Shown here: in pieces, positions 1 through 64,000 of the stretch
Position numbering within the stretch: the first letter of the stretch is position 1
How the letters are laid out: each line of letters opens with the position of its first letter
Assembly: GCF_005869855.1 (NCBI RefSeq)
Contig: NZ_SZNH01000003.1
Span: 62,001 to 126,000, forward strand
From: Nostoc sp. PA-18-2419
Lineage (GTDB): Bacteria; Cyanobacteriota; Cyanobacteriia; Cyanobacteriales; Nostocaceae
Direction of reading: 5' to 3'
DNA length: 64,000 bases
Position numbers and translations under genes: made by a program
The notes under the pieces: model-generated
The model's database searches: none
Told to the model about the DNA's origin: nothing
What the model saw: the letters and a program-made list of their open reading frames with translations, nothing else

Positions 1-262
1 TTTCTAAGGATTGGATACCGCCACCTACTGTCAATGGAATGAAGACTTGTTCAGCAGTGCGGTAAACAACATCTAAGATAATACCTCGGTCTTCATGAGT
101 GGCTGTAATATCCAGAAATACTAACTCATCGGCACCGGCTTGGTTGTAAACCTTTGCTAGTTCTACCGGATCGCCTGCATCTTGCAAGTTGACAAAATTA
201 ACTCCTTTTACAACCCGCCCCGCCTTCACATCTAAGCACGGTAAGATTCTTTTAGATAACAT
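1..262 (-). CDS. hisF: Imidazole glycerol phosphate synthase cyclase subunit HisF (partial, 5' part)
   Basis: Reading the minus strand from an ATG at 262 gives the HisF N-terminus: [20 protein letters not shown], then a loop carrying [10 protein letters not shown] and TVGGGI. HisF is the (beta/alpha)8 cyclase that, with the glutaminase HisH, turns PRFAR into imidazole glycerol phosphate and AICAR in histidine synthesis. The Asp in CLDV is the known catalytic acid. Only about 87 codons lie in the window; the rest runs off the left edge. It is absent from the ORF track because it has no stop here. The assignment is very firm. Confidence 0.95.
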
Positions 263-444
263 AGTAATTTTTGTACTTCTAGGTAATTGGCCGGAATTTA
301 AATTTTAAATTGGCGCGGGTATGCACAAACGAAAATTTTCACAGATATAGAGTATGGGGCATTGTGCATTGGTTATTTCTCCCCCTGCTTCCCCTGCTCC
401 CCCTGCTCCTCCACCCAGTCCCCTAAAAAGTAGATAGCTGAATT

Positions 445-1545
445 ATGGCGATAATCTCCTCGAAAAAACAGCCTCCAGAACCCAATGGAGAACCAAAACA
501 GCGTCGGGAATCGGCGAAAGCAGCATCCACGAACAATATTTTGCAAGCTGAAGCTGCTATTGATGAACAAGACAGACAGGAAGAAAGTATTCGACCGCAG
601 CGATTTGCCGATTACATTGGGCAAAAAGATTTAAAGGATGTACTAGACATTGCCATCAAAGCAGCTAAGTCTCGTGGTGAAGTGCTGGATCACTTGCTGC
701 TATATGGACCGCCAGGATTGGGTAAAACCACAATGGCAATGATTTTAGCATCGGAAATGGAGGTAAATTACAAAATTACCAGTGCCCCAGCGCTGGAACG
801 TCCCCGAGATATTGTCGGGCTACTGGTCAACATGAAACCAGGGGATATCTTATTCGTGGACGAAATTCATCGCCTCTCGCGGATGACAGAAGAAATTCTC
901 TATCCGGCGATGGAAGATTATCGGTTAGATATTACTATTGGTAAGGGTTCAAGCGCTCGGATTAGAAGTTTGCCGTTGTCAAAGTTTACCTTAGTAGGAG
1001 CTACAACCAGGGTAGGTGCTTTAACTTCACCACTGCGCGATCGCTTTGGCTTAGTTCAGAAGCTGCGATTTTATGAAGTTGATGAACTGAGTAAAATTGT
1101 ACTGCGAAGCGCTGAATTACTTAAAACCCCCGTTACAGAAGATGGTGCAGCAGAAATAGCGCGGCGCTCGCGTGGAACACCACGAATTGCTAATAGATTA
1201 CTTAAACGAGTACGTGATTATGCACAAGTAAAATTATCTGGAGAAATTACTGAAAGTGTTGCATCGGAGGCATTGCAACTATTCCAAGTAGACCCGTGTG
1301 GCTTAGATTGGACAGATCGGCAGATGCTCAGTGTAATTATTGAACAATTTAACGGTGGCCCAGTGGGATTAGAAACAATGGCAGCTGCAACAGGTGAAGA
1401 TACCCAAACAATTGAAGAGGTATACGAACCTTACCTGATGCAAATTGGCTATTTAACTAGGACTCCACGTGGGAGGATGGCGACAAAAGCAGCATACAAG
1501 CATTTAGGATTTACGCCGCCTAGCGAACAATTGTCGTTATTGTAA
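445..1545 (+). CDS. ruvB: Holliday junction branch migration helicase RuvB
   Basis: RuvB is the hexameric AAA+ motor that, with RuvA and RuvC, drives branch migration of Holliday junctions in recombination repair. Visible motifs are Walker [10 protein letters not shown] (residues 88-96), Walker [11 protein letters not shown], sensor 1 GATTR, the SPLRDRFG arginine-finger region and a C-terminal winged helix ending in [13 protein letters not shown]. At 366 aa it is longer than enteric RuvB because of a polar N-terminal extension of about 45 residues, which I believe is usual in cyanobacteria. The ATG at 445 opens the ORF. It stands alone between hisF (opposite strand) and a TPR gene. Confidence 0.97.
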
Positions 1546-1570
1546 TTAGGGAAAATTGGGCAAAGAGGGA

Positions 1571-1690
1571 GTGCTGATTGTTGAGTGTTGACTGTTGAGC
1601 CTCACCAAAGACCTTCTGTTGCTCAAATCAGGAGTTAACAACTAAAAGTTATTCTCCCCCTACCTCCTTATTTCCCCACTCCCCACTCAC
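1571..1690 (+). repeat. Dispersed intergenic repeat, copy 1 (diverged)
   Basis: The ruvB-TPR gap contains GTTGAGTGTTGACTGTTGAG followed by a TTATTCTCC-type, C-rich tail. The same order (TGCTGACTGTTGACTGTTGAG, AGTTATTATTCTCC, then CTGCTCC runs) recurs near 4575, 8085, 34543, 37497 and 59765, the last three in the opposite orientation. This copy is diverged and interrupted. No protein is expected. These look like the short intergenic repeats typical of Nostoc-type genomes. Confidence 0.55.
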
Positions 1691-1705
1691 TTACGGTAAA
1701 CCCAG

Positions 1706-2512
1706 ATGATGAAGTTGATTGGTATTTTTCTCAGTTTGTTACTTGTATTTGGCTGGGGTACACCAGTGATGGCACAATCTCAATTGCCAAACTTTAGTCC
1801 AGAGCAATTAAAACAAGGTGATGAGTGGGCAAATCAGGCTTTTGTCGCTACAAATAAGGGTGATTTTGCCACGGCCGAAACTTACTGGACAAAGATTATT
1901 GAGCAATTTCCCACGAATGCGGGGGCGTGGAGTAACCGAGGAAATTCGCGGGTGAGTCAGAACAAATTACAAGCGGCGCTGGGAGATTACAACAAAGCCA
2001 TAGAACTTGCTCCAAATGCCACCGATCCTTATTTGAATCGCGGTGCTGCGTTGGAAGGGTTGGGAAAATGGCAAGAAGCGATCACAGATTATAATCATGT
2101 CCTAGAATTAGATCCTAACGATGCGATGGCATATAATAATCGCGGTAATGCCAAAGCTGGTTCAGGAAAATGGGATTTGGCGATCGCTGATTATAAAAAA
2201 TCTAATCAGATAGCTCCGAATTTTGCTTTTGCTCGTGCTAACTATGCCCTCGCCCTTTATGAAACTGGTCAAATCGACCAAGCAATCCGGGAAATGCAAA
2301 ATATAGTCCGCAAATATCCCAAATTTGCTGATATGCGTGCTGCTCTCACCGCTGCTTACTGGGTAAATGGAAAGCAAGGGGAAGCTGAAAGTAACTGGGT
2401 GGCTGCTTATGGACTCGATAACCGTTATAAGGACATCAACTGGGTAACAAATATCCGTCGTTGGCCTGCGAGTATGGTAGTGGCTTTAGATAAGTTTCTA
2501 AAACTCCAGTAG
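1706..2512 (+). CDS. Secreted tetratricopeptide-repeat protein
   Basis: The first 23 residues form a signal peptide: two N-terminal Met then Lys, a Leu-rich core and an AxA-type site (PVMA before QSQ). The mature part carries about four to five TPR units from residue 40 to 220, with hallmarks such as AWSNRGNSRVSQNK, PYLNRGAALEGLGKWQEAI and AYNNRGNAKAGSGKWDLAI. TPR arrays are protein-docking scaffolds; location is periplasm or thylakoid lumen. The C-terminal 50 residues (YKDINWVTNIRRWPASMV) are not TPR and look like a conserved cap. No enzymatic motif is visible. The partner is unknown. Confidence 0.8.
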   Translation: MMKLIGIFLSLLLVFGWGTPVMAQSQLPNFSPEQLKQGDEWANQAFVATNKGDFATAETYWTKIIEQFPTNAGAWSNRGNSRVSQNKLQAALGDYNKAIELAPNATDPYLNRGAALEGLGKWQEAITDYNHVLELDPNDAMAYNNRGNAKAGSGKWDLAIADYKKSNQIAPNFAFARANYALALYETGQIDQAIREMQNIVRKYPKFADMRAALTAAYWVNGKQGEAESNWVAAYGLDNRYKDINWVTNIRRWPASMVVALDKFLKLQ

Positions 2513-2548
2513 GCAAGTTATAGCGAAAGTCATCTCAACAAGACTAGA

Positions 2549-5404
2549 TTAGCTAATACTTTGCTTTGCCAACACAGCAGGGCCAGCAGTAACGATTACG
2601 ATTTTATCTGGATGGACTAACTCCCTAGCTGCTTGATTGACTTCCTCAAGGGTGACTTTCTGGATTTTTTGAGTTAAGGAGTATAATTCAACTCTATTTA
2701 GTCCGTAGACTTCATTCATCAAAATTGTATCTGTTAATTCCTCTGGGTTTGCCAAGGAAACATTGTAGTTACCGATGAGGGTGCGTTTAGCTGTTTCTAC
2801 TTCTAGCTGAGTGACGCCTTGTTGACGGATTTGCTGTAATATTTGGCGGGTACTGGCGATCGCTTTGGTGTTATCTTCAGCACTAGTTTGCATCTCAATC
2901 AAAAATGTCCCGGCATTTTTTCCAGCTTGAAAGTAGCTATAAATTCCATAGCTCAAACCTTGGCGATCGCGCACTTCTGTTCCCAGTCTACTAGATAGGG
3001 TATCGCCTCCCAAAATCTGGTTCAGCACTAGAACTGCGTAAAATCGAGGATCGTAACGGTTAATACCTGTGTAACCCATACAAGTTACAGCTTGAGCTTT
3101 ACCTGCTAAGACTCGGCTGACACTGACTATTTTCTCTGGCAATGACACTGTAGGATATTTTAATGTCGGTGCTTGATTGCTAACTTGCCAGTCAGCAAAG
3201 TTGGCTTCAATGAGCGATCGCACTGACTCTAACTCAAAATCTCCCACTACTACTAGCACTGTTGTGTCAGGACGATAATGTTTAGCTTTAAAATCTATCG
3301 CATCCTGGCGTTTAATTCGCTGTAAACTTTCTTCTGTAGGAAAGGAGTTTAGGGGATGTTTTTTTGGGTAAATTGACTGAACAAGTATTCTTCTAGCTAC
3401 TTGTGATGGTTCATCTAATTCTATTTGCAAATCGGTTAGAGTTTGTTGGCGATGCAGTTCTAATTCTTTGACGGGAAATGTACTATTTTTAAGAACATCT
3501 GCCAAAATTTCAATCAGTATTGACAAGTCTGGTGCTAAGCTATCACCTTCAATCTGCACACCTTCTGGGTAGGCTTGAAAATCTAGACATGCACCTCGTT
3601 CTCCCAAGGTTTTGGCGATTGTTAAGACATTTTTAGTTTTTGTACCACTAAGCAAATTTTCTGCGACAAAAGCAGCTAGTCCGGCTTTCTCATCTGAATC
3701 GAATTCCGTCCCAGCTTGAATGTAGCCACTCAGAGTAACAGTAGGAGTGCTAGGATCGGGTAACATCAATAGCCGCAGTCCGTTGTTCAATTTGAATTGC
3801 TGTGGTAATATCTGGGCAATGTTTTCTGTACGAGAGGTTGATGCTCCAGGACTCGCCACCACTTCGCTAACGCCAATGACAGCAACCAACGCATCTGTTA
3901 CCAAATCCACGCTTGGTAAGTACTTCACCACTTCAGCAACATCTACAGGTGCTACAGCAGAGAAATTTTCCATCGTTTGAGTAAAATCTGGTTTATTACC
4001 AAGTTCTGTTGTTTGCTTCTGGGTTGGTTCAAAAAACCCTACTGTACGTGCTTCTGGTGTCAGGTATTTGTTAATTACAGCCATAACATCCATTGGTGTA
4101 ACCAAACGGATAGCTGCTAAATAGCGGTCTGTATAGCGGTAATCATCAGCAGTAGTTTCATCATGACCCAATTGCATTGCTTGAGAAGTGATATCACGGT
4201 TACTCAAAATTACATCTGCTGTTAACTGAGTTTTGGCTCGTTCCACTTCCTCTAATGTCACACCTTTTTTTGCTGCATTGGCGATCGCACTGCTTAGCAC
4301 TGAGTCAATTTTTTTTAAATTTTGTTTAGATGCAGCCGTCACCAATACCTCATACCAGCCAAATTCCCGCAAACTGGTAACGGATGCTGTAACTTCATGA
4401 GCTAAACCTGATTCCACCAACGCTTGATAAAGACGAGAATTCCGTCCCTCAGTCAAAATGTAATCTATCACATCCAGTGCAGGTACATCCGGTTGATTAA
4501 TATCTGGTAACGGATAAACCGCCTGCAACAAGTGCCCTACTCCTGGTTCTCGTAATACTATGGGAGTAGTGTTAGGGGTAGCAGCGCGTTTAGCCTGTGC
4601 TGACTGTTTACTGTTGAGTAAAAAATTATTATTCTCTCCTGTGCTGCTCTGCTCCTGAAGCCCTCTGCTCCTTACCTTTGCATTGCTTTTAATCTCCACT
4701 TCCTGAGGATAGCGAGTTTCCCATTTCCTAACTCCTAACTCCTCAGTTGTGACTCTATTTGGTAATTTGCCAAATACTTCTTTAACAATTTCCAGAGTAT
4801 TTGCCGTTTGAAAATCTCCAACCATTACTAAGACAGCATTATTGGGAGTGTAGAAATTGCGGTAATATTTTTCTACTTGGTCAAGTTCAAATTTTTTGAC
4901 ATCATCTGTAGTGCCACCTACAGGTAATCCATAGGCATGATTGGGAAATACTGCTTGCATTACGGCGCGATTGAGGCGATATTCTGGGCTATTCTCGTAA
5001 CCTTGGAGTTCGGAAATTATTACTCGCTTTTCACTTGCTAGTTGTTCTGCTTCTATCTGGGAATTTTGCATTCTATCAGCTTCCAGCACTAAAAGTGCTT
5101 TGAGTTTGCTTCGTTCCACAGTCCCGTAATATGCTGTTTGGTCATAGCTGGTGAAAGCATTAGAATCACTACCTAAAGCACTAAACAAACGTCCAAATTG
5201 AATCGGACGATTTTTTGTGCCTTTAAACATCATGTGTTCTAATTGATGAGCAATACCATTTACTCCCGCTTCCTCGTTCCGCGAGCCTATTTTATACCAT
5301 ACTTGCACCGTTACCACAGGCGCAGTATGCACTTCCTTTGTGAGGACAATTAGACCATTTTCCAGTACTGTCTTGCAGACGTTTTCTGTCAGTGTTGAGG
5401 GCAT
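2549..5404 (-). CDS. M16 family zinc metallopeptidase, two-domain (active plus inactive half)
   Basis: The N-terminal half has the inverted zinc motif HQLEH (HxxEH) in GIAHQLEHMMFKGT, with the downstream ELQGYE acid expected for the third ligand. The C-terminal half repeats the fold but reads AAFVAENLLSG in place of HxxEH, so it should be a non-catalytic clam-shell half, as in mitochondrial-processing-peptidase-like M16B enzymes. The track's first codon is TTG; the in-frame ATG at 5404 (MPSTLTENV) is the better start, giving 951 aa. I see no signal peptide. A low-complexity segment of about 55 residues between the first two subdomains (near residues 220-280) is made of intergenic-repeat DNA read in frame; see separate entry. 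Substrate unknown. Confidence 0.9.
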   Translation of the reverse strand: MPSTLTENVCKTVLENGLIVLTKEVHTAPVVTVQVWYKIGSRNEEAGVNGIAHQLEHMMFKGTKNRPIQFGRLFSALGSDSNAFTSYDQTAYYGTVERSKLKALLVLEADRMQNSQIEAEQLASEKRVIISELQGYENSPEYRLNRAVMQAVFPNHAYGLPVGGTTDDVKKFELDQVEKYYRNFYTPNNAVLVMVGDFQTANTLEIVKEVFGKLPNRVTTEELGVRKWETRYPQEVEIKSNAKVRSRGLQEQSSTGENNNFLLNSKQSAQAKRAATPNTTPIVLREPGVGHLLQAVYPLPDINQPDVPALDVIDYILTEGRNSRLYQALVESGLAHEVTASVTSLREFGWYEVLVTAASKQNLKKIDSVLSSAIANAAKKGVTLEEVERAKTQLTADVILSNRDITSQAMQLGHDETTADDYRYTDRYLAAIRLVTPMDVMAVINKYLTPEARTVGFFEPTQKQTTELGNKPDFTQTMENFSAVAPVDVAEVVKYLPSVDLVTDALVAVIGVSEVVASPGASTSRTENIAQILPQQFKLNNGLRLLMLPDPSTPTVTLSGYIQAGTEFDSDEKAGLAAFVAENLLSGTKTKNVLTIAKTLGERGACLDFQAYPEGVQIEGDSLAPDLSILIEILADVLKNSTFPVKELELHRQQTLTDLQIELDEPSQVARRILVQSIYPKKHPLNSFPTEESLQRIKRQDAIDFKAKHYRPDTTVLVVVGDFELESVRSLIEANFADWQVSNQAPTLKYPTVSLPEKIVSVSRVLAGKAQAVTCMGYTGINRYDPRFYAVLVLNQILGGDTLSSRLGTEVRDRQGLSYGIYSYFQAGKNAGTFLIEMQTSAEDNTKAIASTRQILQQIRQQGVTQLEVETAKRTLIGNYNVSLANPEELTDTILMNEVYGLNRVELYSLTQKIQKVTLEEVNQAARELVHPDKIVIVTAGPAVLAKQSIS
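4575..4745 (-). repeat. Dispersed repeat copy 2, inserted in frame inside the M16 peptidase gene
   Basis: On the minus strand this part reads GCAGAGGGCTTCAGGAGC, then CACAGGAGAGAATAATAA, ACTCAACAGTAAACAGTCAG and CACAGGCT. That matches, block by block, the intergenic sequence at about 59772-59840 (GCAGAGGGGCTTCAGGTGCA, CACAGGAGAAAATAATAA, GTCAACAGTCAACACTGGCT). It is followed by a doubled GAGTTAG heptamer at 4731-4745. In the protein it encodes a Ser/Gln/Asn-rich linker (GLQEQSSTGENNN, LLNSKQSAQAKRAA). The frame stays open through the insert and the conserved M16 fold resumes at REPGVGHLLQAVY. Confidence 0.75.
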
Positions 5405-5629
5405 TATTATTTTTATTAGCAAGCAAAACTTGTATTTTTATTTATATGTAAATTAAAACTATTTTCATTTATTTCAACCCAAATCTTGTGTAGGGGTACA
5501 GTAATATTCACTAGTGTCAATTTAATTTTTGAAAAAACTTAAGACTTTAAAAATCAAAGTAGATTATTACAGTTCAGCAACAATTAAGAAAAAGAATATA
5601 TTAGCAATAAAATTTATTAAAAAGTTAAA

Positions 5630-6058
5630 TTATGGCAGTTTTGCTAAAACACGAATAAATTCCAGAGGTAAGCCGTCAGTATCGGCGATAAAAACAACTT
5701 CGTAAATGCGATCGCCTATTTGCTGTTGTGTTGGTTCTAATAACACCTTTAATGGTTGTAATTCTTCTATTTTTAATACACGTTCTTGTAAACTTGTCAA
5801 CCAGCTAGGTAAATCTGCCACAATCTCAGTTAAATCGAATGAAAGATGATAATATCCGACATAATGCTCATCAGCAAATGCGTCTGGGGCTGGTTTTGGT
5901 TCAGGGATTTGGATCAGTTCAATTCTGCCACCTAATCCTTCCATCCAGCAAGCTAAGGTGTAGCCTGTAGTGAAGCGTTCTGAAATTGTAAATCCTAAAT
6001 GTTCGTAGAAAGCGATCGCTCGATGAATATTCGCTGTCCGAATAGAAGCGTGGTGCAT
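5630..6058 (-). CDS. VOC (glyoxalase/bleomycin-resistance) fold protein
   Basis: This 142-aa protein begins HHASIRTANIHRAIAFYEHL, the usual start of a vicinal-oxygen-chelate module (metal-binding His, then FYEHLGF). It continues with GRIELIQ and a YHLSFD strand holding the second His, and ends DTDGLPLEFIRV, where the Glu is the expected metal ligand. One chain thus supplies two beta-alpha-beta-beta-beta units. Family members include glyoxalase I, dioxygenases and antibiotic-binding proteins; nothing here chooses between them. It stands alone, with repeat-rich DNA upstream. Confidence 0.8.
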   Translation of the reverse strand: MHHASIRTANIHRAIAFYEHLGFTISERFTTGYTLACWMEGLGGRIELIQIPEPKPAPDAFADEHYVGYYHLSFDLTEIVADLPSWLTSLQERVLKIEELQPLKVLLEPTQQQIGDRIYEVVFIADTDGLPLEFIRVLAKLP

Positions 6059-6102
6059 ATTTGTTCTCAGTCCTTGGTCATTTGTCAGTTGTCCTTTGCT
6101 GT

Positions 6103-6138
6103 AAAGTTATGATGAGGGATTTGGCTGGTCATAACTTT
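6103..6138. repeat. Inverted repeat and short tandem repeats between VOC and TIGR02652 genes
   Basis: AAAGTTATGA (6103-6112) and TCATAACTTT (6129-6138) form a perfect 10-bp stem around a 16-nt loop. It is flanked by degenerate heptamers of the AATGACC/AATGACT type (around 6165-6210). There is no T-run after the stem on either strand, so a simple terminator is not supported; it fits the intergenic repeat DNA seen elsewhere in the window. Confidence 0.6.
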
Positions 6139-6215
6139 ATACTTTGTCCTTCGTTATTCACTAATGACTAATACTTCGGGTTCGCTCAGTACAAGTGACA
6201 AATGACCAATGACCA

Positions 6216-6728
6216 TTACTCAAATAACCTGAAATAAGGGTAGCGCACAGGGACACCAGGTTCTTTTTCCAAGTCAAAATTGATTACTTCCCAGCAGGGA
6301 TCTTCTGGAGGATCGGGACTAAACTCTACAGGTAAACCGTACAATCGCGCAGCTGTTGCTTCTGGCTGTCCAGACCGCCAAGGTGTACTGCGTTCTAAGT
6401 AGCCACTCATCAATTCCTGATAGCGTCGAGCAATAATTACTCGTGTTGCTCGATAGCCTTGGGTATACAGCTTGTCTAACGCTTCATGAATTTCAAACCG
6501 GATACCATCAGGATGAGTATGCTGTCTATACCATTCATTATTCCACCGCCGCCAATGACGCCCTGATTGCAAATGGATTAGCTCTCCATTTTTCGGGTTA
6601 GCTTCAAAAGCGCCATGACGCGGACATAAATAGGTATCTGTTAGTGTCAACGCCGGAATAGTCTGCCGACAGTGGGGACACTGTATTTCAGGGCCAAATA
6701 TTGGGTACTGCAAGCCTGGATTCATCAT
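6216..6728 (-). CDS. TIGR02652 family zinc-ribbon-like protein (cyanobacterial, unknown role)
   Basis: The 170-aa product starts MMNPGLQYPIFGPEIQCPHC and has a CPHC...CPRHG pair of Cys motifs within the first 40 residues, which looks like a small zinc ribbon. The middle is rich in Trp/Arg (GRHWRRWNNEWYRQHTH), followed by RATRVIIARRYQELM. I recognise it as the conserved cyanobacterial family TIGR02652. No function is known to me. The zinc finding is an inference from Cys spacing. It is transcribed away from the gamma-carbonic-anhydrase gene. Confidence 0.7.
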   Translation of the reverse strand: MMNPGLQYPIFGPEIQCPHCRQTIPALTLTDTYLCPRHGAFEANPKNGELIHLQSGRHWRRWNNEWYRQHTHPDGIRFEIHEALDKLYTQGYRATRVIIARRYQELMSGYLERSTPWRSGQPEATAARLYGLPVEFSPDPPEDPCWEVINFDLEKEPGVPVRYPYFRLFE

Positions 6729-7029
6729 GAAGTGCGTACAAACATAATTTTGTCTTTACCAGCACTAAACACTAGTAGGTTGGGTTATACACTTCGGCTC
6801 CGCCACTTTGGGATATTTACTCACTGCAAGCTCAACAAATAAATCCTGGGTCGTGAGTTTTAAGTTTTGCATGAAGAACTCTCCTTCAACTCAACACTCA
6901 TCGGTACTTCGTTAAGCAACTCAGTACTCCTGAATCTAGAGGCTTGACGCTGTGATATCCTGGTTGTGCAACCAGCCTCAAAGGTTGGAGTTTCTCCAGT
7001 GTTCCTGGGTACCATACTAATATTCTATC
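6729..7029. other. Divergent intergenic region, 301 bp
   Basis: This region separates the TIGR02652 gene (minus) from the gamma-carbonic-anhydrase gene (plus), so it should hold promoters for both. Near 6776 it has GTAGGTTGGGTT, the same end sequence as the MITE-like element at 16897, but no matching second end, so at most half an element remains. I saw no convincing -35/-10 pair. Confidence 0.4.
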
Positions 7030-7557
7030 GTGTCTACCGCTTCTTACTGGACATCTGTCGATTTTTCTCAAGCTGCCTTCATTGCAGCCAATGCTGTTGT
7101 TATTGGTTCGGTAAACATAGCACCCAAAGTGAGCATTTGGTATGGAGCAGTGGTTAGGGGAGATGTTGAACGCATTGAAATTGGCGAATGCACGAATATT
7201 CAGGACGGGGCAATTTTACATTGCGATCCTGGTTTTCCCACAATCATAGAAGATCATGTGACGATAGGGCATCGTGCTGTGGTACATTCGGCTTACATTG
7301 AGCGTGGAAGTTTAATCGGTATTGGGGCAGTGATTTTAGACGGTGTACGAGTGGGTACTGGTAGTATTATTGGCGCTGGTGCAGTGGTAACTAAAAATGT
7401 ACCTCCCTTATCTTTGATAGTCGGCATTCCTGGCAAAGTACAACGTCAAGTAACAGAAGTTGAAGCCGCTGAACTTATCGAACACGCTAAGCGTTACGAG
7501 AAGTTAGCTTTAGTTCATGCAGGTAAAGGTACTGATATTGGCTTTGGTAAGGCTTAG
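7030..7557 (+). CDS. Gamma-class carbonic anhydrase family hexapeptide protein
   Basis: This 175-aa protein is a left-handed beta-helix built from hexapeptide repeats (IGSVNIAPKVSIWYGAVVRG, IGIGAVILDGVRVGTGS, IGAGAVVTKNV). His64 (ILHCD), His81 and His86 (IGHRAVVH) sit at the spacing of the three zinc ligands of gamma-carbonic anhydrases. A C-terminal helix follows, as in YrdA/PaaY-type trimers. It may interconvert CO2 and bicarbonate, but many relatives are inactive or acyl-binding; it lacks the RbcS-like repeats of CcmM. The start is GTG at 7030. No ccm genes are nearby. Confidence 0.8.
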   Translation: MSTASYWTSVDFSQAAFIAANAVVIGSVNIAPKVSIWYGAVVRGDVERIEIGECTNIQDGAILHCDPGFPTIIEDHVTIGHRAVVHSAYIERGSLIGIGAVILDGVRVGTGSIIGAGAVVTKNVPPLSLIVGIPGKVQRQVTEVEAAELIEHAKRYEKLALVHAGKGTDIGFGKA

Positions 7558-7876
7558 CAGTGGGAGATGTGATTCGACTATGCGGTAGTTAAATCTCGAC
7601 TTCGCTCGATTTTTACCTAGTCAAAACTCACCAACCCAAAGATGAGAAAAATGTTAACAGAGGAGAGAATAATAACTCTTCACTTAAAAACAGCAAGTGC
7701 GTTGCGTATTTTCCCCCATAGAAGCAACTGGGTCTCAACACTTAACATTAGCCCTTTAATTAATAATTTAAACATTCTTTACATATCAATTGGGAAAAAT
7801 TGCCCACTTCAGCTAAAAATAAAAATGAGAGAAGTTGACAAAACTTTAATTTCTACTTAAAAGAGGGGTTCTAGAT
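7558..7876. other. Intergenic region before psbY, 319 bp
   Basis: Just after the gamma-carbonic-anhydrase gene the DNA reads AATCTCGACTTCGCTCGATT, a short TCGA-based hairpin followed by T's at about 7592-7614. This could end its transcript. The rest should carry the psbY promoter. The 72-aa ORF at 7642-7860 in the track looks random and I leave it out. Confidence 0.4.
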
Positions 7877-8002
7877 ATGGATATCGATTTCCGTTTAGCT
7901 ATCGTTTTAGCACCAGTTGCTATTGCTGCTGGCTGGGCAGTATTTAATATTGGTGCTGTGGCTTTAAGGCAAATTCAAGGCTTTTTAGATAGGGAAGCCT
8001 AA
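7877..8002 (+). CDS. psbY: Photosystem II protein Y (PsbY)
   Basis: A 41-codon ORF, too short for the track, starts ATG at 7877 ([13 protein letters not shown]) and ends [10 protein letters not shown]. It has one membrane span ([20 protein letters not shown]) and the conserved GWAVFNIG and LRQIQGFL stretches of PsbY. PsbY is a single-helix subunit at the edge of photosystem II near cytochrome b559 in the thylakoid membrane. A strong hairpin follows 25 bp after the stop. The gene looks monocistronic. Confidence 0.93.
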
Positions 8003-8027
8003 ATTAGGCTTAATATCATTATTTTCC

Positions 8028-8065
8028 AACCGACTGTTTCTCTTTACTAGGACAGTCGGTTTTAT
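8028..8065 (+). terminator. Rho-independent terminator of psbY
   Basis: AACCGACTGT (8028-8037) and ACAGTCGGTT (8052-8061) form a perfect 10-bp stem with a 14-nt loop, directly followed by a short run of T's (TTTTATT). It lies 25 bp after the psbY stop codon. Confidence 0.88.
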
Positions 8066-8084
8066 TCATAGCGAGCATTGGAAG

Positions 8085-8180
8085 TGCGGAGTGAGGAGTT
8101 ATTCTGCTCCTAAAGCCCTTTTGCTCCCCATTTCCCTATTACCCCTTATCCCCACAGGGGGCCCACCTTCCCCATTTACT
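8085..8180 (+). repeat. Dispersed repeat copy 3 (partial), just upstream of folC
   Basis: GAGGAGTTATTCTGCTCCTA, then AAGCCCTTTTGCTCCCCATT, matches the AGTTATTATTCTCC...CTGAAGCCCTCTGCTCC block of the family (compare the plus strand at 4625-4672). It is open in the folC frame, which makes the track's folC ORF look 32 codons too long. Confidence 0.55.
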
Positions 8181-8186
8181 CTTCCC

Positions 8187-9485
8187 GTGGATATCGATTC
8201 TGTAATCCAACCTCTGCAACGCTTTGGTGTCCATCTAGGACTTGATCGCATTGTCAATCTCTTGAGAAATCTTGGTAATCCCCATCACCAAGTTCCGGTA
8301 ATTCACGTTGCTGGCACCAATGGGAAAGGTTCCGTTTGTGCTTATCTTTCCTCGGTACTCACTGAGGTTGGTTATCGTACAGGACGCTACACCTCGCCCC
8401 ATTTAGTTAATTGGACGGAACGTATTTGTCTCAATGAACAGCCAATTTCAGCTGAAGAACTAAAGCAATTGTTGCAAACAGTCCAAGCCGCGATTCCTGC
8501 TAACGAGCAATCACCAACTCAATTTGAAGTAATTACCGCAGCAGCTTGGTTGTATTTTGCCCAAGCTAAAGTTGATGTCGCAGTTGTAGAAGTCGGACTA
8601 GGAGGGCGCTTGGATGCTACCAATGTCTGTTTAGAACCTTTAGTAACAATCATCACTTCTATTAGCCGGGAACACTGGCAACAACTTGGCCCCACGATTT
8701 CTGATATTGCTAGAGAAAAAGCGGGTATTCTCAAACGTGGATGCCCTGTTGTGGTAGGGCCATTGCCACCAGATGCCGAAGATGTGGTGCGATCGCGTGC
8801 TTTAGAATTAGAATGCCCAATTTTTACGCCTCAACCCGCCCGTCAAATCTCCACAGAATCGGCAGAATATTTATCAATACAAAATTCAAAATTAATTAAA
8901 TATCCATTGGCATTAGCCGGACAAATTCAGTTAACTAATTCAGCTTTGGCTTTAGCTGCTTTGGAAATTCTCCAAAAACAAGGTTGGCAGATTTCTGAAG
9001 CAGCCATCATCAACGGAATGGCAAAAACTCAATGGCTGGGGCGGATGCAATGGACTAGTTGGAAAAATCATCAATTATTACTTGATGGCGCTCACAATCC
9101 CGCCGCAGCCCAAGTTCTCCGTCAGTATGTCGATAGCTTAAATACAGTCAAACACAAGCCTGTAAATTGGATAATGGGAATGTTTGCTGATAAAGATTGT
9201 GCTGATATTTTTACAGCTTTACTGCGACCAAGTGACCATCTTTTTTTAGTACCAATACCAGTAGAATCTTGGCCAGGCCGAACTTCTGCTGACCTAGATG
9301 AATTAGCCAATTTAGCTGACACTGCCTGTCCAGAATTAAGCGATCGCCAGAAGTATCCAGATTTATTCACAGCATTAGAAGCCGTAATATCAACCGCCAC
9401 CACAGACGATTTAATCGTTATATGTGGTTCGCTTTACTTAGTAGGCAATTTTTTAGCAACTACTAATATAATTCGTAAATCATAA
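8187..9485 (+). CDS. folC: Folylpolyglutamate synthase / dihydrofolate synthase
   Basis: FolC adds glutamate to dihydropteroate and/or folates using ATP, in the cytoplasm. The protein has the Mur-ligase P-loop VAGTNGKGSV, then GRYTSPHLVNWTERI, a QFEVITAAAWLYF stretch, EVGLGGRLDATNV, and LLLDGAHNPAAA opening the C-terminal domain. The track ORF starts GTG at 8091, but its first 32 residues (Pro/Leu-rich) come from repeat DNA; homology begins at VDIDSVIQPLQRFGVHLGL, so GTG 8187 (432 aa) is the likely start. The ribosome site there is poor, so the start is not certain. Confidence 0.93.
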   Translation: MDIDSVIQPLQRFGVHLGLDRIVNLLRNLGNPHHQVPVIHVAGTNGKGSVCAYLSSVLTEVGYRTGRYTSPHLVNWTERICLNEQPISAEELKQLLQTVQAAIPANEQSPTQFEVITAAAWLYFAQAKVDVAVVEVGLGGRLDATNVCLEPLVTIITSISREHWQQLGPTISDIAREKAGILKRGCPVVVGPLPPDAEDVVRSRALELECPIFTPQPARQISTESAEYLSIQNSKLIKYPLALAGQIQLTNSALALAALEILQKQGWQISEAAIINGMAKTQWLGRMQWTSWKNHQLLLDGAHNPAAAQVLRQYVDSLNTVKHKPVNWIMGMFADKDCADIFTALLRPSDHLFLVPIPVESWPGRTSADLDELANLADTACPELSDRQKYPDLFTALEAVISTATTDDLIVICGSLYLVGNFLATTNIIRKS

Positions 9486-9507
9486 TTACAAATTACGAAT
9501 TAAAAAT

Positions 9508-10806
9508 TTACCTTTGATTCCACTGTTGTGCGGCATCTTCTACCGCTTTATCTACTGTTTTATCGCCTAGCATTGCTGCTTGTAAGTTCTCATAAACTGC
9601 TTTTTGCAATTGATTAAAATCCTTCAAAGTGGGAGTTAATATTTCTGCGTGTTGTAATTCCTTAGCACTGATGACTCGCGCTTTTTCTATTGTTGAAGCA
9701 TTAGCTGGAATATCTTTAAAATAGCTGTCAGACAATGCTTTGACTGTGGAAGGTAAAACATTCGCGGCTTTTGCAAAGGCTAACTGATTTTCATCATTGG
9801 TGACAAATAAAGCAAACTTCACGGCGGCGTCTGGTTGTTTGCTGTCGCGAGGAATAACTATGTTCATCACAGCGACATTTTTCTTACCTGTGTTGCCGGT
9901 GAGTTGGGGCGCTATTTCTGAAGCTTGAGCAATTTTCGGAGCATTATTAGCGATCGCTTTGAGAAACTCTGGCCCAGAAGCTAGAAACACTGTTTCTCCA
10001 GATTGGTACAAATCAATCGCGTGGCGATGTCCTTGAGTCAAAGCCTCTTTAGGTAATAAGCCTTTTTTATACAAGTCTACCCAATACTGAAATGCTGCTT
10101 TCCCTTGTGGCGAATTAAACGCAGCTTTACCTTCGGTATCTATTAAAGTCACTCCCATTTGCACAAAAGATTCTAGTACTTCCCCAGAATCTTGCGGTAC
10201 AAATGTCACAAAAAAAGCATATTTTCCAGTCTTATCTTTAATTTGTTGCGCTATTTGTGCTAATTCTGCGTAAGTAGCAGGTGGTTTACTGATACCTGCT
10301 TGTTTTAATAAATCGGTGTTATAAATGGTTAACCGTGTAGTGAGATACCAGGGAATTCCAAAACTCTTACCATTAAGCGTAGAAGATTCCCAAATATTCG
10401 GTAGATAGGAGGAACGTACATCATTTGGAACTTTTGTATCCAAATCTAACCAAGCATTTCGTCCTGCAAGTTGAGAAGCAAAACCGGGATTGAGGTTAAC
10501 AACATCAGGTGGCGTTTTTCCTGAGACAGCTGCTAATATTTTGTTTTCCATTGCTGCCCAAGGTACATCAACCCAGTTAACCTTTATACCAGAATTTTGC
10601 GATTCAAAATTTGTAATCAGGCTTTTGAAGTAGTCAGTAAATTGAGGTTGGAGTTGCATCGTCCAAAACTCAATCGTTGTGCCTTTTGAAGTAGCTTGTT
10701 TTGTATCTGTACCAACATTACCTGTACTGCAACTTACAATCCAACTAGTTAACACGCCAAGCAGTAGTAAAGCAGTAAATTGTTTAAATTTTCGTAATTG
10801 AATCAT
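9508..10806 (-). CDS. ABC transporter sugar-binding lipoprotein (family 1 extracellular solute-binding)
   Basis: A lipoprotein signal (TALLLLGVLTSWIVSC, lipobox IVSC) is followed by IEFWTMQLQPQ and further features of UgpB/MalE-like binding proteins: NFESQNSGIKVNWVDVPW, VVNLNPGFA, FGIPWYLTTRLTIYNTDLLKQAG and the C-terminal KFALFVTNDENQLAFAKA. It should sit on the outer face of the inner membrane and deliver a sugar, oligosaccharide or glycerol phosphate to a permease. No permease or ATPase gene is adjacent, so it must work with partners elsewhere. It runs convergent to folC, with 22 bp between the stops. Confidence 0.88.
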   Translation of the reverse strand: MIQLRKFKQFTALLLLGVLTSWIVSCSTGNVGTDTKQATSKGTTIEFWTMQLQPQFTDYFKSLITNFESQNSGIKVNWVDVPWAAMENKILAAVSGKTPPDVVNLNPGFASQLAGRNAWLDLDTKVPNDVRSSYLPNIWESSTLNGKSFGIPWYLTTRLTIYNTDLLKQAGISKPPATYAELAQIAQQIKDKTGKYAFFVTFVPQDSGEVLESFVQMGVTLIDTEGKAAFNSPQGKAAFQYWVDLYKKGLLPKEALTQGHRHAIDLYQSGETVFLASGPEFLKAIANNAPKIAQASEIAPQLTGNTGKKNVAVMNIVIPRDSKQPDAAVKFALFVTNDENQLAFAKAANVLPSTVKALSDSYFKDIPANASTIEKARVISAKELQHAEILTPTLKDFNQLQKAVYENLQAAMLGDKTVDKAVEDAAQQWNQR

Positions 10807-10900
10807 TTTCCCAGTATTTTTACGCTTGATCGGGCTGAAAATCTTATGCAGAATTGACGAGATTATAGGCTAAATCAATTACCAGTATTAGAGATAACTA

Positions 10901-10976
10901 GGGAATGGGGACTGGGGATCGGGGAAATAAGATTAAAAATACTATTTTCCAATACCCAATACCCAATCCCCAATTC
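10901..10976. repeat. Paired heptanucleotide repeats forming a hairpin, upstream of pilM
   Basis: GGGAATG GGGACTG GGGATCG (from 10901) is followed 25 bp later by CCAATAC CCAATAC CCAATCC CCAATTC (10949-10976). Both are 7-bp tandem arrays, and the second is largely the reverse complement of the first, so a transcript could fold into a long imperfect stem. It lies 27 bp before pilM. Confidence 0.65.
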
Positions 10977-11002
10977 AATTTACCAGTCCAGCGGGCACAA
11001 CT

Positions 11003-12109
11003 GTGGTGAAAAGCTTCAATAGTCTGTTTGGCAAATCAAATAAAGGGGTCGGCATTGAACTTGCTCCCGAACGGGTAAATGTAGTTCAGCTACGCAAGCA
11101 GCGTCAAGGCTTGAAACTAGAAAACTTCACATCGGTAGCAGTTCCCGAAGGCGTAGTTACTGATGGTCAAATTACCGACCCTCCAGCGATGGCGCAGTTA
11201 ATTCAGGAAGCGCTAGCCCAAAGCAAAATCAAAACTTCTCGTGTTGCTACTGGTGTACCAGGGCGAGATTCTATCGTCCGTTTAATACCGGTGCCAGCAG
11301 AGTTAGATGACAAAGAACTGCGAGAAATGGTGTTAAACCATGAAGCAGGTTTGTATTTACCCTATCCTCGGGAAGAAGCTGATGTAGACTATCAGAAACT
11401 TGGGTACTTTGTGGATGAAGATGGCATTGAAAAAGTACAGGTACTCTTAGTTGCCACCCGCAAGGAGGTAACAGATACCTATATAAGTACATTTGAACAA
11501 GCAGGATTACAAATCGATGTTTTAGAAATTAACAGTTTTGCTCTGATTCGCACTATTCGCGAACAATTGCGACAATTTGGACCGCAAGAAGCAGCAGTAC
11601 TAGTTGATATAGAGTTTGACAGCACAGAAATTGCCATCATTGTTAACGGAGTACCGCAATTTTCCCGCACGGTACCTATAGGCACTTATCAAATGCAAAC
11701 TGCTCTGGCTAGGGCAATGAGCTTACCCACATCGCGAGATATGGAACTGTTACAGGGGATGGTTATTACCCCAACTGTTATAGACGGTGGCAAAACCGGC
11801 GTTACAGAACTCAATCCTGGGATGGCAGCCATCTTGAGAGTATTGGGAGAACTAACAGATGAATTGCGCCGTTCCATCGATTTTTACCTCAATCAAAGTG
11901 AAAATTTGGAGGTAGCGCAGATTTTATTAGCTGGACCTGGAGGTGGACTCCAACAGCTTGATGAATTCTTTACCCAACGATTAAGTTTGCCAACTATCCA
12001 AATAGATCCAATTGGGGCTTTGTCTTTGGAAGTCGATAGCGAGAAATATCCACAAGTACAACGCTCTGGGTTAGCGATTGTACTTGGTTTAGGAATGCGG
12101 GAGGTGTAA
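11003..12109 (+). CDS. pilM: Type IV pilus assembly protein PilM
   Basis: PilM is a cytoplasmic actin/FtsA-like ATP-binding protein that docks on the PilN tail and links the pilus motor to the inner-membrane alignment complex. The 368-aa protein shows the phosphate-1 loop GIELAPERVNVVQL, the SRVATGVPGRDSIVR region, LVDIEFDSTEIAII (phosphate 2) and ILLAGPGGGLQQL (adenosine loop). It begins with tandem GTG codons; the first (11003) is taken. It is the first gene of pilM-N-O-Q. The next coding sequence follows after a tandem repeat. Confidence 0.93.
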   Translation: MVKSFNSLFGKSNKGVGIELAPERVNVVQLRKQRQGLKLENFTSVAVPEGVVTDGQITDPPAMAQLIQEALAQSKIKTSRVATGVPGRDSIVRLIPVPAELDDKELREMVLNHEAGLYLPYPREEADVDYQKLGYFVDEDGIEKVQVLLVATRKEVTDTYISTFEQAGLQIDVLEINSFALIRTIREQLRQFGPQEAAVLVDIEFDSTEIAIIVNGVPQFSRTVPIGTYQMQTALARAMSLPTSRDMELLQGMVITPTVIDGGKTGVTELNPGMAAILRVLGELTDELRRSIDFYLNQSENLEVAQILLAGPGGGLQQLDEFFTQRLSLPTIQIDPIGALSLEVDSEKYPQVQRSGLAIVLGLGMREV

Positions 12110-12119
12110 TACCAATTTT

Positions 12120-12221
12120 AGATTTGGAATTTTAATTTTGGATTGTCTGTTTTGACAATCACACTTTTGAGATTTGGGATTTTAAATTCTGGATTGTCTG
12201 TTTTAACGATCGCACTGTTTG
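12120..12221. repeat. Two-copy ~51-bp tandem repeat between pilM and pilN
   Basis: AGATTTGGAATTTTAATTTT...GGATTGTCTGTTTTGACAAT (12120-12169) is repeated at once as AGATTTGGGATTTTAAATTC...GGATTGTCTGTTTTAACGAT (12170-12221), ending CACTTTTG / CGCACTGTTTG. The ORF track reads it as a hydrophobic N-terminus of PilN, which I reject. Each copy has a TTGACA or TTAACG hexamer, so a secondary promoter is possible but not shown. Confidence 0.75.
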
Positions 12222-12265
12222 AGAATTCTCAAACCATAATATTTATCTTTAGTTGGTGTGAGAAA

Positions 12266-13039
12266 ATGTACAGTTTGGATGTTAACTTTCTTAAAGACCG
12301 CCCAGCCTATCAAAAAAAGCCTGACAAAAAGAGAGGAATGGCTCTAAGCCTTCCTGGAGGAAATTTAACACCAGTCTATATCGGAGCTGCATTAGGTGTA
12401 GGTCTTCCAGGTTTATTCGGAATTGCTTGGTGGTTATTGCAAGGAAAGATTGTTGAATTAGAGGGCACAGTAGCACAACTGGACCAGGAAAGCAAGAGAT
12501 TAGATACACAAATCGGCAACCTGAATCAAATCAAAGCAGAGACGAGCACAATTAAAGGGGAAACTCAAGCTTTAGTTACTGTATTTGACCAGATTCGACC
12601 TTGGTCAGCAATGTTGCAAGATTTGCGCGATCGCATTCCTGCAGCAGTGCAAATTGAAAATATCAAGCAAATCCCACCCATTGCGGTGGTGGAAGGTCAG
12701 CCACCCAACAATCCAGCCGGAGGATTAGAAATTACCGGACTAGCTCGTTCCTTTAACGATGTCAATGATTTCTTATTGAGTTTGCAACAGTCTCAATTTT
12801 TGAAGTCCTCAGAAAGCAGAATTATTACTGCAACCTTAGTAGATGCTCCGGTTACATCAGGTGTAGCTGCGATTCCTGGTGTCATAATTAAGCCGCCACA
12901 AGTCGTTAAATACACTATTCAATCGAGTATGAATGATGTTCCAGCTTCAGAATTAATTCGGGAGTTGGAAAAAAAAGGCACAGTCGGGTTAGTAGCTCGA
13001 ATTCGTACTATGCAACAAACAGGAGTCATTTCAAAATGA
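12266..13039 (+). CDS. pilN: Type IV pilus assembly protein PilN
   Basis: PilN is a bitopic inner-membrane protein whose short cytoplasmic tail binds PilM and whose periplasmic coiled coil pairs with PilO. Starting at ATG 12266 gives MYSLDVNFLKDRPAY, which fits the conserved N-terminal PilM-binding motif (hxLNLL/FLKDR-like). One span follows (YIGAALGVGLPGLFGIAWWLL), then a coiled coil (LEGTVAQLDQESKRLDTQ) and a ferredoxin-like end. The track start at 12143 would add 41 residues encoded by the tandem repeat and is unlikely. The stop overlaps the pilO start by 4 bp (ATGA). Confidence 0.9.
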   Translation: MYSLDVNFLKDRPAYQKKPDKKRGMALSLPGGNLTPVYIGAALGVGLPGLFGIAWWLLQGKIVELEGTVAQLDQESKRLDTQIGNLNQIKAETSTIKGETQALVTVFDQIRPWSAMLQDLRDRIPAAVQIENIKQIPPIAVVEGQPPNNPAGGLEITGLARSFNDVNDFLLSLQQSQFLKSSESRIITATLVDAPVTSGVAAIPGVIIKPPQVVKYTIQSSMNDVPASELIRELEKKGTVGLVARIRTMQQTGVISK

Positions 13040-13800
13040 CGCTGAGTGATGATTTAAATTTTGCCGAACAAGCTGGAGAATTTGATGCACAAACCCCAGC
13101 TTACCCCGTGGTATTTGGCATTGCTTTCACACCAAAAATTATCGGTATTTTATTAGGGGTAATTGGTTTAGCAGGAGGAGGATATATATTCTTAAACCTG
13201 TTAATGCCAGCTTGGGAAAGCTATCAGCAACAGCAAGCAAAAGCCTCGGAACTCCAAGGACAAATAGAGCAAAAGAAACTTAATATCAAACAGATTGATA
13301 AAGTTAAAGAGGAATTAGCACAGGCAAAACAGCAAAAAGTTCAGGTTTTAGGTTTATTTGCTAGTGAAAAAACTTTAGATACATTGCTGCTAGATGTGAA
13401 TCGATTAGTTGAATCTGGTAATGCTCAAACTCCGATTAATGGAGTCAGAGCCAAACTCAAGAAGTTTGTGCCAGTTTCTCAAAAGCCAGAACCAATTATT
13501 GATGGAAGTTTGGGAAAACAAGTTGACGGCAAACTAGAACGCAGCAGTATTAGTGCCGAAATTACAGGAACCTATGAACAAACACAATCAATAGTTCGTA
13601 ACATTGAGCGTTTACAGCCTTTGTTGATAGTTAAAGATTATCAATCAACATTAGCTCCATTAGAGGTTAGATCCCCATTAGATAAAACACCAGTGAAAAT
13701 GGGGCCAACAGAGATTAATACATCATTCCAATTACAAGCATTGATGCCACTTAGTCCCGAAGAAATAGCAGCGGCAGCTAAAACTGCTGCCAAAAAGTAA
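13036..13800 (+). CDS. pilO: Type IV pilus assembly protein PilO
   Basis: This 254-aa protein has a 45-residue cytoplasmic part, one membrane span (IIGILLGVIGLAGGGYIFL), a coiled coil (QQQQAKASELQGQIEQKK) and a periplasmic ferredoxin-like domain, the standard PilO layout. It pairs with PilN to form the inner-membrane alignment complex of the type IV pilus. It is translationally coupled to pilN by the ATGA overlap. No pilP gene follows; the next gene is pilQ. As I understand it, absence of PilP is usual in cyanobacteria. Confidence 0.9.
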   Translation: MTLSDDLNFAEQAGEFDAQTPAYPVVFGIAFTPKIIGILLGVIGLAGGGYIFLNLLMPAWESYQQQQAKASELQGQIEQKKLNIKQIDKVKEELAQAKQQKVQVLGLFASEKTLDTLLLDVNRLVESGNAQTPINGVRAKLKKFVPVSQKPEPIIDGSLGKQVDGKLERSSISAEITGTYEQTQSIVRNIERLQPLLIVKDYQSTLAPLEVRSPLDKTPVKMGPTEINTSFQLQALMPLSPEEIAAAAKTAAKK

Positions 13801-13801
13801 T

Positions 13802-13857
13802 TATGAGTTATAAGTTATGAGTTATGAGTTATGAACTATAAGTTACGAGCTATCATT
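13802..13857. repeat. Heptanucleotide tandem repeat (TATGAGT)n between pilO and pilQ
   Basis: Eight consecutive 7-mers follow the pilO stop: TATGAGT, TATAAGT, TATGAGT, TATGAGT, TATGAAC, TATAAGT, TACGAGC, TATCATT. This is a classic short tandemly repeated repetitive (STRR) array of filamentous cyanobacteria. It separates pilQ from pilMNO by 188 bp and could affect mRNA stability, though nothing in the sequence proves a role. Confidence 0.85.
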
Positions 13858-13988
13858 TCTAACTATTCAATCCTAACTCTTCACTCCTAGCTAAATTATT
13901 CTTAACTCCTTACTTTCAAAAATCAACACTCATAGCCAACTGCTCAAAATGTTTGTCAACAAGGTTTTATTTAGGTGAGGAATGAACT

Positions 13989-16367
13989 GTGAAACAGCTT
14001 CACGGTAAAAATTTTATATTAGGTACTGCTGCTTTTGTCTTTTTTGCAGCTCAACCAGCTTGGGCACAAATTGCTCAAGTTACTAATGTGCAGTTAAATC
14101 CAGCTAATGGTGGAGTTAGCATTGTTTTGAAAACTTCTTCAGGGTCGCGTCCCCAAGTTTTCACTACAAAAAGAGGTAAGTCTTTAGTTGCAGACATTAT
14201 TAATACTCAATTACGATTACCACAAGGTAATAGTTTTCGTCAAGATAGTCCAGCGCCAGGAATTGCTTCGGTTGAAGTTAGTCAACTTGATGCCAATAGT
14301 GTCAGGGTGACGGTAACTGGCAGCAACAATGTGCCTGGCAGTGAACCGGTGGTGCGATCGGCAAATGGAATTACACTCAGCTTTAGCCCATCTGCTGGCA
14401 CCACCGCTGCCTCACCAACGCCAACAAGACCAACATCGACACCACCGCCTGCTTCTACACATGCCCAACCAAGTCAAAAGCCAGACGTTCTCGTTCCCAA
14501 CCCGCAAGTCACTATTGACGGACAACCTGCACAAGCTGCTGGTCCAGGTCAACCTGTGAGTCAGGCTCCACCTTTCTTACCCAGAGCCGTCGCCCCACCG
14601 GTGGGAGATATTGCTATTTCCGCTACCGATGCTTCTCCTAGCACCATTGATTTGGGAACACAGGAACGCGTTCCCCGTTTAGTATTGCGAGATGCGCCGG
14701 TGCGTGAGGTTTTGTCATTACTTGCCCGTGCTGCCAATTTGAATCTAGCTTATGTTGGAAGTGAGCAAGGTGGTGGAGGTCAGCAAGGTGCTGCTGCACC
14801 AGCAACCTCTCAAACCATTTCTTTAGATATAGAAAACGAGCCAGTGCAAGATGTATTTAACTACGTCTTGCGCTTGAGTGGTTTAGAAGCTAACCGCAAT
14901 GGTCGCACAGTTTTTGTAGGGGCTAAATTACCCAATGCAACTCGTGACATGGTTATGCGTAGCTTACGACTCAATCAGGTAGCAGTCGATGTTGCCCTAA
15001 ACTTTTTGGTCGGCTTGGGAGCAGAAAGTGCGGTCAGCCGCGAACGACAAGTTACCAGTGTTAGTGCTATACCTGTAGGTACTGGAGTTGCGCCTATCAC
15101 CCAAACTCAGACGACCACCGAAACCAGAATTGAACCTCAACGCGTTGATTTTAAAGACTCTAGCCCATTGTTGAGAGGCTTACAGGCATTAGGAGATGAG
15201 CGCACCAATTCTCTGACTTTGATTGGGCCTCCCAGACTAGTTGAGATGGCAATGTCTCAACTAACTCAGCTTGATATCCGGCGTCGTCAAGTGGTAGTCA
15301 ACGTCAAGATTATCGATGTTAACCTCTTGAATACCCAAGACTACAACACTAGCTTTTCCTTTGGAGTTGGCAACAACTACTTTACAAATGATGGTGGTGC
15401 AGCATCTCTAAATTTTGGCGGTTCGAGACCAGCTACAAGAGCTGAAGCATCAACCAGTATCACTAGTACACCTACAACTGCTAATCCACTTCAGGGCTCA
15501 AATGTTTTTATAGACCCAAATACAGGAACAGCTACCGCTGGCGTAAACTCTAATCCTACACAACCAGGTATTACAGCATTTACACCAGGAACAAGTACAA
15601 CTGCAATTGTCCCAACAGCGATTGATCCTGTTACTGGTACACCTACTCAGTTTCAGCAGCAAACCACGACAACCCCTGCAACAACCACATACGCGTTGCC
15701 TACCATATTCCAGTTCCCTAAGCGTCTTCTCGCTAGCTTGCAGGCTCAAGTCCAAAATGGCAACGCCAAGATTTTGACAGACCCAACCTTAATTGTTCAA
15801 GAAGGTCAAACCGCTAATGTCAATCTGACTCAGGAAGTCGTAGGCAATATTAAAAGGGAAATCGTTCGCGATGATAATATTGCTACAGAAACGATTTCAG
15901 CGGAAAAAGACAGAGTAGGTTTAACCTTGGCTGTCAAAATTGACCGAATTGATGATAATGGTTTTGTCTCTCTATCGGTAGCTCCTGTTGTCAAAGCACC
16001 CCAAGCTCCAGCTACTATCAATGTTGGAGGTGGTGGTAGCCAACAAATATTCTTAGTGTCTGAGCGCTCTCTTAATTCTGGCTTGATTCGCCTGCGAGAT
16101 GGTCAGACTCTAATTCTCTCAGGTATCATTCAAGACGCAGACCGGACAACTGTCTCTAAAATTCCTATTTTAGGAGATCTTCCGCTTATTGGTTCGTTGT
16201 TTAGAAGTACAAACAGACAGAACCAGCGCAATGAGGTCATTGTGTTGCTCACACCTCAAATTATGGATGACTCTGAGAACTCCTCTTATGGCTATAACTA
16301 CAGTCCCAGCCCACAAGTGCGGCAAATTCTTGAGCGTCGGGGCTTGAAGATTCCTACCGGGCAATAA
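13989..16367 (+). CDS. pilQ: Type IV pilus outer-membrane secretin PilQ
   Basis: The 792-aa precursor has a signal peptide (cut after PAWA, about residue 26), an AMIN domain (about 30-130) for peptidoglycan binding, a Pro/Thr-rich linker, an STN-like module (PRLVLRDAPVREVLSLLARA), an N-domain with NQVAVDVALNFLVGLGAE, and a C-terminal secretin core containing LILSGIIQD and VSKIPILGDLPLIGSLFRS, the secretin signature. It forms the ring through which the pilus, and probably polysaccharide, leaves the cell. A Thr/Pro/Gln-rich insert (about 490-570) lies in the core. GTG at 13989 follows GGTGAGGAATGAACT. Confidence 0.95.
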   Translation: MKQLHGKNFILGTAAFVFFAAQPAWAQIAQVTNVQLNPANGGVSIVLKTSSGSRPQVFTTKRGKSLVADIINTQLRLPQGNSFRQDSPAPGIASVEVSQLDANSVRVTVTGSNNVPGSEPVVRSANGITLSFSPSAGTTAASPTPTRPTSTPPPASTHAQPSQKPDVLVPNPQVTIDGQPAQAAGPGQPVSQAPPFLPRAVAPPVGDIAISATDASPSTIDLGTQERVPRLVLRDAPVREVLSLLARAANLNLAYVGSEQGGGGQQGAAAPATSQTISLDIENEPVQDVFNYVLRLSGLEANRNGRTVFVGAKLPNATRDMVMRSLRLNQVAVDVALNFLVGLGAESAVSRERQVTSVSAIPVGTGVAPITQTQTTTETRIEPQRVDFKDSSPLLRGLQALGDERTNSLTLIGPPRLVEMAMSQLTQLDIRRRQVVVNVKIIDVNLLNTQDYNTSFSFGVGNNYFTNDGGAASLNFGGSRPATRAEASTSITSTPTTANPLQGSNVFIDPNTGTATAGVNSNPTQPGITAFTPGTSTTAIVPTAIDPVTGTPTQFQQQTTTTPATTTYALPTIFQFPKRLLASLQAQVQNGNAKILTDPTLIVQEGQTANVNLTQEVVGNIKREIVRDDNIATETISAEKDRVGLTLAVKIDRIDDNGFVSLSVAPVVKAPQAPATINVGGGGSQQIFLVSERSLNSGLIRLRDGQTLILSGIIQDADRTTVSKIPILGDLPLIGSLFRSTNRQNQRNEVIVLLTPQIMDDSENSSYGYNYSPSPQVRQILERRGLKIPTGQ

Positions 16368-16467
16368 AGAGTAAGTGAGTTAACTCTGGATCAAATCCTC
16401 GCTACTTACTGTCAAGCAGTTCGTAATTAAATCCTGCCTATTCTAAATGACAGAGTATATTTGACTT

Positions 16468-16488
16468 CCCACAGCTTGAAGCTGTGGG
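16468..16488 (+). terminator. Hairpin after pilQ (possible terminator or IS-end remnant)
   Basis: CCCACAGC TTGAA GCTGTGGG is a perfect 8-bp stem with a 5-nt loop about 100 bp after the pilQ stop, followed by ATTATTGTTT, a weak U-rich tail. It may end the pilMNOQ transcript. Similar CCCACAGCTT-type hairpins also occur at ends of IS200/IS605-like elements, so a remnant end is the other reading. Confidence 0.5.
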
Positions 16489-16896
16489 ATTATTGTTTCG
16501 TCTTGCCTATTTGTTTAAACAGGAAAAATAATGATTTGAAAAACGTGAGTTTTCAGCTTGTCAACTAAGATTCAACAGATGATGTTCTGACTTGTTTAAC
16601 TTTTGACTTACTTACACACTACCCACTTTATGATGTTGAGACACTGCACAATATTAAAGGCGATCGCCTGATGGCATACCATTGAGATAGTTAGCAGTTA
16701 GTAATTCCATGAGTATTCCTCAAGAATTTCTAAGTGGGATTGAGCAATAAATGGTGACCAATTAACAGTACTACTGCATTTAGCTCTTTCGCTCAAGAGT
16801 GGGAGAAAATCTGTTAATTCTATTGTTGAATCTCAGGCTTATCACAATTGGGTAAGTTCTGAGAATGAGATTTACAATGAAGTATTTGCTGATGAG

Positions 16897-17015
16897 TAGG
16901 TTGGGGAGCTACTCGCTTAGAAAGGTTTCGCGGCAATTGCGTAAGTGGCGTTTGAGGAACAAAACCCAACATTAGCAAGACTCTATTGAATTTCACTATC
17001 GCTCAACCCAACCTA
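16897..17015. mobile_element. MITE-like element with TAGGTTGGG inverted ends (119 bp)
   Basis: TAGGTTGGG at 16897-16905 and CCCAACCTA at 17007-17015 are perfect 9-bp inverted ends. An internal TTGAGGAACAAAACCCAAC resembles sequence often seen in Nostoc genomes. It has no coding capacity. A single end of the same kind occurs near 6776. The size and ends fit a miniature inverted-repeat element; target-site duplications are not clear. Confidence 0.5.
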
Positions 17016-17158
17016 TTTTTGTTGTTAACTAAAAAACCGTATTGGCATCTTACCTGATTTCAGAATAAATACTCCCGAAACTCCCAAAATTTTGGAAAAT
17101 AATAAAGTAAGTGAGTATCACAAGACTCATTTGATTTCCTCATTTATTCTAGGAAAAT

Positions 17159-20100
17159 ATGACTCATCCTTTCCTTGAACGCCTGCGTAGTCCAGATAGC
17201 CCAGTTCTTGTCTTCGACGGAGCAATGGGAACTAACCTGCAAACGCAAAACCTCACAGCAGAAGACTTTGGCGGCGCACAATACGAAGGTTGTAACGAAT
17301 ACTTAGTCCACACTAAACCCGAAGCTGTGGCTAAAGTTCACCGCGACTTTCTCGCGGCTGGTGCTGATGTGATTGAAACAGATACCTTTGGCAGTACGTC
17401 CATTGTGCTGGCAGAATATGACTTGGCAGACAAGGCTTACTACCTCAGCAAGACAGCCGCAGAACTTGCCAAGCGTGTTGCTGCGGAGTTTTCTACTCCC
17501 GAAAAACCCCGCTTTGTGGCTGGTTCCATCGGTCCGACAACCAAACTACCAACCTTGGGACATATTGACTTTGACACCATGAAAGCTACTTTTGCTGAAC
17601 AAGCCGAAGCGCTGTGGGATGGTGGTGTTGATTTATTTATTGTGGAAACTTGCCAAGATGTGCTGCAAATTAAAGCAGCGCTGAATGGGATTGAAGAAGT
17701 GTTTGCCAAAAAGGGCGATCGCCGCCCGTTGATGGTGTCTGTGACAATGGAAAGCATGGGCACAATGTTGGTGGGTTCAGAAATCAGCGCTGTGCTGACA
17801 ATTTTAGAACCTTATCCAATTGACATTCTCGGTCTCAACTGCGCCACAGGCCCAGACTTGATGAAACCACATATCAAGTATCTGGCAGAACATTCACCTT
17901 TTATTGTTTCCTGTATTCCTAATGCGGGTTTACCTGAGAACGTCGGCGGTCAAGCACACTACCGTTTGACTCCGTTGGAATTACGGATGGCATTGATGCA
18001 TTTCGTTGAAGATTTGGGTGTCCAAGTGATAGGGGGTTGCTGTGGGACACGTCCAGAACACATTCAACAGTTGGCAGAAGTCGCCAAACACTTGAAGCCA
18101 AAAGTTAGACAACCTAGCTTAGAACCGGCAGCAGCATCAATTTACACTACTCAAGCATACGAGCAAGATAATTCTTTCTTAATTATCGGTGAACGTCTCA
18201 ACGCTAGTGGTTCTAAGAAGTGCCGCGATTTACTCAATGCCGAAGATTGGGATGGACTCGTCTCAATGGCGAGGGCGCAAGTCAAAGAAGGCGCACACAT
18301 CTTGGATGTTAACGTTGATTATGTCGGACGTGACGGCGTGCAGGATATGCACGAACTAGTTTCACGTCTTGTTAATAATGTGACATTACCTTTGATGCTT
18401 GACTCCACTGAATGGGAAAAAATGGAGGCAGGCTTAAAGGTTGCTGGCGGTAAGTGCTTACTCAACTCGACCAACTACGAAGATGGTGAACCGCGCTTTT
18501 TAAAAGTGCTGGAGTTGGCGAAAAAGTATGGTGCTGGCATCGTCATTGGTACTATTGACGAAGAGGGAATGGCGCGGACAGCCGAGAAAAAGTTTCAAAT
18601 TGCCCAACGCGCCTACCATCAAGCAGTAGAATATGGCATACCACCCACAGAAGTATTTTTTGATACTCTAGCCCTACCAATTTCCACCGGGATTGAAGAA
18701 GACCGAGAAAACGGCAAAGCCACTATTGAAGCCATTCGACGCATTCGCCAAGAATTGCCTGGATGCCATGTAATTTTGGGCGTTTCTAATATTTCCTTTG
18801 GTTTGAATCCAGCAGCGCGGATGGTGCTGAACTCGGTATTTTTGCACGAAGCGACGACGGCGGGAATGGATGCAGCCATTGTCAGCGCTAACAAGATTTT
18901 ACCGCTCTCGAAAATTGAGTCACGCCATCAAGAAATTTGTCGGCAGTTGATTTATGACGAACGGAAATTTGAGGGTAATGTTTGCGTTTATGACCCCTTG
19001 GCAGAGCTTACCACAGTGTTTGCTGGGGTGACAACAAAACGCGATCGCTCCTTAGATGAAAGTCTCCCCATCCCAGAACGTCTCAAACGTCATATCATTG
19101 ACGGCGAACGCATTGGCTTAGAAGAAAATCTCACAAAAGCCTTAGAACAGTATCCCCCCTTAGAAATTATTAACACCTTCTTATTAGATGGCATGAAAGT
19201 TGTCGGGGAATTATTCGGTTCTGGACAAATGCAGTTACCTTTCGTTTTACAATCTGCTGAAACCATGAAATCGGCGGTGGCGTATTTAGAACCGTTCATG
19301 GAAAAATCAGAATCAGGCAATAATGCCAAGGGAACCTTTATCATTGCCACAGTCAAAGGCGATGTCCACGACATTGGTAAAAACTTAGTGGACATCATCT
19401 TGTCCAACAACGGTTACAAAGTAATTAACCTGGGAATTAAACAACCGGTAGAAAACATCATTCAAGCTTACCAACAGCATCAAGCTGATTGTATTGCCAT
19501 GAGTGGTTTGCTAGTGAAATCCACCGCCTTCATGAAAGAGAATTTGGAAGTATTTAACGAAAAGGGAATTACCGTACCTGTGATTTTAGGCGGTGCGGCT
19601 TTGACTCCCAAATTTGTCCATGAAGATTGCCAAAACACTTATAAAGGTAAAGTAGTTTATGGCAAAGATGCCTTTTCTGACTTGCACTTCATGGATAAAC
19701 TAATACCCGCTAAAACTACTGGTAACTGGAATGATTTTCAAGGATTTTTAAACGAAGTTGAAACTTCTAAAGTTTTGACAAATGGTCACAAAAAATCAAC
19801 AACCACCACTACTCAGGAAACAGCGTTTACAGAATCAAAAGAGATAGACACTCGGCGTTCTGAGGCAGTAGCTATAGATATTGAACGCCCAACACCGCCT
19901 TTTTGGGGAACACAATTATTACAGCCTAATGATATTCCTGTAGAGGAAGTATTCTGGTACTTAGATTTGCAGGCATTGATAGCTGGACAATGGCAATTCC
20001 GCAAACCAAAAGAACAATCTAAGGAAGAATATCAAGCTTTTTTAGCTGAAAAAGTCTACCCAGTTTTAGAAAATTGGAAACAGCGGATTATTGAGGATAA

Positions 20101-20689
20101 ATTATTGCATCCGCAAGTAATTTATGGTTATTTTCCTTGTCAAGCTGAAAGAAATTTTCTACACATATATAACTCAGAGAACCAATCACAACAGGTAGCA
20201 ACTTTCGAGTTTCCCAGACAAAAGTCGTTAAGACGGCTATGCATAGCAGATTTCTTCGCACCGAAAGAGTCGGGAATTATTGATGTTTTCCCCATGCAGG
20301 CGGTAACTGTAGGTGAAATTGCAACAGAATTTGCCCAAAAGCTTTTCTCAGATAATAAGTACACTGATTACCTGTATTTTCACGGTATAGCTGTGCAGAT
20401 AGCGGAGGCATTAGCAGAGTGGACACATGCTAGAATTCGCCGTGAATTAGGCTTTAGTCGAGAGGAACCAGATAATATTCGGGATATATTGGCACAACGC
20501 TATCATGGTTCGCGGTATAGTTTTGGCTATCCTGCTTGTCCGAATATCCAAGACCAGTATAAGCAACTGGAGTTATTGCAGACTGACAGGATTAACTTAT
20601 ATATGGATGAAAGCGAACAGCTTTATCCAGAACAGTCTACAACGGCGATTATTACTTATCACCCAGTAGCGAAGTACTTTAGCGCATAG
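17159..20689 (+). CDS. metH: Cobalamin-dependent methionine synthase
   Basis: MetH transfers a methyl group from 5-methyltetrahydrofolate to homocysteine through methylcobalamin. All four modules are present in 1176 aa: the homocysteine domain (about 1-320; GAMGTNLQ, zinc Cys in GLNCATGP and [10 protein letters not shown]), the pterin domain (about 340-610; [20 protein letters not shown]), the cap and B12 domains (about 650-880; [11 protein letters not shown] with the cobalt-binding His, then SGLLVKST), and the C-terminal activation domain (about 980-1176; [25 protein letters not shown]). The His in DVHDIG is intact, so it should be active. It sits between the pil and hps clusters without obvious functional link. 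Confidence 0.97.
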
Positions 20690-21246
20690 AATTTCATACC
20701 TTCCTCACCTGAGAAGACGGGAAATTATAGGGATTCTCAGTTGCACGTATAAGTTTTTCATAGGGGTGTACAGCTAGCTGTGCGCCCCTACTAGCTAATT
20801 AGTAATGCTACATAAGATTTATGACTTCTCTAAAAAGTTATAAATCTAAGGCGAACATCTAATTATTTTACACGTAACTGATATCTTTCCTTTAAAAAGT
20901 GGGTATTATAAGCTTGCTTTTCTAACATCATCTTTATAAATTGGTCTGTAAATAAAACATATTTACGCAAATTTACAGTAAAGTTATATTTTTATTATTC
21001 TTCAAAATTGATAGAAATAACTTTAGAAAATCAGTATTTACCGGATAAAATGAACAATTCATAAATGATATAACTTTAATAAATTGTCTGTTTGTTATAG
21101 ATCATTTATTTTTAACTTCATAAAACAAGATGTAATAGTTACATAAATTTAGTCTCAACTCTTGCTGGTCAAATTAATTGTCAGCAGAAACATCAATTTT
21201 GAAAAAATTAAATATCTTCTAAAAACTACTTGCCAGGAAAGCAGCT
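20690..21246. other. Long AT-rich leader region upstream of hpsA, 557 bp
   Basis: Beyond the hairpin at 20762 this region has no ORF. It is strongly AT-rich and ends with AGGAAAGCAGCTATG, a good ribosome site for hpsA. A long non-coding leader is consistent with a regulated (hormogonium-specific) promoter, but I cannot name the sigma-factor motif from sequence alone. Confidence 0.4.
20762..20789. repeat. GGGGCGCACAG hairpin repeat, copy 1 (after metH)
   Basis: AGGGGTGTACAGCT and AGCTGTGCGCCCCT form a 14-bp stem (two G-U pairs) with almost no loop, 73 bp after the metH stop. Nearly the same hairpin recurs at 35640-35667. No T-run follows, so it is either a weak terminator or a REP-like repeat. 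Confidence 0.7.
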
Positions 21247-24200
21247 ATGTCTCGAAAAAGTAAGCTAGTCAAGACAATTCAAAAAACCTTCAGACCAATT
21301 GGTAAAAAGTTTTTATCTACAATTAACAAGCAAATTATTTGGCTACTGCGGACTATTTTTGGTACTCGAAGAAGACGCAGTTCGGTGAATGCTGGCTTTG
21401 TATTGCCAACAGTGGCAATGGTAATTTTGGTAGTTGTGCTGTTAACAACTGCACTTTTATTTCGGTCTTTTGAGCGCTCTAAAAATGCTAGTAATGTCCG
21501 GGTGAATGAAGTGACAATGCAGGCGGCTACCCCTGCCTTAGATAGAGCTAAAGCAAAAATCACTGCATTGTTCGCCGATCCCACTCTGCCACGTTCTGTC
21601 CCATCAAACGTAACGTTATACAATACCTTAGCTTTAACATCCAAACTTCCAGTCTATACATTGGGTGATGAGACCCCCATAACCCTGGCTTATGACATTA
21701 ATAAAAACAATTCCATTGAAGCGGCTAATACTATAGCTTTAGAAAATAGAGAAAACCTCACAACTGCTTGGAAATTTCCTGCTGATACAGATAATAACGG
21801 TAAATTTGACAGTTTTATTCTCTACGGCATTTACTTCCGCACTCCCCCCCAAACTGGTACAACCCAAACTAGAAAGAGAACACCGCTAGATGCTAGAACT
21901 CCTCCTATGCTGCTAGCTAAAGCAGGTGGAACCTGTGATGTTGCAGGTGAAACCAGTGCCAGTTTAGTAGGCTCTTCTGGTTGGTATAAACTAGCAACTG
22001 GCGAATTGAAAAAAAGCTTTTTCGTATATACAGCAACAGTTCCCATTAGTAGTATAAGTAGTCTTGATACAACTAAATATGAAGAGTATCGAGGTAATAA
22101 AGGCTTCTCAGCTTTAGAAATGCAACAAGACCGCAGTCAAGTTCCTATTACTAATAATGCTGTAGTTTATGAGGATGATTTAGATATTACACCTGGTCCT
22201 AGATTCCGTTTGAATGGACGCATTTTCACTAACAGTAATTTATTAATGGGAAAAAGTAATCAAGATATTACGCTATTTCAGGTCAGCAGTAGATATTCTT
22301 GTTATTACGAGCGAGAAAACGGTCAAATAATTGTTGGTGGTAATGTTGCAGGTAATGGGCCAATAAGTGCCTCAGATACCGGAGCAATTCAAGTAGATTT
22401 ATTTAAAGAAAATGGTGTCCCTACCCAAACATCAACTGGAAGTACAAATAAATCTACCTCGAATAATAAACCAAATGAAGTTGCTTATAACAGTCAAGCC
22501 TATGCTCAACGTATCGATTTGTTGGTAAATGCACAACTAGCTCACGCTACAACTACTGACCCCCAAGAGGTCGAAGATAATAGAACCAAGCGGCTTGCAG
22601 CTGACCCCAGCTTAGATTCAGATAAGGTACGTCAAGAAGAACTGCAAACCTACTTTAAAAAACGTACTAGACGCGTGCCTTTTAAAGAAGTACCTTATGG
22701 TAGTGATGGCAAAGGTACTTATACTACAGCAAATGTTCTGCAAGATTATAATACTTCATCAAGAAGTAACAGTTTACGTCCACCAGATAGCTGGATATAT
22801 CCTACGGATACCAATACAACACTGACGCTAAATACATCAGAACTAGCTGCTACAGACCCAGATACTTTAAAAACTTCTCCTGTAATAGAATCACGGTTAG
22901 GCGATCGCATTGTAGTAGGTAACAATCTACCTGAACTCAAATGGGACAGTACAAAAGCAATTTTTGTGGGAGAGGAACAACCCGAATCCATCACCAGTGT
23001 GACGTGGACTGGTAGTACTAAAACTCGGACTCGTACTACTAGCGTTAAACAGTTAGCAGATTTGGGGGTAACCGGACGTGACGGATTCTGGGAAATAGCA
23101 GCTGCTTCACCCCGCGCTGATGCCCTTGATGTCAACGGTGGACTACGAGTAATTACAGGTGCAGGAATATATAGAATTACAAATTCTGGACTACCCTTTC
23201 CTCGACCAACACCACTTGACGACCTAAGCACAATAGACGTACAGGAAAGCATTGGTACGGTAGTCTGGCCTGATACTATGCCTATGGTTGTACCCGATTC
23301 GAGCGATCCTCTCAACGGTACGCCAAAACGTGGTGATTTGGTAATGCGTGCTACAGCAGTTTATCACTACAACAGTGATTCTTATGCTCCTTCAGCGGCC
23401 ACACCAGACGATTACCAAGCACCCATAGCTTGTGTAAGTAGCTACTACAACCCTACGAATCAGGCAACAGCAACTACAAATACCTACAATCCCCGCGATT
23501 TAACGACGGTAGCAGCATCTAACAATGGTATTGTTTACACTGTTCCTACTACTACATCTGCTGGTGTAACTAGAGGACAGACAGTAGATATCAATGGTTT
23601 TTTTACTGTTGCATTTAACGCTAATGATATAACTAACACTAGTGTAACTTTACTAGATCGCTTGAAATATCAAGCCAACTTGGTATTTCCCAATGGTCGC
23701 CTTGTTAATCCTTTACTACGGCAAGCACTGGCCAAAGCAACAAGCAGAAAACTCACTCTCTCTGAGCAATCAGCAATTGACTCTACTATTTGTGCGATCG
23801 CAATTGCTGATGGCTCTGTGAGTCGGGATACTACTCCTGTTATTCCTGATGGCGCTATTAAAGAAACTACATTTCTTGATGCCAGACAAATTAAGGCTAT
23901 AGATAAAGGTGCAGCATTAACTGGAAACTACAATCTAGAAGTTGAACAGCGTCAGCCTTTAGAAATTCGTGCCACTGTTATAAATTTAAATCTGCTTCGC
24001 ACAACTTCAATTACAGGTACTTGGTCTAACGAATATCTGTTACCTAATAGTGGTATTATCTATGCCTCTCGTGATGATGCTCAAAAAGATCGCAGTAGCC
24101 CAGCCAGTGAAAATGTCAGTGCTAGTGATTACTTGCTCGATCCGGAGCGCCGTCCCAACGCCATTATGTTAATTAATGGTAGTAACTTGAGCCGCCAGAA

Positions 24201-26106
24201 TAATTACAGAGCAGAAGAAAAAGGCTTAATTTTAGTCACTGAACTACCAGCCTACGTTAAAGGCAATTTTAATCTACATACTAAGCAGGAATTTAAAGGG
24301 TCTGGTCTTTTACCTGCTCCCAGTGATAGTACTTACGATAGTAAATTTTACACTCGCGCTGTCACTGATCGCGATCCTGACTTTGCTTGTCGGCCTAGTG
24401 ACTCTAGACTACCAAATTGCACAACAGGCGAAACGTGGCGATCTGCATCAGTGATTGCTGATGCTGTTACCTTGCTTTCTGATAACTTCCGTGAAGGTTT
24501 CCGCAATGAAGGTGATTACGACTTGCAAAATAATCAAGGGAGTGATGCTGACACTGTACTTAAAAGACTGAAGGTAGGTTTCTGGAATAACAATTTTGTC
24601 ACTTCATCTAATTTTTTCACTACGTCTAATGATGATTCCTACTACAGAGGTACTCCTACTTCTACTGACTCAGTAAACTATAACAGTTCTTACTTAAATA
24701 ACTTTGTCACACCCATTCAACGCCGAGGGAGTTTTCCAGAGTATGTGATGGAGATGTGCTTTAAAATACCAGTTTCAGAATGTGGAGCAAATGAGTGGTA
24801 TATTGGTTACGATAGCGACAACAACAATACGATCACTGGTAGTGAGAGAGGAATACAATCCTATAATCTTCCAGCAAATGCGGCGGTTGGACAATTAGTA
24901 GCTGGTACTACTGCTCAACCAGCAAAAGCTGGTTTTGAACGATTTGCTCGTAGGGTTGCATTCAAACGAAATAATCTTGGACAACTGGTTGATGCTTCTA
25001 ATCTACCTTTCATAACTTTTAATCAAGGTACTCCTGTTGCACTAGGTATAAAAACAGTATCAGGAAGTAAAGTAGTAGACTATTTTAGTGGCAGTAGCAG
25101 ACCTGAAACAGCACCCAATGCCCTGTGGTTTGCAATTACAACAAGTACTTCTGCTGCCGCACCAGCATTCAACACTAGTGAGATCCAATACAACAATGAC
25201 AATCGTTTATTTTTCAGGTATCCCCAAGTACCAGGTGCTTCGGCCTCTTCGCTGAGGGATTTTCCTGGAAGTACGACAACATCGACACCATTCGTCAGAG
25301 ATGGCTTTTTACAGCCGTTATTAGAACCCATATTGCAATTACAAGTAACAACTGCAACACTACCTCAAACTGGAGGATACGACAGTTTAGCAGGAGATAC
25401 ATCATCCAGTCTTGTTAAAAGTACTAGATGGTTGTCTAAGGCAAGTGAAACAACTTTTAATTTAGTAATTGCGGCTGGTGACACTCCTGCTCGTGTGAAT
25501 CCAACTGCGGGTTCAACTCCAACTACCTACGAAATCAATGGTGGTTTGCATAACTTTGTCCGCTTCCTAGAAAACTGGGATGGTGTTAATGCTAATATCA
25601 ACGGTTCATTCATCCAATTTAAACGCAGTATCTATGCTACTGCACCATTCCAAGTTCTTGTGAGACCAGGACCAACAACTGTTGCTGCAACCTCTTCTAA
25701 CCCTTCTCTTCTTTCTTCTACTGCCAATATTAATAGTATCTTTATTAGAGCTCTGAATACTACAACACCTGGTTATAGATCGGATAGTACTTTCACTACT
25801 AGTGCTGCTGGGGAAGCACCTTATTATATGCCTCCTAACCGTAACTGGGGTTTTGATGTAGCGTTACTGGCGCAAAATCCTGACTTGTTTGCTCAGCGTT
25901 TTGTAATTCCAGCCACAGATCCTCCGAATGAATACTACAGAGAAGTCGGTCGGGATGACCTTTGGGTGCAAACTCTGTTGTGTGCTCTCCAAACTCAAAC
26001 AGGGGATGGGTTTGATACTGCGGACAGTACCTATTTTGGCAATGGTTTCAAATTTGCATTACCTGCAACTGAACGTCCTAGTAACTGCAAACTCCAACCA
26101 TCCTAA
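21247..26106 (+). CDS. hpsA: Hormogonium polysaccharide biosynthesis protein HpsA
   Basis: HpsA is a very large cyanobacterial protein of the hps locus, needed for hormogonium polysaccharide and gliding in Nostoc punctiforme. The 1619-aa product has a basic N-terminus (KKFLSTINKQIIWLLR, GTRRRRSSVNAG) then one membrane segment (FVLPTVAMVILVVVLLTTAL). A Gly-Phe junction precedes this segment, as at a prepilin peptidase site, but position +5 is Thr rather than Glu, a trait of GspK/PilX-type minor pilins. The following VNEVTMQAATPALDRAKAKI also resembles the PilX helix. The rest is a long Asn/Thr/Ser-rich extracytoplasmic region with a few Cys. It heads the hps gene set. Confidence 0.88.
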   Translation: MSRKSKLVKTIQKTFRPIGKKFLSTINKQIIWLLRTIFGTRRRRSSVNAGFVLPTVAMVILVVVLLTTALLFRSFERSKNASNVRVNEVTMQAATPALDRAKAKITALFADPTLPRSVPSNVTLYNTLALTSKLPVYTLGDETPITLAYDINKNNSIEAANTIALENRENLTTAWKFPADTDNNGKFDSFILYGIYFRTPPQTGTTQTRKRTPLDARTPPMLLAKAGGTCDVAGETSASLVGSSGWYKLATGELKKSFFVYTATVPISSISSLDTTKYEEYRGNKGFSALEMQQDRSQVPITNNAVVYEDDLDITPGPRFRLNGRIFTNSNLLMGKSNQDITLFQVSSRYSCYYERENGQIIVGGNVAGNGPISASDTGAIQVDLFKENGVPTQTSTGSTNKSTSNNKPNEVAYNSQAYAQRIDLLVNAQLAHATTTDPQEVEDNRTKRLAADPSLDSDKVRQEELQTYFKKRTRRVPFKEVPYGSDGKGTYTTANVLQDYNTSSRSNSLRPPDSWIYPTDTNTTLTLNTSELAATDPDTLKTSPVIESRLGDRIVVGNNLPELKWDSTKAIFVGEEQPESITSVTWTGSTKTRTRTTSVKQLADLGVTGRDGFWEIAAASPRADALDVNGGLRVITGAGIYRITNSGLPFPRPTPLDDLSTIDVQESIGTVVWPDTMPMVVPDSSDPLNGTPKRGDLVMRATAVYHYNSDSYAPSAATPDDYQAPIACVSSYYNPTNQATATTNTYNPRDLTTVAASNNGIVYTVPTTTSAGVTRGQTVDINGFFTVAFNANDITNTSVTLLDRLKYQANLVFPNGRLVNPLLRQALAKATSRKLTLSEQSAIDSTICAIAIADGSVSRDTTPVIPDGAIKETTFLDARQIKAIDKGAALTGNYNLEVEQRQPLEIRATVINLNLLRTTSITGTWSNEYLLPNSGIIYASRDDAQKDRSSPASENVSASDYLLDPERRPNAIMLINGSNLSRQNNYRAEEKGLILVTELPAYVKGNFNLHTKQEFKGSGLLPAPSDSTYDSKFYTRAVTDRDPDFACRPSDSRLPNCTTGETWRSASVIADAVTLLSDNFREGFRNEGDYDLQNNQGSDADTVLKRLKVGFWNNNFVTSSNFFTTSNDDSYYRGTPTSTDSVNYNSSYLNNFVTPIQRRGSFPEYVMEMCFKIPVSECGANEWYIGYDSDNNNTITGSERGIQSYNLPANAAVGQLVAGTTAQPAKAGFERFARRVAFKRNNLGQLVDASNLPFITFNQGTPVALGIKTVSGSKVVDYFSGSSRPETAPNALWFAITTSTSAAAPAFNTSEIQYNNDNRLFFRYPQVPGASASSLRDFPGSTTTSTPFVRDGFLQPLLEPILQLQVTTATLPQTGGYDSLAGDTSSSLVKSTRWLSKASETTFNLVIAAGDTPARVNPTAGSTPTTYEINGGLHNFVRFLENWDGVNANINGSFIQFKRSIYATAPFQVLVRPGPTTVAATSSNPSLLSSTANINSIFIRALNTTTPGYRSDSTFTTSAAGEAPYYMPPNRNWGFDVALLAQNPDLFAQRFVIPATDPPNEYYREVGRDDLWVQTLLCALQTQTGDGFDTADSTYFGNGFKFALPATERPSNCKLQPS

Positions 26107-26206
26107 AGTATCTCAATGAGAATTTTTACAGCACTTTTCAGGTAAATAAACTACCCCTCACGAAACTTAATCCCAGTCCTTTCTTACCTCTTTCTAACCC
26201 TGACCT

Positions 26207-26270
26207 TTTACGTGGAATAAACCAACGTAAAACCTAACCCCCTAACCCCCTTTGCTAGTAGAGAAGGGGG
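26207..26270. repeat. Two hairpins in the hpsA-hpsB gap
   Basis: TTTTACGT...ACGTAAAA (about 26207-26232) is followed by a CCTAACCCCCTAACCCCC stretch and a second hairpin CCCCCTT (26246-26252) / AAGGGGG (26264-26270). CCTAACCCCC repeats are common in Nostoc intergenic DNA. They may lower read-through from hpsA into hpsBCD; no clean U-run follows. Confidence 0.55.
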
Positions 26271-26396
26271 AAAATCCAAAGCCTCTCTGCTACAAGGACA
26301 GAGGAATAGAAGTGAGATTTTAAAAATCCTGCGATTCGAGCGTATTACACTTGCTGACAAATTGCTGTAAGACATAGCCCTATTGAGGAACTGACC

Positions 26397-27047
26397 ATGA
26401 AGCCACATCAACTACAAGAATCATCTGCCCAGTTTAACGAGTCCGGTTTTACAATTATTGAGTCGTTGGTGGCGATCATCGTGGTTAGCATTTTGCTGGT
26501 AGCGATCGCACCTGTCCTAGTAATCTCAACTGCAACTCGTGTGCAAGCTAGAAGGGTAGAATTGGCAACAGAAGCAGCTAAGGCCCTCGTCAATGGTATT
26601 AATTCTAAAATCGTCTCAGACCCTACAATCACCGTTACATTAACTGCTGATCCAACTAGAAAAGTATCCACCTCAACCAGTGACTATTTACTCAGTAGTG
26701 CGCTGGTTCCTACAACTGCAACCAAGAATACTTTGTATTGCTTTAATAAAAATGGCAGCCTTACTAATCCCAGCTGTACTAGCGATCTGTTTTACATTCA
26801 AGCTATTCGGCTAGCAGTCTCAGGTAGTGACCCTGATAAAGGTCAAGGCTATCGTTTGGGAATTCGGGTGTATCGTTCAGATGCCGAGTTTGATTCTCTA
26901 ACCGCTGCTAATAGTGGAAAAAAAGCAGCAACATTCACAGGCGGATTGGGCGATCGCAAAGCACCACTACTAGAAATGACAACTGAAATTGTCAGGGGTC
27001 AAAGCTCCTATAGCGCTTTGTGTAGTCGCCTTGGTGGTTGTCAATAA
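26397..27047 (+). CDS. hpsB: Pseudopilin HpsB (PilV/GspI-like)
   Basis: The 216-aa protein has a type III (prepilin) signal: NESG before FTIIESLVAIIVVSILLVAI, with Glu at +5, followed by a long amphipathic helix (TATRVQARRVELATEAAKAL), and a small globular part ending in a Cys-rich tail (SALCSRLGGC). This matches PilV/GspI-type minor pseudopilins. In Nostoc punctiforme, hpsBCD encode pseudopilins required for motility and polysaccharide secretion. The hpsC start lies 65 bp downstream. Confidence 0.85.
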   Translation: MKPHQLQESSAQFNESGFTIIESLVAIIVVSILLVAIAPVLVISTATRVQARRVELATEAAKALVNGINSKIVSDPTITVTLTADPTRKVSTSTSDYLLSSALVPTTATKNTLYCFNKNGSLTNPSCTSDLFYIQAIRLAVSGSDPDKGQGYRLGIRVYRSDAEFDSLTAANSGKKAATFTGGLGDRKAPLLEMTTEIVRGQSSYSALCSRLGGCQ

Positions 27048-27112
27048 TTAACCCAGCAAATATAAATGATTTTATTAGTGAGTATCCGTCACTAAGGAGA
27101 AAGTATCACAAA

Positions 27113-28081
27113 ATGAATATACTGAGGTGGCTGTTAACTACTCAGCTAAAATCTTCTCACAAGCAGAACAAAAACAGTGGCTTCACCCTGATTGAATTAC
27201 TAGTGGCTATGATCGTTGCATTCCTAGTAATTACACCGTTATTAGGTTTTATGATCGGCGTTTTAAACACTGACCGTCAAGAACAAGCCAAAGCCAACTC
27301 TGAGCAAGAAATTAAAGCAGCGCTTGACTATATTACTCGTGATCTTCAACAAGCACTATATATTTACGATGATACGACTTCCACAGGCATCATTTCCCAA
27401 ATTCCTACAGTAACAAATGGAGTTCCAGTTCTAATATTTTGGAAACGAGAACTTAGCCAAGACGCTGTTGAGACTAAAAATAGTGGTGGTGTAGTTCAAT
27501 TTAAAGATGATTCTTTTGTCTATTCATTAGTAGCTTACTATTTAATTCAAGACAGTAATTCTAACTGGTCTCAAGCTGCGCGCATTGCCAGATGGGAAAT
27601 TAAAGATGGCGTTACAGATAGTACTGGTAGTAGCTGTAGTGGATTTGCTACAACCGAAAAATATAGCCGATGTCCAGATAAAGGTTTTAAGTCTTTTGAT
27701 TTATCACAAAAGGGCGTAACATTACAAACAAAAATGAATAGTTGGACAAATAGTTTGGCAACAGGGGTAACTTACGATCAAAATCCTGTGGTTCTGGTTG
27801 ATTTTATAGATCAAACAACAACAACACAGGGAGCGCCAGCAGCAACTTGCTCTAGTGGCTTTCAACAATTTCCAGGAACTATTGCAAGAACAGGCTTCTA
27901 TGCTTGTGTCAAGTCAGTTGATGGAAATAATAAAAGTACTGTTGAAGTTTATTTAAGAGGTAACGCGCAAGCTCGCTTAATAAATGATGAAACTAAAGTG
28001 CGTTATGCCCTGAACAAATCTAGTTATTTTCCCAGTGGAAATATAAAGGTGCAGGGACGCAGCTTCATCTTTACGAAATAG
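27113..28081 (+). CDS. hpsC: Pseudopilin HpsC (PilW/GspJ-like)
   Basis: A prepilin site is seen in NSG before FTLIELLVAMIVAFLVITPL, with Glu +5. The following helix, KANSEQEIKAALDYITRDLQ, is typical of PilW/GspJ, the larger minor pseudopilin. The track begins at 27038, overlapping hpsB, but ATG 27113 after AAGGAGAAAGTATCACAAA gives a normal short basic leader (MNILRWLLTTQLKSSHKQ...), so I take 322 aa. It should join HpsB and HpsD at a pseudopilus tip. Two internal Cys-bearing loops may form disulfides in the periplasm. Confidence 0.83.
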   Translation: MNILRWLLTTQLKSSHKQNKNSGFTLIELLVAMIVAFLVITPLLGFMIGVLNTDRQEQAKANSEQEIKAALDYITRDLQQALYIYDDTTSTGIISQIPTVTNGVPVLIFWKRELSQDAVETKNSGGVVQFKDDSFVYSLVAYYLIQDSNSNWSQAARIARWEIKDGVTDSTGSSCSGFATTEKYSRCPDKGFKSFDLSQKGVTLQTKMNSWTNSLATGVTYDQNPVVLVDFIDQTTTTQGAPAATCSSGFQQFPGTIARTGFYACVKSVDGNNKSTVEVYLRGNAQARLINDETKVRYALNKSSYFPSGNIKVQGRSFIFTK

Positions 28082-28119
28082 CTTCTATCTTTGATAAAGA
28101 TTAATAAAATCAGAATAGT

Positions 28120-28833
28120 ATGCAGAATATTTACAGTCTCATAGTTTTAAATTGTTTCTATTTGTACAAGCAAAAAACAAAAATAAAGCAGGAATATTTA
28201 GAAAATAAACACTATAGCGCTCATGACAATCAAGAAGATGCCGGATTTAGCCTGATAGAATTAATTGTAGTAGTACTTATAATCGGAATTTTAGGAGCGA
28301 TCGCAGCTCCCGGTTGGGTTACTTTTGTGAATCGGCAGCAGCTAAATAAAGTTAATGACGCTGTTTTAGCTGCACTACAAGACGCACAGCGTGAAGCTAA
28401 AAAGAAGAAACTTAACTACAGTGTCAGTTTTCAAAAAAATACCACAACCCAAAATATAGAGGTTGCTGTTTATCGTACTGATGCTGGAATTAGTACATGG
28501 AACACATTAGGAAAAGATGCAGGAGCTAATTCTAATAAATTACTGCTAGGCGGAAATCTTAGTGATGAAAATATTGCTAATTCTACTAATAATTCTCCTG
28601 TATCTTATCCTTTAAGTACATCAGCAAAAATTACTTTTGATTATATGGGAACTCTGACTCTGCCAAATAACTTTGGAACAGTCACAGCAGGCACAGAGCC
28701 ACCTGGGTTAAAAATAGTAGTGGCTGTACCAAATGCTGTTAATTCGGCATCGCCTAGTGGCGTAAAACGATGTGTTATTGTGAAAACTCTATTAGGTTCA
28801 ATGGTCACAGGAAAAGACTCTGAATGTAATTAA
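28120..28833 (+). CDS. hpsD: Pseudopilin HpsD (FimU/GspH-like)
   Basis: EDAG precedes FSLIELIVVVLIIGILGAIA, a strong prepilin signal with Glu +5, then NKVNDAVLAALQDAQREAKK, as in GspH/FimU. The C-terminus reads KRCVIVKTLLGSMVTGKDSEC, which the second pseudopilin at 32001 shares in part. The leader before the Gly is unusually long (about 42 residues) if ATG 28120 is used; there is no later in-frame ATG before the site, so an alternative TTG start is possible. Role: minor pseudopilin of the hps system. Confidence 0.83.
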   Translation: MQNIYSLIVLNCFYLYKQKTKIKQEYLENKHYSAHDNQEDAGFSLIELIVVVLIIGILGAIAAPGWVTFVNRQQLNKVNDAVLAALQDAQREAKKKKLNYSVSFQKNTTTQNIEVAVYRTDAGISTWNTLGKDAGANSNKLLLGGNLSDENIANSTNNSPVSYPLSTSAKITFDYMGTLTLPNNFGTVTAGTEPPGLKIVVAVPNAVNSASPSGVKRCVIVKTLLGSMVTGKDSECN

Positions 28834-29006
28834 GTAATTTTTATAGCAATAATTTATAAAAATACGAAATAATACTGAGCAAAAAACTGTACATTGATAG
28901 CAAAATTGAAGTATTAGGTGCAGTTTTATTGTTTGATAAATTTCTTGATTATTTAAGAATAAATTAGCCATTAGCTGAGCAAATATCAAAATATAACTTT
29001 TACCAA

Positions 29007-29969
29007 ATGACTGATTGCTTAGATTTTACTGTAGCTATCCCAACTTATAACGGTGAAAGTCGCTTACCTGAACTACTAGAGCGACTAAAAAATCAACTTC
29101 AGACAGAAAATTTATCTTGGGAAATTATCGTTATAGATAATAACAGCACTGATAATACAGCTAAAGTTATTCAAACCTATCAACGAAATTGGCAATGTAC
29201 TTACCCTTTAAAGTATTGCTTTGAAGCCAAACAAGGTGCAGCTTATGCCCGAAAAAAGGCAGTAGCAGAAGCTAAAGGTCAATTAATAGGTTTTTTAGAT
29301 GATGATAATCACCCAATATCAAATTGGGTAGCTACAGCTTATAGTTTTGCCCAAAAATATCCGAAAGCAGGAGCTTATGGTAGCCAGATTCATCCTGACT
29401 GGGAAGTAGAACCACCTGAAAACTTTCAGCGAATCGCTCCATTCTTGGCAATTACAGAACGAGGAAATTTACCTCTATTATATGAACCAAAAAATAGATT
29501 ATTACCTCCTTCTGCCGGACTTGTTATTCGTAAACAAGCCTGGATAGAAAGTGTACCAGATAAGTCTATTTTAACTGGTAGAGTCAAAGGTAATATGCTT
29601 ACCAGTGAAGACTTAGAAATGTTGTCTTATATTCAAAAAGCACGATGGGAAATTTGGTATAACCCAGACATGAAAATTTACCACAAAATCCCAAGCTCAC
29701 GATTACAAAAAGATTATTTAGTTCCATTTTTTAAAGGAATTGGACTTAGCCGTTATGTAACTAGAATGGTGAATATACAACCTTGGTATAGACCAATAGC
29801 TTTTTTAGCTTATATGGTCAATGACTTGCGTAAAATTACTTTCCATTTATTCAGATATCGAACTAATTTAAAACATGATTTGGTAGCTGCTTGCGAAATG
29901 CAACTTTTTTTAAGTAGTTTAATAAGTCCGTTTTATCTTTGGAAAAATGGTTATTTCAGAAAAAGCTAG
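29007..29969 (+). CDS. hpsE: Family 2 glycosyltransferase HpsE
   Basis: This 320-aa GT-A protein begins TVAIPTYNGESRLPELLERL, with IIVIDNNSTDNT (nucleotide-sugar site), KQGAAYARKKAV and FLDDDN (DxD-like metal site). It has no clear membrane span in the catalytic part but hydrophobic C-terminal helices (FLSSLISPFYLWKNGYF) that could touch the membrane. It should add a sugar to a lipid-linked or nascent hormogonium polysaccharide. The next gene is a close paralogue. The order hpsE-F-G after the pseudopilins supports the name. Confidence 0.82.
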   Translation: MTDCLDFTVAIPTYNGESRLPELLERLKNQLQTENLSWEIIVIDNNSTDNTAKVIQTYQRNWQCTYPLKYCFEAKQGAAYARKKAVAEAKGQLIGFLDDDNHPISNWVATAYSFAQKYPKAGAYGSQIHPDWEVEPPENFQRIAPFLAITERGNLPLLYEPKNRLLPPSAGLVIRKQAWIESVPDKSILTGRVKGNMLTSEDLEMLSYIQKARWEIWYNPDMKIYHKIPSSRLQKDYLVPFFKGIGLSRYVTRMVNIQPWYRPIAFLAYMVNDLRKITFHLFRYRTNLKHDLVAACEMQLFLSSLISPFYLWKNGYFRKS

Positions 29970-29985
29970 CAAAAGATTAATTATT

Positions 29986-30978
29986 ATGAATCAACTAAAA
30001 ATTGAAAGTTTAGATATTACTGTAGCTATTCCTACCTATAACGGAGCAACCCGCTTACCTAAGATTTTAGATAGGTTGTTAACTCAGACAGGAGTAGAAA
30101 ACCTTAATTGGGAAATCGTTGTTGTCGATAATAATAGTTCTGACAACACATTTCAAATAATTCAGAATTATCAAGAACTGTATGATGTCAACTCTCATTT
30201 AAGATATTTTTTTGAAAGAGAACAGGGAGCTGCCTTTGCACGACTACGCGCAGTACGCGAAGCTAGAGGTGAACTAATTGCATTTTTAGATGATGATAAC
30301 TTACCTGCACTTGATTGGTTAGCAGAAGCATATACTTTTGGATTACAACATCCTCAAGCAGGTGTTTGGAGTGGACAAATTCATGGTGATTTTGAAGTAA
30401 AACCGCCAGACAACTTTGAAAAAATTCAAGCTTTTTTAGCAATCAGAGAACATGGTTCAAATCCACATTTATTTGATGCAGAGAATTTAAGACTTCCCCC
30501 TGGGGCAGCACTTGTTGTTCGCAAACAAGCATGGTGTGAAAATGTACCAGAACGACCTATTTTAAGTGGAAAGCTCCCTGGTATTTTGGTGCAAGGTGAA
30601 GATTATGAACCATTACTTCACATACATTATGCAGGCTGGCAAATTTGGTATAACCCTACCATGCATACTTACCATCAAATACCGCACTGGCGATTTGAGA
30701 GAGATTACTTACTAGATTTGGCGCGCGGTTGTGGCTTGTGTATTTTTCAATTACGGTTAATAAATACTAAAAATTGGCAAAAACCAATAGTTTTTATAAA
30801 AACTGTTTTAGGAAATTTACGTAGAGTATTGCAGTATTTAATTCAATATAAAGGACAATTAAAAAGTAATTTGATTATCCTGTTTGAAATAGAATTTTAT
30901 TTGGCTAGTATGATGAGTCCTTTTTATTACTTTAAATGTAATATGAGAAAAACTTTTAAAAATAAAGTAGCCATTTAA
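29986..30978 (+). CDS. hpsF: Family 2 glycosyltransferase HpsF
   Basis: This gene is paralogous to hpsE along its whole length: ITVAIPTYNGATRLPKILDR, IVVVDNNSSDNT, EQGAAFARLRAVREARGE and FLDDDNLPALDW. The track start at 29947 overlaps hpsE; ATG 29986 (MNQLKIESLDITVAIP) matches the paralogue's N-terminus better, giving 330 aa. The stop is one base before the hpsG ATG, so translation is probably coupled. It is a GT-A transferase likely acting on the cytoplasmic face of the membrane. Confidence 0.82.
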   Translation: MNQLKIESLDITVAIPTYNGATRLPKILDRLLTQTGVENLNWEIVVVDNNSSDNTFQIIQNYQELYDVNSHLRYFFEREQGAAFARLRAVREARGELIAFLDDDNLPALDWLAEAYTFGLQHPQAGVWSGQIHGDFEVKPPDNFEKIQAFLAIREHGSNPHLFDAENLRLPPGAALVVRKQAWCENVPERPILSGKLPGILVQGEDYEPLLHIHYAGWQIWYNPTMHTYHQIPHWRFERDYLLDLARGCGLCIFQLRLINTKNWQKPIVFIKTVLGNLRRVLQYLIQYKGQLKSNLIILFEIEFYLASMMSPFYYFKCNMRKTFKNKVAI

Positions 30979-30979
30979 G

Positions 30980-32035
30980 ATGATTAATTTTAGTTATAAA
31001 TTACCCAAAGTTTCTGTAATCATACCTGCATACAATAGTGAAAATACTATTACTTATACAATTAATTCTGTATTAAATCAAACTTTTACCGATTTAGAAT
31101 TAATTGTAATTAATGACGGTTCACAAGATTCAACTTTAGAGATTGTTAAAGAAATTAAAGACCCGCGAATCAAAGCATTTTCTTATGCCAACGCTGGCGG
31201 AAATGTTAGTCGTAACAGAGGATTAAATATTGCGGTTGGAGAATTTGTTAGTTTCTTAGATGCTGACGATATTTGGACACCTGAAAAGTTAGAATCTCAA
31301 TTAAAAGCTTTGCAAGAAAACTTGACTGCCAAAGTTGCTTATAGTTGGACTGATTATATTAATGCAAATGGAGAATTTGTGCTTTCAGGAAAACGGATTA
31401 ATGTAAATGGAGATGTTTATGAAAATTTATTGATAAATAACTTTTTAGAGAATGGCTCTAATCCTTTAATTTGTAGAAAGGCTTTGATTACATTAGGCGG
31501 TTTTGATGAATCTTTAACAGCGGCTCAGGATTGGGATATGTGGCTGCGATTAGCATCTAAGTTTAATTTTATATGTGTACCATCTGTACAAATATTGTAC
31601 CGAATTAGTGCTAATTCAGTTTCATCTAATCTTGTCAGGCAGGAAAAAGCTTGCTTGCAACTACTTGAAAGAGCATATCAAGAAAGACCTTCAGCACTTA
31701 ACCAGAGTTGGAACACAAGCATTGCAAATTTATACAAATATCTTACTTGCAAAGCGTTACAAAAGCCATTGAATCGGCAAAAAGGTTTAACTGCTGCTAA
31801 ATTTTTATGGAAGTATTTTCTGAATGATTCTTCAAGATATCAAAATATAAGTTTTAGCTTAAAACTATTATTGAAAATTGCTATAATTCTGATTTTACCT
31901 ACCTTGCTCTACAGTATTACTTCCCAGCGTGAAATAAAAAATCAAGAAAGTGAAATCTTATTAAACAACTGGGTAGTTGAAAAAAGATTAGAAAATAAAA
32001 ATGAATACCCAGGTGCATTTACCGTTTCTAGTTAA
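30980..32035 (+). CDS. hpsG: Family 2 glycosyltransferase HpsG
   Basis: A different GT2 subgroup from hpsE/F: VSVIIPAYNSENTITYTINS, LIVINDGSQDST, NAGGNVSRNRGLNIA, FLDADDIWTPEKLE (DxD) and ALITLGGFDESLTAAQDWDMWLRLA, which holds the acceptor and catalytic ED/WD motif of GT-A inverting enzymes. A hydrophobic segment (LLLKIAIILILPTLLYSI) near the C-terminus may anchor it. It overlaps the following pseudopilin gene by 35 bp. It is assigned as HpsG from position and family. Confidence 0.8.
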   Translation: MINFSYKLPKVSVIIPAYNSENTITYTINSVLNQTFTDLELIVINDGSQDSTLEIVKEIKDPRIKAFSYANAGGNVSRNRGLNIAVGEFVSFLDADDIWTPEKLESQLKALQENLTAKVAYSWTDYINANGEFVLSGKRINVNGDVYENLLINNFLENGSNPLICRKALITLGGFDESLTAAQDWDMWLRLASKFNFICVPSVQILYRISANSVSSNLVRQEKACLQLLERAYQERPSALNQSWNTSIANLYKYLTCKALQKPLNRQKGLTAAKFLWKYFLNDSSRYQNISFSLKLLLKIAIILILPTLLYSITSQREIKNQESEILLNNWVVEKRLENKNEYPGAFTVSS

Positions 32036-32657
32036 TGCAAAAAATCTCTGGACTAATAACCATAGCGATGGCTTTACTCTGCCAGAAACTTTAATAATTG
32101 TTGTATTAATTGGTATCTTAGCTACGCTGGGAATACCAAACTGGATGGCTTTTGTAGCAACTTGCCACCTTAACACTGCCCAAAACGAAGTTTACTATGC
32201 GATACGTCAAGCCCAAAGCCAAGCTACTAAAGAAAAATTAACTTGGCAAGCTAGTTTTCGCATACAAAATGGTGTTATGCAATGGACAGTTCATCAAGCA
32301 CAAGCAACGCAGTTCATTCCTGATGATATTAAAAGCAATAGTAATCTTTGGCACAATCTTGAGTCAAAAATTGGCATTGATGAAGAAGAAAATAATAAAG
32401 GAAAAAAAGAAACAACTTTACGAAAACACACTTCACAGGGAGTATGGCGAGTTATATTTAACTACCAAGGTTGTCCTATATATGAAGTTGGAGATGAGTG
32501 TATTAACACATCGCTAAGAACACTTGGACAGATAACGTTATACAACCAAAATGCTCCAAAAGTTAAACGTTGCGTCTATGTATCTACGATTTTAGGAGCC
32601 ATAAAAACTGGAAAAGATCATCTAAGAGCCAATGACAACGATAAATATTGCTATTAA
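32001..32657 (+). CDS. Second FimU/GspH-like pseudopilin of the hps locus
   Basis: HSDG precedes FTLPETLIIVVLIGILATLG, a prepilin signal with Glu at +5, then NTAQNEVYYAIRQAQSQATK and a soluble domain. The C-terminus KRCVYVSTILGAIKTGKD parallels KRCVIVKTLLGSMVTGKD of HpsD, so the two are paralogues. It starts inside the 3' end of hpsG, so it is co-translated with the glycosyltransferases. The function is presumably an alternative or additional minor pseudopilin. I do not assign an hps letter. Confidence 0.82.
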   Translation: MNTQVHLPFLVNAKNLWTNNHSDGFTLPETLIIVVLIGILATLGIPNWMAFVATCHLNTAQNEVYYAIRQAQSQATKEKLTWQASFRIQNGVMQWTVHQAQATQFIPDDIKSNSNLWHNLESKIGIDEEENNKGKKETTLRKHTSQGVWRVIFNYQGCPIYEVGDECINTSLRTLGQITLYNQNAPKVKRCVYVSTILGAIKTGKDHLRANDNDKYCY

Positions 32658-33662
32658 GATACTCTTAGTTTATTTAAATATTGTGTAGGTTAACTTACCA
32701 GCAAATCCAAAACAGTACTTGATTATTTTTACTTGCTATTCTGAACCAGGTAACAGGAAAACCCGACTAATAGCTGTTTCGGCAGCTGTTAGTATTGCCA
32801 ATCTTGAATTTAAAATGACTGAATACACAATATTTCAGGTTAAAGAATTGCAAAAAATCATTGACATATCTGTAGAAGTGCGGTCTTAAGATGGTGATTT
32901 ATGGTGATTTGCAAATCATGCAAAACTGGCAGGACTTGGATTTAGTTTATCAATCTCAAGGTAAAGGGATTTAGGTTTGCGGATAGCGCGATCGCTTTTC
33001 GAGGCTTTTTGATCTGGTGCAGAAAAACAATTATCATCAGTACAGATTGTCTTGGAGTAAATACCCAAATTTTAGCAGTAGCCTTTCAGAAGCTACATAC
33101 ATTTGACCTAGTGTTAGGCTCAGTATTGGACTGTGAATATCACTAATTGGTTTGCAGTAACCCGCTCCAGAGTTATTCGCTAACATCAAGTGGGGAACTG
33201 CTCAAGTATTCCAGAAAACCTTGGAGATTGCTCAAAAACTGAATATATGAACTATGAACTTGCTACCTTTAGCTAATGTAGACTGACTAGAGGATCTGCC
33301 GATTAGAGAACAAGTCTTTGACTGGGAGGGATGAGGAGAATAAGTTAACAAATAAGTTTTACTTTAGATCTTAATGGTACTTATCTCAGCAAAAGTTACT
33401 GCCCACATCCTTGACTTCTTCAATAAGTAGGGGTATAAATTTCTAGTCCCGCTCACCCTCGTATCTTCAAATACTAGGAATTTCCTGAAGACATTGGACA
33501 TAACAAATGTTACTGTGGTCTAGTTGAAAACCAAGAGACATAGAGGTTTCACTGTTATTAAATCTGCTTTGTGTTTATACAGAACAGTTAAGGCCATGGG
33601 CACAATATTCGAGTAATTTGAAATATGAAAATCATTCGTATTCACTGCAAGTTTGAAAAACT
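32658..33662. other. Gene-free 1-kb stretch between pseudopilin and hpsJ genes
   Basis: No intact ORF is visible in 1005 bp, which is unusual inside this otherwise packed locus. Two protein-like scraps are seen: a 27-codon ORF at 32891-32974 (MQNWQDLDLVYQSQGKGI end) and the stop-interrupted stretch at 33161-33334. The rest is AT-rich. It looks like remains of a lost gene, with the hpsJ promoter at the right end. Confidence 0.5.
33161..33334 (+). pseudogene. Possible decayed gene fragment, unidentified
   Basis: One frame reads LFANIKWGTAQVFQKTLEIA, QKLNI, stop, TMNLLPLANVD, stop, LEDLPIREQVFDWEG. The composition looks like real protein with two in-frame TGA codons. I do not recognise the family. 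It lies where an hps gene could be expected between the second pseudopilin and hpsJ. Chance is a real alternative. Confidence 0.3.
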
Positions 33663-34505
33663 ATGGTTAACCGTTTTACTTCCGTGACTACTGCCCTTAC
33701 AGTTAAAGTAGTTGGAATAATCTGCATTTTGTCGTTTTTTGTTGACTTTTTGATTCTCTTGTTGCCCTTTCAACCAACCGATCGCGGATGGCAAATCAGT
33801 TTGGCGACAGCGTTAGTAGATCGGGGAATCGTTCCTTTAGTAGGTTTGGGGCTTTTGTTTGCTGGGTATTGGATTGATAGCACTGATGCCGGAAGTGATC
33901 GCCCCCAAGGTATTGACTTAAGATTCCCGGCCCTGATTCTCTCAAGTATTTTAGGGTTAATATTCTTGCTAATATTTCCCCTACACTTGAATAATGTAAA
34001 TCAAGCTAAAGCTCAAACAATTAATCGAATCACTCAAGAAGCAGATCAAGCAGAAAATCAACTTAACAATCGATTATCGCAGTTGCAAGCACAATTAAAT
34101 ACTGAACAAGGAAAAGCTCAGCTAGAACAGCTGCGGAGTCAAACTAAAGCTCAGTTCACCGAACTACTCAAAGATGATCAAAGATACAAGCAAGCACTTG
34201 AAAGCTCTCAAGTTCCTCCGGCAATTAAAGACTTACTAAAAAAGGCTAAAACAGATCCCCAAGCGCTTGACAAAGCGATTGAACAACAAACAGATACTCA
34301 GACTCTGAGAACTCAACAATTGAGCCAAATTCGCCAGCGTCGCGATGAAGCTGAAAATCAAGCAAAAGATAGTGCGTGGAAGTCTGGACTGCGGATTGGT
34401 ATTAGCAGTTTGCTGTTGTCTATTGGTTACATTATCATCGGCTGGACAGGCTTAAGAGGTAGGGGTGCTTTACAAGGTGGTAAACCTAAAGCTACTGCAC
34501 GCTAA
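33663..34505 (+). CDS. hpsJ: HpsJ-family membrane protein
   Basis: The 280-aa protein has N-terminal membrane spans (VVGIICILSFFVDFLILLLP, GIVPLVGLGLLFAGYWI, FPALILSSILGLIFLLIFPL), then a long Gln/Glu-rich coiled coil (about 115-235; AENQLNNRLSQLQAQLNTEQ) and a final span (GLRIGISSLLLSIGYIIIGW). I recognise this plan as the HpsJ family of the hormogonium polysaccharide locus. It has no catalytic motif; a scaffold or chain-length role is conceivable but unproven. It follows the 1-kb decayed stretch and precedes a glycosyltransferase. Confidence 0.72.
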   Translation: MVNRFTSVTTALTVKVVGIICILSFFVDFLILLLPFQPTDRGWQISLATALVDRGIVPLVGLGLLFAGYWIDSTDAGSDRPQGIDLRFPALILSSILGLIFLLIFPLHLNNVNQAKAQTINRITQEADQAENQLNNRLSQLQAQLNTEQGKAQLEQLRSQTKAQFTELLKDDQRYKQALESSQVPPAIKDLLKKAKTDPQALDKAIEQQTDTQTLRTQQLSQIRQRRDEAENQAKDSAWKSGLRIGISSLLLSIGYIIIGWTGLRGRGALQGGKPKATAR

Positions 34506-34542
34506 TTATTTTGCCAGTGCGGAATGGGGAATGAGCCAAAAG

Positions 34543-34690
34543 ATGAAGGAGCAGGAGGAGAATTACTCCTGACTCCCAACTGCACAATACAGGAAACATC
34601 TTCGGTTTTGCTCCTGACTTAGCATTGGGTTAACGCCCGTTGACGCAGTCTCTCGTAGAGAAGAAAGCTAACAGCACTTCTAACTTTTAA
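34543..34690. repeat. Dispersed repeat copy 4, between hpsJ and the glycosyltransferase
   Basis: GGAGGAGAATTACTCCTGAC...TAGCATTGGGTTAACGCCC, then TAGAGAAGAAAGCTAACAGCACTTC lines up with 37497-37576 (GGAGAATAACTGTGACTCC, CAGCACTGGCTCAACGCC, AAAGCTAACAGCACTC) and 59765-59900. It is followed by a TAACTTT tandem (34678-34697). Confidence 0.65.
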
Positions 34691-34713
34691 CTTTTAACTA
34701 TAAAACTTGGGGA

Positions 34714-35589
34714 ATGTTCTCAATTTACATACTGACATATAACGAAGAACTAGATATTGCTGCTTGTATCGAATCGGCGATGCTATCGGATGACATCATT
34801 GTTGTAGACTCATGCAGTGGCGATCGCACTGTGGAAATTGCCAATTGCTATCCTATCCGCATTGTTCAACACGCTTTTGAAAGCCACGGACGCCAACGCA
34901 CCTGGATGTTAGAGTCCATTCCCACAAAGTATGAATGGGTTTACATTCTCGAAGCTGATGAGCGAATGACACCGGAACTTTTTGCTGAATGCCAAAAGGT
35001 AAGTCAGAATCCAGATTATATCGGTTACTATGTGGCTGAACGCGTCATGTTCATGAATCGTTGGATTCGTTACAGCACACAATATCCTCGTTACCAAATG
35101 CGTCTGTTCCGTCACGGTAAAGTTTGGTTTACTGACTACGGTCATACGGAACGAGAAGTTTGTGATGGTGCAACTGGCTTTTTAAAAGAAACATATCCTC
35201 ACCATACTTGTAGTAAAGGCTTAAGTCGCTGGATTGAAAAACATAACCGTTATTCCACTGATGAAGCTCAAGAAACTCTATATCAATTAGAACAAGGAAA
35301 GGTAAGCTGGCAAGATTTATTCTTTGGCAAGTCGGAAGTCGAAAGACGCCGCGCCTTGAAAGATTTGTCTTTGCGTCTACCTGCTAGACCATTGCTACGC
35401 TTTATATACATGTATTTTGTCTTGGGCGGTTGCTTAGATGGACACCCTGGTCTTGCTTGGTGTACATTGCAAGCATTCTACGAATACTTGATTTTGCTCA
35501 AAGTTTGGGAAATGAAGTATTTACCAAAACCTAAGTTAGATGCAACAGTAGCATTGGTAAAGGAAAGTACACACGCTGATGCAATATAA
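34714..35589 (+). CDS. Family 2 glycosyltransferase (end of hps locus)
   Basis: This 291-aa GT-A protein starts FSIYILTYNEELDIAACIES, with IIVVDSCSGDRTVEIA and ILEADERMTPEL (DxD-like EADE). This is the short WaaE/KdtX-like GT2 subgroup that adds a sugar to a lipid-anchored core. The mid-part RYQMRLFRHGKVWF and the C-terminal GYH/GHPGLAWCTLQAFYEY stretch are typical. Its place after hpsJ would fit HpsK, but I cannot confirm the letter. It is set off from hpsJ by a dispersed repeat. Confidence 0.78.
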   Translation: MFSIYILTYNEELDIAACIESAMLSDDIIVVDSCSGDRTVEIANCYPIRIVQHAFESHGRQRTWMLESIPTKYEWVYILEADERMTPELFAECQKVSQNPDYIGYYVAERVMFMNRWIRYSTQYPRYQMRLFRHGKVWFTDYGHTEREVCDGATGFLKETYPHHTCSKGLSRWIEKHNRYSTDEAQETLYQLEQGKVSWQDLFFGKSEVERRRALKDLSLRLPARPLLRFIYMYFVLGGCLDGHPGLAWCTLQAFYEYLILLKVWEMKYLPKPKLDATVALVKESTHADAI

Positions 35590-35639
35590 AGTCTGAGGTG
35601 TTTGCATTCATTAGAATTCACAAGCGAATAATCATTTCT

Positions 35640-35667
35640 AGGGGCGCACAGTTAGCTGTGCGCCCCT
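35640..35667. repeat. GGGGCGCACAG hairpin repeat, copy 2
   Basis: AGGGGCGCACAG TTAG CTGTGCGCCCCT is a perfect 12-bp stem with a 4-nt loop, 50 bp after the glycosyltransferase stop. It is almost the same as the hairpin at 20762 after metH. The surrounding 383 bp (35590-35972) holds no ORF I support; the right end should contain the DUF502 promoter. Confidence 0.75.
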
Positions 35668-35972
35668 AAATGTGTTTCATTTATAATAAGTTAATATTTT
35701 TAAAGGAGCTTTTTCAGAAAAGCTCGTCGTGTAAGTATGTGAGTAATTCGCTAGACAAAATAAGTCTTCAACTTACCTGGTAGTGCTTTTACAAGCATAA
35801 GCAGCTTTTCATTTCACGCGGTAAATTAGTAATAACTAAGAAACTTGTAACAAACGTTTACGATTCTTACAAAGAAAAGTAACATTCTCTGAGAATAACG
35901 ACTGGTTATTCGCTTGGTAGATGTCTATATGTATCCTTGTAAGAAAATAGTTTAAAACAGGAGAATCGGGGC

Positions 35973-36662
35973 TTGGTAATCGACCGCCTAAAACAGGATT
36001 TAAAAAATGACCTGATTGCTGGTTTGTTATTGGTAATACCTCTAGCAACAACTATCTGGTTAACAATTACCATTGCCAATTGGGTAATTAACTTTCTTAC
36101 TCAAATTCCCAAACAACTAAATCCCTTTGATGGATTACATCCAATACTAGTAAATATACTTAATTTAATAGTAGGATTGGCTGTACCATTATTGAGTATT
36201 CTTGTGATTGGCTTGATGGCTCGGAATATTGCTGGGCGATGGTTGCTAGATTTTGGTGAACGGTTATTACAGGCAATTCCTTTAGCGGGACAGGTATATA
36301 AAACTCTCAAGCAGCTTTTAGAAACAATTCTAAAAGATTCTAATGGCAAATTTCGGCGTGTAGTTTTAGTAGAGTATCCTCGCCGAGGAATTTGGGCGAT
36401 CGGCTTTGTCACTGGTGCAATCAGCGACGATATTCAAGCCCAGATGGCTCGTCCCATGCTGAGTGTTTTTATCCCTACCACTCCCAATCCTACTACTGGA
36501 TGGTACGCAGCCGTTCCTGAGGACGAGGTGGTGAACCTCTCCATCTCGATTGAAGACGCTTTTAAAATAATTGTGTCAGGTGGAATTGTCGCCCCCAATA
36601 CGCACTTGGTTTTCCCTAAAGAGTCCGCATCGGAAATGAAACACGACCGAATCCAACAGTAA
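35973..36662 (+). CDS. DUF502 family membrane protein
   Basis: The 229-aa protein has two strong membrane hairpins (LIAGLLLVIPLATTIWLTIT, ILNLIVGLAVPLLSILVIGL) followed by a soluble part with FGERLLQAIPLAGQVYKTLK, VVLVEYPRRGIWAIGFVTG and LSVFIPTTPNPTTGW, the signature of DUF502. Plant relatives are known as COV-like proteins; bacterial role is unknown. The start is TTG 35973 after GGAGAATCGGGGC, which is plausible because the reading MVIDRLKQDL matches the expected N-terminus. Confidence 0.85.
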   Translation: MVIDRLKQDLKNDLIAGLLLVIPLATTIWLTITIANWVINFLTQIPKQLNPFDGLHPILVNILNLIVGLAVPLLSILVIGLMARNIAGRWLLDFGERLLQAIPLAGQVYKTLKQLLETILKDSNGKFRRVVLVEYPRRGIWAIGFVTGAISDDIQAQMARPMLSVFIPTTPNPTTGWYAAVPEDEVVNLSISIEDAFKIIVSGGIVAPNTHLVFPKESASEMKHDRIQQ

Positions 36663-36808
36663 GTTATTCGTGTGGAAGAAACTTAAATTCTATCTGGCAA
36701 AGTGGTAAGCAAATGCGTAATTTTGTTGTTGGACTGTGCCAAAATTGATAGACTTATAAGCTTGTCCCACCTGGTTAATCAATTCTCGCACAATCACCCC
36801 TCACTTTT

Positions 36809-37450
36809 ATGCAACCTCGTAAACCCCAACAAATTGCTCGTGAATTGGCACTTTTAAGCCTTAGCCAATTACCAGTAAACCCAAAAAAATTAGATAAATT
36901 ACAAGACGAGCAACTGGTATCAAAGTTAGTGTTAGGAGCAGTACGCACCTTGACTTCCGAAGTGCAAGATACCCTGAATAATGCCGCAGGTGAACTGCAA
37001 CGCAGTAATGATCGCCTTTTAAGTAGCCAAACTCGTGCCTCCGACCTCAATACTGCCAGAAAAATGCTCCAAGAGGCGATCGCATCTACCCAAATAGCAA
37101 TCAATCAGTTGGGAACGGCTATCGATTTCCCAGAATTAATTCAGTTAGCTAATCAGGACAAAGGAGTGCGTAATTACGCTAAAGATGTTGTAATTACAGT
37201 CAGCGAAAATCGACAAATTATAGATGAACTCATATCCAATGCCTTAGTAGACTGGCAAGTAACTCGCCTCGCCCAGATTGACCGAGATATCCTACAAATT
37301 GCTGTAGCTGAAATGAAATTCTTGGGAGTTCCAGATAGCATCGCCATCAACGAAGCAGTAGAGCTTGCCAAACGGTACAGTGGAGACGAAGGTCATCGGT
37401 TTATTAATGGTGTTTTGCGCCGAGTTATCGAGCAGAAGAAAAGCGCATAG
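36809..37450 (+). CDS. nusB: Transcription antitermination factor NusB
   Basis: NusB is an all-helical RNA-binding protein of the rRNA antitermination complex, acting with NusE (S10) at boxA. The first helix is [16 protein letters not shown], and the C-terminal core has [34 protein letters not shown] and [12 protein letters not shown], the classical NusB end. At 213 aa it is longer than the E. coli 139 aa, due to an inserted helical segment (about 45-120). It precedes ftsY by 187 bp, separated by a dispersed repeat. Confidence 0.92.
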
Positions 37451-37496
37451 TGTTTCTATACTTAGTTTATGAAGTAAGTGTAGATATAGGAGATGA

Positions 37497-37576
37497 TGCA
37501 TAGGGAGAATAACTGTGACTCCTAACTCAGCACTGGCTCAACGCCTATAAAAAAGCTAACAGCACTCGTAATGCCC
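37497..37576. repeat. Dispersed repeat copy 5, between nusB and ftsY
   Basis: GGGAGAATAACTGTGACTCC, TCAGCACTGGCTCAACGCC and AAAAAGCTAACAGCACTCGT match the family core. This is the most compact copy and has lost most of the middle part seen at 34543 and 59765. Confidence 0.7.
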
Positions 37577-37637
37577 CAAGTTCAATTAAACTCATTACTT
37601 ATAACTTATAAATTCCATAACAACTAATACTGCTGCA

Positions 37638-39266
37638 ATGGTTTTTAATTGGTTCCGTCGTCAATATAATGATTCCTCTGAAACCCCCTCTGAGAAGAAG
37701 CAGGAACAAACTCCTCCTGTACAAGAACCCCAACCAGAGACAGCCGAAACTTCATCAGATACAACAACAGACTTGTTGGCGTTTGCTAAAGCCGCTTATA
37801 AAAATATTCAACAAAAACAACAATCCCAACCAGGAGAAACCCAGTCTGATTCAGCAGAGGCTTTAGCACCATCAGAACTACCTGAAACTACTGAAACAGT
37901 AACTTCTGAAATAGAAACTCAAGCAATTGAACAAGTTACTGCTACAACACAAAGAAAACAGGCAGAAGGTAATCAAACGACCACAGATGAAGAAAGTATA
38001 GAAGATTCTCCAGTAACTGCAATTGCTGATCAGTCTGATGTTAAAAGCTCAGAATTAACTGCAAATGAAACTCAGATAACAACCACCGAACCATTAACTA
38101 CGCCAGAGACAACACAGCCAACAGTACCATCCTTCTTAGAACGGGCGGCAGCAGAACGGCAAGCAAAGTTGGAACAACTCATAGCCAGTGCTATCGAAGT
38201 CCCAGAACCAGAGGTGGTACAGCCAGTATTAAAGACACAAGACCAAACCCCTGTAGTAGTATTTGATGATGGATTTGTTTGGTCAGCAGAAGTTTTAGCA
38301 GCTCAAGGTAGACGCGCAGAAGATGTTTCGATTGAAGAAATTACCTGGCTCAAAAAGCTGCGACAAGGATTAGATAAAACTCGCCGTGGCATCCTTAACC
38401 AACTCAAAGCGATTGTCGGCAAAGGGCCACTTAACCAAGCTGCCATATCAGAAATTGAGGCATTACTGCTGCAAGCTGATGTGGGTGTAGAAGCCACAGA
38501 CTTAATTATTGATGCCCTACAGAAAAAATTGCTTCAAGAAGTCACCCCACCAGAAGAAGCGATCGCTTATCTAAAACAAATCCTTCGGGATATGCTGGAT
38601 ACACCAGGGAAAACATCCCATAAATCTAGCTTTACTCCAGAAAAAGAAACTTTAAATATTTGGCTAATTACCGGAGTTAATGGTGCTGGTAAAACCACTA
38701 CTATTGGTAAAATTGCTCATTTAGGACAAAAATCTGGTTATAAATGCTTGATTGGGGCAGCAGACACCTTCCGCGCTGCTGCGGTGGAACAAGTGAAAGT
38801 TTGGGGTAGTAGAAGCGGTGTAGAAGTCATTGCCAATCCTGGCAAGAATACAGATCCAGCAGCAGTTGTATTTGATGCGATCGCTGCTGCCCAAGCACGT
38901 CAAACAGAATTACTTTTAGTAGATACTGCCGGACGACTGCAAAACAAGAAAAATTTAATGGACGAACTCAGTAAAATTCGGCGAATTATCGACAAAAAAG
39001 CCCCAAATGCAAAAGTAGAATCACTGTTGGTTTTAGATGCCACTTTAGGTCAAAATGGACTGCGACAAGCCGAAATTTTCTCCCAAGCTGCCCAACTTAG
39101 TGGTGTTGTCTTAACCAAGCTTGATGGTACTGCCAAAGGCGGCGTTGCCCTTGCCGTTGTCCAGCAATTAGGTTTACCTATTCGCTTTATTGGTGCTGGT
39201 GAAGGAATCGAAGATCTGCGCCCCTTTTCTAGCTACGAGTTTGTTGAAGCCCTGTTGAGCAGTTAA
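37638..39266 (+). CDS. ftsY: Signal recognition particle receptor FtsY
   Basis: FtsY is the SRP receptor GTPase that docks SRP-ribosome complexes on the membrane. The NG domain starts about residue 225: GVNGAGKTTTIGKIA (G1), AADTFRAAAVEQ, LVDTAGRLQNK (G3), LTKLDGTAKGG (G4), and RFIGAGEGIEDLRPF. The N-terminal 200 residues are a Glu/Thr/Gln-rich, acidic, probably disordered A-domain with many PETTET-type tracts, as in other long FtsY proteins. Total 542 aa. Confidence 0.96.
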   Translation: MVFNWFRRQYNDSSETPSEKKQEQTPPVQEPQPETAETSSDTTTDLLAFAKAAYKNIQQKQQSQPGETQSDSAEALAPSELPETTETVTSEIETQAIEQVTATTQRKQAEGNQTTTDEESIEDSPVTAIADQSDVKSSELTANETQITTTEPLTTPETTQPTVPSFLERAAAERQAKLEQLIASAIEVPEPEVVQPVLKTQDQTPVVVFDDGFVWSAEVLAAQGRRAEDVSIEEITWLKKLRQGLDKTRRGILNQLKAIVGKGPLNQAAISEIEALLLQADVGVEATDLIIDALQKKLLQEVTPPEEAIAYLKQILRDMLDTPGKTSHKSSFTPEKETLNIWLITGVNGAGKTTTIGKIAHLGQKSGYKCLIGAADTFRAAAVEQVKVWGSRSGVEVIANPGKNTDPAAVVFDAIAAAQARQTELLLVDTAGRLQNKKNLMDELSKIRRIIDKKAPNAKVESLLVLDATLGQNGLRQAEIFSQAAQLSGVVLTKLDGTAKGGVALAVVQQLGLPIRFIGAGEGIEDLRPFSSYEFVEALLSS

Positions 39267-40010
39267 TGGTTTGTTACGCGAAGTTTGAAGGATTATGACT
39301 GAGGCTTTTAGGCAAAGAGTTTTAAATCCGGCAAATTTGCCTTCACAGACCATTAGCTAAAAAAGCTAGGATTAAAAATTTTGCTTGACAAATTGATATA
39401 TTTAAGTGTAATTAAATCTGGTATTATCGCTGGAACTAACTAGAAACAAAACACTAGAAACAGCTGAAGTCCTAAAATCATCAATTGGTACAATTAGACT
39501 GCTTCAAAACTCCCAAGTGTCCTCTTGGCTCATACTCCAAAAGTATTTAGAAATATTTTCTAGAACAAATCTAGAGATTTTAAGTGTTTGTCATTAGTTA
39601 TGGGTCTAAAGAAATGACAAAGGATGAAAGACAAAACATGAAAACAAATACTTACTCCAAAAGCCATAGGAATTGTTCTGTTATTAAAGTATTTTTATGA
39701 CTTGAGAGATATGCTTTAAAAATTAAATTATGAAAGAATAAAAAACTTTATGAGATGTTATTCTAAAGTAAAAATTTTCCGGAATTGAGTTTTAATTAAA
39801 AATGTATGATTCGAAGTGACTAACATCCAATTTAGAATGCAATAGGCAAATAAAATACTTATAAAATTTTCCTGTTACGTCTTTATACTCTTGCTAAAGT
39901 CACAAGTCTTGTCTAAATATGGTTTAGCAATACCAAAGCCAAAACAGCCAAAAGATTTTTATATAATCTCATATAATCTTAAACCTACTAAATAAAGTGT
40001 AATAGTACCT
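39267..40010. other. Intergenic region ftsY-phosphatase, 744 bp
   Basis: Just after ftsY are small inverted repeats, GGCAAATTTGCC (about 39338) and TAGCTAAAAAAGCTA (about 39355), which may help end transcription. The remainder is AT-rich with no supported ORF and no tRNA-like cloverleaf. The last part should hold the promoter of the phosphatase gene. Confidence 0.35.
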
Positions 40011-41402
40011 GTGCCTGTGTCTCAACTGCCTTCTCAACCCACTGATAATAATAGTAGTCCTGCGACTGATGTCACACCAGTCGTGGCCTTGAAAGAACTC
40101 GTGGCAAGGTTGCACCGGGAACAGAATAAGATTCAAGATTTACTCAGTTCTTTAGGATTTGCCCTCAGAAGCTTCAATAATTTGAATCAGTTTTTGGAAC
40201 TGATCCCGCTGATGGCAACAAGAGTAACAGATGCAGATGGCAGTGCCCTGTTTCTCTACAAACCAAATGGTCAAGTCAGGCTAGAGCAACTCCACTGGCA
40301 AGATAGTCACCAGCGTAAGAATATCCGCAAAGCGTTAGAGATAGCCACCAGTCAAATCACACTTGTGCCCAATACTGCGCCGATAGCAAATGCTACAGGA
40401 ATTTTGGATGACCAAATGCATCGCTATTTGGGGCCGGATGTGCAAATATTTGGTACAGCGATTTTGGTAAAGCATACAGAACGGGGTTGGCTGTATGTTT
40501 TGAGCCGCGATCCGGAATATACTTGGACAGAAACTAGGCAAAAGTTAGTTAGGTTAGTGGCAGATCAAACAGCAGTCGCGATCGAAAATGATGAACTAGC
40601 TGTAGAACTGAGAAAAAAAGAACGTTTAGACCAAGAACTAGAAATTGGTGCAGAAATTCAACGGCGACTTCTACCACGCCAATGTCCTACGATTCCTGGT
40701 GCAGTGCTAGCAGCACGCTGTAAACCTGCAAATCGTGTGGGTGGAGACTATTATGACTTTATCGCCACCAATAATAATCAGATTCAGCCAAACACCAGAG
40801 GCGGCACAGGAAATGGTCGTTGGGGTTTGGTAATTGGTGATGTTATGGGCAAAGGTGTTCCTGCTGGGCTGATTATGACGATGATGCGGGGAATGCTACG
40901 AGGAGAAGTACTACACGGTAATTCTCCAGCCAGAATTCTGCAAAACTTAAATCGAGTTATGTATGCGGACTTAGAAAATTCTCATCGCTTTGTAACGCTA
41001 TTTTACTCAGAATACAATCCCCAAAATCGAACTTTATCCTATAGCAATGCGGCACACAATCCTCCTTTGTGGTGGCACGCAGCTACGAAAAGTGTCAGCC
41101 GTTTAGATACTTTAGGGATGCTAATTGGTTTAGATGCTAACAGCCAATATGAAGATGCCCAGGTACAGTTAGAACCTGGGGATACAATTATTTACTATAC
41201 AGATGGCTTGACTGATGCTGCTGCTGCTAGTGGCGATCGCTTTGACGAAGAAAACTTTATTGCTGACTTCAATACAGCTTGTAAATATTGTAATGGACCA
41301 CAGGAAATTGTTGATTATTTATTTGACCAAGTTCAAAAATTCATCGGCGCTGAAAAACAAAACACTGATGATATGACATTAGTTGTTTTGCAAATTCTTT
41401 AG
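40011..41402 (+). CDS. GAF-domain PP2C-type serine phosphatase (RsbU/SpoIIE-like)
   Basis: Residues about 25-195 form a GAF sensor (RSFNNLNQFLELIPLMATRV ... RLVADQTAVAIEND). A coiled linker (ELRKKERLDQELEIGAEIQ) with RRLLPRQCP follows, then a PP2C/SpoIIE phosphatase domain with VGGDYYDF, LVIGDVMGKGVPAGLIM, HRFVTLFYSEYN and DTIIYYTDGLTDA, carrying the metal-binding Asp residues. Such proteins dephosphorylate anti-sigma-factor antagonists in partner-switching. No STAS or kinase gene is adjacent. The start is GTG 40011. It converges on plsY. Confidence 0.9.
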   Translation: MPVSQLPSQPTDNNSSPATDVTPVVALKELVARLHREQNKIQDLLSSLGFALRSFNNLNQFLELIPLMATRVTDADGSALFLYKPNGQVRLEQLHWQDSHQRKNIRKALEIATSQITLVPNTAPIANATGILDDQMHRYLGPDVQIFGTAILVKHTERGWLYVLSRDPEYTWTETRQKLVRLVADQTAVAIENDELAVELRKKERLDQELEIGAEIQRRLLPRQCPTIPGAVLAARCKPANRVGGDYYDFIATNNNQIQPNTRGGTGNGRWGLVIGDVMGKGVPAGLIMTMMRGMLRGEVLHGNSPARILQNLNRVMYADLENSHRFVTLFYSEYNPQNRTLSYSNAAHNPPLWWHAATKSVSRLDTLGMLIGLDANSQYEDAQVQLEPGDTIIYYTDGLTDAAAASGDRFDEENFIADFNTACKYCNGPQEIVDYLFDQVQKFIGAEKQNTDDMTLVVLQIL

Positions 41403-41463
41403 TTATTTGTCCTTTGTCCTCTGGTGCAAAGTTGAGGCAGTCCGTTGGCTATTTTCCCCCGCT

Positions 41464-41515
41464 TAAAGGAACAGCTGTTAAGCCACTGCTCGACTGCGGT
41501 CTGGCAGTTCCTTTA
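41464..41515. terminator. Large inverted repeat between convergent genes (possible two-way terminator)
   Basis: TAAAGGAAC (41464-41472) and GTTCCTTTA (41507-41515) pair perfectly, enclosing a further small hairpin (AGCCACTGCTCGACTGCGGTCT). It lies between the stops of the phosphatase (plus) and plsY (minus). There is no strong T-run, so a repeat element is the other option. Confidence 0.5.
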
Positions 41516-41562
41516 GTGGCGTCTGTTCGCTGCTAAAGATATATCTGTTGGTTGTTAGCTAA

Positions 41563-42246
41563 TTATGCAGTTTGATCTATTTCCTTAGCTAAATTTTGTC
41601 CTAATTTTGCTTCAGTACCAGCAATTATTCGTTCGATATTACTGCGATGGCGGAAAATTACATATAACCCGCCAGCAATTCCAAATAGAACATAAGGTAA
41701 GGGTTGATGCAAAAGCAACATGAAAATAGAAACAGCCATTGCACCTGCAATTGAACTCAAAGAAACAATCCGCGATATCGCCACGACGACGGCAAACACA
41801 CTCGCTGTTGCTAAACCTACCTGCCAATTCATTGCTAACAAAATCCCCAAGCTAATAGCAACGGATTTACCACCAGTGAACCCTAAAAAAATTGATTTAC
41901 TGTGTCCAAGGATGGCAGCTAAACCAGCTAAAGTTATTAACCAAGGTTGCCACGTTTTTGCATCTATCGTTGGGGGTATAAAATTTTGACTAATGGCAAA
42001 ATTGAACAACAAATAAACTAAAGTGATCGCTAATACTCCCTTCAAAGAATCAAGTACTAAAACGAATGCTCCTGCCCTTTTGCCTAAGGTTCTTAGCACA
42101 TTCGTTGCCCCAGTAGAACCCGAACCAACTTCTCGAATATCAATACCTTTTAACTGCTTGACAGCAATATACCCGGTGGGAAAGGAACCCAGCAGGTAGG
42201 CTACAAATACAATTACCCCGCATAGAGTCAACCAGATAGCCATCAT
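41563..42246 (-). CDS. plsY: Glycerol-3-phosphate acyltransferase PlsY
   Basis: PlsY moves an acyl group from acyl-phosphate to glycerol-3-phosphate, the first step of phospholipid and galactolipid synthesis. The 227-aa membrane protein shows motif 1 (LLGSFPTGYIAVKQLKG), then DIREVGSGSTGATNVLRTLG (the SGNxGATN-type loop), the second motif HSKSIFLGFTGGKSVA with GGK, and about five to seven spans. The Lys/Ser residues of both loops are present. It faces the phosphatase gene and is alone on its strand. Confidence 0.95.
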   Translation of the reverse strand: MMAIWLTLCGVIVFVAYLLGSFPTGYIAVKQLKGIDIREVGSGSTGATNVLRTLGKRAGAFVLVLDSLKGVLAITLVYLLFNFAISQNFIPPTIDAKTWQPWLITLAGLAAILGHSKSIFLGFTGGKSVAISLGILLAMNWQVGLATASVFAVVVAISRIVSLSSIAGAMAVSIFMLLLHQPLPYVLFGIAGGLYVIFRHRSNIERIIAGTEAKLGQNLAKEIDQTA

Positions 42247-42378
42247 AAGAATTCAAAAATCGAAATAAATTTGGGTTAACACCATTTCTTTTTGAAGATG
42301 CGCCGATGACAATTAGATAAATAGAGCACGCCCTGACAAAGATTTAAGATGACGAATGACTAATCCACTAATAACTGA

Positions 42379-43653
42379 TTAAAAGTCATCATCATAGTTT
42401 CTCACTGTTTTGGGGTCGGGGGCAAAGGCTAACCAAAGAGGAAATTGCAGCAGGGACAAACTGATTTGCTCTTCTGAATCGTCAATAATAATCAAAGGCA
42501 ATTGATTAGCTTTTACCAATCGGTCTGCTTTTTGGGCTACAGCTTCAGATGCTTCAAATAATATCACGCCTCGGTCTGGCCCAAAATCTGGGCGACTGAT
42601 TCCCAGACAGTCTTGCAAGCCGCGCCGCCATTCACCTAATCGTTCAGGTGTATTAGCTAAAACTAAAGTACGGACGCGATCGCCATACAGCTTGTGTAAG
42701 ATTGAAATTACGGCTGAGGCAATCAGGATATTTTGCAAACGACTACCCATTGTCCGCAAAGCACCCCGCCCTCCTTGGCTGAAAAACCAGTTGGAGACTC
42801 GTTCAGCGTGGACTGGTTCAAAAGTGCGGCGCAGTTGCCAAGCTTGACCATAGTAATCTGGCTGATTGCGGTATTGGTCAATTAAGCGGCGAATTTGCTT
42901 TGTAGTATCTTGAAACTGTTGTTGAGCAAATTGTGGTATTCCTAGCTGAGGTTCAACTGCTTTAGCCTCTTTGAGAGATGGTTTTTCTCTTTCTACCACA
43001 GTTGGCGTGAGTTGCAACTGCTCAGCAGCAGCAGCCAAATCCTGTAAGCTACCCGTGAGATAGTCTTTAAAACCCTGCACTCGAATTGCCAAGTCTTGGG
43101 ATGCTCCAGCAAAAGTAGTTCGCATCTCGTTGCGAATACGTTCTTGACGGCGTTCTAGCTGTTCTATAGAAATTTGCAGGGCTTGTTTGCGTTGTTCTAA
43201 CTGCACTACAGACTCTTGTACGAGTCGTCCCAGAGAAGTTTGAGTTTCACTCAATTGTGCCTGAAGGGTTTTATAGGAAGCTTGCAGTTTGGCTATTTCT
43301 TGCTTAAGGGCTGCTTCGGTAGTTTGCAACTTTGCCACTCGCTGCTCGGCTGCGGCGTACAATATACTATTTTCTGATTTTGCTGTGTCTGAGCCCAGTG
43401 CAGTAATTTCCGGTTCTAACTGCCCCATAAACTCACCATTTAAATTTTGTGTTGGCTCTAGTGTGTAATCTACCTCTGCTGTATCGGAGATAGTTGAATC
43501 AAAAGTTGCGTGGTTTTCTGATGAGCTAATGGCTGCTGTTTCTACCACTGAATTAACAGATGAGTTTGTTTGAGGTTCAACTACATTGGTCTGTTCTTCT
43601 TGTGCCAACCATTCATCAACTGGTTCTGGGGTTTGAGATGCCTCTGGGTTCAT
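42379..43653 (-). CDS. DUF3086 family coiled-coil protein
   Basis: The first 100 residues are acidic and low in complexity. A long coiled coil follows (about 100-215; AALKQEIAKLQASYKTLQAQ, EQLERRQERIRNEM), then a conserved globular domain (FRRTFEPVHAERVSNWFFSQ-like, GGRGALRTMGSRLQNILIAS, GEWRRGLQDCLG) that I recognise as DUF3086, restricted to cyanobacteria. The track start is TTG; ATG 43653 is preferred (424 aa). It follows the DUF3119 and MlaE genes on the same strand, so it may belong to the same lipid-transport function. Direct evidence is lacking. Confidence 0.8.
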   Translation of the reverse strand: MNPEASQTPEPVDEWLAQEEQTNVVEPQTNSSVNSVVETAAISSSENHATFDSTISDTAEVDYTLEPTQNLNGEFMGQLEPEITALGSDTAKSENSILYAAAEQRVAKLQTTEAALKQEIAKLQASYKTLQAQLSETQTSLGRLVQESVVQLEQRKQALQISIEQLERRQERIRNEMRTTFAGASQDLAIRVQGFKDYLTGSLQDLAAAAEQLQLTPTVVEREKPSLKEAKAVEPQLGIPQFAQQQFQDTTKQIRRLIDQYRNQPDYYGQAWQLRRTFEPVHAERVSNWFFSQGGRGALRTMGSRLQNILIASAVISILHKLYGDRVRTLVLANTPERLGEWRRGLQDCLGISRPDFGPDRGVILFEASEAVAQKADRLVKANQLPLIIIDDSEEQISLSLLQFPLWLAFAPDPKTVRNYDDDF

Positions 43654-43846
43654 AAACAATGTTGTAATTTCTAATGATGCCGATAAATAGCTTTTAAAAT
43701 ATTACGATTAACAAGCTTTCAAATTCGTAAGTTTCGAGCCTACTAAATTTTGAGCTTTAAGTATAGATTACAACCACTCATCATTCAGGTAAAAGTTTGA
43801 GCGGCGGCTTTTACCACTCAAATCTTCGCTGACTCAGGACTTGGTA

Positions 43847-44233
43847 CTAAGTATGCGGACAACGTTCTTCCAAGCAAGTTTTTAAGGTGATGGGGTCAAA
43901 TAAAATCGGTAAAAAGTGAATGCTTTTGATTTCTCTAAAGTAAAACAGGATAGGGACTCTATTCCAGAAGATACGCCAATTTTGCCATTCTTGATACGGA
44001 AAATGTCGAATCAATTTTTCGCCTCTATGAATATCTAAGTCGGTAGCGGTAAATTGTAAGCGCAGTGTTAACGCTTGAAACATTAGAAATAAGCCAAATA
44101 CCATGAAAGCAAAGCCTATCCACGGTTGTACTAATATTAATGGAATACCACCAATTACCAACACTATAGGTATATTGTAGCTAGGCTTGAGTTCCACAGT
44201 CGCAGTGGAGTTAGGGGCAAATGAACTGGTCAC
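43847..44233 (-). CDS. DUF3119 family membrane protein
   Basis: This 128-aa protein has a membrane hairpin (IPIVLVIGGIPLILVQPWIG, FAFMVFGLFLMFQALTLRL) followed by a PH-like soluble end (LQFTATDLDIHRGEKLIRHF, YQEWQNWRIFW, SIHFLPILFDPITLKTCL). I recognise this as DUF3119. It sits between mlaE and DUF3086 in the same orientation with gaps of 102 and 193 bp. A lipid-handling role is inferred from neighbours only. Confidence 0.8.
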   Translation of the reverse strand: MTSSFAPNSTATVELKPSYNIPIVLVIGGIPLILVQPWIGFAFMVFGLFLMFQALTLRLQFTATDLDIHRGEKLIRHFPYQEWQNWRIFWNRVPILFYFREIKSIHFLPILFDPITLKTCLEERCPHT

Positions 44234-44285
44234 AGTCTTAAATTGTGCTTTGCTAGTAGATATCTCTCTATTTTAAGAGTGAGAA

Positions 44286-44314
44286 GTTAGGAGTTAAAAG
44301 TTAAAACTCCTAAC
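44286..44314. repeat. Inverted repeat between mlaE and DUF3119 genes
   Basis: GTTAGGAGTT (44286-44295) and AACTCCTAAC (44305-44314) are perfect complements around AAAAGTTAA. It belongs to the GTTAGGAG-type short repeats of this genome. It could attenuate read-through from mlaE. Confidence 0.6.
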
Positions 44315-44335
44315 TCTGTGAACTTCCAAATTTTA

Positions 44336-45130
44336 TCAGCCTTGCAGGAATGCACTCCCAGTACCTTGAAACATTAACCAAGAAAGAAAGAAATTAGTAA
44401 CAAAGATAATCAGCAAGGCAGTCACAACAGCAGCTGTGGTTGACTGTCCTACACCTTTGGCTCCTCCTGTTGTTGTCATGCCCCAACTGCAACCAATTAC
44501 AGCGATTAGAATACCAAAGCAGCACGCTTTAATCATGGCGCTAAAAATATCCCAAAGACCAAGAAAGTTACGGGCTGAGTCTAGAAAGACAGTATCAGAG
44601 AGGTTGTAAATATTTGTCGCAATTATCAATCCTCCTAACATCCCTGTGACTAGAGATAACAGGGTTAAAATTGGGAGCATTAAAAAACAAGCAATAACGC
44701 GGGGGATAACTAGATAATCGATTGGATCTGTTCTTAGCATCAACATAGCATCGATTTGTTCTGTTACCCGCATCGTACCGATTTCTGCTGCAAAGGCAGA
44801 ACCGACTCGCCCCGCTAAAACCACTGCTGTTAAAACGGGAGAGAGTTCTCGTGTCAAGGCTACGGAAAGCACTCCACCGATAATGTTTCCTGCGCCAAAG
44901 TTGATAAATTCTCGCGCCACCTGAATGGTAAACACTGCGCCGACGAAAATAGCCGTCAATAGAGCAATAAATAGGGAATCTGGTCCGACTGCTGCCATTT
45001 GCTCTAAGGTATTGCGGCGATGAATTTTACCCTTTAATAGGTGAACTAGTACTTGCCCACCTAGAAAAATCGCTGCCAGCAACCGCTGACTCCATTCTCC
45101 TAAACTGGATTTGGATGTAGTCTGGTTCAA
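44336..45130 (-). CDS. mlaE: MlaE/YrbE-type lipid ABC transporter permease
   Basis: The 264-aa permease has about five to six spans and MlaE hallmarks: GPDSLFIALLTAIFVGAVFT, QVAREFINFGAGNIIGG, SVALTRELSPVLTAVVLAGR, GSAFAAEIGTMRVTEQIDAM (the EQIDAL-type coupling motif) and PRVIACFLMLPILTLL. It is the membrane subunit of a lipid transporter equivalent to the plastid TGD1, which with an MlaF ATPase and an MlaD/MCE protein moves lipids between membranes. Those partners are not in the window. Confidence 0.92.
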   Translation of the reverse strand: MNQTTSKSSLGEWSQRLLAAIFLGGQVLVHLLKGKIHRRNTLEQMAAVGPDSLFIALLTAIFVGAVFTIQVAREFINFGAGNIIGGVLSVALTRELSPVLTAVVLAGRVGSAFAAEIGTMRVTEQIDAMLMLRTDPIDYLVIPRVIACFLMLPILTLLSLVTGMLGGLIIATNIYNLSDTVFLDSARNFLGLWDIFSAMIKACCFGILIAVIGCSWGMTTTGGAKGVGQSTTAAVVTALLIIFVTNFFLSWLMFQGTGSAFLQG

Positions 45131-45183
45131 TGTTTTGTAGCTAAGTTGGTAACTGCCTTAAGAATAGCGAAAGTCGTGGTAAA

Positions 45184-45211
45184 TGGGGAATGGGGCATTG
45201 GGCATTGGGAG
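45184..45211. repeat. Heptanucleotide repeat (TGGGGCA-type) upstream of mlaE
   Basis: Four 7-mers TGGGGAA TGGGGCA TTGGGCA TTGGGAG. The rest of the 482-bp divergent gap (45131-45612) shows only AT-rich DNA. A TTGACA hexamer at about 45516 could be a -35 box for the plus-strand gene at 45613, but no good -10 sits at 17 bp. Confidence 0.6.
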
Positions 45212-45612
45212 TTTAGTCAGGGTTGTTGCTTTTTTATAATCTCCACACCTTCCAGTTGGTGAGTTTGGGCTACGCTCAACTACCGCCAAGTCGAACCACA
45301 TCTCCCGACTCTCTAAATAGGGCTGAATATTAACTTAGTTTAAAGATGCTCTCAGAAAATAAAGCTGTCATTAAACGCGTTGCTAAGCGGTAAGCAGGTA
45401 CTGACTTTGTCTAAAACCTTTATTTGACAAAGATTTTGTAGATTTCAGTTTTTTTTACATTCCCCTGCATATGATGTAACTTGTAGCAGTTTATTTTAAT
45501 GAAAACTTAAGATTTTTGACAGATTGTCTAGTCTCAAGCAATTACACGTATTGTAGAAAATGACAAATCGCTATCGAGCTCTTGTCATCTTCACTCACGG
45601 AGTTTGTCTTCA

Positions 45613-45909
45613 ATGACTATTTTCGCTAGCTTTCTCCGCTCTGTGTTACTAACGGTCATTTTTAGTTTTGTTGCCCCCATGTTGCTAGTTGGCGGGGGAT
45701 TGCTGTTTTTATTCCTGATGGGTTGTTTCCCGGGTTTACAAGAGTTAACTGACGCGATCGCTACTGCGATTGTTGATTTTCTTGCCACCTTTGGCAGTGG
45801 AACTCCTGTACGCGGATTATTTGTAATTAGCTTGACCTGTAGTTTTGTCGGCACACTGTTTGATATTTATGTTTGTTATCGGTGTCAAATTTTACGAAGC
45901 GATTCTTAA
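45613..45909 (+). CDS. Small conserved-looking membrane protein, unknown function
   Basis: ATG 45613 (MTIFASFLRSVLLTVIFSF) gives 98 aa; the track's TTG start three codons earlier is less likely. It has membrane spans at about 8-35 (LLTVIFSFVAPMLLVGGGLL) and 65-90 (GLFVISLTCSFVGTLFDIYV), joined by an amphipathic segment (GLQELTDAIATAIVDFL). I do not recognise a named family. It is divergent from mlaE and is followed by 516 bp without genes. Confidence 0.6.
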   Translation: MTIFASFLRSVLLTVIFSFVAPMLLVGGGLLFLFLMGCFPGLQELTDAIATAIVDFLATFGSGTPVRGLFVISLTCSFVGTLFDIYVCYRCQILRSDS

Positions 45910-46425
45910 TAGTGACAATAGCTTTGCTCAGATGTTCATGAACTGTACAAAACAAAAAAGTGATTTTCTAAACTAAAAGTACGGCCGGTCTGAACCTTGA
46001 TCAGGATTAGCATTAATAAACGAATTTTTGATTAATTAAAATACTAAAATGATTGATGAAATACTTAATGAATTATTAGCTATTAATTACTAATAACTAA
46101 TGCAAGTCTCTGCCTGTAACAAACTGCTTCTAAGATAGAAGCCCAAAGACTTTGAAATTTTGAATGCCGTAAAACAGCAAAAATAGCTTTTCTAAATCAT
46201 CTCCTGGACATGAAACTAAATTTAGGTATTTTATACTAGCCAGAATCTTCAATAACTTAATTAATATTCACTGGAAAATTTGACAAAAAGTCTCTCTAAA
46301 TTATAAAAAATTATTAAAATTATGGTGAAAACAATGGTTGCTCATGTTTCTTAACAGAACCAAGCAGGTCGTTTGACCGCTGGGCATCTTATATTAAGTT
46401 TATGACGAAGTTATGTTGACAACTC
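45910..46425. other. Intergenic region before sppA, 516 bp
   Basis: AT-rich DNA without a supported ORF or RNA gene. A faint direct repeat of ATTAATTACTAATAACTAATG lies near 46082. The part close to 46400 should contain the sppA promoter, which I cannot place. Confidence 0.35.
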
Positions 46426-47247
46426 ATGGTTTGGCCGTTTAAGCCCAAGTTTAAGAAACAAATCGCACGAATTGAAATTACTGGTGCGATCGCGGGTGCT
46501 ACTCGCAAACGCGTCCTAGAAGCCCTAAAAACAATAGAAGAAAAAAAGTTTCCGGCTTTATTACTGCGTATCGATAGTCCTGGCGGTACAGTTGGAGATT
46601 CCCAAGAAATCTACAGTGCCTTAAAGCGTTTGCGCGAAAAAATTAAAATCGTTGCCAGCTTTGGCAATATTTCGGCTTCCGGAGGCGTCTATATCGGGAT
46701 GGGAGCCGAACACATCATAGCTAACCCAGGTACGATTACAGGTAGCATTGGTGTGATTCTGCGTGGGAATAATTTGGAACGCTTGTTAGAAAAAATCGGT
46801 GTTTCCTTCAAGGTAATTAAGTCAGGGCCTTACAAAGACATTTTGGCTTTTGACCGGGAACTGACTCAACCAGAAGCGAACATTCTTCAAGAATTGATTG
46901 ACACAAGTTATCAGCAATTTGTGCAAACGGTAGCTGATGGTCGTTCTTTGACGGTAGAAGCCGTGAGAAATTTTGCCGATGGGCGGATTTTTACTGGACA
47001 GCAAGCCCTAGAATTAGGAATTGTAGACCGCTTAGGCACAGAAGAAGATGCCCGTCGTTGGACAGCGGAACTAGTCGGTCTCGATCCAGAAAAAACTCTT
47101 TGCTATACCCTAGAAGAACGTAAACCTTTATTGAGTCGGATTCTCCCAGGTAATCGCCAGGTTTCATCTGGAATTCGCTCTGGAATTGATTGGCTCGAAT
47201 TTGAAATGTCTACTAGTGGTTTACCCTTGTGGTTGTATCGACCATAA
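46426..47247 (+). CDS. sppA: Signal peptide peptidase SppA, short form
   Basis: SppA is a membrane-associated Ser-Lys protease that clears cleaved signal peptides. This 273-aa, single-domain form has IARIEITGAI, LLLRIDSPGGTVGDSQEIY, the nucleophile Ser85 in ISASGGVYIGMGA, TGSIGVI, and Lys137 in SGPYKDI as the general base. There is no evident N-terminal membrane span (it begins MVWPFKPKFKKQ), so it may be peripheral or cytosolic, unlike the E. coli enzyme. In photosynthetic cells homologues act in light acclimation. The gene stands alone. Confidence 0.9.
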   Translation: MVWPFKPKFKKQIARIEITGAIAGATRKRVLEALKTIEEKKFPALLLRIDSPGGTVGDSQEIYSALKRLREKIKIVASFGNISASGGVYIGMGAEHIIANPGTITGSIGVILRGNNLERLLEKIGVSFKVIKSGPYKDILAFDRELTQPEANILQELIDTSYQQFVQTVADGRSLTVEAVRNFADGRIFTGQQALELGIVDRLGTEEDARRWTAELVGLDPEKTLCYTLEERKPLLSRILPGNRQVSSGIRSGIDWLEFEMSTSGLPLWLYRP

Positions 47248-47319
47248 TATGGTTGTTTGTAATTTAGTCATTTGTCCTTTGTTGTTTATCATTAGTCATT
47301 TGTTTTTTGTCCAAAGTTT

Positions 47320-47430
47320 AATGACCAATGACCAATGACCAAATGACTGATGACTAAGCGCCAAGTCTGATCGGAGGTTTCCTCCGCTCAGAACTTTGTA
47401 AGAATGACCACTGACCAATGACTAATGACT
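47320..47430. repeat. AATGACC/AATGACT heptamer arrays just before aroH
   Basis: AATGACC occurs three times in a row (47320-47340) and again in AATGACC ACTGACC AATGACT AATGACT (47403-47430). The last unit ends only 4 bp before the aroH ribosome-binding site AAGGAGGA, so the array is in the aroH leader. Confidence 0.85.
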
Positions 47431-47449
47431 AATTAAGGAGGATTTTCGC

Positions 47450-47863
47450 GTGGAGTGGCAAATGCGGGCTATTCGCGGGGCAACAACAGTTGCCGAAAAT
47501 ACTATTGAAGCAATGCGAGAGGTAGTTACAGAATTACTCGATGAATTAGAAAATCGGAATGAATTCCAGCCAAAAGATATGATTAGTGTCACATTCTCCG
47601 TAACACAGGATTTAGATGCTATTTTTCCAGCAGCGATCGCCAGAGCGCGTCCTGGCTGGGATAATGTGGCAATGCTAGATGTCCAACAAATGCATGTGGA
47701 AGGCAGTTTACAGCGCTGTATCCGGTTTTTAATTCACGCCTACCTGCCAGCCTCCGCCCCAATTCATCATATATATTTACGCAACGCCGCGAGTTTGCGC
47801 CCCGATTGGAGTTTGCCCCAGTCTTTACAGACACCACAGCAAGCAGTTAAATCCAAAGTGTAA
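47450..47863 (+). CDS. aroH: Monofunctional chorismate mutase, AroH class
   Basis: The enzyme converts chorismate to prephenate for Phe and Tyr synthesis. The 137-aa protein matches the trimeric Bacillus AroH class: RAIRGATTVAENT (substrate Arg), ELLDELENRNEF, ISVTFSVTQDLDAIFPAAIA, and MHVEGSLQRCIRFLIHAY, with the active-site Glu and Arg. GTG 47450 is chosen because AAGGAGGA lies 7 bp upstream, whereas the Met five codons in would be too far away. It stands alone. Confidence 0.93.
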   Translation: MEWQMRAIRGATTVAENTIEAMREVVTELLDELENRNEFQPKDMISVTFSVTQDLDAIFPAAIARARPGWDNVAMLDVQQMHVEGSLQRCIRFLIHAYLPASAPIHHIYLRNAASLRPDWSLPQSLQTPQQAVKSKV

Positions 47864-48041
47864 ATTATTTAGACAAATTTATTTAAAAAACAAAATTGAA
47901 TAAAGTATTACGGTAGTAATGGGGCTACTGAACTTGCTGTGATGAGTAGAAAAATGATTACTTGCTTCTGGTAGTGATTTACAATCCTTGGTAAGGCGAT
48001 CGGACTCAAAATTCAGGTGTTGAGTTATTAGGTAGTTTGTA

Positions 48042-48566
48042 ATGATTGTCCGATTCTATTTAGGGGAGCAACCAGACTCAGAAGGTCGGATGATTGCCGA
48101 AATATGGGCTTGGAATTTTGAACAATTGGAATACGTCCATAATTATATTCAGTGGTTGTTTCCTTTACCTGAGCCAAGTGCATTCAATTTTCATGCTCCT
48201 GTTGTTAATGAGCAAGTAATACAATCATTTCATACCAACCCACGCCTACGTCAAAATTTGCTGCATTCTTTCACAGTTATACTTAAGTTTTATGGATTGC
48301 AGCGCCAAAACAGCGAAGATCAGAAAATAGTTATCAGCAAATCAGAAGAATATCTAAAATGCAAAAGCGAATGGGTTTGTACATTTAACCACAATTATCT
48401 TCGCATCACCCGAATTTTAAAGTGCCTGATGAATTTCGGATTGGAGAATGAAGCCCAAGCGTTTTATGAGTGCTTAGAGCAAATCTACCACGACGATAGC
48501 GAGCGTATTGGCTTTGAAACATTTCAATATTGGACAATTGCAGTCAAACAAAATCGCACAGTTTAA
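48042..48566 (+). CDS. OGFr-type (opioid growth factor receptor) conserved-domain protein
   Basis: The 174-aa protein starts IVRFYLGEQPDSEGRMIAEI, then WNFEQLEYVHNYIQWLFPLP and PSAFNFHAPVVNEQVIQSF. These motifs, HxYIQWLFP with a following SxxNxxAPxL-like stretch, are the hallmark of the OGFr N-terminal domain, better known from animal OGFR but also found scattered in bacteria. The C-terminal half is helical (RITRILKCLMNFGLENEAQA). Biochemical function is unknown. It lies 59 bp before cbiD, in the same direction, possibly co-transcribed. Confidence 0.8.
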   Translation: MIVRFYLGEQPDSEGRMIAEIWAWNFEQLEYVHNYIQWLFPLPEPSAFNFHAPVVNEQVIQSFHTNPRLRQNLLHSFTVILKFYGLQRQNSEDQKIVISKSEEYLKCKSEWVCTFNHNYLRITRILKCLMNFGLENEAQAFYECLEQIYHDDSERIGFETFQYWTIAVKQNRTV

Positions 48567-48624
48567 TCAAGTCTCAATTGCTCTGTGAACTTTAAAAAAT
48601 TATTTTGATTTTTAAATTTAAAAA

Positions 48625-49746
48625 ATGCCCTCTGGATACACACTACCTGTATTTGCGTGTGCTGCTGCGGTTGCAGCTTTACATTGGTTACGCGATCGCC
48701 AGCCTTTAAGCATAACATCGATAAATCTAATCGAACCAAATCAAATAGCAGAAATACCAATTGAACAGGTAGCAGGACTATCTGAAAATATGGCTTTGGC
48801 AATCACCCGCAGCGAACCTGGTGATAATCTCGATTTGACTAGAAATACACCGATTTGGGCGCTAGTGGAGTGGAGAAGCAAAGATGAACAAGAGGGAGAG
48901 ACAGTAATTATTAAGGGGGGAGAAGGAATTGGCAGACAGATGAATGCCGATAGCAAACCTGCTATTTATACCTATGCTCGAAGGTTGTTACAAGAGAATT
49001 TACAACGAATGTTGGCACCGTTAGAAAAAATCACGGTGACGATTATTCTACCTGAAGGCCGATCGCTTGCTGTTCGGACTTCAAATTCTGCTTTTGGTGT
49101 GGTTGAAGGACTTTCGCTTTTAGGCACAACTGGCATTTCCCAACCTTTGAGTACACCAGAGCAACTTGCGGTTTTTCAAGCTCAATTACAAAATAAAGCC
49201 AGTCGTTTTGATAGTTTGGTGTTTTGCATTGGCGAGAATGGGCTAGATTTGGCGCGCCAACTAGGGATTAATCCCGAACAATTGGTGAAAACTGCTAACT
49301 GGCTTGGGCCAATGCTAATAGAAGCTGATGTACTGGGTATTAAAGAAATTTTATTATTTGGCTATCACGGTAAACTGCTGAAACTAGCAGGAGGAATTTT
49401 TCACACTCATCACCATCTAGCTGATGGACGCCGGGAAATTTTAGCAGCCCATTGTGCGATCGCTGGTTTAAAATTACCAGATATTCAAGCTGTCTTTCAT
49501 AGTCCTACCACTGAAGCTGCACTCACATATCTCAGATCCCTAGACGCGTCCACAGACAGTGATTGGGTAAATCAAGTTTACAGTGCGATCAGCGAAACCA
49601 TCGATGTTCGTTCTCAAGAATACATCCAAAGCCACAGCCAAAGGGGTAGAGAAGTTACAGTCTGTGGCTCGATCCTCTTTGATCGTGATCGTAAAATTAT
49701 TGTCAAGAGTAAAACTGCTGGTCTGTTGATGGGAAAATTATGTTAA
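48625..49746 (+). CDS. cbiD: Cobalt-precorrin-5B C1-methyltransferase CbiD
   Basis: CbiD methylates C1 of cobalt-precorrin-5B using SAM in the anaerobic (cobalt-early) cobalamin pathway. The 373-aa protein starts SGYTLPVFACAAAVAAL (relatives have SGFTTGTCAAAAA), with VIIKGGEGIGRQ, ITVTIILPEGRSLAVRTSN, LLGTTGISQPLS and FGYHGKLLKLAGGIFHTHH, all usual. The N-terminal TTGTCAAA motif is replaced by TLPVFACAAA, as in other cyanobacterial homologues to my knowledge. The product serves B12-dependent enzymes such as MetH in this window. Confidence 0.9.
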   Translation: MPSGYTLPVFACAAAVAALHWLRDRQPLSITSINLIEPNQIAEIPIEQVAGLSENMALAITRSEPGDNLDLTRNTPIWALVEWRSKDEQEGETVIIKGGEGIGRQMNADSKPAIYTYARRLLQENLQRMLAPLEKITVTIILPEGRSLAVRTSNSAFGVVEGLSLLGTTGISQPLSTPEQLAVFQAQLQNKASRFDSLVFCIGENGLDLARQLGINPEQLVKTANWLGPMLIEADVLGIKEILLFGYHGKLLKLAGGIFHTHHHLADGRREILAAHCAIAGLKLPDIQAVFHSPTTEAALTYLRSLDASTDSDWVNQVYSAISETIDVRSQEYIQSHSQRGREVTVCGSILFDRDRKIIVKSKTAGLLMGKLC

Positions 49747-49976
49747 CTTATTATGAATAATCGTAAACAATTTGCATAAATAATCTTTTAAGTAATCTCT
49801 TTGGGGTAAGTTTATCCTTCTAATACCATCTCCGATTCCGGGAATAGACAAGCGCATATAAATAGGCGTTTGTCAAGGTTATTTATACCATTATCAGCCC
49901 ACCCAGGCTGAATAATAACATCAAGCTAAGATTACAGGGCCTCAATTTATCCTTCACAGACATAATTCTCCCCGTT

Positions 49977-51599
49977 ATGAATACAGCGGTGACTCTACCA
50001 ACAGAACAAGCGCCCCAAACATTAGAAAATTATGGGCAGCTGAATCGTCAATTAATTGTGATTTTGGACTTTGGCTCTCAATATTCCGAGCTGATTGCCC
50101 GTCGCATCCGCGAGACTCAAGTATACTCTGAAGTTTTGTCTTATCGCACTAGTTCTGCACATTTGCGCCAACTCAATCCGAAGGGAATCATCCTCTCTGG
50201 GGGGCCGAGTTCGGTTTATGGTAATAACGCTCCCCATTGTGACTCAGAAATCTGGAATTTGGGAATACCCATCTTGGGTGTTTGCTATGGGATGCAGCTG
50301 ATGGTGAATCAACTCGGTGGGGAAGTGGCAAAGGCTGACCGAGGCGAATACGGAAAAGCATCATTATATATAGACGATCCTACAGATTTGCTCACTAATG
50401 TTGAAGATGGTACCACCATGTGGATGAGTCATGGAGACTCAGTTACCCAAATGCCACCAGGGTTTGAATTATTGGCGCATACAGAAAATACTCCCTGTGC
50501 TGCCATTGCTGACCATAAAAGGAAACTTTATGGCGTGCAGTTCCATCCAGAGGTGGTGCATTCAATAGGTGGTATAGCATTAATTCGGAATTTTGTCTAC
50601 CAGATCTGCGATTGCGAACCTACTTGGACAACAGCAGCTTTTGTAGAAGAAGCAATTCGGGAAATTCGCGCCAGAGTCGGCAATAAACGGGTGTTGTTGG
50701 CTTTGTCTGGGGGTGTGGATTCTTCTACTTTGGCGTTCTTGTTGTATCAAGCCATTGGTGACCAACTGACTTGTGTGTTTATCGACCAAGGCTTCATGCG
50801 AAAGTATGAGCCAGAGCGATTGGTGAAGCTGTTCCAAGAGCAGTTTCATATTCCTGTAGAATATGTGAATGCTCGTGATCGCTTTTTAGCCAGCATTTCT
50901 GGTGTTACAGATCCCGAAGAAAAACGTCGCCGCATCGGACACGAATTCATTCGAGTATTTGAAGAAACATCCAAACGCCTCGGTCACTTTGACTATCTTG
51001 CTCAAGGGACTCTTTATCCAGATGTGATCGAATCTGCTGATACCAACGTCGATCCCCAAACTGGCGAACGAGTAGCAGTGAAAATTAAGAGCCATCATAA
51101 TGTGGGTGGTTTGCCCAAAGATTTACGATTTAAATTAGTAGAACCACTGCGGAAACTATTTAAAGATGAAGTCCGCAAAGTTGGACGTTCCATCGGTTTA
51201 CCAGAAGAAATTGTCCAACGCCAACCTTTTCCTGGCCCTGGTTTGGCAATTCGCATTCTCGGTGAAATCACTGCTGAACGGTTAAATATTTTGCGCGATG
51301 CCGATTTAATTGTGCGGCAAGAAATAAATCAACGCGGTTTGTATAATACTTTTTGGCAAGCATTTGCTGTATTGCTGCCTATTCGCAGTGTGGGTGTCAT
51401 GGGAGATCAACGTACCTACGCTTATCCCATCGTTTTGCGGATTGTCACTAGTGAAGATGGGATGACAGCAGATTGGGCGAGAGTTCCTTACGATGTACTG
51501 GAAGTAATTTCCACTCGGATTGTCAATGAAGTTAAAGGGGTGAATCGAGTAGTTTATGACATAACTTCCAAGCCGCCTGGAACCATCGAATGGGAATGA
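49977..51599 (+). CDS. guaA: GMP synthase (glutamine-hydrolysing)
   Basis: GuaA aminates XMP to GMP with ATP and glutamine. The 540-aa protein has the GATase part (about 25-215: [17 protein letters not shown], nucleophile Cys in [19 protein letters not shown]), the ATP pyrophosphatase domain ([17 protein letters not shown]), and the dimerisation end ([30 protein letters not shown]). All catalytic motifs are intact. It is monocistronic with a hairpin directly behind it. Confidence 0.97.
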
Positions 51600-51611
51600 T
51601 TTAGTTTTGGT

Positions 51612-51640
51612 AAGGGGAAGATGAGTTTCTCTTTCCCCTT
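51612..51640 (+). terminator. Hairpin terminator of guaA
   Basis: AAGGGGAA (51612-51619) pairs with TTCCCCTT (51633-51640), and the outer bases TTTAGT / ACTAAA can extend the stem. It starts 12 bp after the guaA stop. The T tract is short. Confidence 0.65.
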
Positions 51641-51730
51641 TGACTAAATACTAAAGTTGGGAAAACATTGCCAGGTTTTGATCCCACCGTGCAAACACCA
51701 CAAGTAGGGCAAAAAGGTGAAAGTGCGAAC

Positions 51731-51856
51731 CAAAACCTCTATAAAAGCGATTTCCAGCCCTGGACTTAACAACAGGCTAACTTGTTACCTCATCAGCAAT
51801 GGAGTCAATTAGATTTATCCAACTTAATTGAGGAAATTAATAGTATTAATTTTTAA
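51731..51856 (+). pseudogene. DUF29 family gene remnant
   Basis: One frame reads QNLYKSDFQPWT, stop (TAA at 51767), QQANLLPHQQWSQLDLSN, LIEEINSINF, stop. This matches the N-terminus of the cyanobacterial DUF29 family (LYxxDFxxWTxxQAxLLR...LDLxNLIEEIxSM). The TAA most likely replaces a CAA Gln codon, and everything after INSIN is missing. The ORF track misses it. It lies just behind guaA and ends 7 bp before the kinase stop on the other strand. Confidence 0.75.
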
Positions 51857-51862
51857 TTTTTA

Positions 51863-54800
51863 TTACGGTAACTTGACGGTAAAGGTAGTTCCTTGTCCAA
51901 CGCCAAGACTAGCAACTTCAATAGAGCCGCCATGTAATTCTACCAGATGACGAGCGATCGCCAAACCTAATCCCAAACCACCTTGTTTGTGAGTAGAATG
52001 TCCTTGATGATAGCGTTCAAAGACGTAGGGTAGAAACTCTGGGCTGATGCCGATACCTGTATCGCTAACTGTGATTTGGATATGAGAGCCAGTGTGAAAT
52101 AATCTAACTTCTACCCGTCCCCCTGACGAAGTGAATTTAACAGCGTTTGAAAGTAAATTTCCTAAAATTTGCAGCAAACGATTGATATCGCCGGAAATTG
52201 GGGGAATTGACCTGTCGGCTATGAACTCTAAACAAATATTCTTAGCGTTTGCCAATGGATAAGCAGTTTCTATTGCTGCGCCTATAATTACACCAAGATT
52301 AACTTGGCTCAGTTCGAGCTGTAACTTACTTTGGAGAATGCGGGATATATTCAGTAAGTCTTCGAGAAGTTTTTCCTGAGACCTAGCATTGCGTTCAATG
52401 GTTTCTAGAGCTTTAGTAAGGCTGATTTCATCGAATTTGCGAGTTCGCAACAATCGTACCCAGCCGAGAATGGCATTGAGTGGAGAGCGCAGATCATGGG
52501 ATACCATTGCGACAAACTCATCTTTAGTGCGGTTAGCAGACTCAGCTTGGACGCGGGCGGCTTGCTCGAGTTGCAAAAGCTGATCGCGTTCGGCTTCTAA
52601 GTGTTTGCGATCATCAATATCTGTACTCGTGCCAAACCACTTAATGATACTTCCTTGTTCATCCTGAATGGGTACGCCTCGGACTAAATGCCAGGAATAA
52701 CTACCATCGTGTTTTTGATAGCGCATTTCCTGTTGATAAAGTTCTCCTGTTCGCAAGGCTTGAGTCCATCCTTGAATAGCTGCTTGGATATCGTCGGGAT
52801 GGATAACTTTTGTCCAACCAAACCCCATTACCTCCTCAAGTGTTTGCCCAGTAAATTCGTACCAGCGTTGATTGACATGCTCGCATTCACCATCACAATT
52901 GCAGATCCAAACAAGTTGTGGCATGGCATTGGATAAGTAGCGGTAGCGTTCTTCGCTTTCGCGCAGCGCTAGTTCAGCACGTTTGCGTTGGGTGAGATCA
53001 AGAACGAAGCAGACGCTATAACCCTCAGACTTTCTAGTTTCTAGCCCGGCTATTCCTAATAAAATAGGGACACGAGTACCATTTTTGTGAAGATATTCCT
53101 TCTCAAAGGGAGTACAAACACCACAGACTTGTAGTTCTTGAATTTTTTGTTGGTCAAGGATTTGATATTCCGGCGGTGTCATGGAATCCCAGCGGATAAT
53201 TCCTGCTGCCAAATCTTCACGGCTGTAACCGAAGGTTTCTAAAAAAGCGTCATTTGCCTCATAGACTCGACCGCTGAAGTCACCGAAATAAATTCCAACA
53301 ATATTAGATTCTACAATCCGGCGGAACTTAGCTTCACTTTCTTGCAAAGCTAGTTCGGCACGTTTGCGTTGCGTAGCTTGCCGATGGGCATCGGTAATAT
53401 CTGTTGTACTACCTACTGTTCTAATTACCCGACCCTCAGGATCTCTTATAATTATTCCCCGATCCAGTACATATCGATACTGTTGGTCTTTGTGTCGTAT
53501 CCTATACTCAATTGTGTAGTGATTTTGATTGGTAGAGATTATACTGCCGAAGTGATTAATCAACCGCTCTCTATCTTCCGGATGAATCTGCTCTTTCCAC
53601 CATTGATAAGTTGCTTGTGCCTCTTTCAAGGAGTAGCCTAAGACTTTATTTAGTCCCTCAGTTCTGTCAACCGTATTGCTTTCTATATCCCAATCATAAA
53701 TTATACAATTTACCGCAGCTGCCGCTAGTTGAAAACGCTCGTTGCTTAGGCGTAGCTGTTCTTGGGTCAGCTTACGTTCTGTGATATCAAAGGCTGTACC
53801 GATGATTTGATGTGGCGAACCGTCAAGATTCCTGGTGAATATCGTATCTCTGCTAAAAAACCAGCGCCATTTTCCATTGGCGTCTCGCATCCGATATTCA
53901 TTTTCCACAATCTTGCTATCTTCAGTTGAGCCAAATTCTTGAAACACACTAGGAAGTCGAGCTAAATCCTCAGGATGCATAATATTGCATAAGAACTTTG
54001 CTCCCATTTCTTGAATTTGCTCTTGAGTGTAGCCAAGCAGTTTACTAACTTGACTATTAATATAGACATTCTGCTGTTTAACTAGGTCGTAAACGTACAA
54101 AAGACCAGGAGTAGTTTCGGCAATACGTTCAATGAACTGCTGACTTGAGCGCAATCGTTCCTGTGCTTGGTGTTTCTCAGTCACATCCCGCCAAGAAGCT
54201 ACAAACCCATCTCCCATTTTGGTAATGCGAATATCAATAGCTTTAATTAACTGCTCATTAGGATCAATATTTGAAGTGTAAATGAGTGATTCTTTCACCA
54301 AAGGATTACCCGTTTCTACGACTTGGCAACACTCATTAAACAAATCACTTTCTGAAAAATTCGGCACAATTTCACATAGCCCTTTGCCCTGCTGTTCTTC
54401 CTGATTTATTCGGGTAAATTCACAAGCTGCGGCATTTACGTAATCAACACAAAAGTCAAGTATTTTACCTATCTGGTTACGAATAGCGGAGTAAATGCCA
54501 AAGCAGTCTAGCATGTTCTCCACCGAGGTGCGGAAACGTTCCTCGCTGCGTTGTAGTTGCTGACTTAACTGAGTGTTTTTGATTGCTGAGTAGACAGTAG
54601 AACGCAAACGTTCTGCTGTAGTCTGTCCTTTAATCAGATAATCTTGAACACCACTTTTCATCGCTTGGACAGCTATAGCTTCATTGCCATATCCCGTTAA
54701 CATAATTACAGCTGGCATGGTTCCCTTTGACTGCTGCCGTAATTCTGCTATAAATTCCAATCCATCCATGTCTGGCAGCAGAAAGTCTAATAAAATTGCC

Positions 54801-54958
54801 TCAGGCTGCAACTGTTGACATAATGCCAACGCTTGTTCTCCCGATTCTTGCTCGAGAATTGTGTAGCTGCGTTCTTGATCTTGCAGGAGATAGCGACAAT
54901 AAACCTGTCGATCTTCAGGAGAATCATCAATAATTAAAACGGTTAGCGGTTGCACCAT
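51863..54958 (-). CDS. Multi-PAS sensor histidine kinase with N-terminal receiver domain
   Basis: About 1031 aa: a receiver domain (1-125; acceptor Asp in ILLDFLLPDMDG, TGY and LIKG), about five PAS domains (roughly 135-265, 275-400, 405-535, 550-665, 670-790; several with PEDRERL or HPDD and ITERK/DITDAH ends), HisKA with VSHDLRSPLNAIL, and HATPase_c (LLSNAVKFTSSGGRV, VSDTGIGI, GGLGLGLAIARHL). There is no membrane span, so it is cytoplasmic. It is the last gene of the phytochrome-regulator-kinase operon; the track's GTG start overlaps the regulator stop by one base, while ATG 54958 is two codon positions away. The receiver suggests input from the phytochrome pathway. Confidence 0.9.
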   Translation of the reverse strand: MVQPLTVLIIDDSPEDRQVYCRYLLQDQERSYTILEQESGEQALALCQQLQPEAILLDFLLPDMDGLEFIAELRQQSKGTMPAVIMLTGYGNEAIAVQAMKSGVQDYLIKGQTTAERLRSTVYSAIKNTQLSQQLQRSEERFRTSVENMLDCFGIYSAIRNQIGKILDFCVDYVNAAACEFTRINQEEQQGKGLCEIVPNFSESDLFNECCQVVETGNPLVKESLIYTSNIDPNEQLIKAIDIRITKMGDGFVASWRDVTEKHQAQERLRSSQQFIERIAETTPGLLYVYDLVKQQNVYINSQVSKLLGYTQEQIQEMGAKFLCNIMHPEDLARLPSVFQEFGSTEDSKIVENEYRMRDANGKWRWFFSRDTIFTRNLDGSPHQIIGTAFDITERKLTQEQLRLSNERFQLAAAAVNCIIYDWDIESNTVDRTEGLNKVLGYSLKEAQATYQWWKEQIHPEDRERLINHFGSIISTNQNHYTIEYRIRHKDQQYRYVLDRGIIIRDPEGRVIRTVGSTTDITDAHRQATQRKRAELALQESEAKFRRIVESNIVGIYFGDFSGRVYEANDAFLETFGYSREDLAAGIIRWDSMTPPEYQILDQQKIQELQVCGVCTPFEKEYLHKNGTRVPILLGIAGLETRKSEGYSVCFVLDLTQRKRAELALRESEERYRYLSNAMPQLVWICNCDGECEHVNQRWYEFTGQTLEEVMGFGWTKVIHPDDIQAAIQGWTQALRTGELYQQEMRYQKHDGSYSWHLVRGVPIQDEQGSIIKWFGTSTDIDDRKHLEAERDQLLQLEQAARVQAESANRTKDEFVAMVSHDLRSPLNAILGWVRLLRTRKFDEISLTKALETIERNARSQEKLLEDLLNISRILQSKLQLELSQVNLGVIIGAAIETAYPLANAKNICLEFIADRSIPPISGDINRLLQILGNLLSNAVKFTSSGGRVEVRLFHTGSHIQITVSDTGIGISPEFLPYVFERYHQGHSTHKQGGLGLGLAIARHLVELHGGSIEVASLGVGQGTTFTVKLP

Positions 54959-54960
54959 CA

Positions 54961-55416
54961 CTACTTGCTAACAGCATCAGGGAGAATTACGATATCTAAC
55001 CAATAAGTTATAAAACTTTGAATAGTTTGTACCAATCTGTTGATGTCGATTGGTTTTAAGATATAACTAGCAATGCAATATCCATAACATACTTCAATAT
55101 CTCTAGGATTAGAAGAAGTGGTAAATACAACCACTGGAATATTTTTGAGGTCTCGATCCTGCTTGATTTGCTCTAAAACTTCTCGCCCATCGGTTCCTGG
55201 TAAATTTAGGTCGAGTAAAATAATTGAGGGGCAAGGAAACTTCTGAGAATCAGTGTAGCGGCCGGTATGATAAAGAAAGTCCAGCGCTTCATCACCATCA
55301 GTACAGCGAAACACGGGATTGCTCACAGCTTGTCGTCGCATGACTCGACATAAGGCTTCAAAGTCTTCATCGCTGTCTTCAATCACTAGCAAAGGTTGGG
55401 CGGTTTTGCCAATCAT
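54961..55416 (-). CDS. Rcp1-like single-domain response regulator
   Basis: The 151-aa protein reads [48 protein letters not shown] (phosphoacceptor Asp69), [17 protein letters not shown] (Thr100) and SYILKPID (Lys121). This YHTG/[13 protein letters not shown] subtype is the one paired with cyanobacterial phytochromes (Rcp1/RcpB). The track start at 55509 lies inside the phytochrome gene; ATG 55416 is 4 bp after the phytochrome stop. It should receive phosphate from the phytochrome kinase and has no output domain. Confidence 0.92.
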
Positions 55417-55420
55417 CAGT

Positions 55421-57682
55421 TCAGTCTCCTGCTCGTAATGTGAAATAAAAGGTACTACCTTCACCGTAGGTTGACTCCACCCAGATTTTACCGTCATGTC
55501 GCTCGACAATTTTTTTACTAATGGTTAATCCGGCTCCTGTACCACCACCATATTTGTTCGGCCCGTGTAGCCGTTTGAAGATGCGAAAAATTGCTTCAAA
55601 GTGTTTTTCTCGAATCCCAATGCCGTTATCTCGGACGTAGAATGTAACTGGTATCGGTGAAGCGGCCTCAATATAACCAATTTCAATCCATTTTTGAGGT
55701 TTGTCGTTGTATTTAATAGCATTGGCAATCAGATTGTTAAAGACTTCGCCTACTTGGACGCGATCGCAATACACTGTTGGTAGTGGTCTTGGAATACGAA
55801 TTTCTATCCCCATCTCTTCAATTCGGGCGCTCAATAAGTCTAAATTTCGCTCTACAAGACTATTAATATCACTCTGCTGCATAGAAAGATCCACTCTTCC
55901 CAAACGGGAAAAATGTAGCAGCGAATCAATTAAATCTTCCATGCGTTGAGTTAAACGAATCAAAGTTCTTAATTTTTGCGTACCTTCTTCGTTGAGAATG
56001 TCGCCGTAGTCTTCAATAAGAAAATTAGAATAATTATGAATACCCCGCAGTGGTTCTTTCAAATCATGAGAAGCAATGTAGGCAAAGGCATCTAATTCAT
56101 TGTTGCTGCGTTCTAGTTCAATATTGAGCTGCGCTAGTTCATCTGCTTTTCGGAACACCACACCAATAATAGCGTTTCTCAACTCCAGCGCTGCATTTAC
56201 CTCACAAGATTTCCAACTCAGAGATTTTAACCGCACAGTTTCTTTCCATAACTCAAACGATTTCCGAGGTGATAGACGCAAACTGCCGTTTCCCATTACT
56301 TCTACAGGTTTATTTGGATTACCTCCCCAATTGACAGTTTGTACTTCCTCTGGGCGAAACCACAAAATATAGTTTTTTTGAATTTTGGAAAATGAAAGCG
56401 CCATTAAGCCACTACCTATATCCCCAAACTTTTCTGCATCTGGATAAACTTGTGATAGCGAATTGGTATAAAAAATCTCTTCGTAGACATTTTGAGAAAT
56501 CCATTCGATTAAATTTTGAATCTCTTGTTTTTCGGGAGTGTTCCCGATAGAAAAATATTCTTTTTCAAAATATACTACTGCTCCTTGGGCATCGACAAGC
56601 TCGAGGAGATTCGGTTGATGTTGAATTATACCTTCAATAAAGTTATTTCCTGCCGATATATATTCTATTAACTTGCTATAAACTGATTTTAAGTGTATTT
56701 TATATTCACTATCTTCGCTATCTTCTTTTGCACTCAGTTCTACAGATGTAATTTGTCCTAAAAATTCACAGGCGTTACGAATTTCATATGGAACATATTT
56801 AGGTGATTGATGATGGCAGGCAATTAATCCCCATAATTTTTGATTTTTCATAATGGAAATTGACATTGATGCCGTTACGCCCATATTATGCATGTACTCA
56901 ACATGTAAAGGCGAAACACTCCGCAACACAGAGTTACTTAAATCTAAAGGCTGCCCAGTCAAAGGATTATTTGCAGGTAAAATTGCTGCTGGTTGATAGT
57001 CAGCATTCGGTATTAGCCTCAGCCAGTTTTGGCTGTAAAGTTGCCTAGCTTGTATGGGAATATCTGAAGCTGGATAATGTAAGCCTAAATAAGATATAAG
57101 ATATTCTGGCTTTTCTTCAGCAATTACTATGCCATTCCAATCTTCATCAAAGCGATATACCATTACCCGTTCAAAACCAGTGATATTTTTGACTTCTTGA
57201 GCAAGAATTTCACTTAGTTCTACAACCCCTGATGTCGTTTGTAATTTAGAAATAGCTTGTTTAACTAGATGATAAAATTTAAAGTACGTGTTACTTTTTT
57301 CGGCAAATATAGGTTCTAACTCTAAAACTAAAATATCGTTGGAGCGATGAATAATTACATCAAAATATAAATTTTGGTCGCCAAAGTTGATTGTAAATTC
57401 TAAAGGATTAACAAATTTTAAATTTTCTTGAGATAAACAATTTATTAAAAAATTAAGTTGCTCGGTTTCTAAAAAATTACTTAAAGGTTGATTGAGCAAG
57501 TCTTCCGGATTGACGCCAAATAAATAAGAAGTATTATTACTACATTGGAGAATAGCTAACTCTGGTTCTTTTAATGCCAAAAGAACTCCATGAGGTTGAA
57601 CAAAACCAGGAATATGAATTGGTTCTTGAGCGCAATTACTAAGGTCAACTTGAAATGGAGTAGAAATATTGTTATTGCTCAC
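55421..57682 (-). CDS. Bacteriophytochrome-type phytochrome histidine kinase (CphB-like)
   Basis: The 753-aa protein has PAS-GAF-PHY-HisKA-HATPase. Cys17 in [11 protein letters not shown] is the biliverdin-attachment Cys of bacteriophytochromes. The GAF domain has [14 protein letters not shown] and [16 protein letters not shown], where Leu259 replaces the Cys that holds phycocyanobilin in Cph1. The PHY tongue shows NWGG and [15 protein letters not shown]. The kinase has [28 protein letters not shown] and GGTGAGLTI. It is therefore a red/far-red sensor probably using biliverdin, like Calothrix CphB. It starts the three-gene operon. Confidence 0.93.
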
Positions 57683-58508
57683 GTTTTAGTACCAATGATA
57701 AATAGTGTGCCTAAGTAATGTATTTTAAACTAAAAGGATATTTTCAAAGTTTTGATAACAATTGGATTTTTTATATTTTATTAAATACTCCTCATAAAAT
57801 AAGCACTTAAAACATAAATTTTCTCCTTTAGATAAGTGGTTAAAATCTTAATTAAAAGAGTCTAATAGAGATATATATAAAATACTTGCAAATATATTTG
57901 AAGACAGTCTCTAATTTATAAAGTTTTTGCTTTCATCTCTCTAATTAACTAGAATAAAGTGTTAAAATAAAAATCTGAATAATCATATTTTTTATGAAAC
58001 TAATATTGATGAAAATGAAAATTATTTATGTCATAAAATACACATATTTAGCGAATTTGCTCTAAGTAATAAAATAAATGTTAGCCAAAAATAGGAGTAA
58101 ATCGAATTAATAGCTAAAACAGTTGAGTTATTTTCTAGAAAACTAGATGCGCTCGCAGTAAAATTACCAATGATATGGTCACTGAGAAAATAAAACAAGC
58201 AAGTCATTATAGTAATCCGCTTTGATTTTGAACTACTTGGCTTCGCAGGAAGAAGCCACTGTGGTATTAGAGTCTCCCCAAGTCGAGGAGGTAGTGCGTA
58301 CAAAAGGGTTCTCATACCAGTTACTACAACTCTTGGAACCCGAAGGCCGCGATTAGTCCCCGATGAGCAATTGCCGTTAAGTGGTGTTAGATAGTACAGA
58401 GTAGGGAAAACAGAAGAACCATTTTCGAGTTATACCTAGCGAGAGCAAAAATCAAAAAGGAGTCCTAATAGTAATAATTTTTATTTTATCAACGTTAATG
58501 GACATGTT
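57683..58508. promoter_or_regulatory. Divergent 826-bp control region between phytochrome and response-regulator genes
   Basis: The region is very AT-rich next to the phytochrome start. At 58210-58320 it changes to a GC-richer segment (GAAGCCACTGTGGTATTAGA, GAGGAGGTAGTGCGTACAAA) that looks like dispersed repeat DNA of Nostoc type. The 94-aa minus-strand ORF at 58031 runs through it and is not convincing. Promoters of both flanking genes must lie here; I cannot place them. Confidence 0.4.
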
Positions 58509-58913
58509 ATGAAACCTCCTCTCCCTCTTATTGGCTTAAACATCCTCGTCGTTGATGATGATGATGATAGTCGTTTTTATATTACAACTGTATTAGAAGC
58601 AGATGGAGCAACCGTCACAGCAGTTGCATCGGCAGCAGACGCATTAAAAGTACTACCCGAATTGCAGCCTGATATCTTGATATGTGATATTGCTATGCCT
58701 AACGAAGATGGCTATACCCTGATCCGTAAAATCCGGGCACTCGAACCAGATATTTATAGCAAACTCCCTGCCATCGCGTTAACTGCCTATGGTGATCGGG
58801 AGTATCGTAACATCGCCTTGGAAGCAGGCTTTCAGATTCATGTCGCTAAACCAATCGATCCAGGAGAACTAGTTGCAGTCGTGATAAATTTAGTTGCTTC
58901 TTATAAGAGTTAA
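58509..58913 (+). CDS. CheY-like single-domain response regulator
   Basis: The 134-aa protein is only a receiver: NILVVDDDDDSRFYITTVLE, DILICDIAMPNEDGYTLIRK (acceptor Asp60), PAIALTAYGDREYR (Thr92) and HVAKPIDPGELV (Lys114). This subtype resembles the C-terminal receivers of hybrid kinases more than Rcp1. It is divergent from the phytochrome operon and could take phosphate from the multi-PAS kinase, but no sequence feature shows that pairing. Confidence 0.92.
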   Translation: MKPPLPLIGLNILVVDDDDDSRFYITTVLEADGATVTAVASAADALKVLPELQPDILICDIAMPNEDGYTLIRKIRALEPDIYSKLPAIALTAYGDREYRNIALEAGFQIHVAKPIDPGELVAVVINLVASYKS

Positions 58914-59408
58914 TCACATCCGGGACAAAAGTAGCGATCGCATGAATTACTTGTGGTGCGATCACTATTCGATCCACCAATCAAGGTAAATTCTCTTTTA
59001 AAACTGACCAGTCGCTCCAAAATTACTAATAAAGGCAGAGCAAAAGCTAACACTACATCCATTGATAACTTAGCCAAACTCCGATTAAGCCGCCAATGAC
59101 AGAAGATAATTTTAATTAACTTTATTTGTATATAAATCCTCTAGACAAGTCAAACAGCCAGGATTAAAAATTTATATTAATAATTTGCTTAGTTACAGAT
59201 ATAATACTCCTCCAGATAAACTACTTTTTATCAAGTTGTTCTCACAGACTCACGTTATACACTGACATTTTAATTATTTTAACTACTTTGGTGCGTCTTA
59301 CCTTGTTAGCATCCATCCCATCTGTAATTTGTTAATTGACCAAGTATTAACGCTAACTACTTATTCCAGTAACATTAGTATTTATCAACAAGTTTCAATA
59401 TAAAGCTA
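58914..59408. other. Intergenic region, 495 bp
   Basis: A HIP1-rich start (GCGATCGCATGAATTAC) is followed by AT-rich DNA with no ORF that I can support. The right end leads into the gene at 59409. Confidence 0.35.
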
Positions 59409-59762
59409 ATGTCTTCAACTCCTCTAACACTTAACTTAATTGAAGGTTCTGTCTCTTTTAGTTTTTCACCCCAAGCAGCACGAGAATTAAAAGCAGCAAT
59501 AGACCGATTAATCGAATGCTTAAAAGCTGTCGCTGCTAAACCCACTCCAGGCGGGGGTAAAGCGACTCCCCAACCTCCCTTAGAATATCGCTACACTGGC
59601 GAAGTATTTTTAGAAGTTTTCTGTAATCCTAATATTTGGCCAAGTCCCTTCGCAGCCAAAGTCCTGCTAACTGTCCGCAACATCAACATCCGCGTAACTA
59701 CAGAAGCCGAATTGACTCGGATCGTTGATGATATTAATCAATATTTAGACCAAGTAGGATGA
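59409..59762 (+). CDS. Small hypothetical protein, unknown function
   Basis: The 117-aa product begins PLTLNLIEGSVSFSFSPQAA, has a helix RELKAAIDRLIECLKAVAAK, a Gly/Pro-rich linker (PTPGGGKATPQPPL) and a second mixed alpha/beta part ending TEAELTRIVDDINQYLDQVG. No signal peptide or membrane span is present. Codon use and composition look like a real cyanobacterial gene. I do not recognise the family. It stands alone, followed by a dispersed repeat. Confidence 0.6.
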   Translation: MSSTPLTLNLIEGSVSFSFSPQAARELKAAIDRLIECLKAVAAKPTPGGGKATPQPPLEYRYTGEVFLEVFCNPNIWPSPFAAKVLLTVRNINIRVTTEAELTRIVDDINQYLDQVG

Positions 59763-59764
59763 GG

Positions 59765-59900
59765 GAGATGGAAAGCAGAGGGGCTTCAGGTGCACAGGAG
59801 AAAATAATAACTCTTGAGTCAACAGTCAACACTGGCTCAACACCCCGTTCGCACAGCCCAAGGTAGAGAATAAAGCTAACAGCACTCTCAATGCTCTACA
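59765..59900. repeat. Dispersed repeat copy 6 (longest copy)
   Basis: GCAGAGGGGCTTCAGGTGCA, CAGGAGAAAATAATAACTC, GTCAACAGTCAACACTGGCT, CAACACCCCG...GTAGAGAATAAAGCTAACAG, CACTCTCAATGC. This copy spans both halves of the family, linking the 4575/8085 type (left half) and the 34543/37497 type (right half). The other 300 bp up to 60196 hold nothing that I recognise. Confidence 0.75.
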
Positions 59901-60196
59901 TTTATAGAAAAATTACCGGAGCAGTTCAGCATTAGAAACGGTCCCGGTAAGAAAATTTACATAATAGACTCAAGTTGTAGCACCAGCTATACTATGTTCT
60001 GATGCCTAAATCGCCTGAAAATTTGTATAAATTAAGACTGTAATTTTTCCGTATTAATCAACAAAGCAAGATTTTGCATCAGGCAATGCTTACCAAAAGC
60101 CAGAGATTATCCCCCAGATTGGTCGTCAAATCGTTGATTGTGGAATCCACACATCGAAAATAAGCTCCCAATCTTAAACCCGAAATTAAATGTCGA

Positions 60197-60433
60197 TCAG
60201 TCGTTATCCCATTGTTCACGACCAATTAAATCACCAATGCGATCGCGTAACAAAAAATCACATTTTTCTAATTCACATTCAACGCAAACCCACTCTCTCG
60301 CTGGGATATATTGGCAGAGTGTATATATTGGCTGCTGTCGGCTGACCATTCCCTTTTGCACTAGTCGGCGTGCTTCGTCTTGGATCACATCGAGAGAGTA
60401 GTAATTAATAGAAGGCACCGTATTCACACTCAT
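60197..60433 (-). CDS. DUF4327 family protein
   Basis: The 78-aa protein reads MSVNTVPSINYYSLDVIQDE, ARRLVQKGMVSRQQPIYTLC, WVCVECELEKCDFLLRDRIG, DLIGREQWDND. I recognise this as DUF4327, a small cyanobacterial family of unknown function. No membrane span is present; several Cys could bind a metal or form disulfides, but spacing is not a standard motif. Confidence 0.8.
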   Translation of the reverse strand: MSVNTVPSINYYSLDVIQDEARRLVQKGMVSRQQPIYTLCQYIPAREWVCVECELEKCDFLLRDRIGDLIGREQWDND

Positions 60434-61219
60434 GGTTTTTACTCACAAATTAACACTTAGATAGTGTTCCCGTTAGCTATCAGGAACAAACATGACAGGG
60501 ATTTTACTTGTGGCTAGGATTTTGTAGTTTGCTATACGGAACTAATTTCATTTTGACGCTACATCACCGGAAATTATCTCAAGAAATGTTAAGAAAGTCA
60601 ACAAAAGCTGACATTACCTCAAAATATGCTTCACAAAACAATGTCAAACTAGCTAACCAAACCTGCTCTTTTGGTGATGTAACTTTTATTCAACAGGTTT
60701 CTATGTTTTGCCCTTAGTGGCTTGAGGCATAATTTGGTTAGTGACAAGAGTACACAAAGTGATCGCTCACATATTAAATAATCGCCTTAAAGCTGTATCT
60801 AGAAGTGTTTGTATCTATCTCAAGGTAAATAAGATAAAAATATTAAGCAGCAACTAGGGTATAAACTGTCGCAAAACTAACGGCTAAGTTACACGATGAA
60901 GGCTTTTATGCTAGCAGCTGTTAACAATTTCTTAAACAAATCTGGAATTACTTGGTTAATTTCAGCGATGATGGTACATGATTTTTTTTGGATAAACATC
61001 TGTATAAGGGTGGAGTAATACAATTTCTCTAAATTGGGACGCTGGGAGTATGGGAAGATAAAGGAGGCGGTGAATGAAAAATGACAAACTATATGTAACT
61101 ACCGATGGCTGAATTAGCTTATGGTTATATTAAAACAGACGCGACTGATCACGTCTGTAAAGTGTTTGGCGGATTTGCTGAGGTCAATTGTTCTGAAGTG
61201 ACATTGTGATTTAAGTTAC
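60434..61219. other. Gene-poor region, 786 bp
   Basis: The 69-aa ORF in the track (60508-60717) starts with TTG and has no recognisable motif. A 34-codon ORF at 61105-61209 (MAELAYGYIKTDATDHVCKV) ends 11 bp before the rbfA stop on the other strand; I cannot tell if it is expressed. A 7-bp hairpin ACAGACG...CGTCTGT (about 61135-61157) lies inside that ORF. Confidence 0.35.
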
Positions 61220-61639
61220 TTATTGTGAGAATTCCTCGTCATCAAGATTTGTGCTGTCTTCTACTGCTATGGGATTTTCTGGCGATCGCTGATTGTTGAG
61301 TTGGTCTAATAGTGCCAGTACCTTATTACCACGTTCAATGGAGCGATCTTCTAAAAACATTACTTCTGGTGTACGACGTAGCCGCACCCTAGCACCAAGT
61401 TCGCTGCGGACATAACCCGTGGCCGACTTTAAACCTGCCATTGTTTGTGCCTTAGCTTCATCTGTCCCATAAATACTGACGTAGATTTTGGCGTGTTGGA
61501 GATCGCCGGAAACATCAACATCAGTAACACTTACCATTCCTGTACCCACACGGTCATCCTTAATGCCGTTGAGCAGCATTTGGCTAACTTCCCGTTTAAT
61601 CAGTTCAGCAACACGGGAAACGCGGCGATTTGTAGCCAT
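61220..61639 (-). CDS. rbfA: 30S ribosome-binding factor RbfA
   Basis: RbfA is a KH-fold protein that binds 16S rRNA near helix 1 and helps late 30S maturation, with a known role in cold growth. The 139-aa sequence shows [40 protein letters not shown], and [20 protein letters not shown]. An acidic tail ([11 protein letters not shown]) follows. It is downstream of the DUF751 gene on the same strand, separated by 110 bp. Confidence 0.95.
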
Positions 61640-61749
61640 AAAAGTTTAGCCTCCTCACAGAGGTTGTACGACATCATAATAAACACAATGGCAAATAACG
61701 CCATAAAACAAGTGTCTTTAGGGCAGAAACTATAGCACCTCGTCCTAGC

Positions 61750-61956
61750 CTAGATTGTACTCAAACCCAACATTGCACGTAGAGTGAGAGTAACAAACAC
61801 CAAACTGCCGACAAACAAACCCAAAAGGGCGATTAGGGTAATTGGGCGTTTCAGGAGTGGCACTAATGGCGCAAAGGTGTTGATAAATACCCCTAAGAGG
61901 ACAGTAATAAAGTAGCGGGGGTAGCGAAAGACGTTATCCCAAAATCCGTCAAACAT
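61750..61956 (-). CDS. DUF751 family small membrane protein
   Basis: The 68-aa protein begins MFDGFWDNVFRYPRYFITVL and has two spans (FITVLLGVFINTFAPLVPLL; ITLIALLGLFVGSLVFVTLT). This matches DUF751 (Ycf33-like) of cyanobacteria and plastids, commonly next to rbfA. Function is unknown. The same-strand order DUF751-rbfA suggests an operon. Confidence 0.82.
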   Translation of the reverse strand: MFDGFWDNVFRYPRYFITVLLGVFINTFAPLVPLLKRPITLIALLGLFVGSLVFVTLTLRAMLGLSTI

Positions 61957-62121
61957 TTGAATCTAAACTGCCTTGTTATAGACTTACGTTTGTTTTAATA
62001 TGCTTTATCTACATCAATTGTAATCTATGTGGCTGGAAAATTACTCAGTTAATATAAAATATGCTTCGTCAGTTATATTAACTATATTTAGTCGCAATTA
62101 TTTACGTAAAATTTTAGGTAA

Positions 62122-63024
62122 ATGGTTATTCAAATGCCCCCCAAAGAAACTAGCCCGCGTCCATTTTTGAAGTGGGCAGGGGGTAAAAGTAAGTTGATTC
62201 AGCAATATATTCCTTATTTTCCCAAAGATTATCAGACTTATTATGAACCCTTTTTAGGTGGTGGTGCTGTTTTTTTCTATCTTCAACCAAATACAGCTAT
62301 TTTAACTGATATTAACGCTGAATTAATTAATACTTATTGCTGTGTTCGAGATAACGTCGATGAATTAATATTACTCCTGAAAGAACATAAAAAACGACAT
62401 AATAAAGATTATTATTATAGTGTCAGAAATAACTCTAATGGTACCAATTTAGAAAAAGCTGCTCGTTTAATTTATTTAAATAAAACCTGTTTCAACGGTC
62501 TCTATCGAGTCAATTCCCAAGGGAATTTTAATGTTCCATTAGGCAGATATGAAAATCCTAATATTTGTCCGGAAAATTTACTTAAATTAGCCTCCAAAGT
62601 ACTTTCTCAGGTAGAAATTCACCAGGCAGATTTTACAGAAGTCTTAAATCGTGCTACTAGCAGTAATGACTTTGTATTTTTCGATCCGCCTTACCACCCT
62701 ATTAGTGACAGTAGCTATTTCACTGCTTATAGTCAAAATTGTTTTACTAAAAAAGACCAAGAACTTTTGAGAGATACTTGTGCAGAGTTAGCAAGTCGTG
62801 GTGTCAAAGTTATGCTATGTAATTCTGATAGTGAATTTATTAAAAAAATTTATACTGAAATCAATTTTGAGAGATACACAATCAAAGCAGCGCGTTCAAT
62901 TAACTCGAACATTAAAAATCGAGGTATGATTGACGAACTATTGATTACATCTTTCGATAATCAAGAATTTAAAAGTCAGAATTCAGAAGTCAGCGTAGAT
63001 TTTGTAAGAATGACAAGTGAATAA
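62122..63024 (+). CDS. Dam-family DNA adenine N6-methyltransferase
   Basis: The 300-aa enzyme has the SAM motif pair PFLKWAGGKSKLI and YEPFLGGGAVFF, KTCFNGLYRVNSQGNFNVPL (target-recognition start, as in Dam and M.DpnIIA), and the catalytic DPPY (residues 188-191, in FVFFDPPYHPI). This D12-class family usually modifies GATC, so GATC is the likely site but is not proved by sequence. The end after LLITSFDNQEF is a short unrelated tail. It faces a nuclease gene 500 bp away. Confidence 0.92.
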   Translation: MVIQMPPKETSPRPFLKWAGGKSKLIQQYIPYFPKDYQTYYEPFLGGGAVFFYLQPNTAILTDINAELINTYCCVRDNVDELILLLKEHKKRHNKDYYYSVRNNSNGTNLEKAARLIYLNKTCFNGLYRVNSQGNFNVPLGRYENPNICPENLLKLASKVLSQVEIHQADFTEVLNRATSSNDFVFFDPPYHPISDSSYFTAYSQNCFTKKDQELLRDTCAELASRGVKVMLCNSDSEFIKKIYTEINFERYTIKAARSINSNIKNRGMIDELLITSFDNQEFKSQNSEVSVDFVRMTSE

Positions 63025-63119
63025 ATTATTTAAATTGCATCATCCAACCGATTATTTAATATAAAAAACTTGGATTCACCAATTTAGTAACAATTAAATT
63101 CTAAATTCTAACTCCTTCT

Positions 63120-63596
63120 TCAAAGATTCTTATTTGCCCAAGCAATAAATCTATCTAAGCTATAAACTGCTAATAAATTATGGTTATCACTAACTCTTGC
63201 TTTTAGCCATTTGCTTGCACCTTCTCGCATCCCTTCACCACCTAGTATAACGATAGTTGGTGCAGGGTAATAATGCTGAATATTCATATTTAAATAAGGA
63301 AACTTTTCATCAACTGAACCAGGGCTTTCTTGCCATTTGCACTCGATAATTAAACCAGATGGCATTGCAGGTGAGCTAACAACGTAAAAATCAACCTTTA
63401 AATCGGTATGATAAATTCCAGTGCCGATATAAACTTCTTTACCATAGCGTTTTGGTAATAAAGCTGCGTTTAATATAAATTCTTTGGAGACATAATTTCC
63501 CACTTGAAAATAATTATGTCCATTCAAGATTGCTTCAACATTAATTTCTAAAATTCTCCCTGCCTTATTTGCCCGCCCACCTTGAGTCAGAGCCAT
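63120..63596 (-). CDS. PD-(D/E)XK nuclease-family protein (probable restriction endonuclease)
   Basis: Starting at ATG 63596 (MALTQGGRANKAGRILEINV; the track's TTG is six codons upstream) gives 158 aa. KVDFYVVS contains Asp69, and GLIIECKWQ contains Glu85-x-Lys87, making the PD-(D/E)XK active site; Glu18 in the first helix completes the pattern. SVDEKFPYLNMNIQHYYPAP then TIVILGGEGM follow. The protein is small, like many type II restriction enzymes, and it faces a Dam-type methylase, so I propose a restriction-modification pair. Sequence specificity is unknown. Confidence 0.75.
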   Translation of the reverse strand: MALTQGGRANKAGRILEINVEAILNGHNYFQVGNYVSKEFILNAALLPKRYGKEVYIGTGIYHTDLKVDFYVVSSPAMPSGLIIECKWQESPGSVDEKFPYLNMNIQHYYPAPTIVILGGEGMREGASKWLKARVSDNHNLLAVYSLDRFIAWANKNL

Positions 63597-63785
63597 CTCA
63601 AATTCCTCTGCCAAAAGTACTGCTTATTATAGAATTCCATAGAAGCAGTAATTTGTGGTGAGTTACTTAATATGAATTTTTGTTGAAATGACAAAATATT
63701 GGTATTTTTGTACTAAATAAATACAAGTGTATTAATTTGGATAAAGAATGAATAATTAGTTGAATTAGTAATTTTCCTTTGGACT

Positions 63786-64000
63786 TTAACCCGTCTGTGC
63801 TTCACTATTACCGTTGCGGATAGCCCATGCTAATTCTAATAACTGAGTCCAGCGCTTTTGCAGTTGTTTGGGAGTGCATTTGATGGCTTTGGCGATCGCT
63901 TGGTCGTTTTCTCGTGCAGTTTTGAGTTGTAAAATTTGTTGTTGTTGTTCTGTGAGTTGACTGATAAAAGTTTCCCATTGCTGGGAAGATAAACCCAACT
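63786..64000 (-). CDS. 3' end of an unidentified gene running off the right edge
   Basis: The ORF is open to the window end; the track's TTG start at 63998 is an edge artefact. The visible 70 C-terminal residues are helical: SQQWETFISQLTEQQQQILQ, then ENDQAIAKAIKCTPKQLQKR, which resembles a helix-turn-helix of the sigma region-4 or RNA-polymerase-like type, then LLELAWAIRNGNSEAQTG. A DNA-binding role is only suggested. The rest of the gene must be seen. Confidence 0.55.
   Translation of the reverse strand, partial: LGLSSQQWETFISQLTEQQQQILQLKTARENDQAIAKAIKCTPKQLQKRWTQLLELAWAIRNGNSEAQTG

Follow-up and report, generated by a model that had tools for sequence, protein, structure and literature searches.

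Sequence comparisons point to HpsA of Nostoc sp. PA-18-2419 as the likely K/PilX-slot subunit of a type IV pilus

The window analysed here is the whole stretch of 64,000 nt from Nostoc sp. PA-18-2419. Within it, the four genes hpsA, hpsB, hpsC and hpsD occupy positions 21247–28833, and the list of open reading frames with their translations confirmed the gene positions of the original prediction (Table 1). For hpsC, translation more likely starts from the ATG at 27113, because the HpsC model begins at residue 27 of the TTG frame. The region immediately 5' of hpsA holds pilMNOQ and metH (window 11003–20689). Among 77 loci, at least 15 have metH as the neighbour of hpsA, and the locus numbers of N. 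punctiforme place pilMNOQ far from hps. A general adjacency of hpsA and pilMNOQ was dropped, as pilQ was found upstream in the nearest relative only (within the 7 kb examined).

Table 1. Features in and around the hps genes, in window coordinates (↓, prepilin site)
Feature	Position	Strand	Support
pilM-N-O-Q-like genes	11003..16367	+	Q gene carries the only secretin of the genome
GGGTATTATAAG, conserved, promoter-like, possible SigJ J-box, 5' of hpsA	20901..20912	+	alignment of Nostocaceae upstream regions; function inferred
hpsA: prepilin-like, putative K/PilX-class minor pilin with giant head, 1619 aa	21247..26106	+	NF038301 full length; N terminus resembles PilX_N-type pilins
HpsA leader, 50 aa, 14 K/R, zero D/E; predicted prepilin-peptidase cut after Gly50	21247..21396	+	
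HpsA mature residues 1–59: alpha-1 (FVLPTVAMVILVVVLLTTALLFRS...) and PilX-like continuation	21397..21573	+	predicted helices; hhalign residues 1–57
HpsA block, residues ~270–385, DLDITPGPRFRLNGRIFTNSNLL, common to K protein of pilA9-12-like cassette	22050..22400 (approximate)	+	hhalign 98%, E 2.8e-13
HpsA C-terminal region, residues ~899–1557, GGLHNFVRFLENW...GSFIQ, common to pilA9-12-like K protein	23941..25917	+	hhalign 99.8%, E 2.2e-28
hpsB: putative I/PilV-class minor pilin, ESG↓FTIIE, 216 aa	26397..27047	+	NF038303; TIGR02523 PilV
hpsC: putative J/PilW-class minor pilin, NSG↓FTLIE, 347 aa from TTG	27038..28081	+	NF038304; PRK10557, GspJ weaker
hpsD: putative H/FimU-class minor pilin, DAG↓FSLIE, 237 aa	28120..28833	+	PRK10506, GspH; N_methyl over cut-off
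Three genes resembling glycosyltransferases, flanked by hpsD and the HpsH-like gene, at the place of hpsE-G	29007..32035	+	translations; corresponding place in the hps locus of Nostoc punctiforme
HpsH-like gene: fifth prepilin of the cluster, SDG↓FTLPE	32001..32657	+	

The classic prepilin sites claimed for HpsB, HpsC and HpsD are all present. HpsB and HpsC passed the NCBIfam equivalogs NF038303 (220.7 bits) and NF038304 (388.8 bits), respectively; HpsD, with no Hps equivalog, passed N_methyl and TIGR02532. Outside the Hps families, the best model for HpsB was PilV TIGR02523 (E 1.7e-7, profile 2–115 of 139), HpsC was recognized by TIGR02599 (6.8e-8), PRK10557 (4.9e-6) and GspJ (4.4e-4), and HpsD by PRK10506 (2.4e-9) and GspH (8.9e-6). 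All these matches are below the families' own cut-offs, and the three proteins appear to lean to the I, J and H classes without amounting to equivalog calls. The identification with PilV/GspI, PilW/GspJ and FimU/GspH in the original prediction thus holds as a leaning, short of the model cut-offs.

HpsA matched the curated NCBIfam model EPS_HpsA (NF038301) over its entire length (1725 bits against a curated cut-off of 400 bits; model positions 1–1503 of 1503). The site region reads ...RRRRSSVNAG↓FVLPTVAMVILVVVLLTTALLFRSFERSKN, i.e., the motif NAG↓FVLPT precedes a hydrophobic helix. Among 35 diverse homologues with lengths between 1,384 and 3,158 residues, G-1, F+1 and P+4 are invariant, the leader varies from 32 to 98 aa, and position +5 is occupied by T (31), M (two), L (one) or V (one), never by Glu. 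The three invariant residues are also kept in all 79 complete loci from named genomes, again with no Glu at +5. There, 77 of 80 loci passed a loose motif filter (FVLPT, FILPT or FLLPT); of the remainder, two have G↓FIIPT and one is broken off at a contig edge. In a non-redundant set of 73 HpsA sequences, the entropy amounts to 2.4–3.3 bits at positions -12 to -3 and to zero at G, F and P. Since these residues are invariant while the leader varies, the G↓F site is not a product of chance. All complete homologues have the G↓F in front of a hydrophobic stretch, as expected of a type III signal peptide (a basic leader ending in Gly, then a hydrophobic alpha-1 starting with Phe or Met), which bears out the site and the prepilin-like helix claimed earlier. 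Pro at +4 is not foreign to prepilins, as the HpsH-like gene of the same cluster has it, too. Exceeding the usual prepilin leader length, the basic leader of 50 residues counts against the explanation favored below. A WLLR segment is conserved within this leader (window 21340–21396), although the leader should be cut off.

The class of the HpsA N terminus was addressed by profile comparison. The query profile, built from 101 HpsA sequences and covering the first 110 residues of the mature protein, aligned without gaps over mature residues 1–57 with seven cyanobacterial K-like (PilX_N-type) minor pilins (hhalign, 95.5%, E 1.5e-8). In the genome search, two of the seven (L166 and L167) scored above the Pfam PilX_N cut-off; the others match PilX_N more weakly or are K-like through DUF7305 and gene context. 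Against HpsB, HpsC, HpsD and E. coli GspH, GspI and GspJ, the same profile gave less than 6% each (GspK, a single sequence, stood outside this set). The score of 53.4 compares with a maximum of 29.0 and a mean of 17.1 in 150 column shuffles, in which the helix columns and the following 42 columns were permuted separately; leaving out the two closest proteins lowered it to 37.4. Conversely, the PilX_N-type proteins L169 and L167 matched the curated HpsA model at positions 32–106 (E 4.7e-5) and 34–93 (E 2.1e-3), respectively. Pfam PilX_N (PF14341) matched two of the 35 single HpsA N termini, the best with E 0.0063, and none passed the cut-off. The DUF7305 part of PilX-type proteins showed no homology to the HpsA C terminus. 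The T2SS_GspK model NF037980 did not match HpsA at E ≤ 1, and membership of HpsA in the GspK family is not supported by sequence; one PilX_N protein (L075) does match GspK with E 2.6e-3. The profile comparison, the shuffles and the reverse matches favor a family tie to PilX rather than to GspK.

PilX, the K-class core minor pilin of T4aP, shares with HpsA a G↓F site without Glu5, the alpha-1 sequence and its amphipathic continuation, and PilX_N-type proteins are, like HpsA, accompanied by H, I and J prepilins. However, whole PilX_N-type proteins measure about 400–550 aa, compared to a leader of about 50 aa and a head of about 1,500 aa in HpsA. GspK of type II secretion (PDB 3CI0) also lacks Glu5 and sits at the tip over I and J, the role proposed here for HpsA, but it is only about 327 aa long. 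Thr+5 had been called exactly the trait of GspK; the absence of Glu5 is indeed common to both, whereas Thr itself is not the trait, with E. coli K-12 GspK having Ile. From the GspK/PilX-like description of HpsA, the relation to PilX_N-type minor pilins and the PilX-like helix after the hydrophobic stretch remain, without a sequence or fold match to GspK; the giant extracellular domain on a K-class subunit is supported as well.

Relatives of the HpsA head were found in a second type of cassette. Four loci from smaller genomes of other cyanobacterial families (L031–L034) carry H-I-J-K genes with K-slot proteins of 815–853 residues, which read G↓Y(V/I)L... and, past the helix, SGF(F/Y)(A/G)AE(A/G)(A/G)LN. 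The profile of these K proteins aligned by hhalign with the C-terminal region of HpsA and with a second block closer to the N terminus (Table 1), and the HpsA model matched two of them with E 6.5e-21 and 7e-19. By these sequence matches, the K-slot protein of the cassette is an HpsA homologue. Synechocystis has the same four-gene layout in pilA9-pilA10-pilA11-slr2018 (pilA12), which is listed among the pilin-like genes (PMC7076178) and required for flocculation (PMC6755745). From gene order alone, the cassette may be equivalent to slr2015-slr2018. The two sets differ in the size of the K protein, which in the pilA9-12 type is about half of HpsA, and in gene order (H-I-J-K vs K-I-J-H in hps). 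In a few Nostocaceae (L074, L075 and L081), hpsA is closely preceded by another minor-pilin cassette, whose first gene in L075 and L081 encodes a K-like protein of 495–505 aa (PilX_N and/or DUF7305) that has Ile at +5.

The mature HpsA of 1,569 residues was modelled by AlphaFold2 in two parts, residues 51–1090 (pLDDT 81, pTM 0.79) and 800–1619 (pLDDT 73), so that a sheet closed by C-terminal strands lies beyond the reach of either. The N-terminal model consists of helices at mature residues 5–32 and 38–59 and strands up to residue 248, making a pilin fold plausible in this part. Many short, closely spaced strands are predicted after mature residue 254, which suggest a solenoid. A fold comparison with GspK gave no support: Foldseek searches of both halves against PDB yielded nothing at E ≤ 0.001, GspK and ComZ included, i.e., at the sensitivity used the head has no solved relative. 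The N-terminal half against a viral library gave nothing at E ≤ 0.001 either. HpsA contained no domain from Pfam (including PilY1, PF05567) or PHROGs, and PDB sequence searches with the HpsA and K-cassette profiles returned chance matches only. In Thermus, the tip pilin ComZ combines a GspK-like fold with a beta-solenoid head (PMC6561018). It resembles HpsA as a K-like pilin with a large head, and HpsA has predicted short strands; in ComZ, the solenoid is inserted before the last strand of the GspK-like pilin domain. However, HpsA is about three times its size and without a fold match to it, and DNA binding is not implied.

Searching the genome for the machinery that these prepilins could serve, we found a single secretin (PF00263, contig 77747–78265, i.e., window 15747–16265), which is the pilQ of the window. 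The genome further encodes one PilB-type ATPase, two more strong PilT-type matches and one prepilin peptidase. Five Glu5-type prepilins are present, a PilA-like protein on another contig, HpsB, HpsC, HpsD and the HpsH-like protein, a count that covers Glu5-type genes and leaves outside any non-Glu5 prepilins without PilX_N similarity. A secretin and ATPase of its own apart from the T4P, as would characterize GspK in a T2SS, is absent. Given this inventory, HpsA-D are most likely the minor pilins that reside in its single T4P. The original prediction of a complete K/I/J/H set is thus supported, but for the minor pilins of the only T4P; for a separate pseudopilus, the genome offers no second machine.

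Of 292 cyanobacterial genomes, 90 gave an HpsA match at E ≤ 0.001. Strong matches to HpsA (E < 1e-45) and to HpsC (E < 1e-15), counted from two tables, occur in the same 75 of the 292 genomes, neither ever alone. Where the sequence extends more than 5.5 kb beyond hpsA (66 loci), it contains B in 65, C in 66 and D in 65. Most of the 60 Nostocaceae genomes possess four or five Glu5-type prepilin genes, and two of about 4 Mb (G051 and G322) possess none. G051 also lacks HpsA and HpsC, which suggests that pili and hps minor pilins were lost jointly there. In sum, HpsA is most likely, as judged from sequence, the K/PilX-slot end-cap subunit of the only type IV pilus of the cell.

We therefore consider it probable that HpsA, HpsB, HpsC and HpsD are the K, I, J and H core minor pilins of this T4P, with the HpsA head at the tip. 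The invariant site without Glu5, the PilX- and pilA12-type homology, the linkage and co-occurrence with I, J and H prepilins and the single machine are observed, and we infer HpsA cleavage, priming, tip position and the ligand of the head. Prepilin peptidase would cut HpsA after Gly50. Without Glu5, alpha-1 of HpsA could form no salt bridge to a subunit above it, and HpsA would become the first, outermost subunit; tip complexes are capped by a subunit without Glu5 (PMC10191384). HpsB, HpsC and HpsD would stack underneath and prime PilB-driven assembly on the platform, and the pilus would leave via the PilQ secretin with the HpsA head of about 1,500 residues ending at the tip; its most plausible binding partner there would be the substrate or hormogonium polysaccharide (HPS). 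Pili and HPS are mutually dependent in N. punctiforme (PMC9239167). Priming could account for this dependence: in the absence of HpsA-D no pilus would form, and HPS production would be off along with the motor. HPS binding by a head at the tip, or a pseudopilus free of PilA, could account for it instead, and the explanation of polysaccharide release in the original prediction is hypothetical. Since certain minor-pilin sets elsewhere are dispensable for piliation, belonging to such a set does not necessarily imply a role in priming.

Instead, the shared PilB and PilQ could carry a short pseudopilus of HpsA-D that contains no PilA and works as a piston or plug for HPS release as in a T2SS. Such a tip has the K-I-J-H make-up, PilB is needed for HPS in N. 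punctiforme, and HPS release, though moderately reduced, persists in a sigF mutant in which PilA is undetectable (PMC6495340, PMC11407516). We judge this to be unlikely, considering the missing second machine, the lack of a major pseudopilin candidate apart from the PilA-like gene and HpsH, and the later identification of a Wza-type HPS exporter, with a review calling the export route unresolved (PMC12288463). Even less probable, in our view, is that HpsA stays uncleaved as a single-pass inner-membrane protein that holds a periplasmic domain near the secretion machine, with an incidental G↓F. The long, strongly basic and partly conserved leader would fit such an anchor, and HpsA has been called a hypothetical membrane protein (PMC6495340), but the invariance of G-1, F+1 and P+4 beside a varying leader, the similarity of alpha-1 and its continuation to PilX_N-type prepilins well above shuffles, and the obligate company of I/J/H prepilins argue against it.

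In a stronger form of the tip-pilin explanation, HpsA would merge the roles of PilX and PilY1, its head acting in adhesion and mechanosensing in a cell without PilY1. HpsA falls in the size class of PilY1 proteins. Diderm T4aP tips otherwise bear PilY1 (PMC10191384), and PilY1 (PF05567) was found in none of 117 cyanobacterial genomes, a count without a working positive control, as no control genome gave a match either. The HpsA head has neither sequence nor fold similarity to PilY1 or any adhesin, and we hold this extension to be tentative and rather doubtful. A fused tip device, in which a K-class pilin carries a PilY1-sized head of a fold unlike solved structures that binds the cell's own HPS, appears still more speculative and improbable. 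If it were true, the pilus would grip the slime laid by the same cell, and synthesis would receive feedback from slime binding at the tip.

HpsA was described as "functionally unknown" (PMC4284469), and according to a 2025 review it is hard to tell which cyanobacterial minor pilins form the tip complex (PMC12288463). In the literature searched, HpsA is named without an assigned role, and an earlier PilX-like statement may exist in hps papers outside that search; the placement in the K slot is new relative to the literature searched. It would define a candidate tip of four subunits for gliding filaments, link the hps set to the pilA9-12 set needed for flocculation and motility of Synechocystis, and offer a testable handle on the connection between pili and slime in gliding cyanobacteria, including the interdependence of pili and HPS.

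Published regulation is in line with the pilin assignment. In N. punctiforme, hpsA-D share their requirement for SigJ with pilB-C, pilM-Q and pilT2, the effect on hpsE-G being only moderate (PMC6495340); this dependence groups hpsA-D with the pil genes and not with the glycosyltransferase genes. The sequence TGGGTA-N-TATAA, which contains GGGTATTATAAG, aligned in 15 of 15 Nostocaceae about 346 bp before hpsA and resembles the extended -10 element (J-box) described for SigJ, making it a possible promoter of this type. A second conserved block, AATGATATAAC, is located about 180 bp 5' of the hpsA start.

Additionally, several deviating homologues were noted. A plasmid search found no HpsA on plasmids. 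The largest homologue (L046, 5243–14719) comprises 3158 aa, double the usual length, and keeps the G↓FVLPT site. In two genomes (G149 and G155), the HpsC matches are split. In the control genome of Deinobacterium chartae, the HpsA profile matched below the cut-off, so HpsA-like K proteins may reach as far as Deinococcota. Three genomes (G103, G149 and G087) have shortened hpsA frames of 1141–1241 aa that lack model positions ~1070–1330 and represent a natural deletion in the head.
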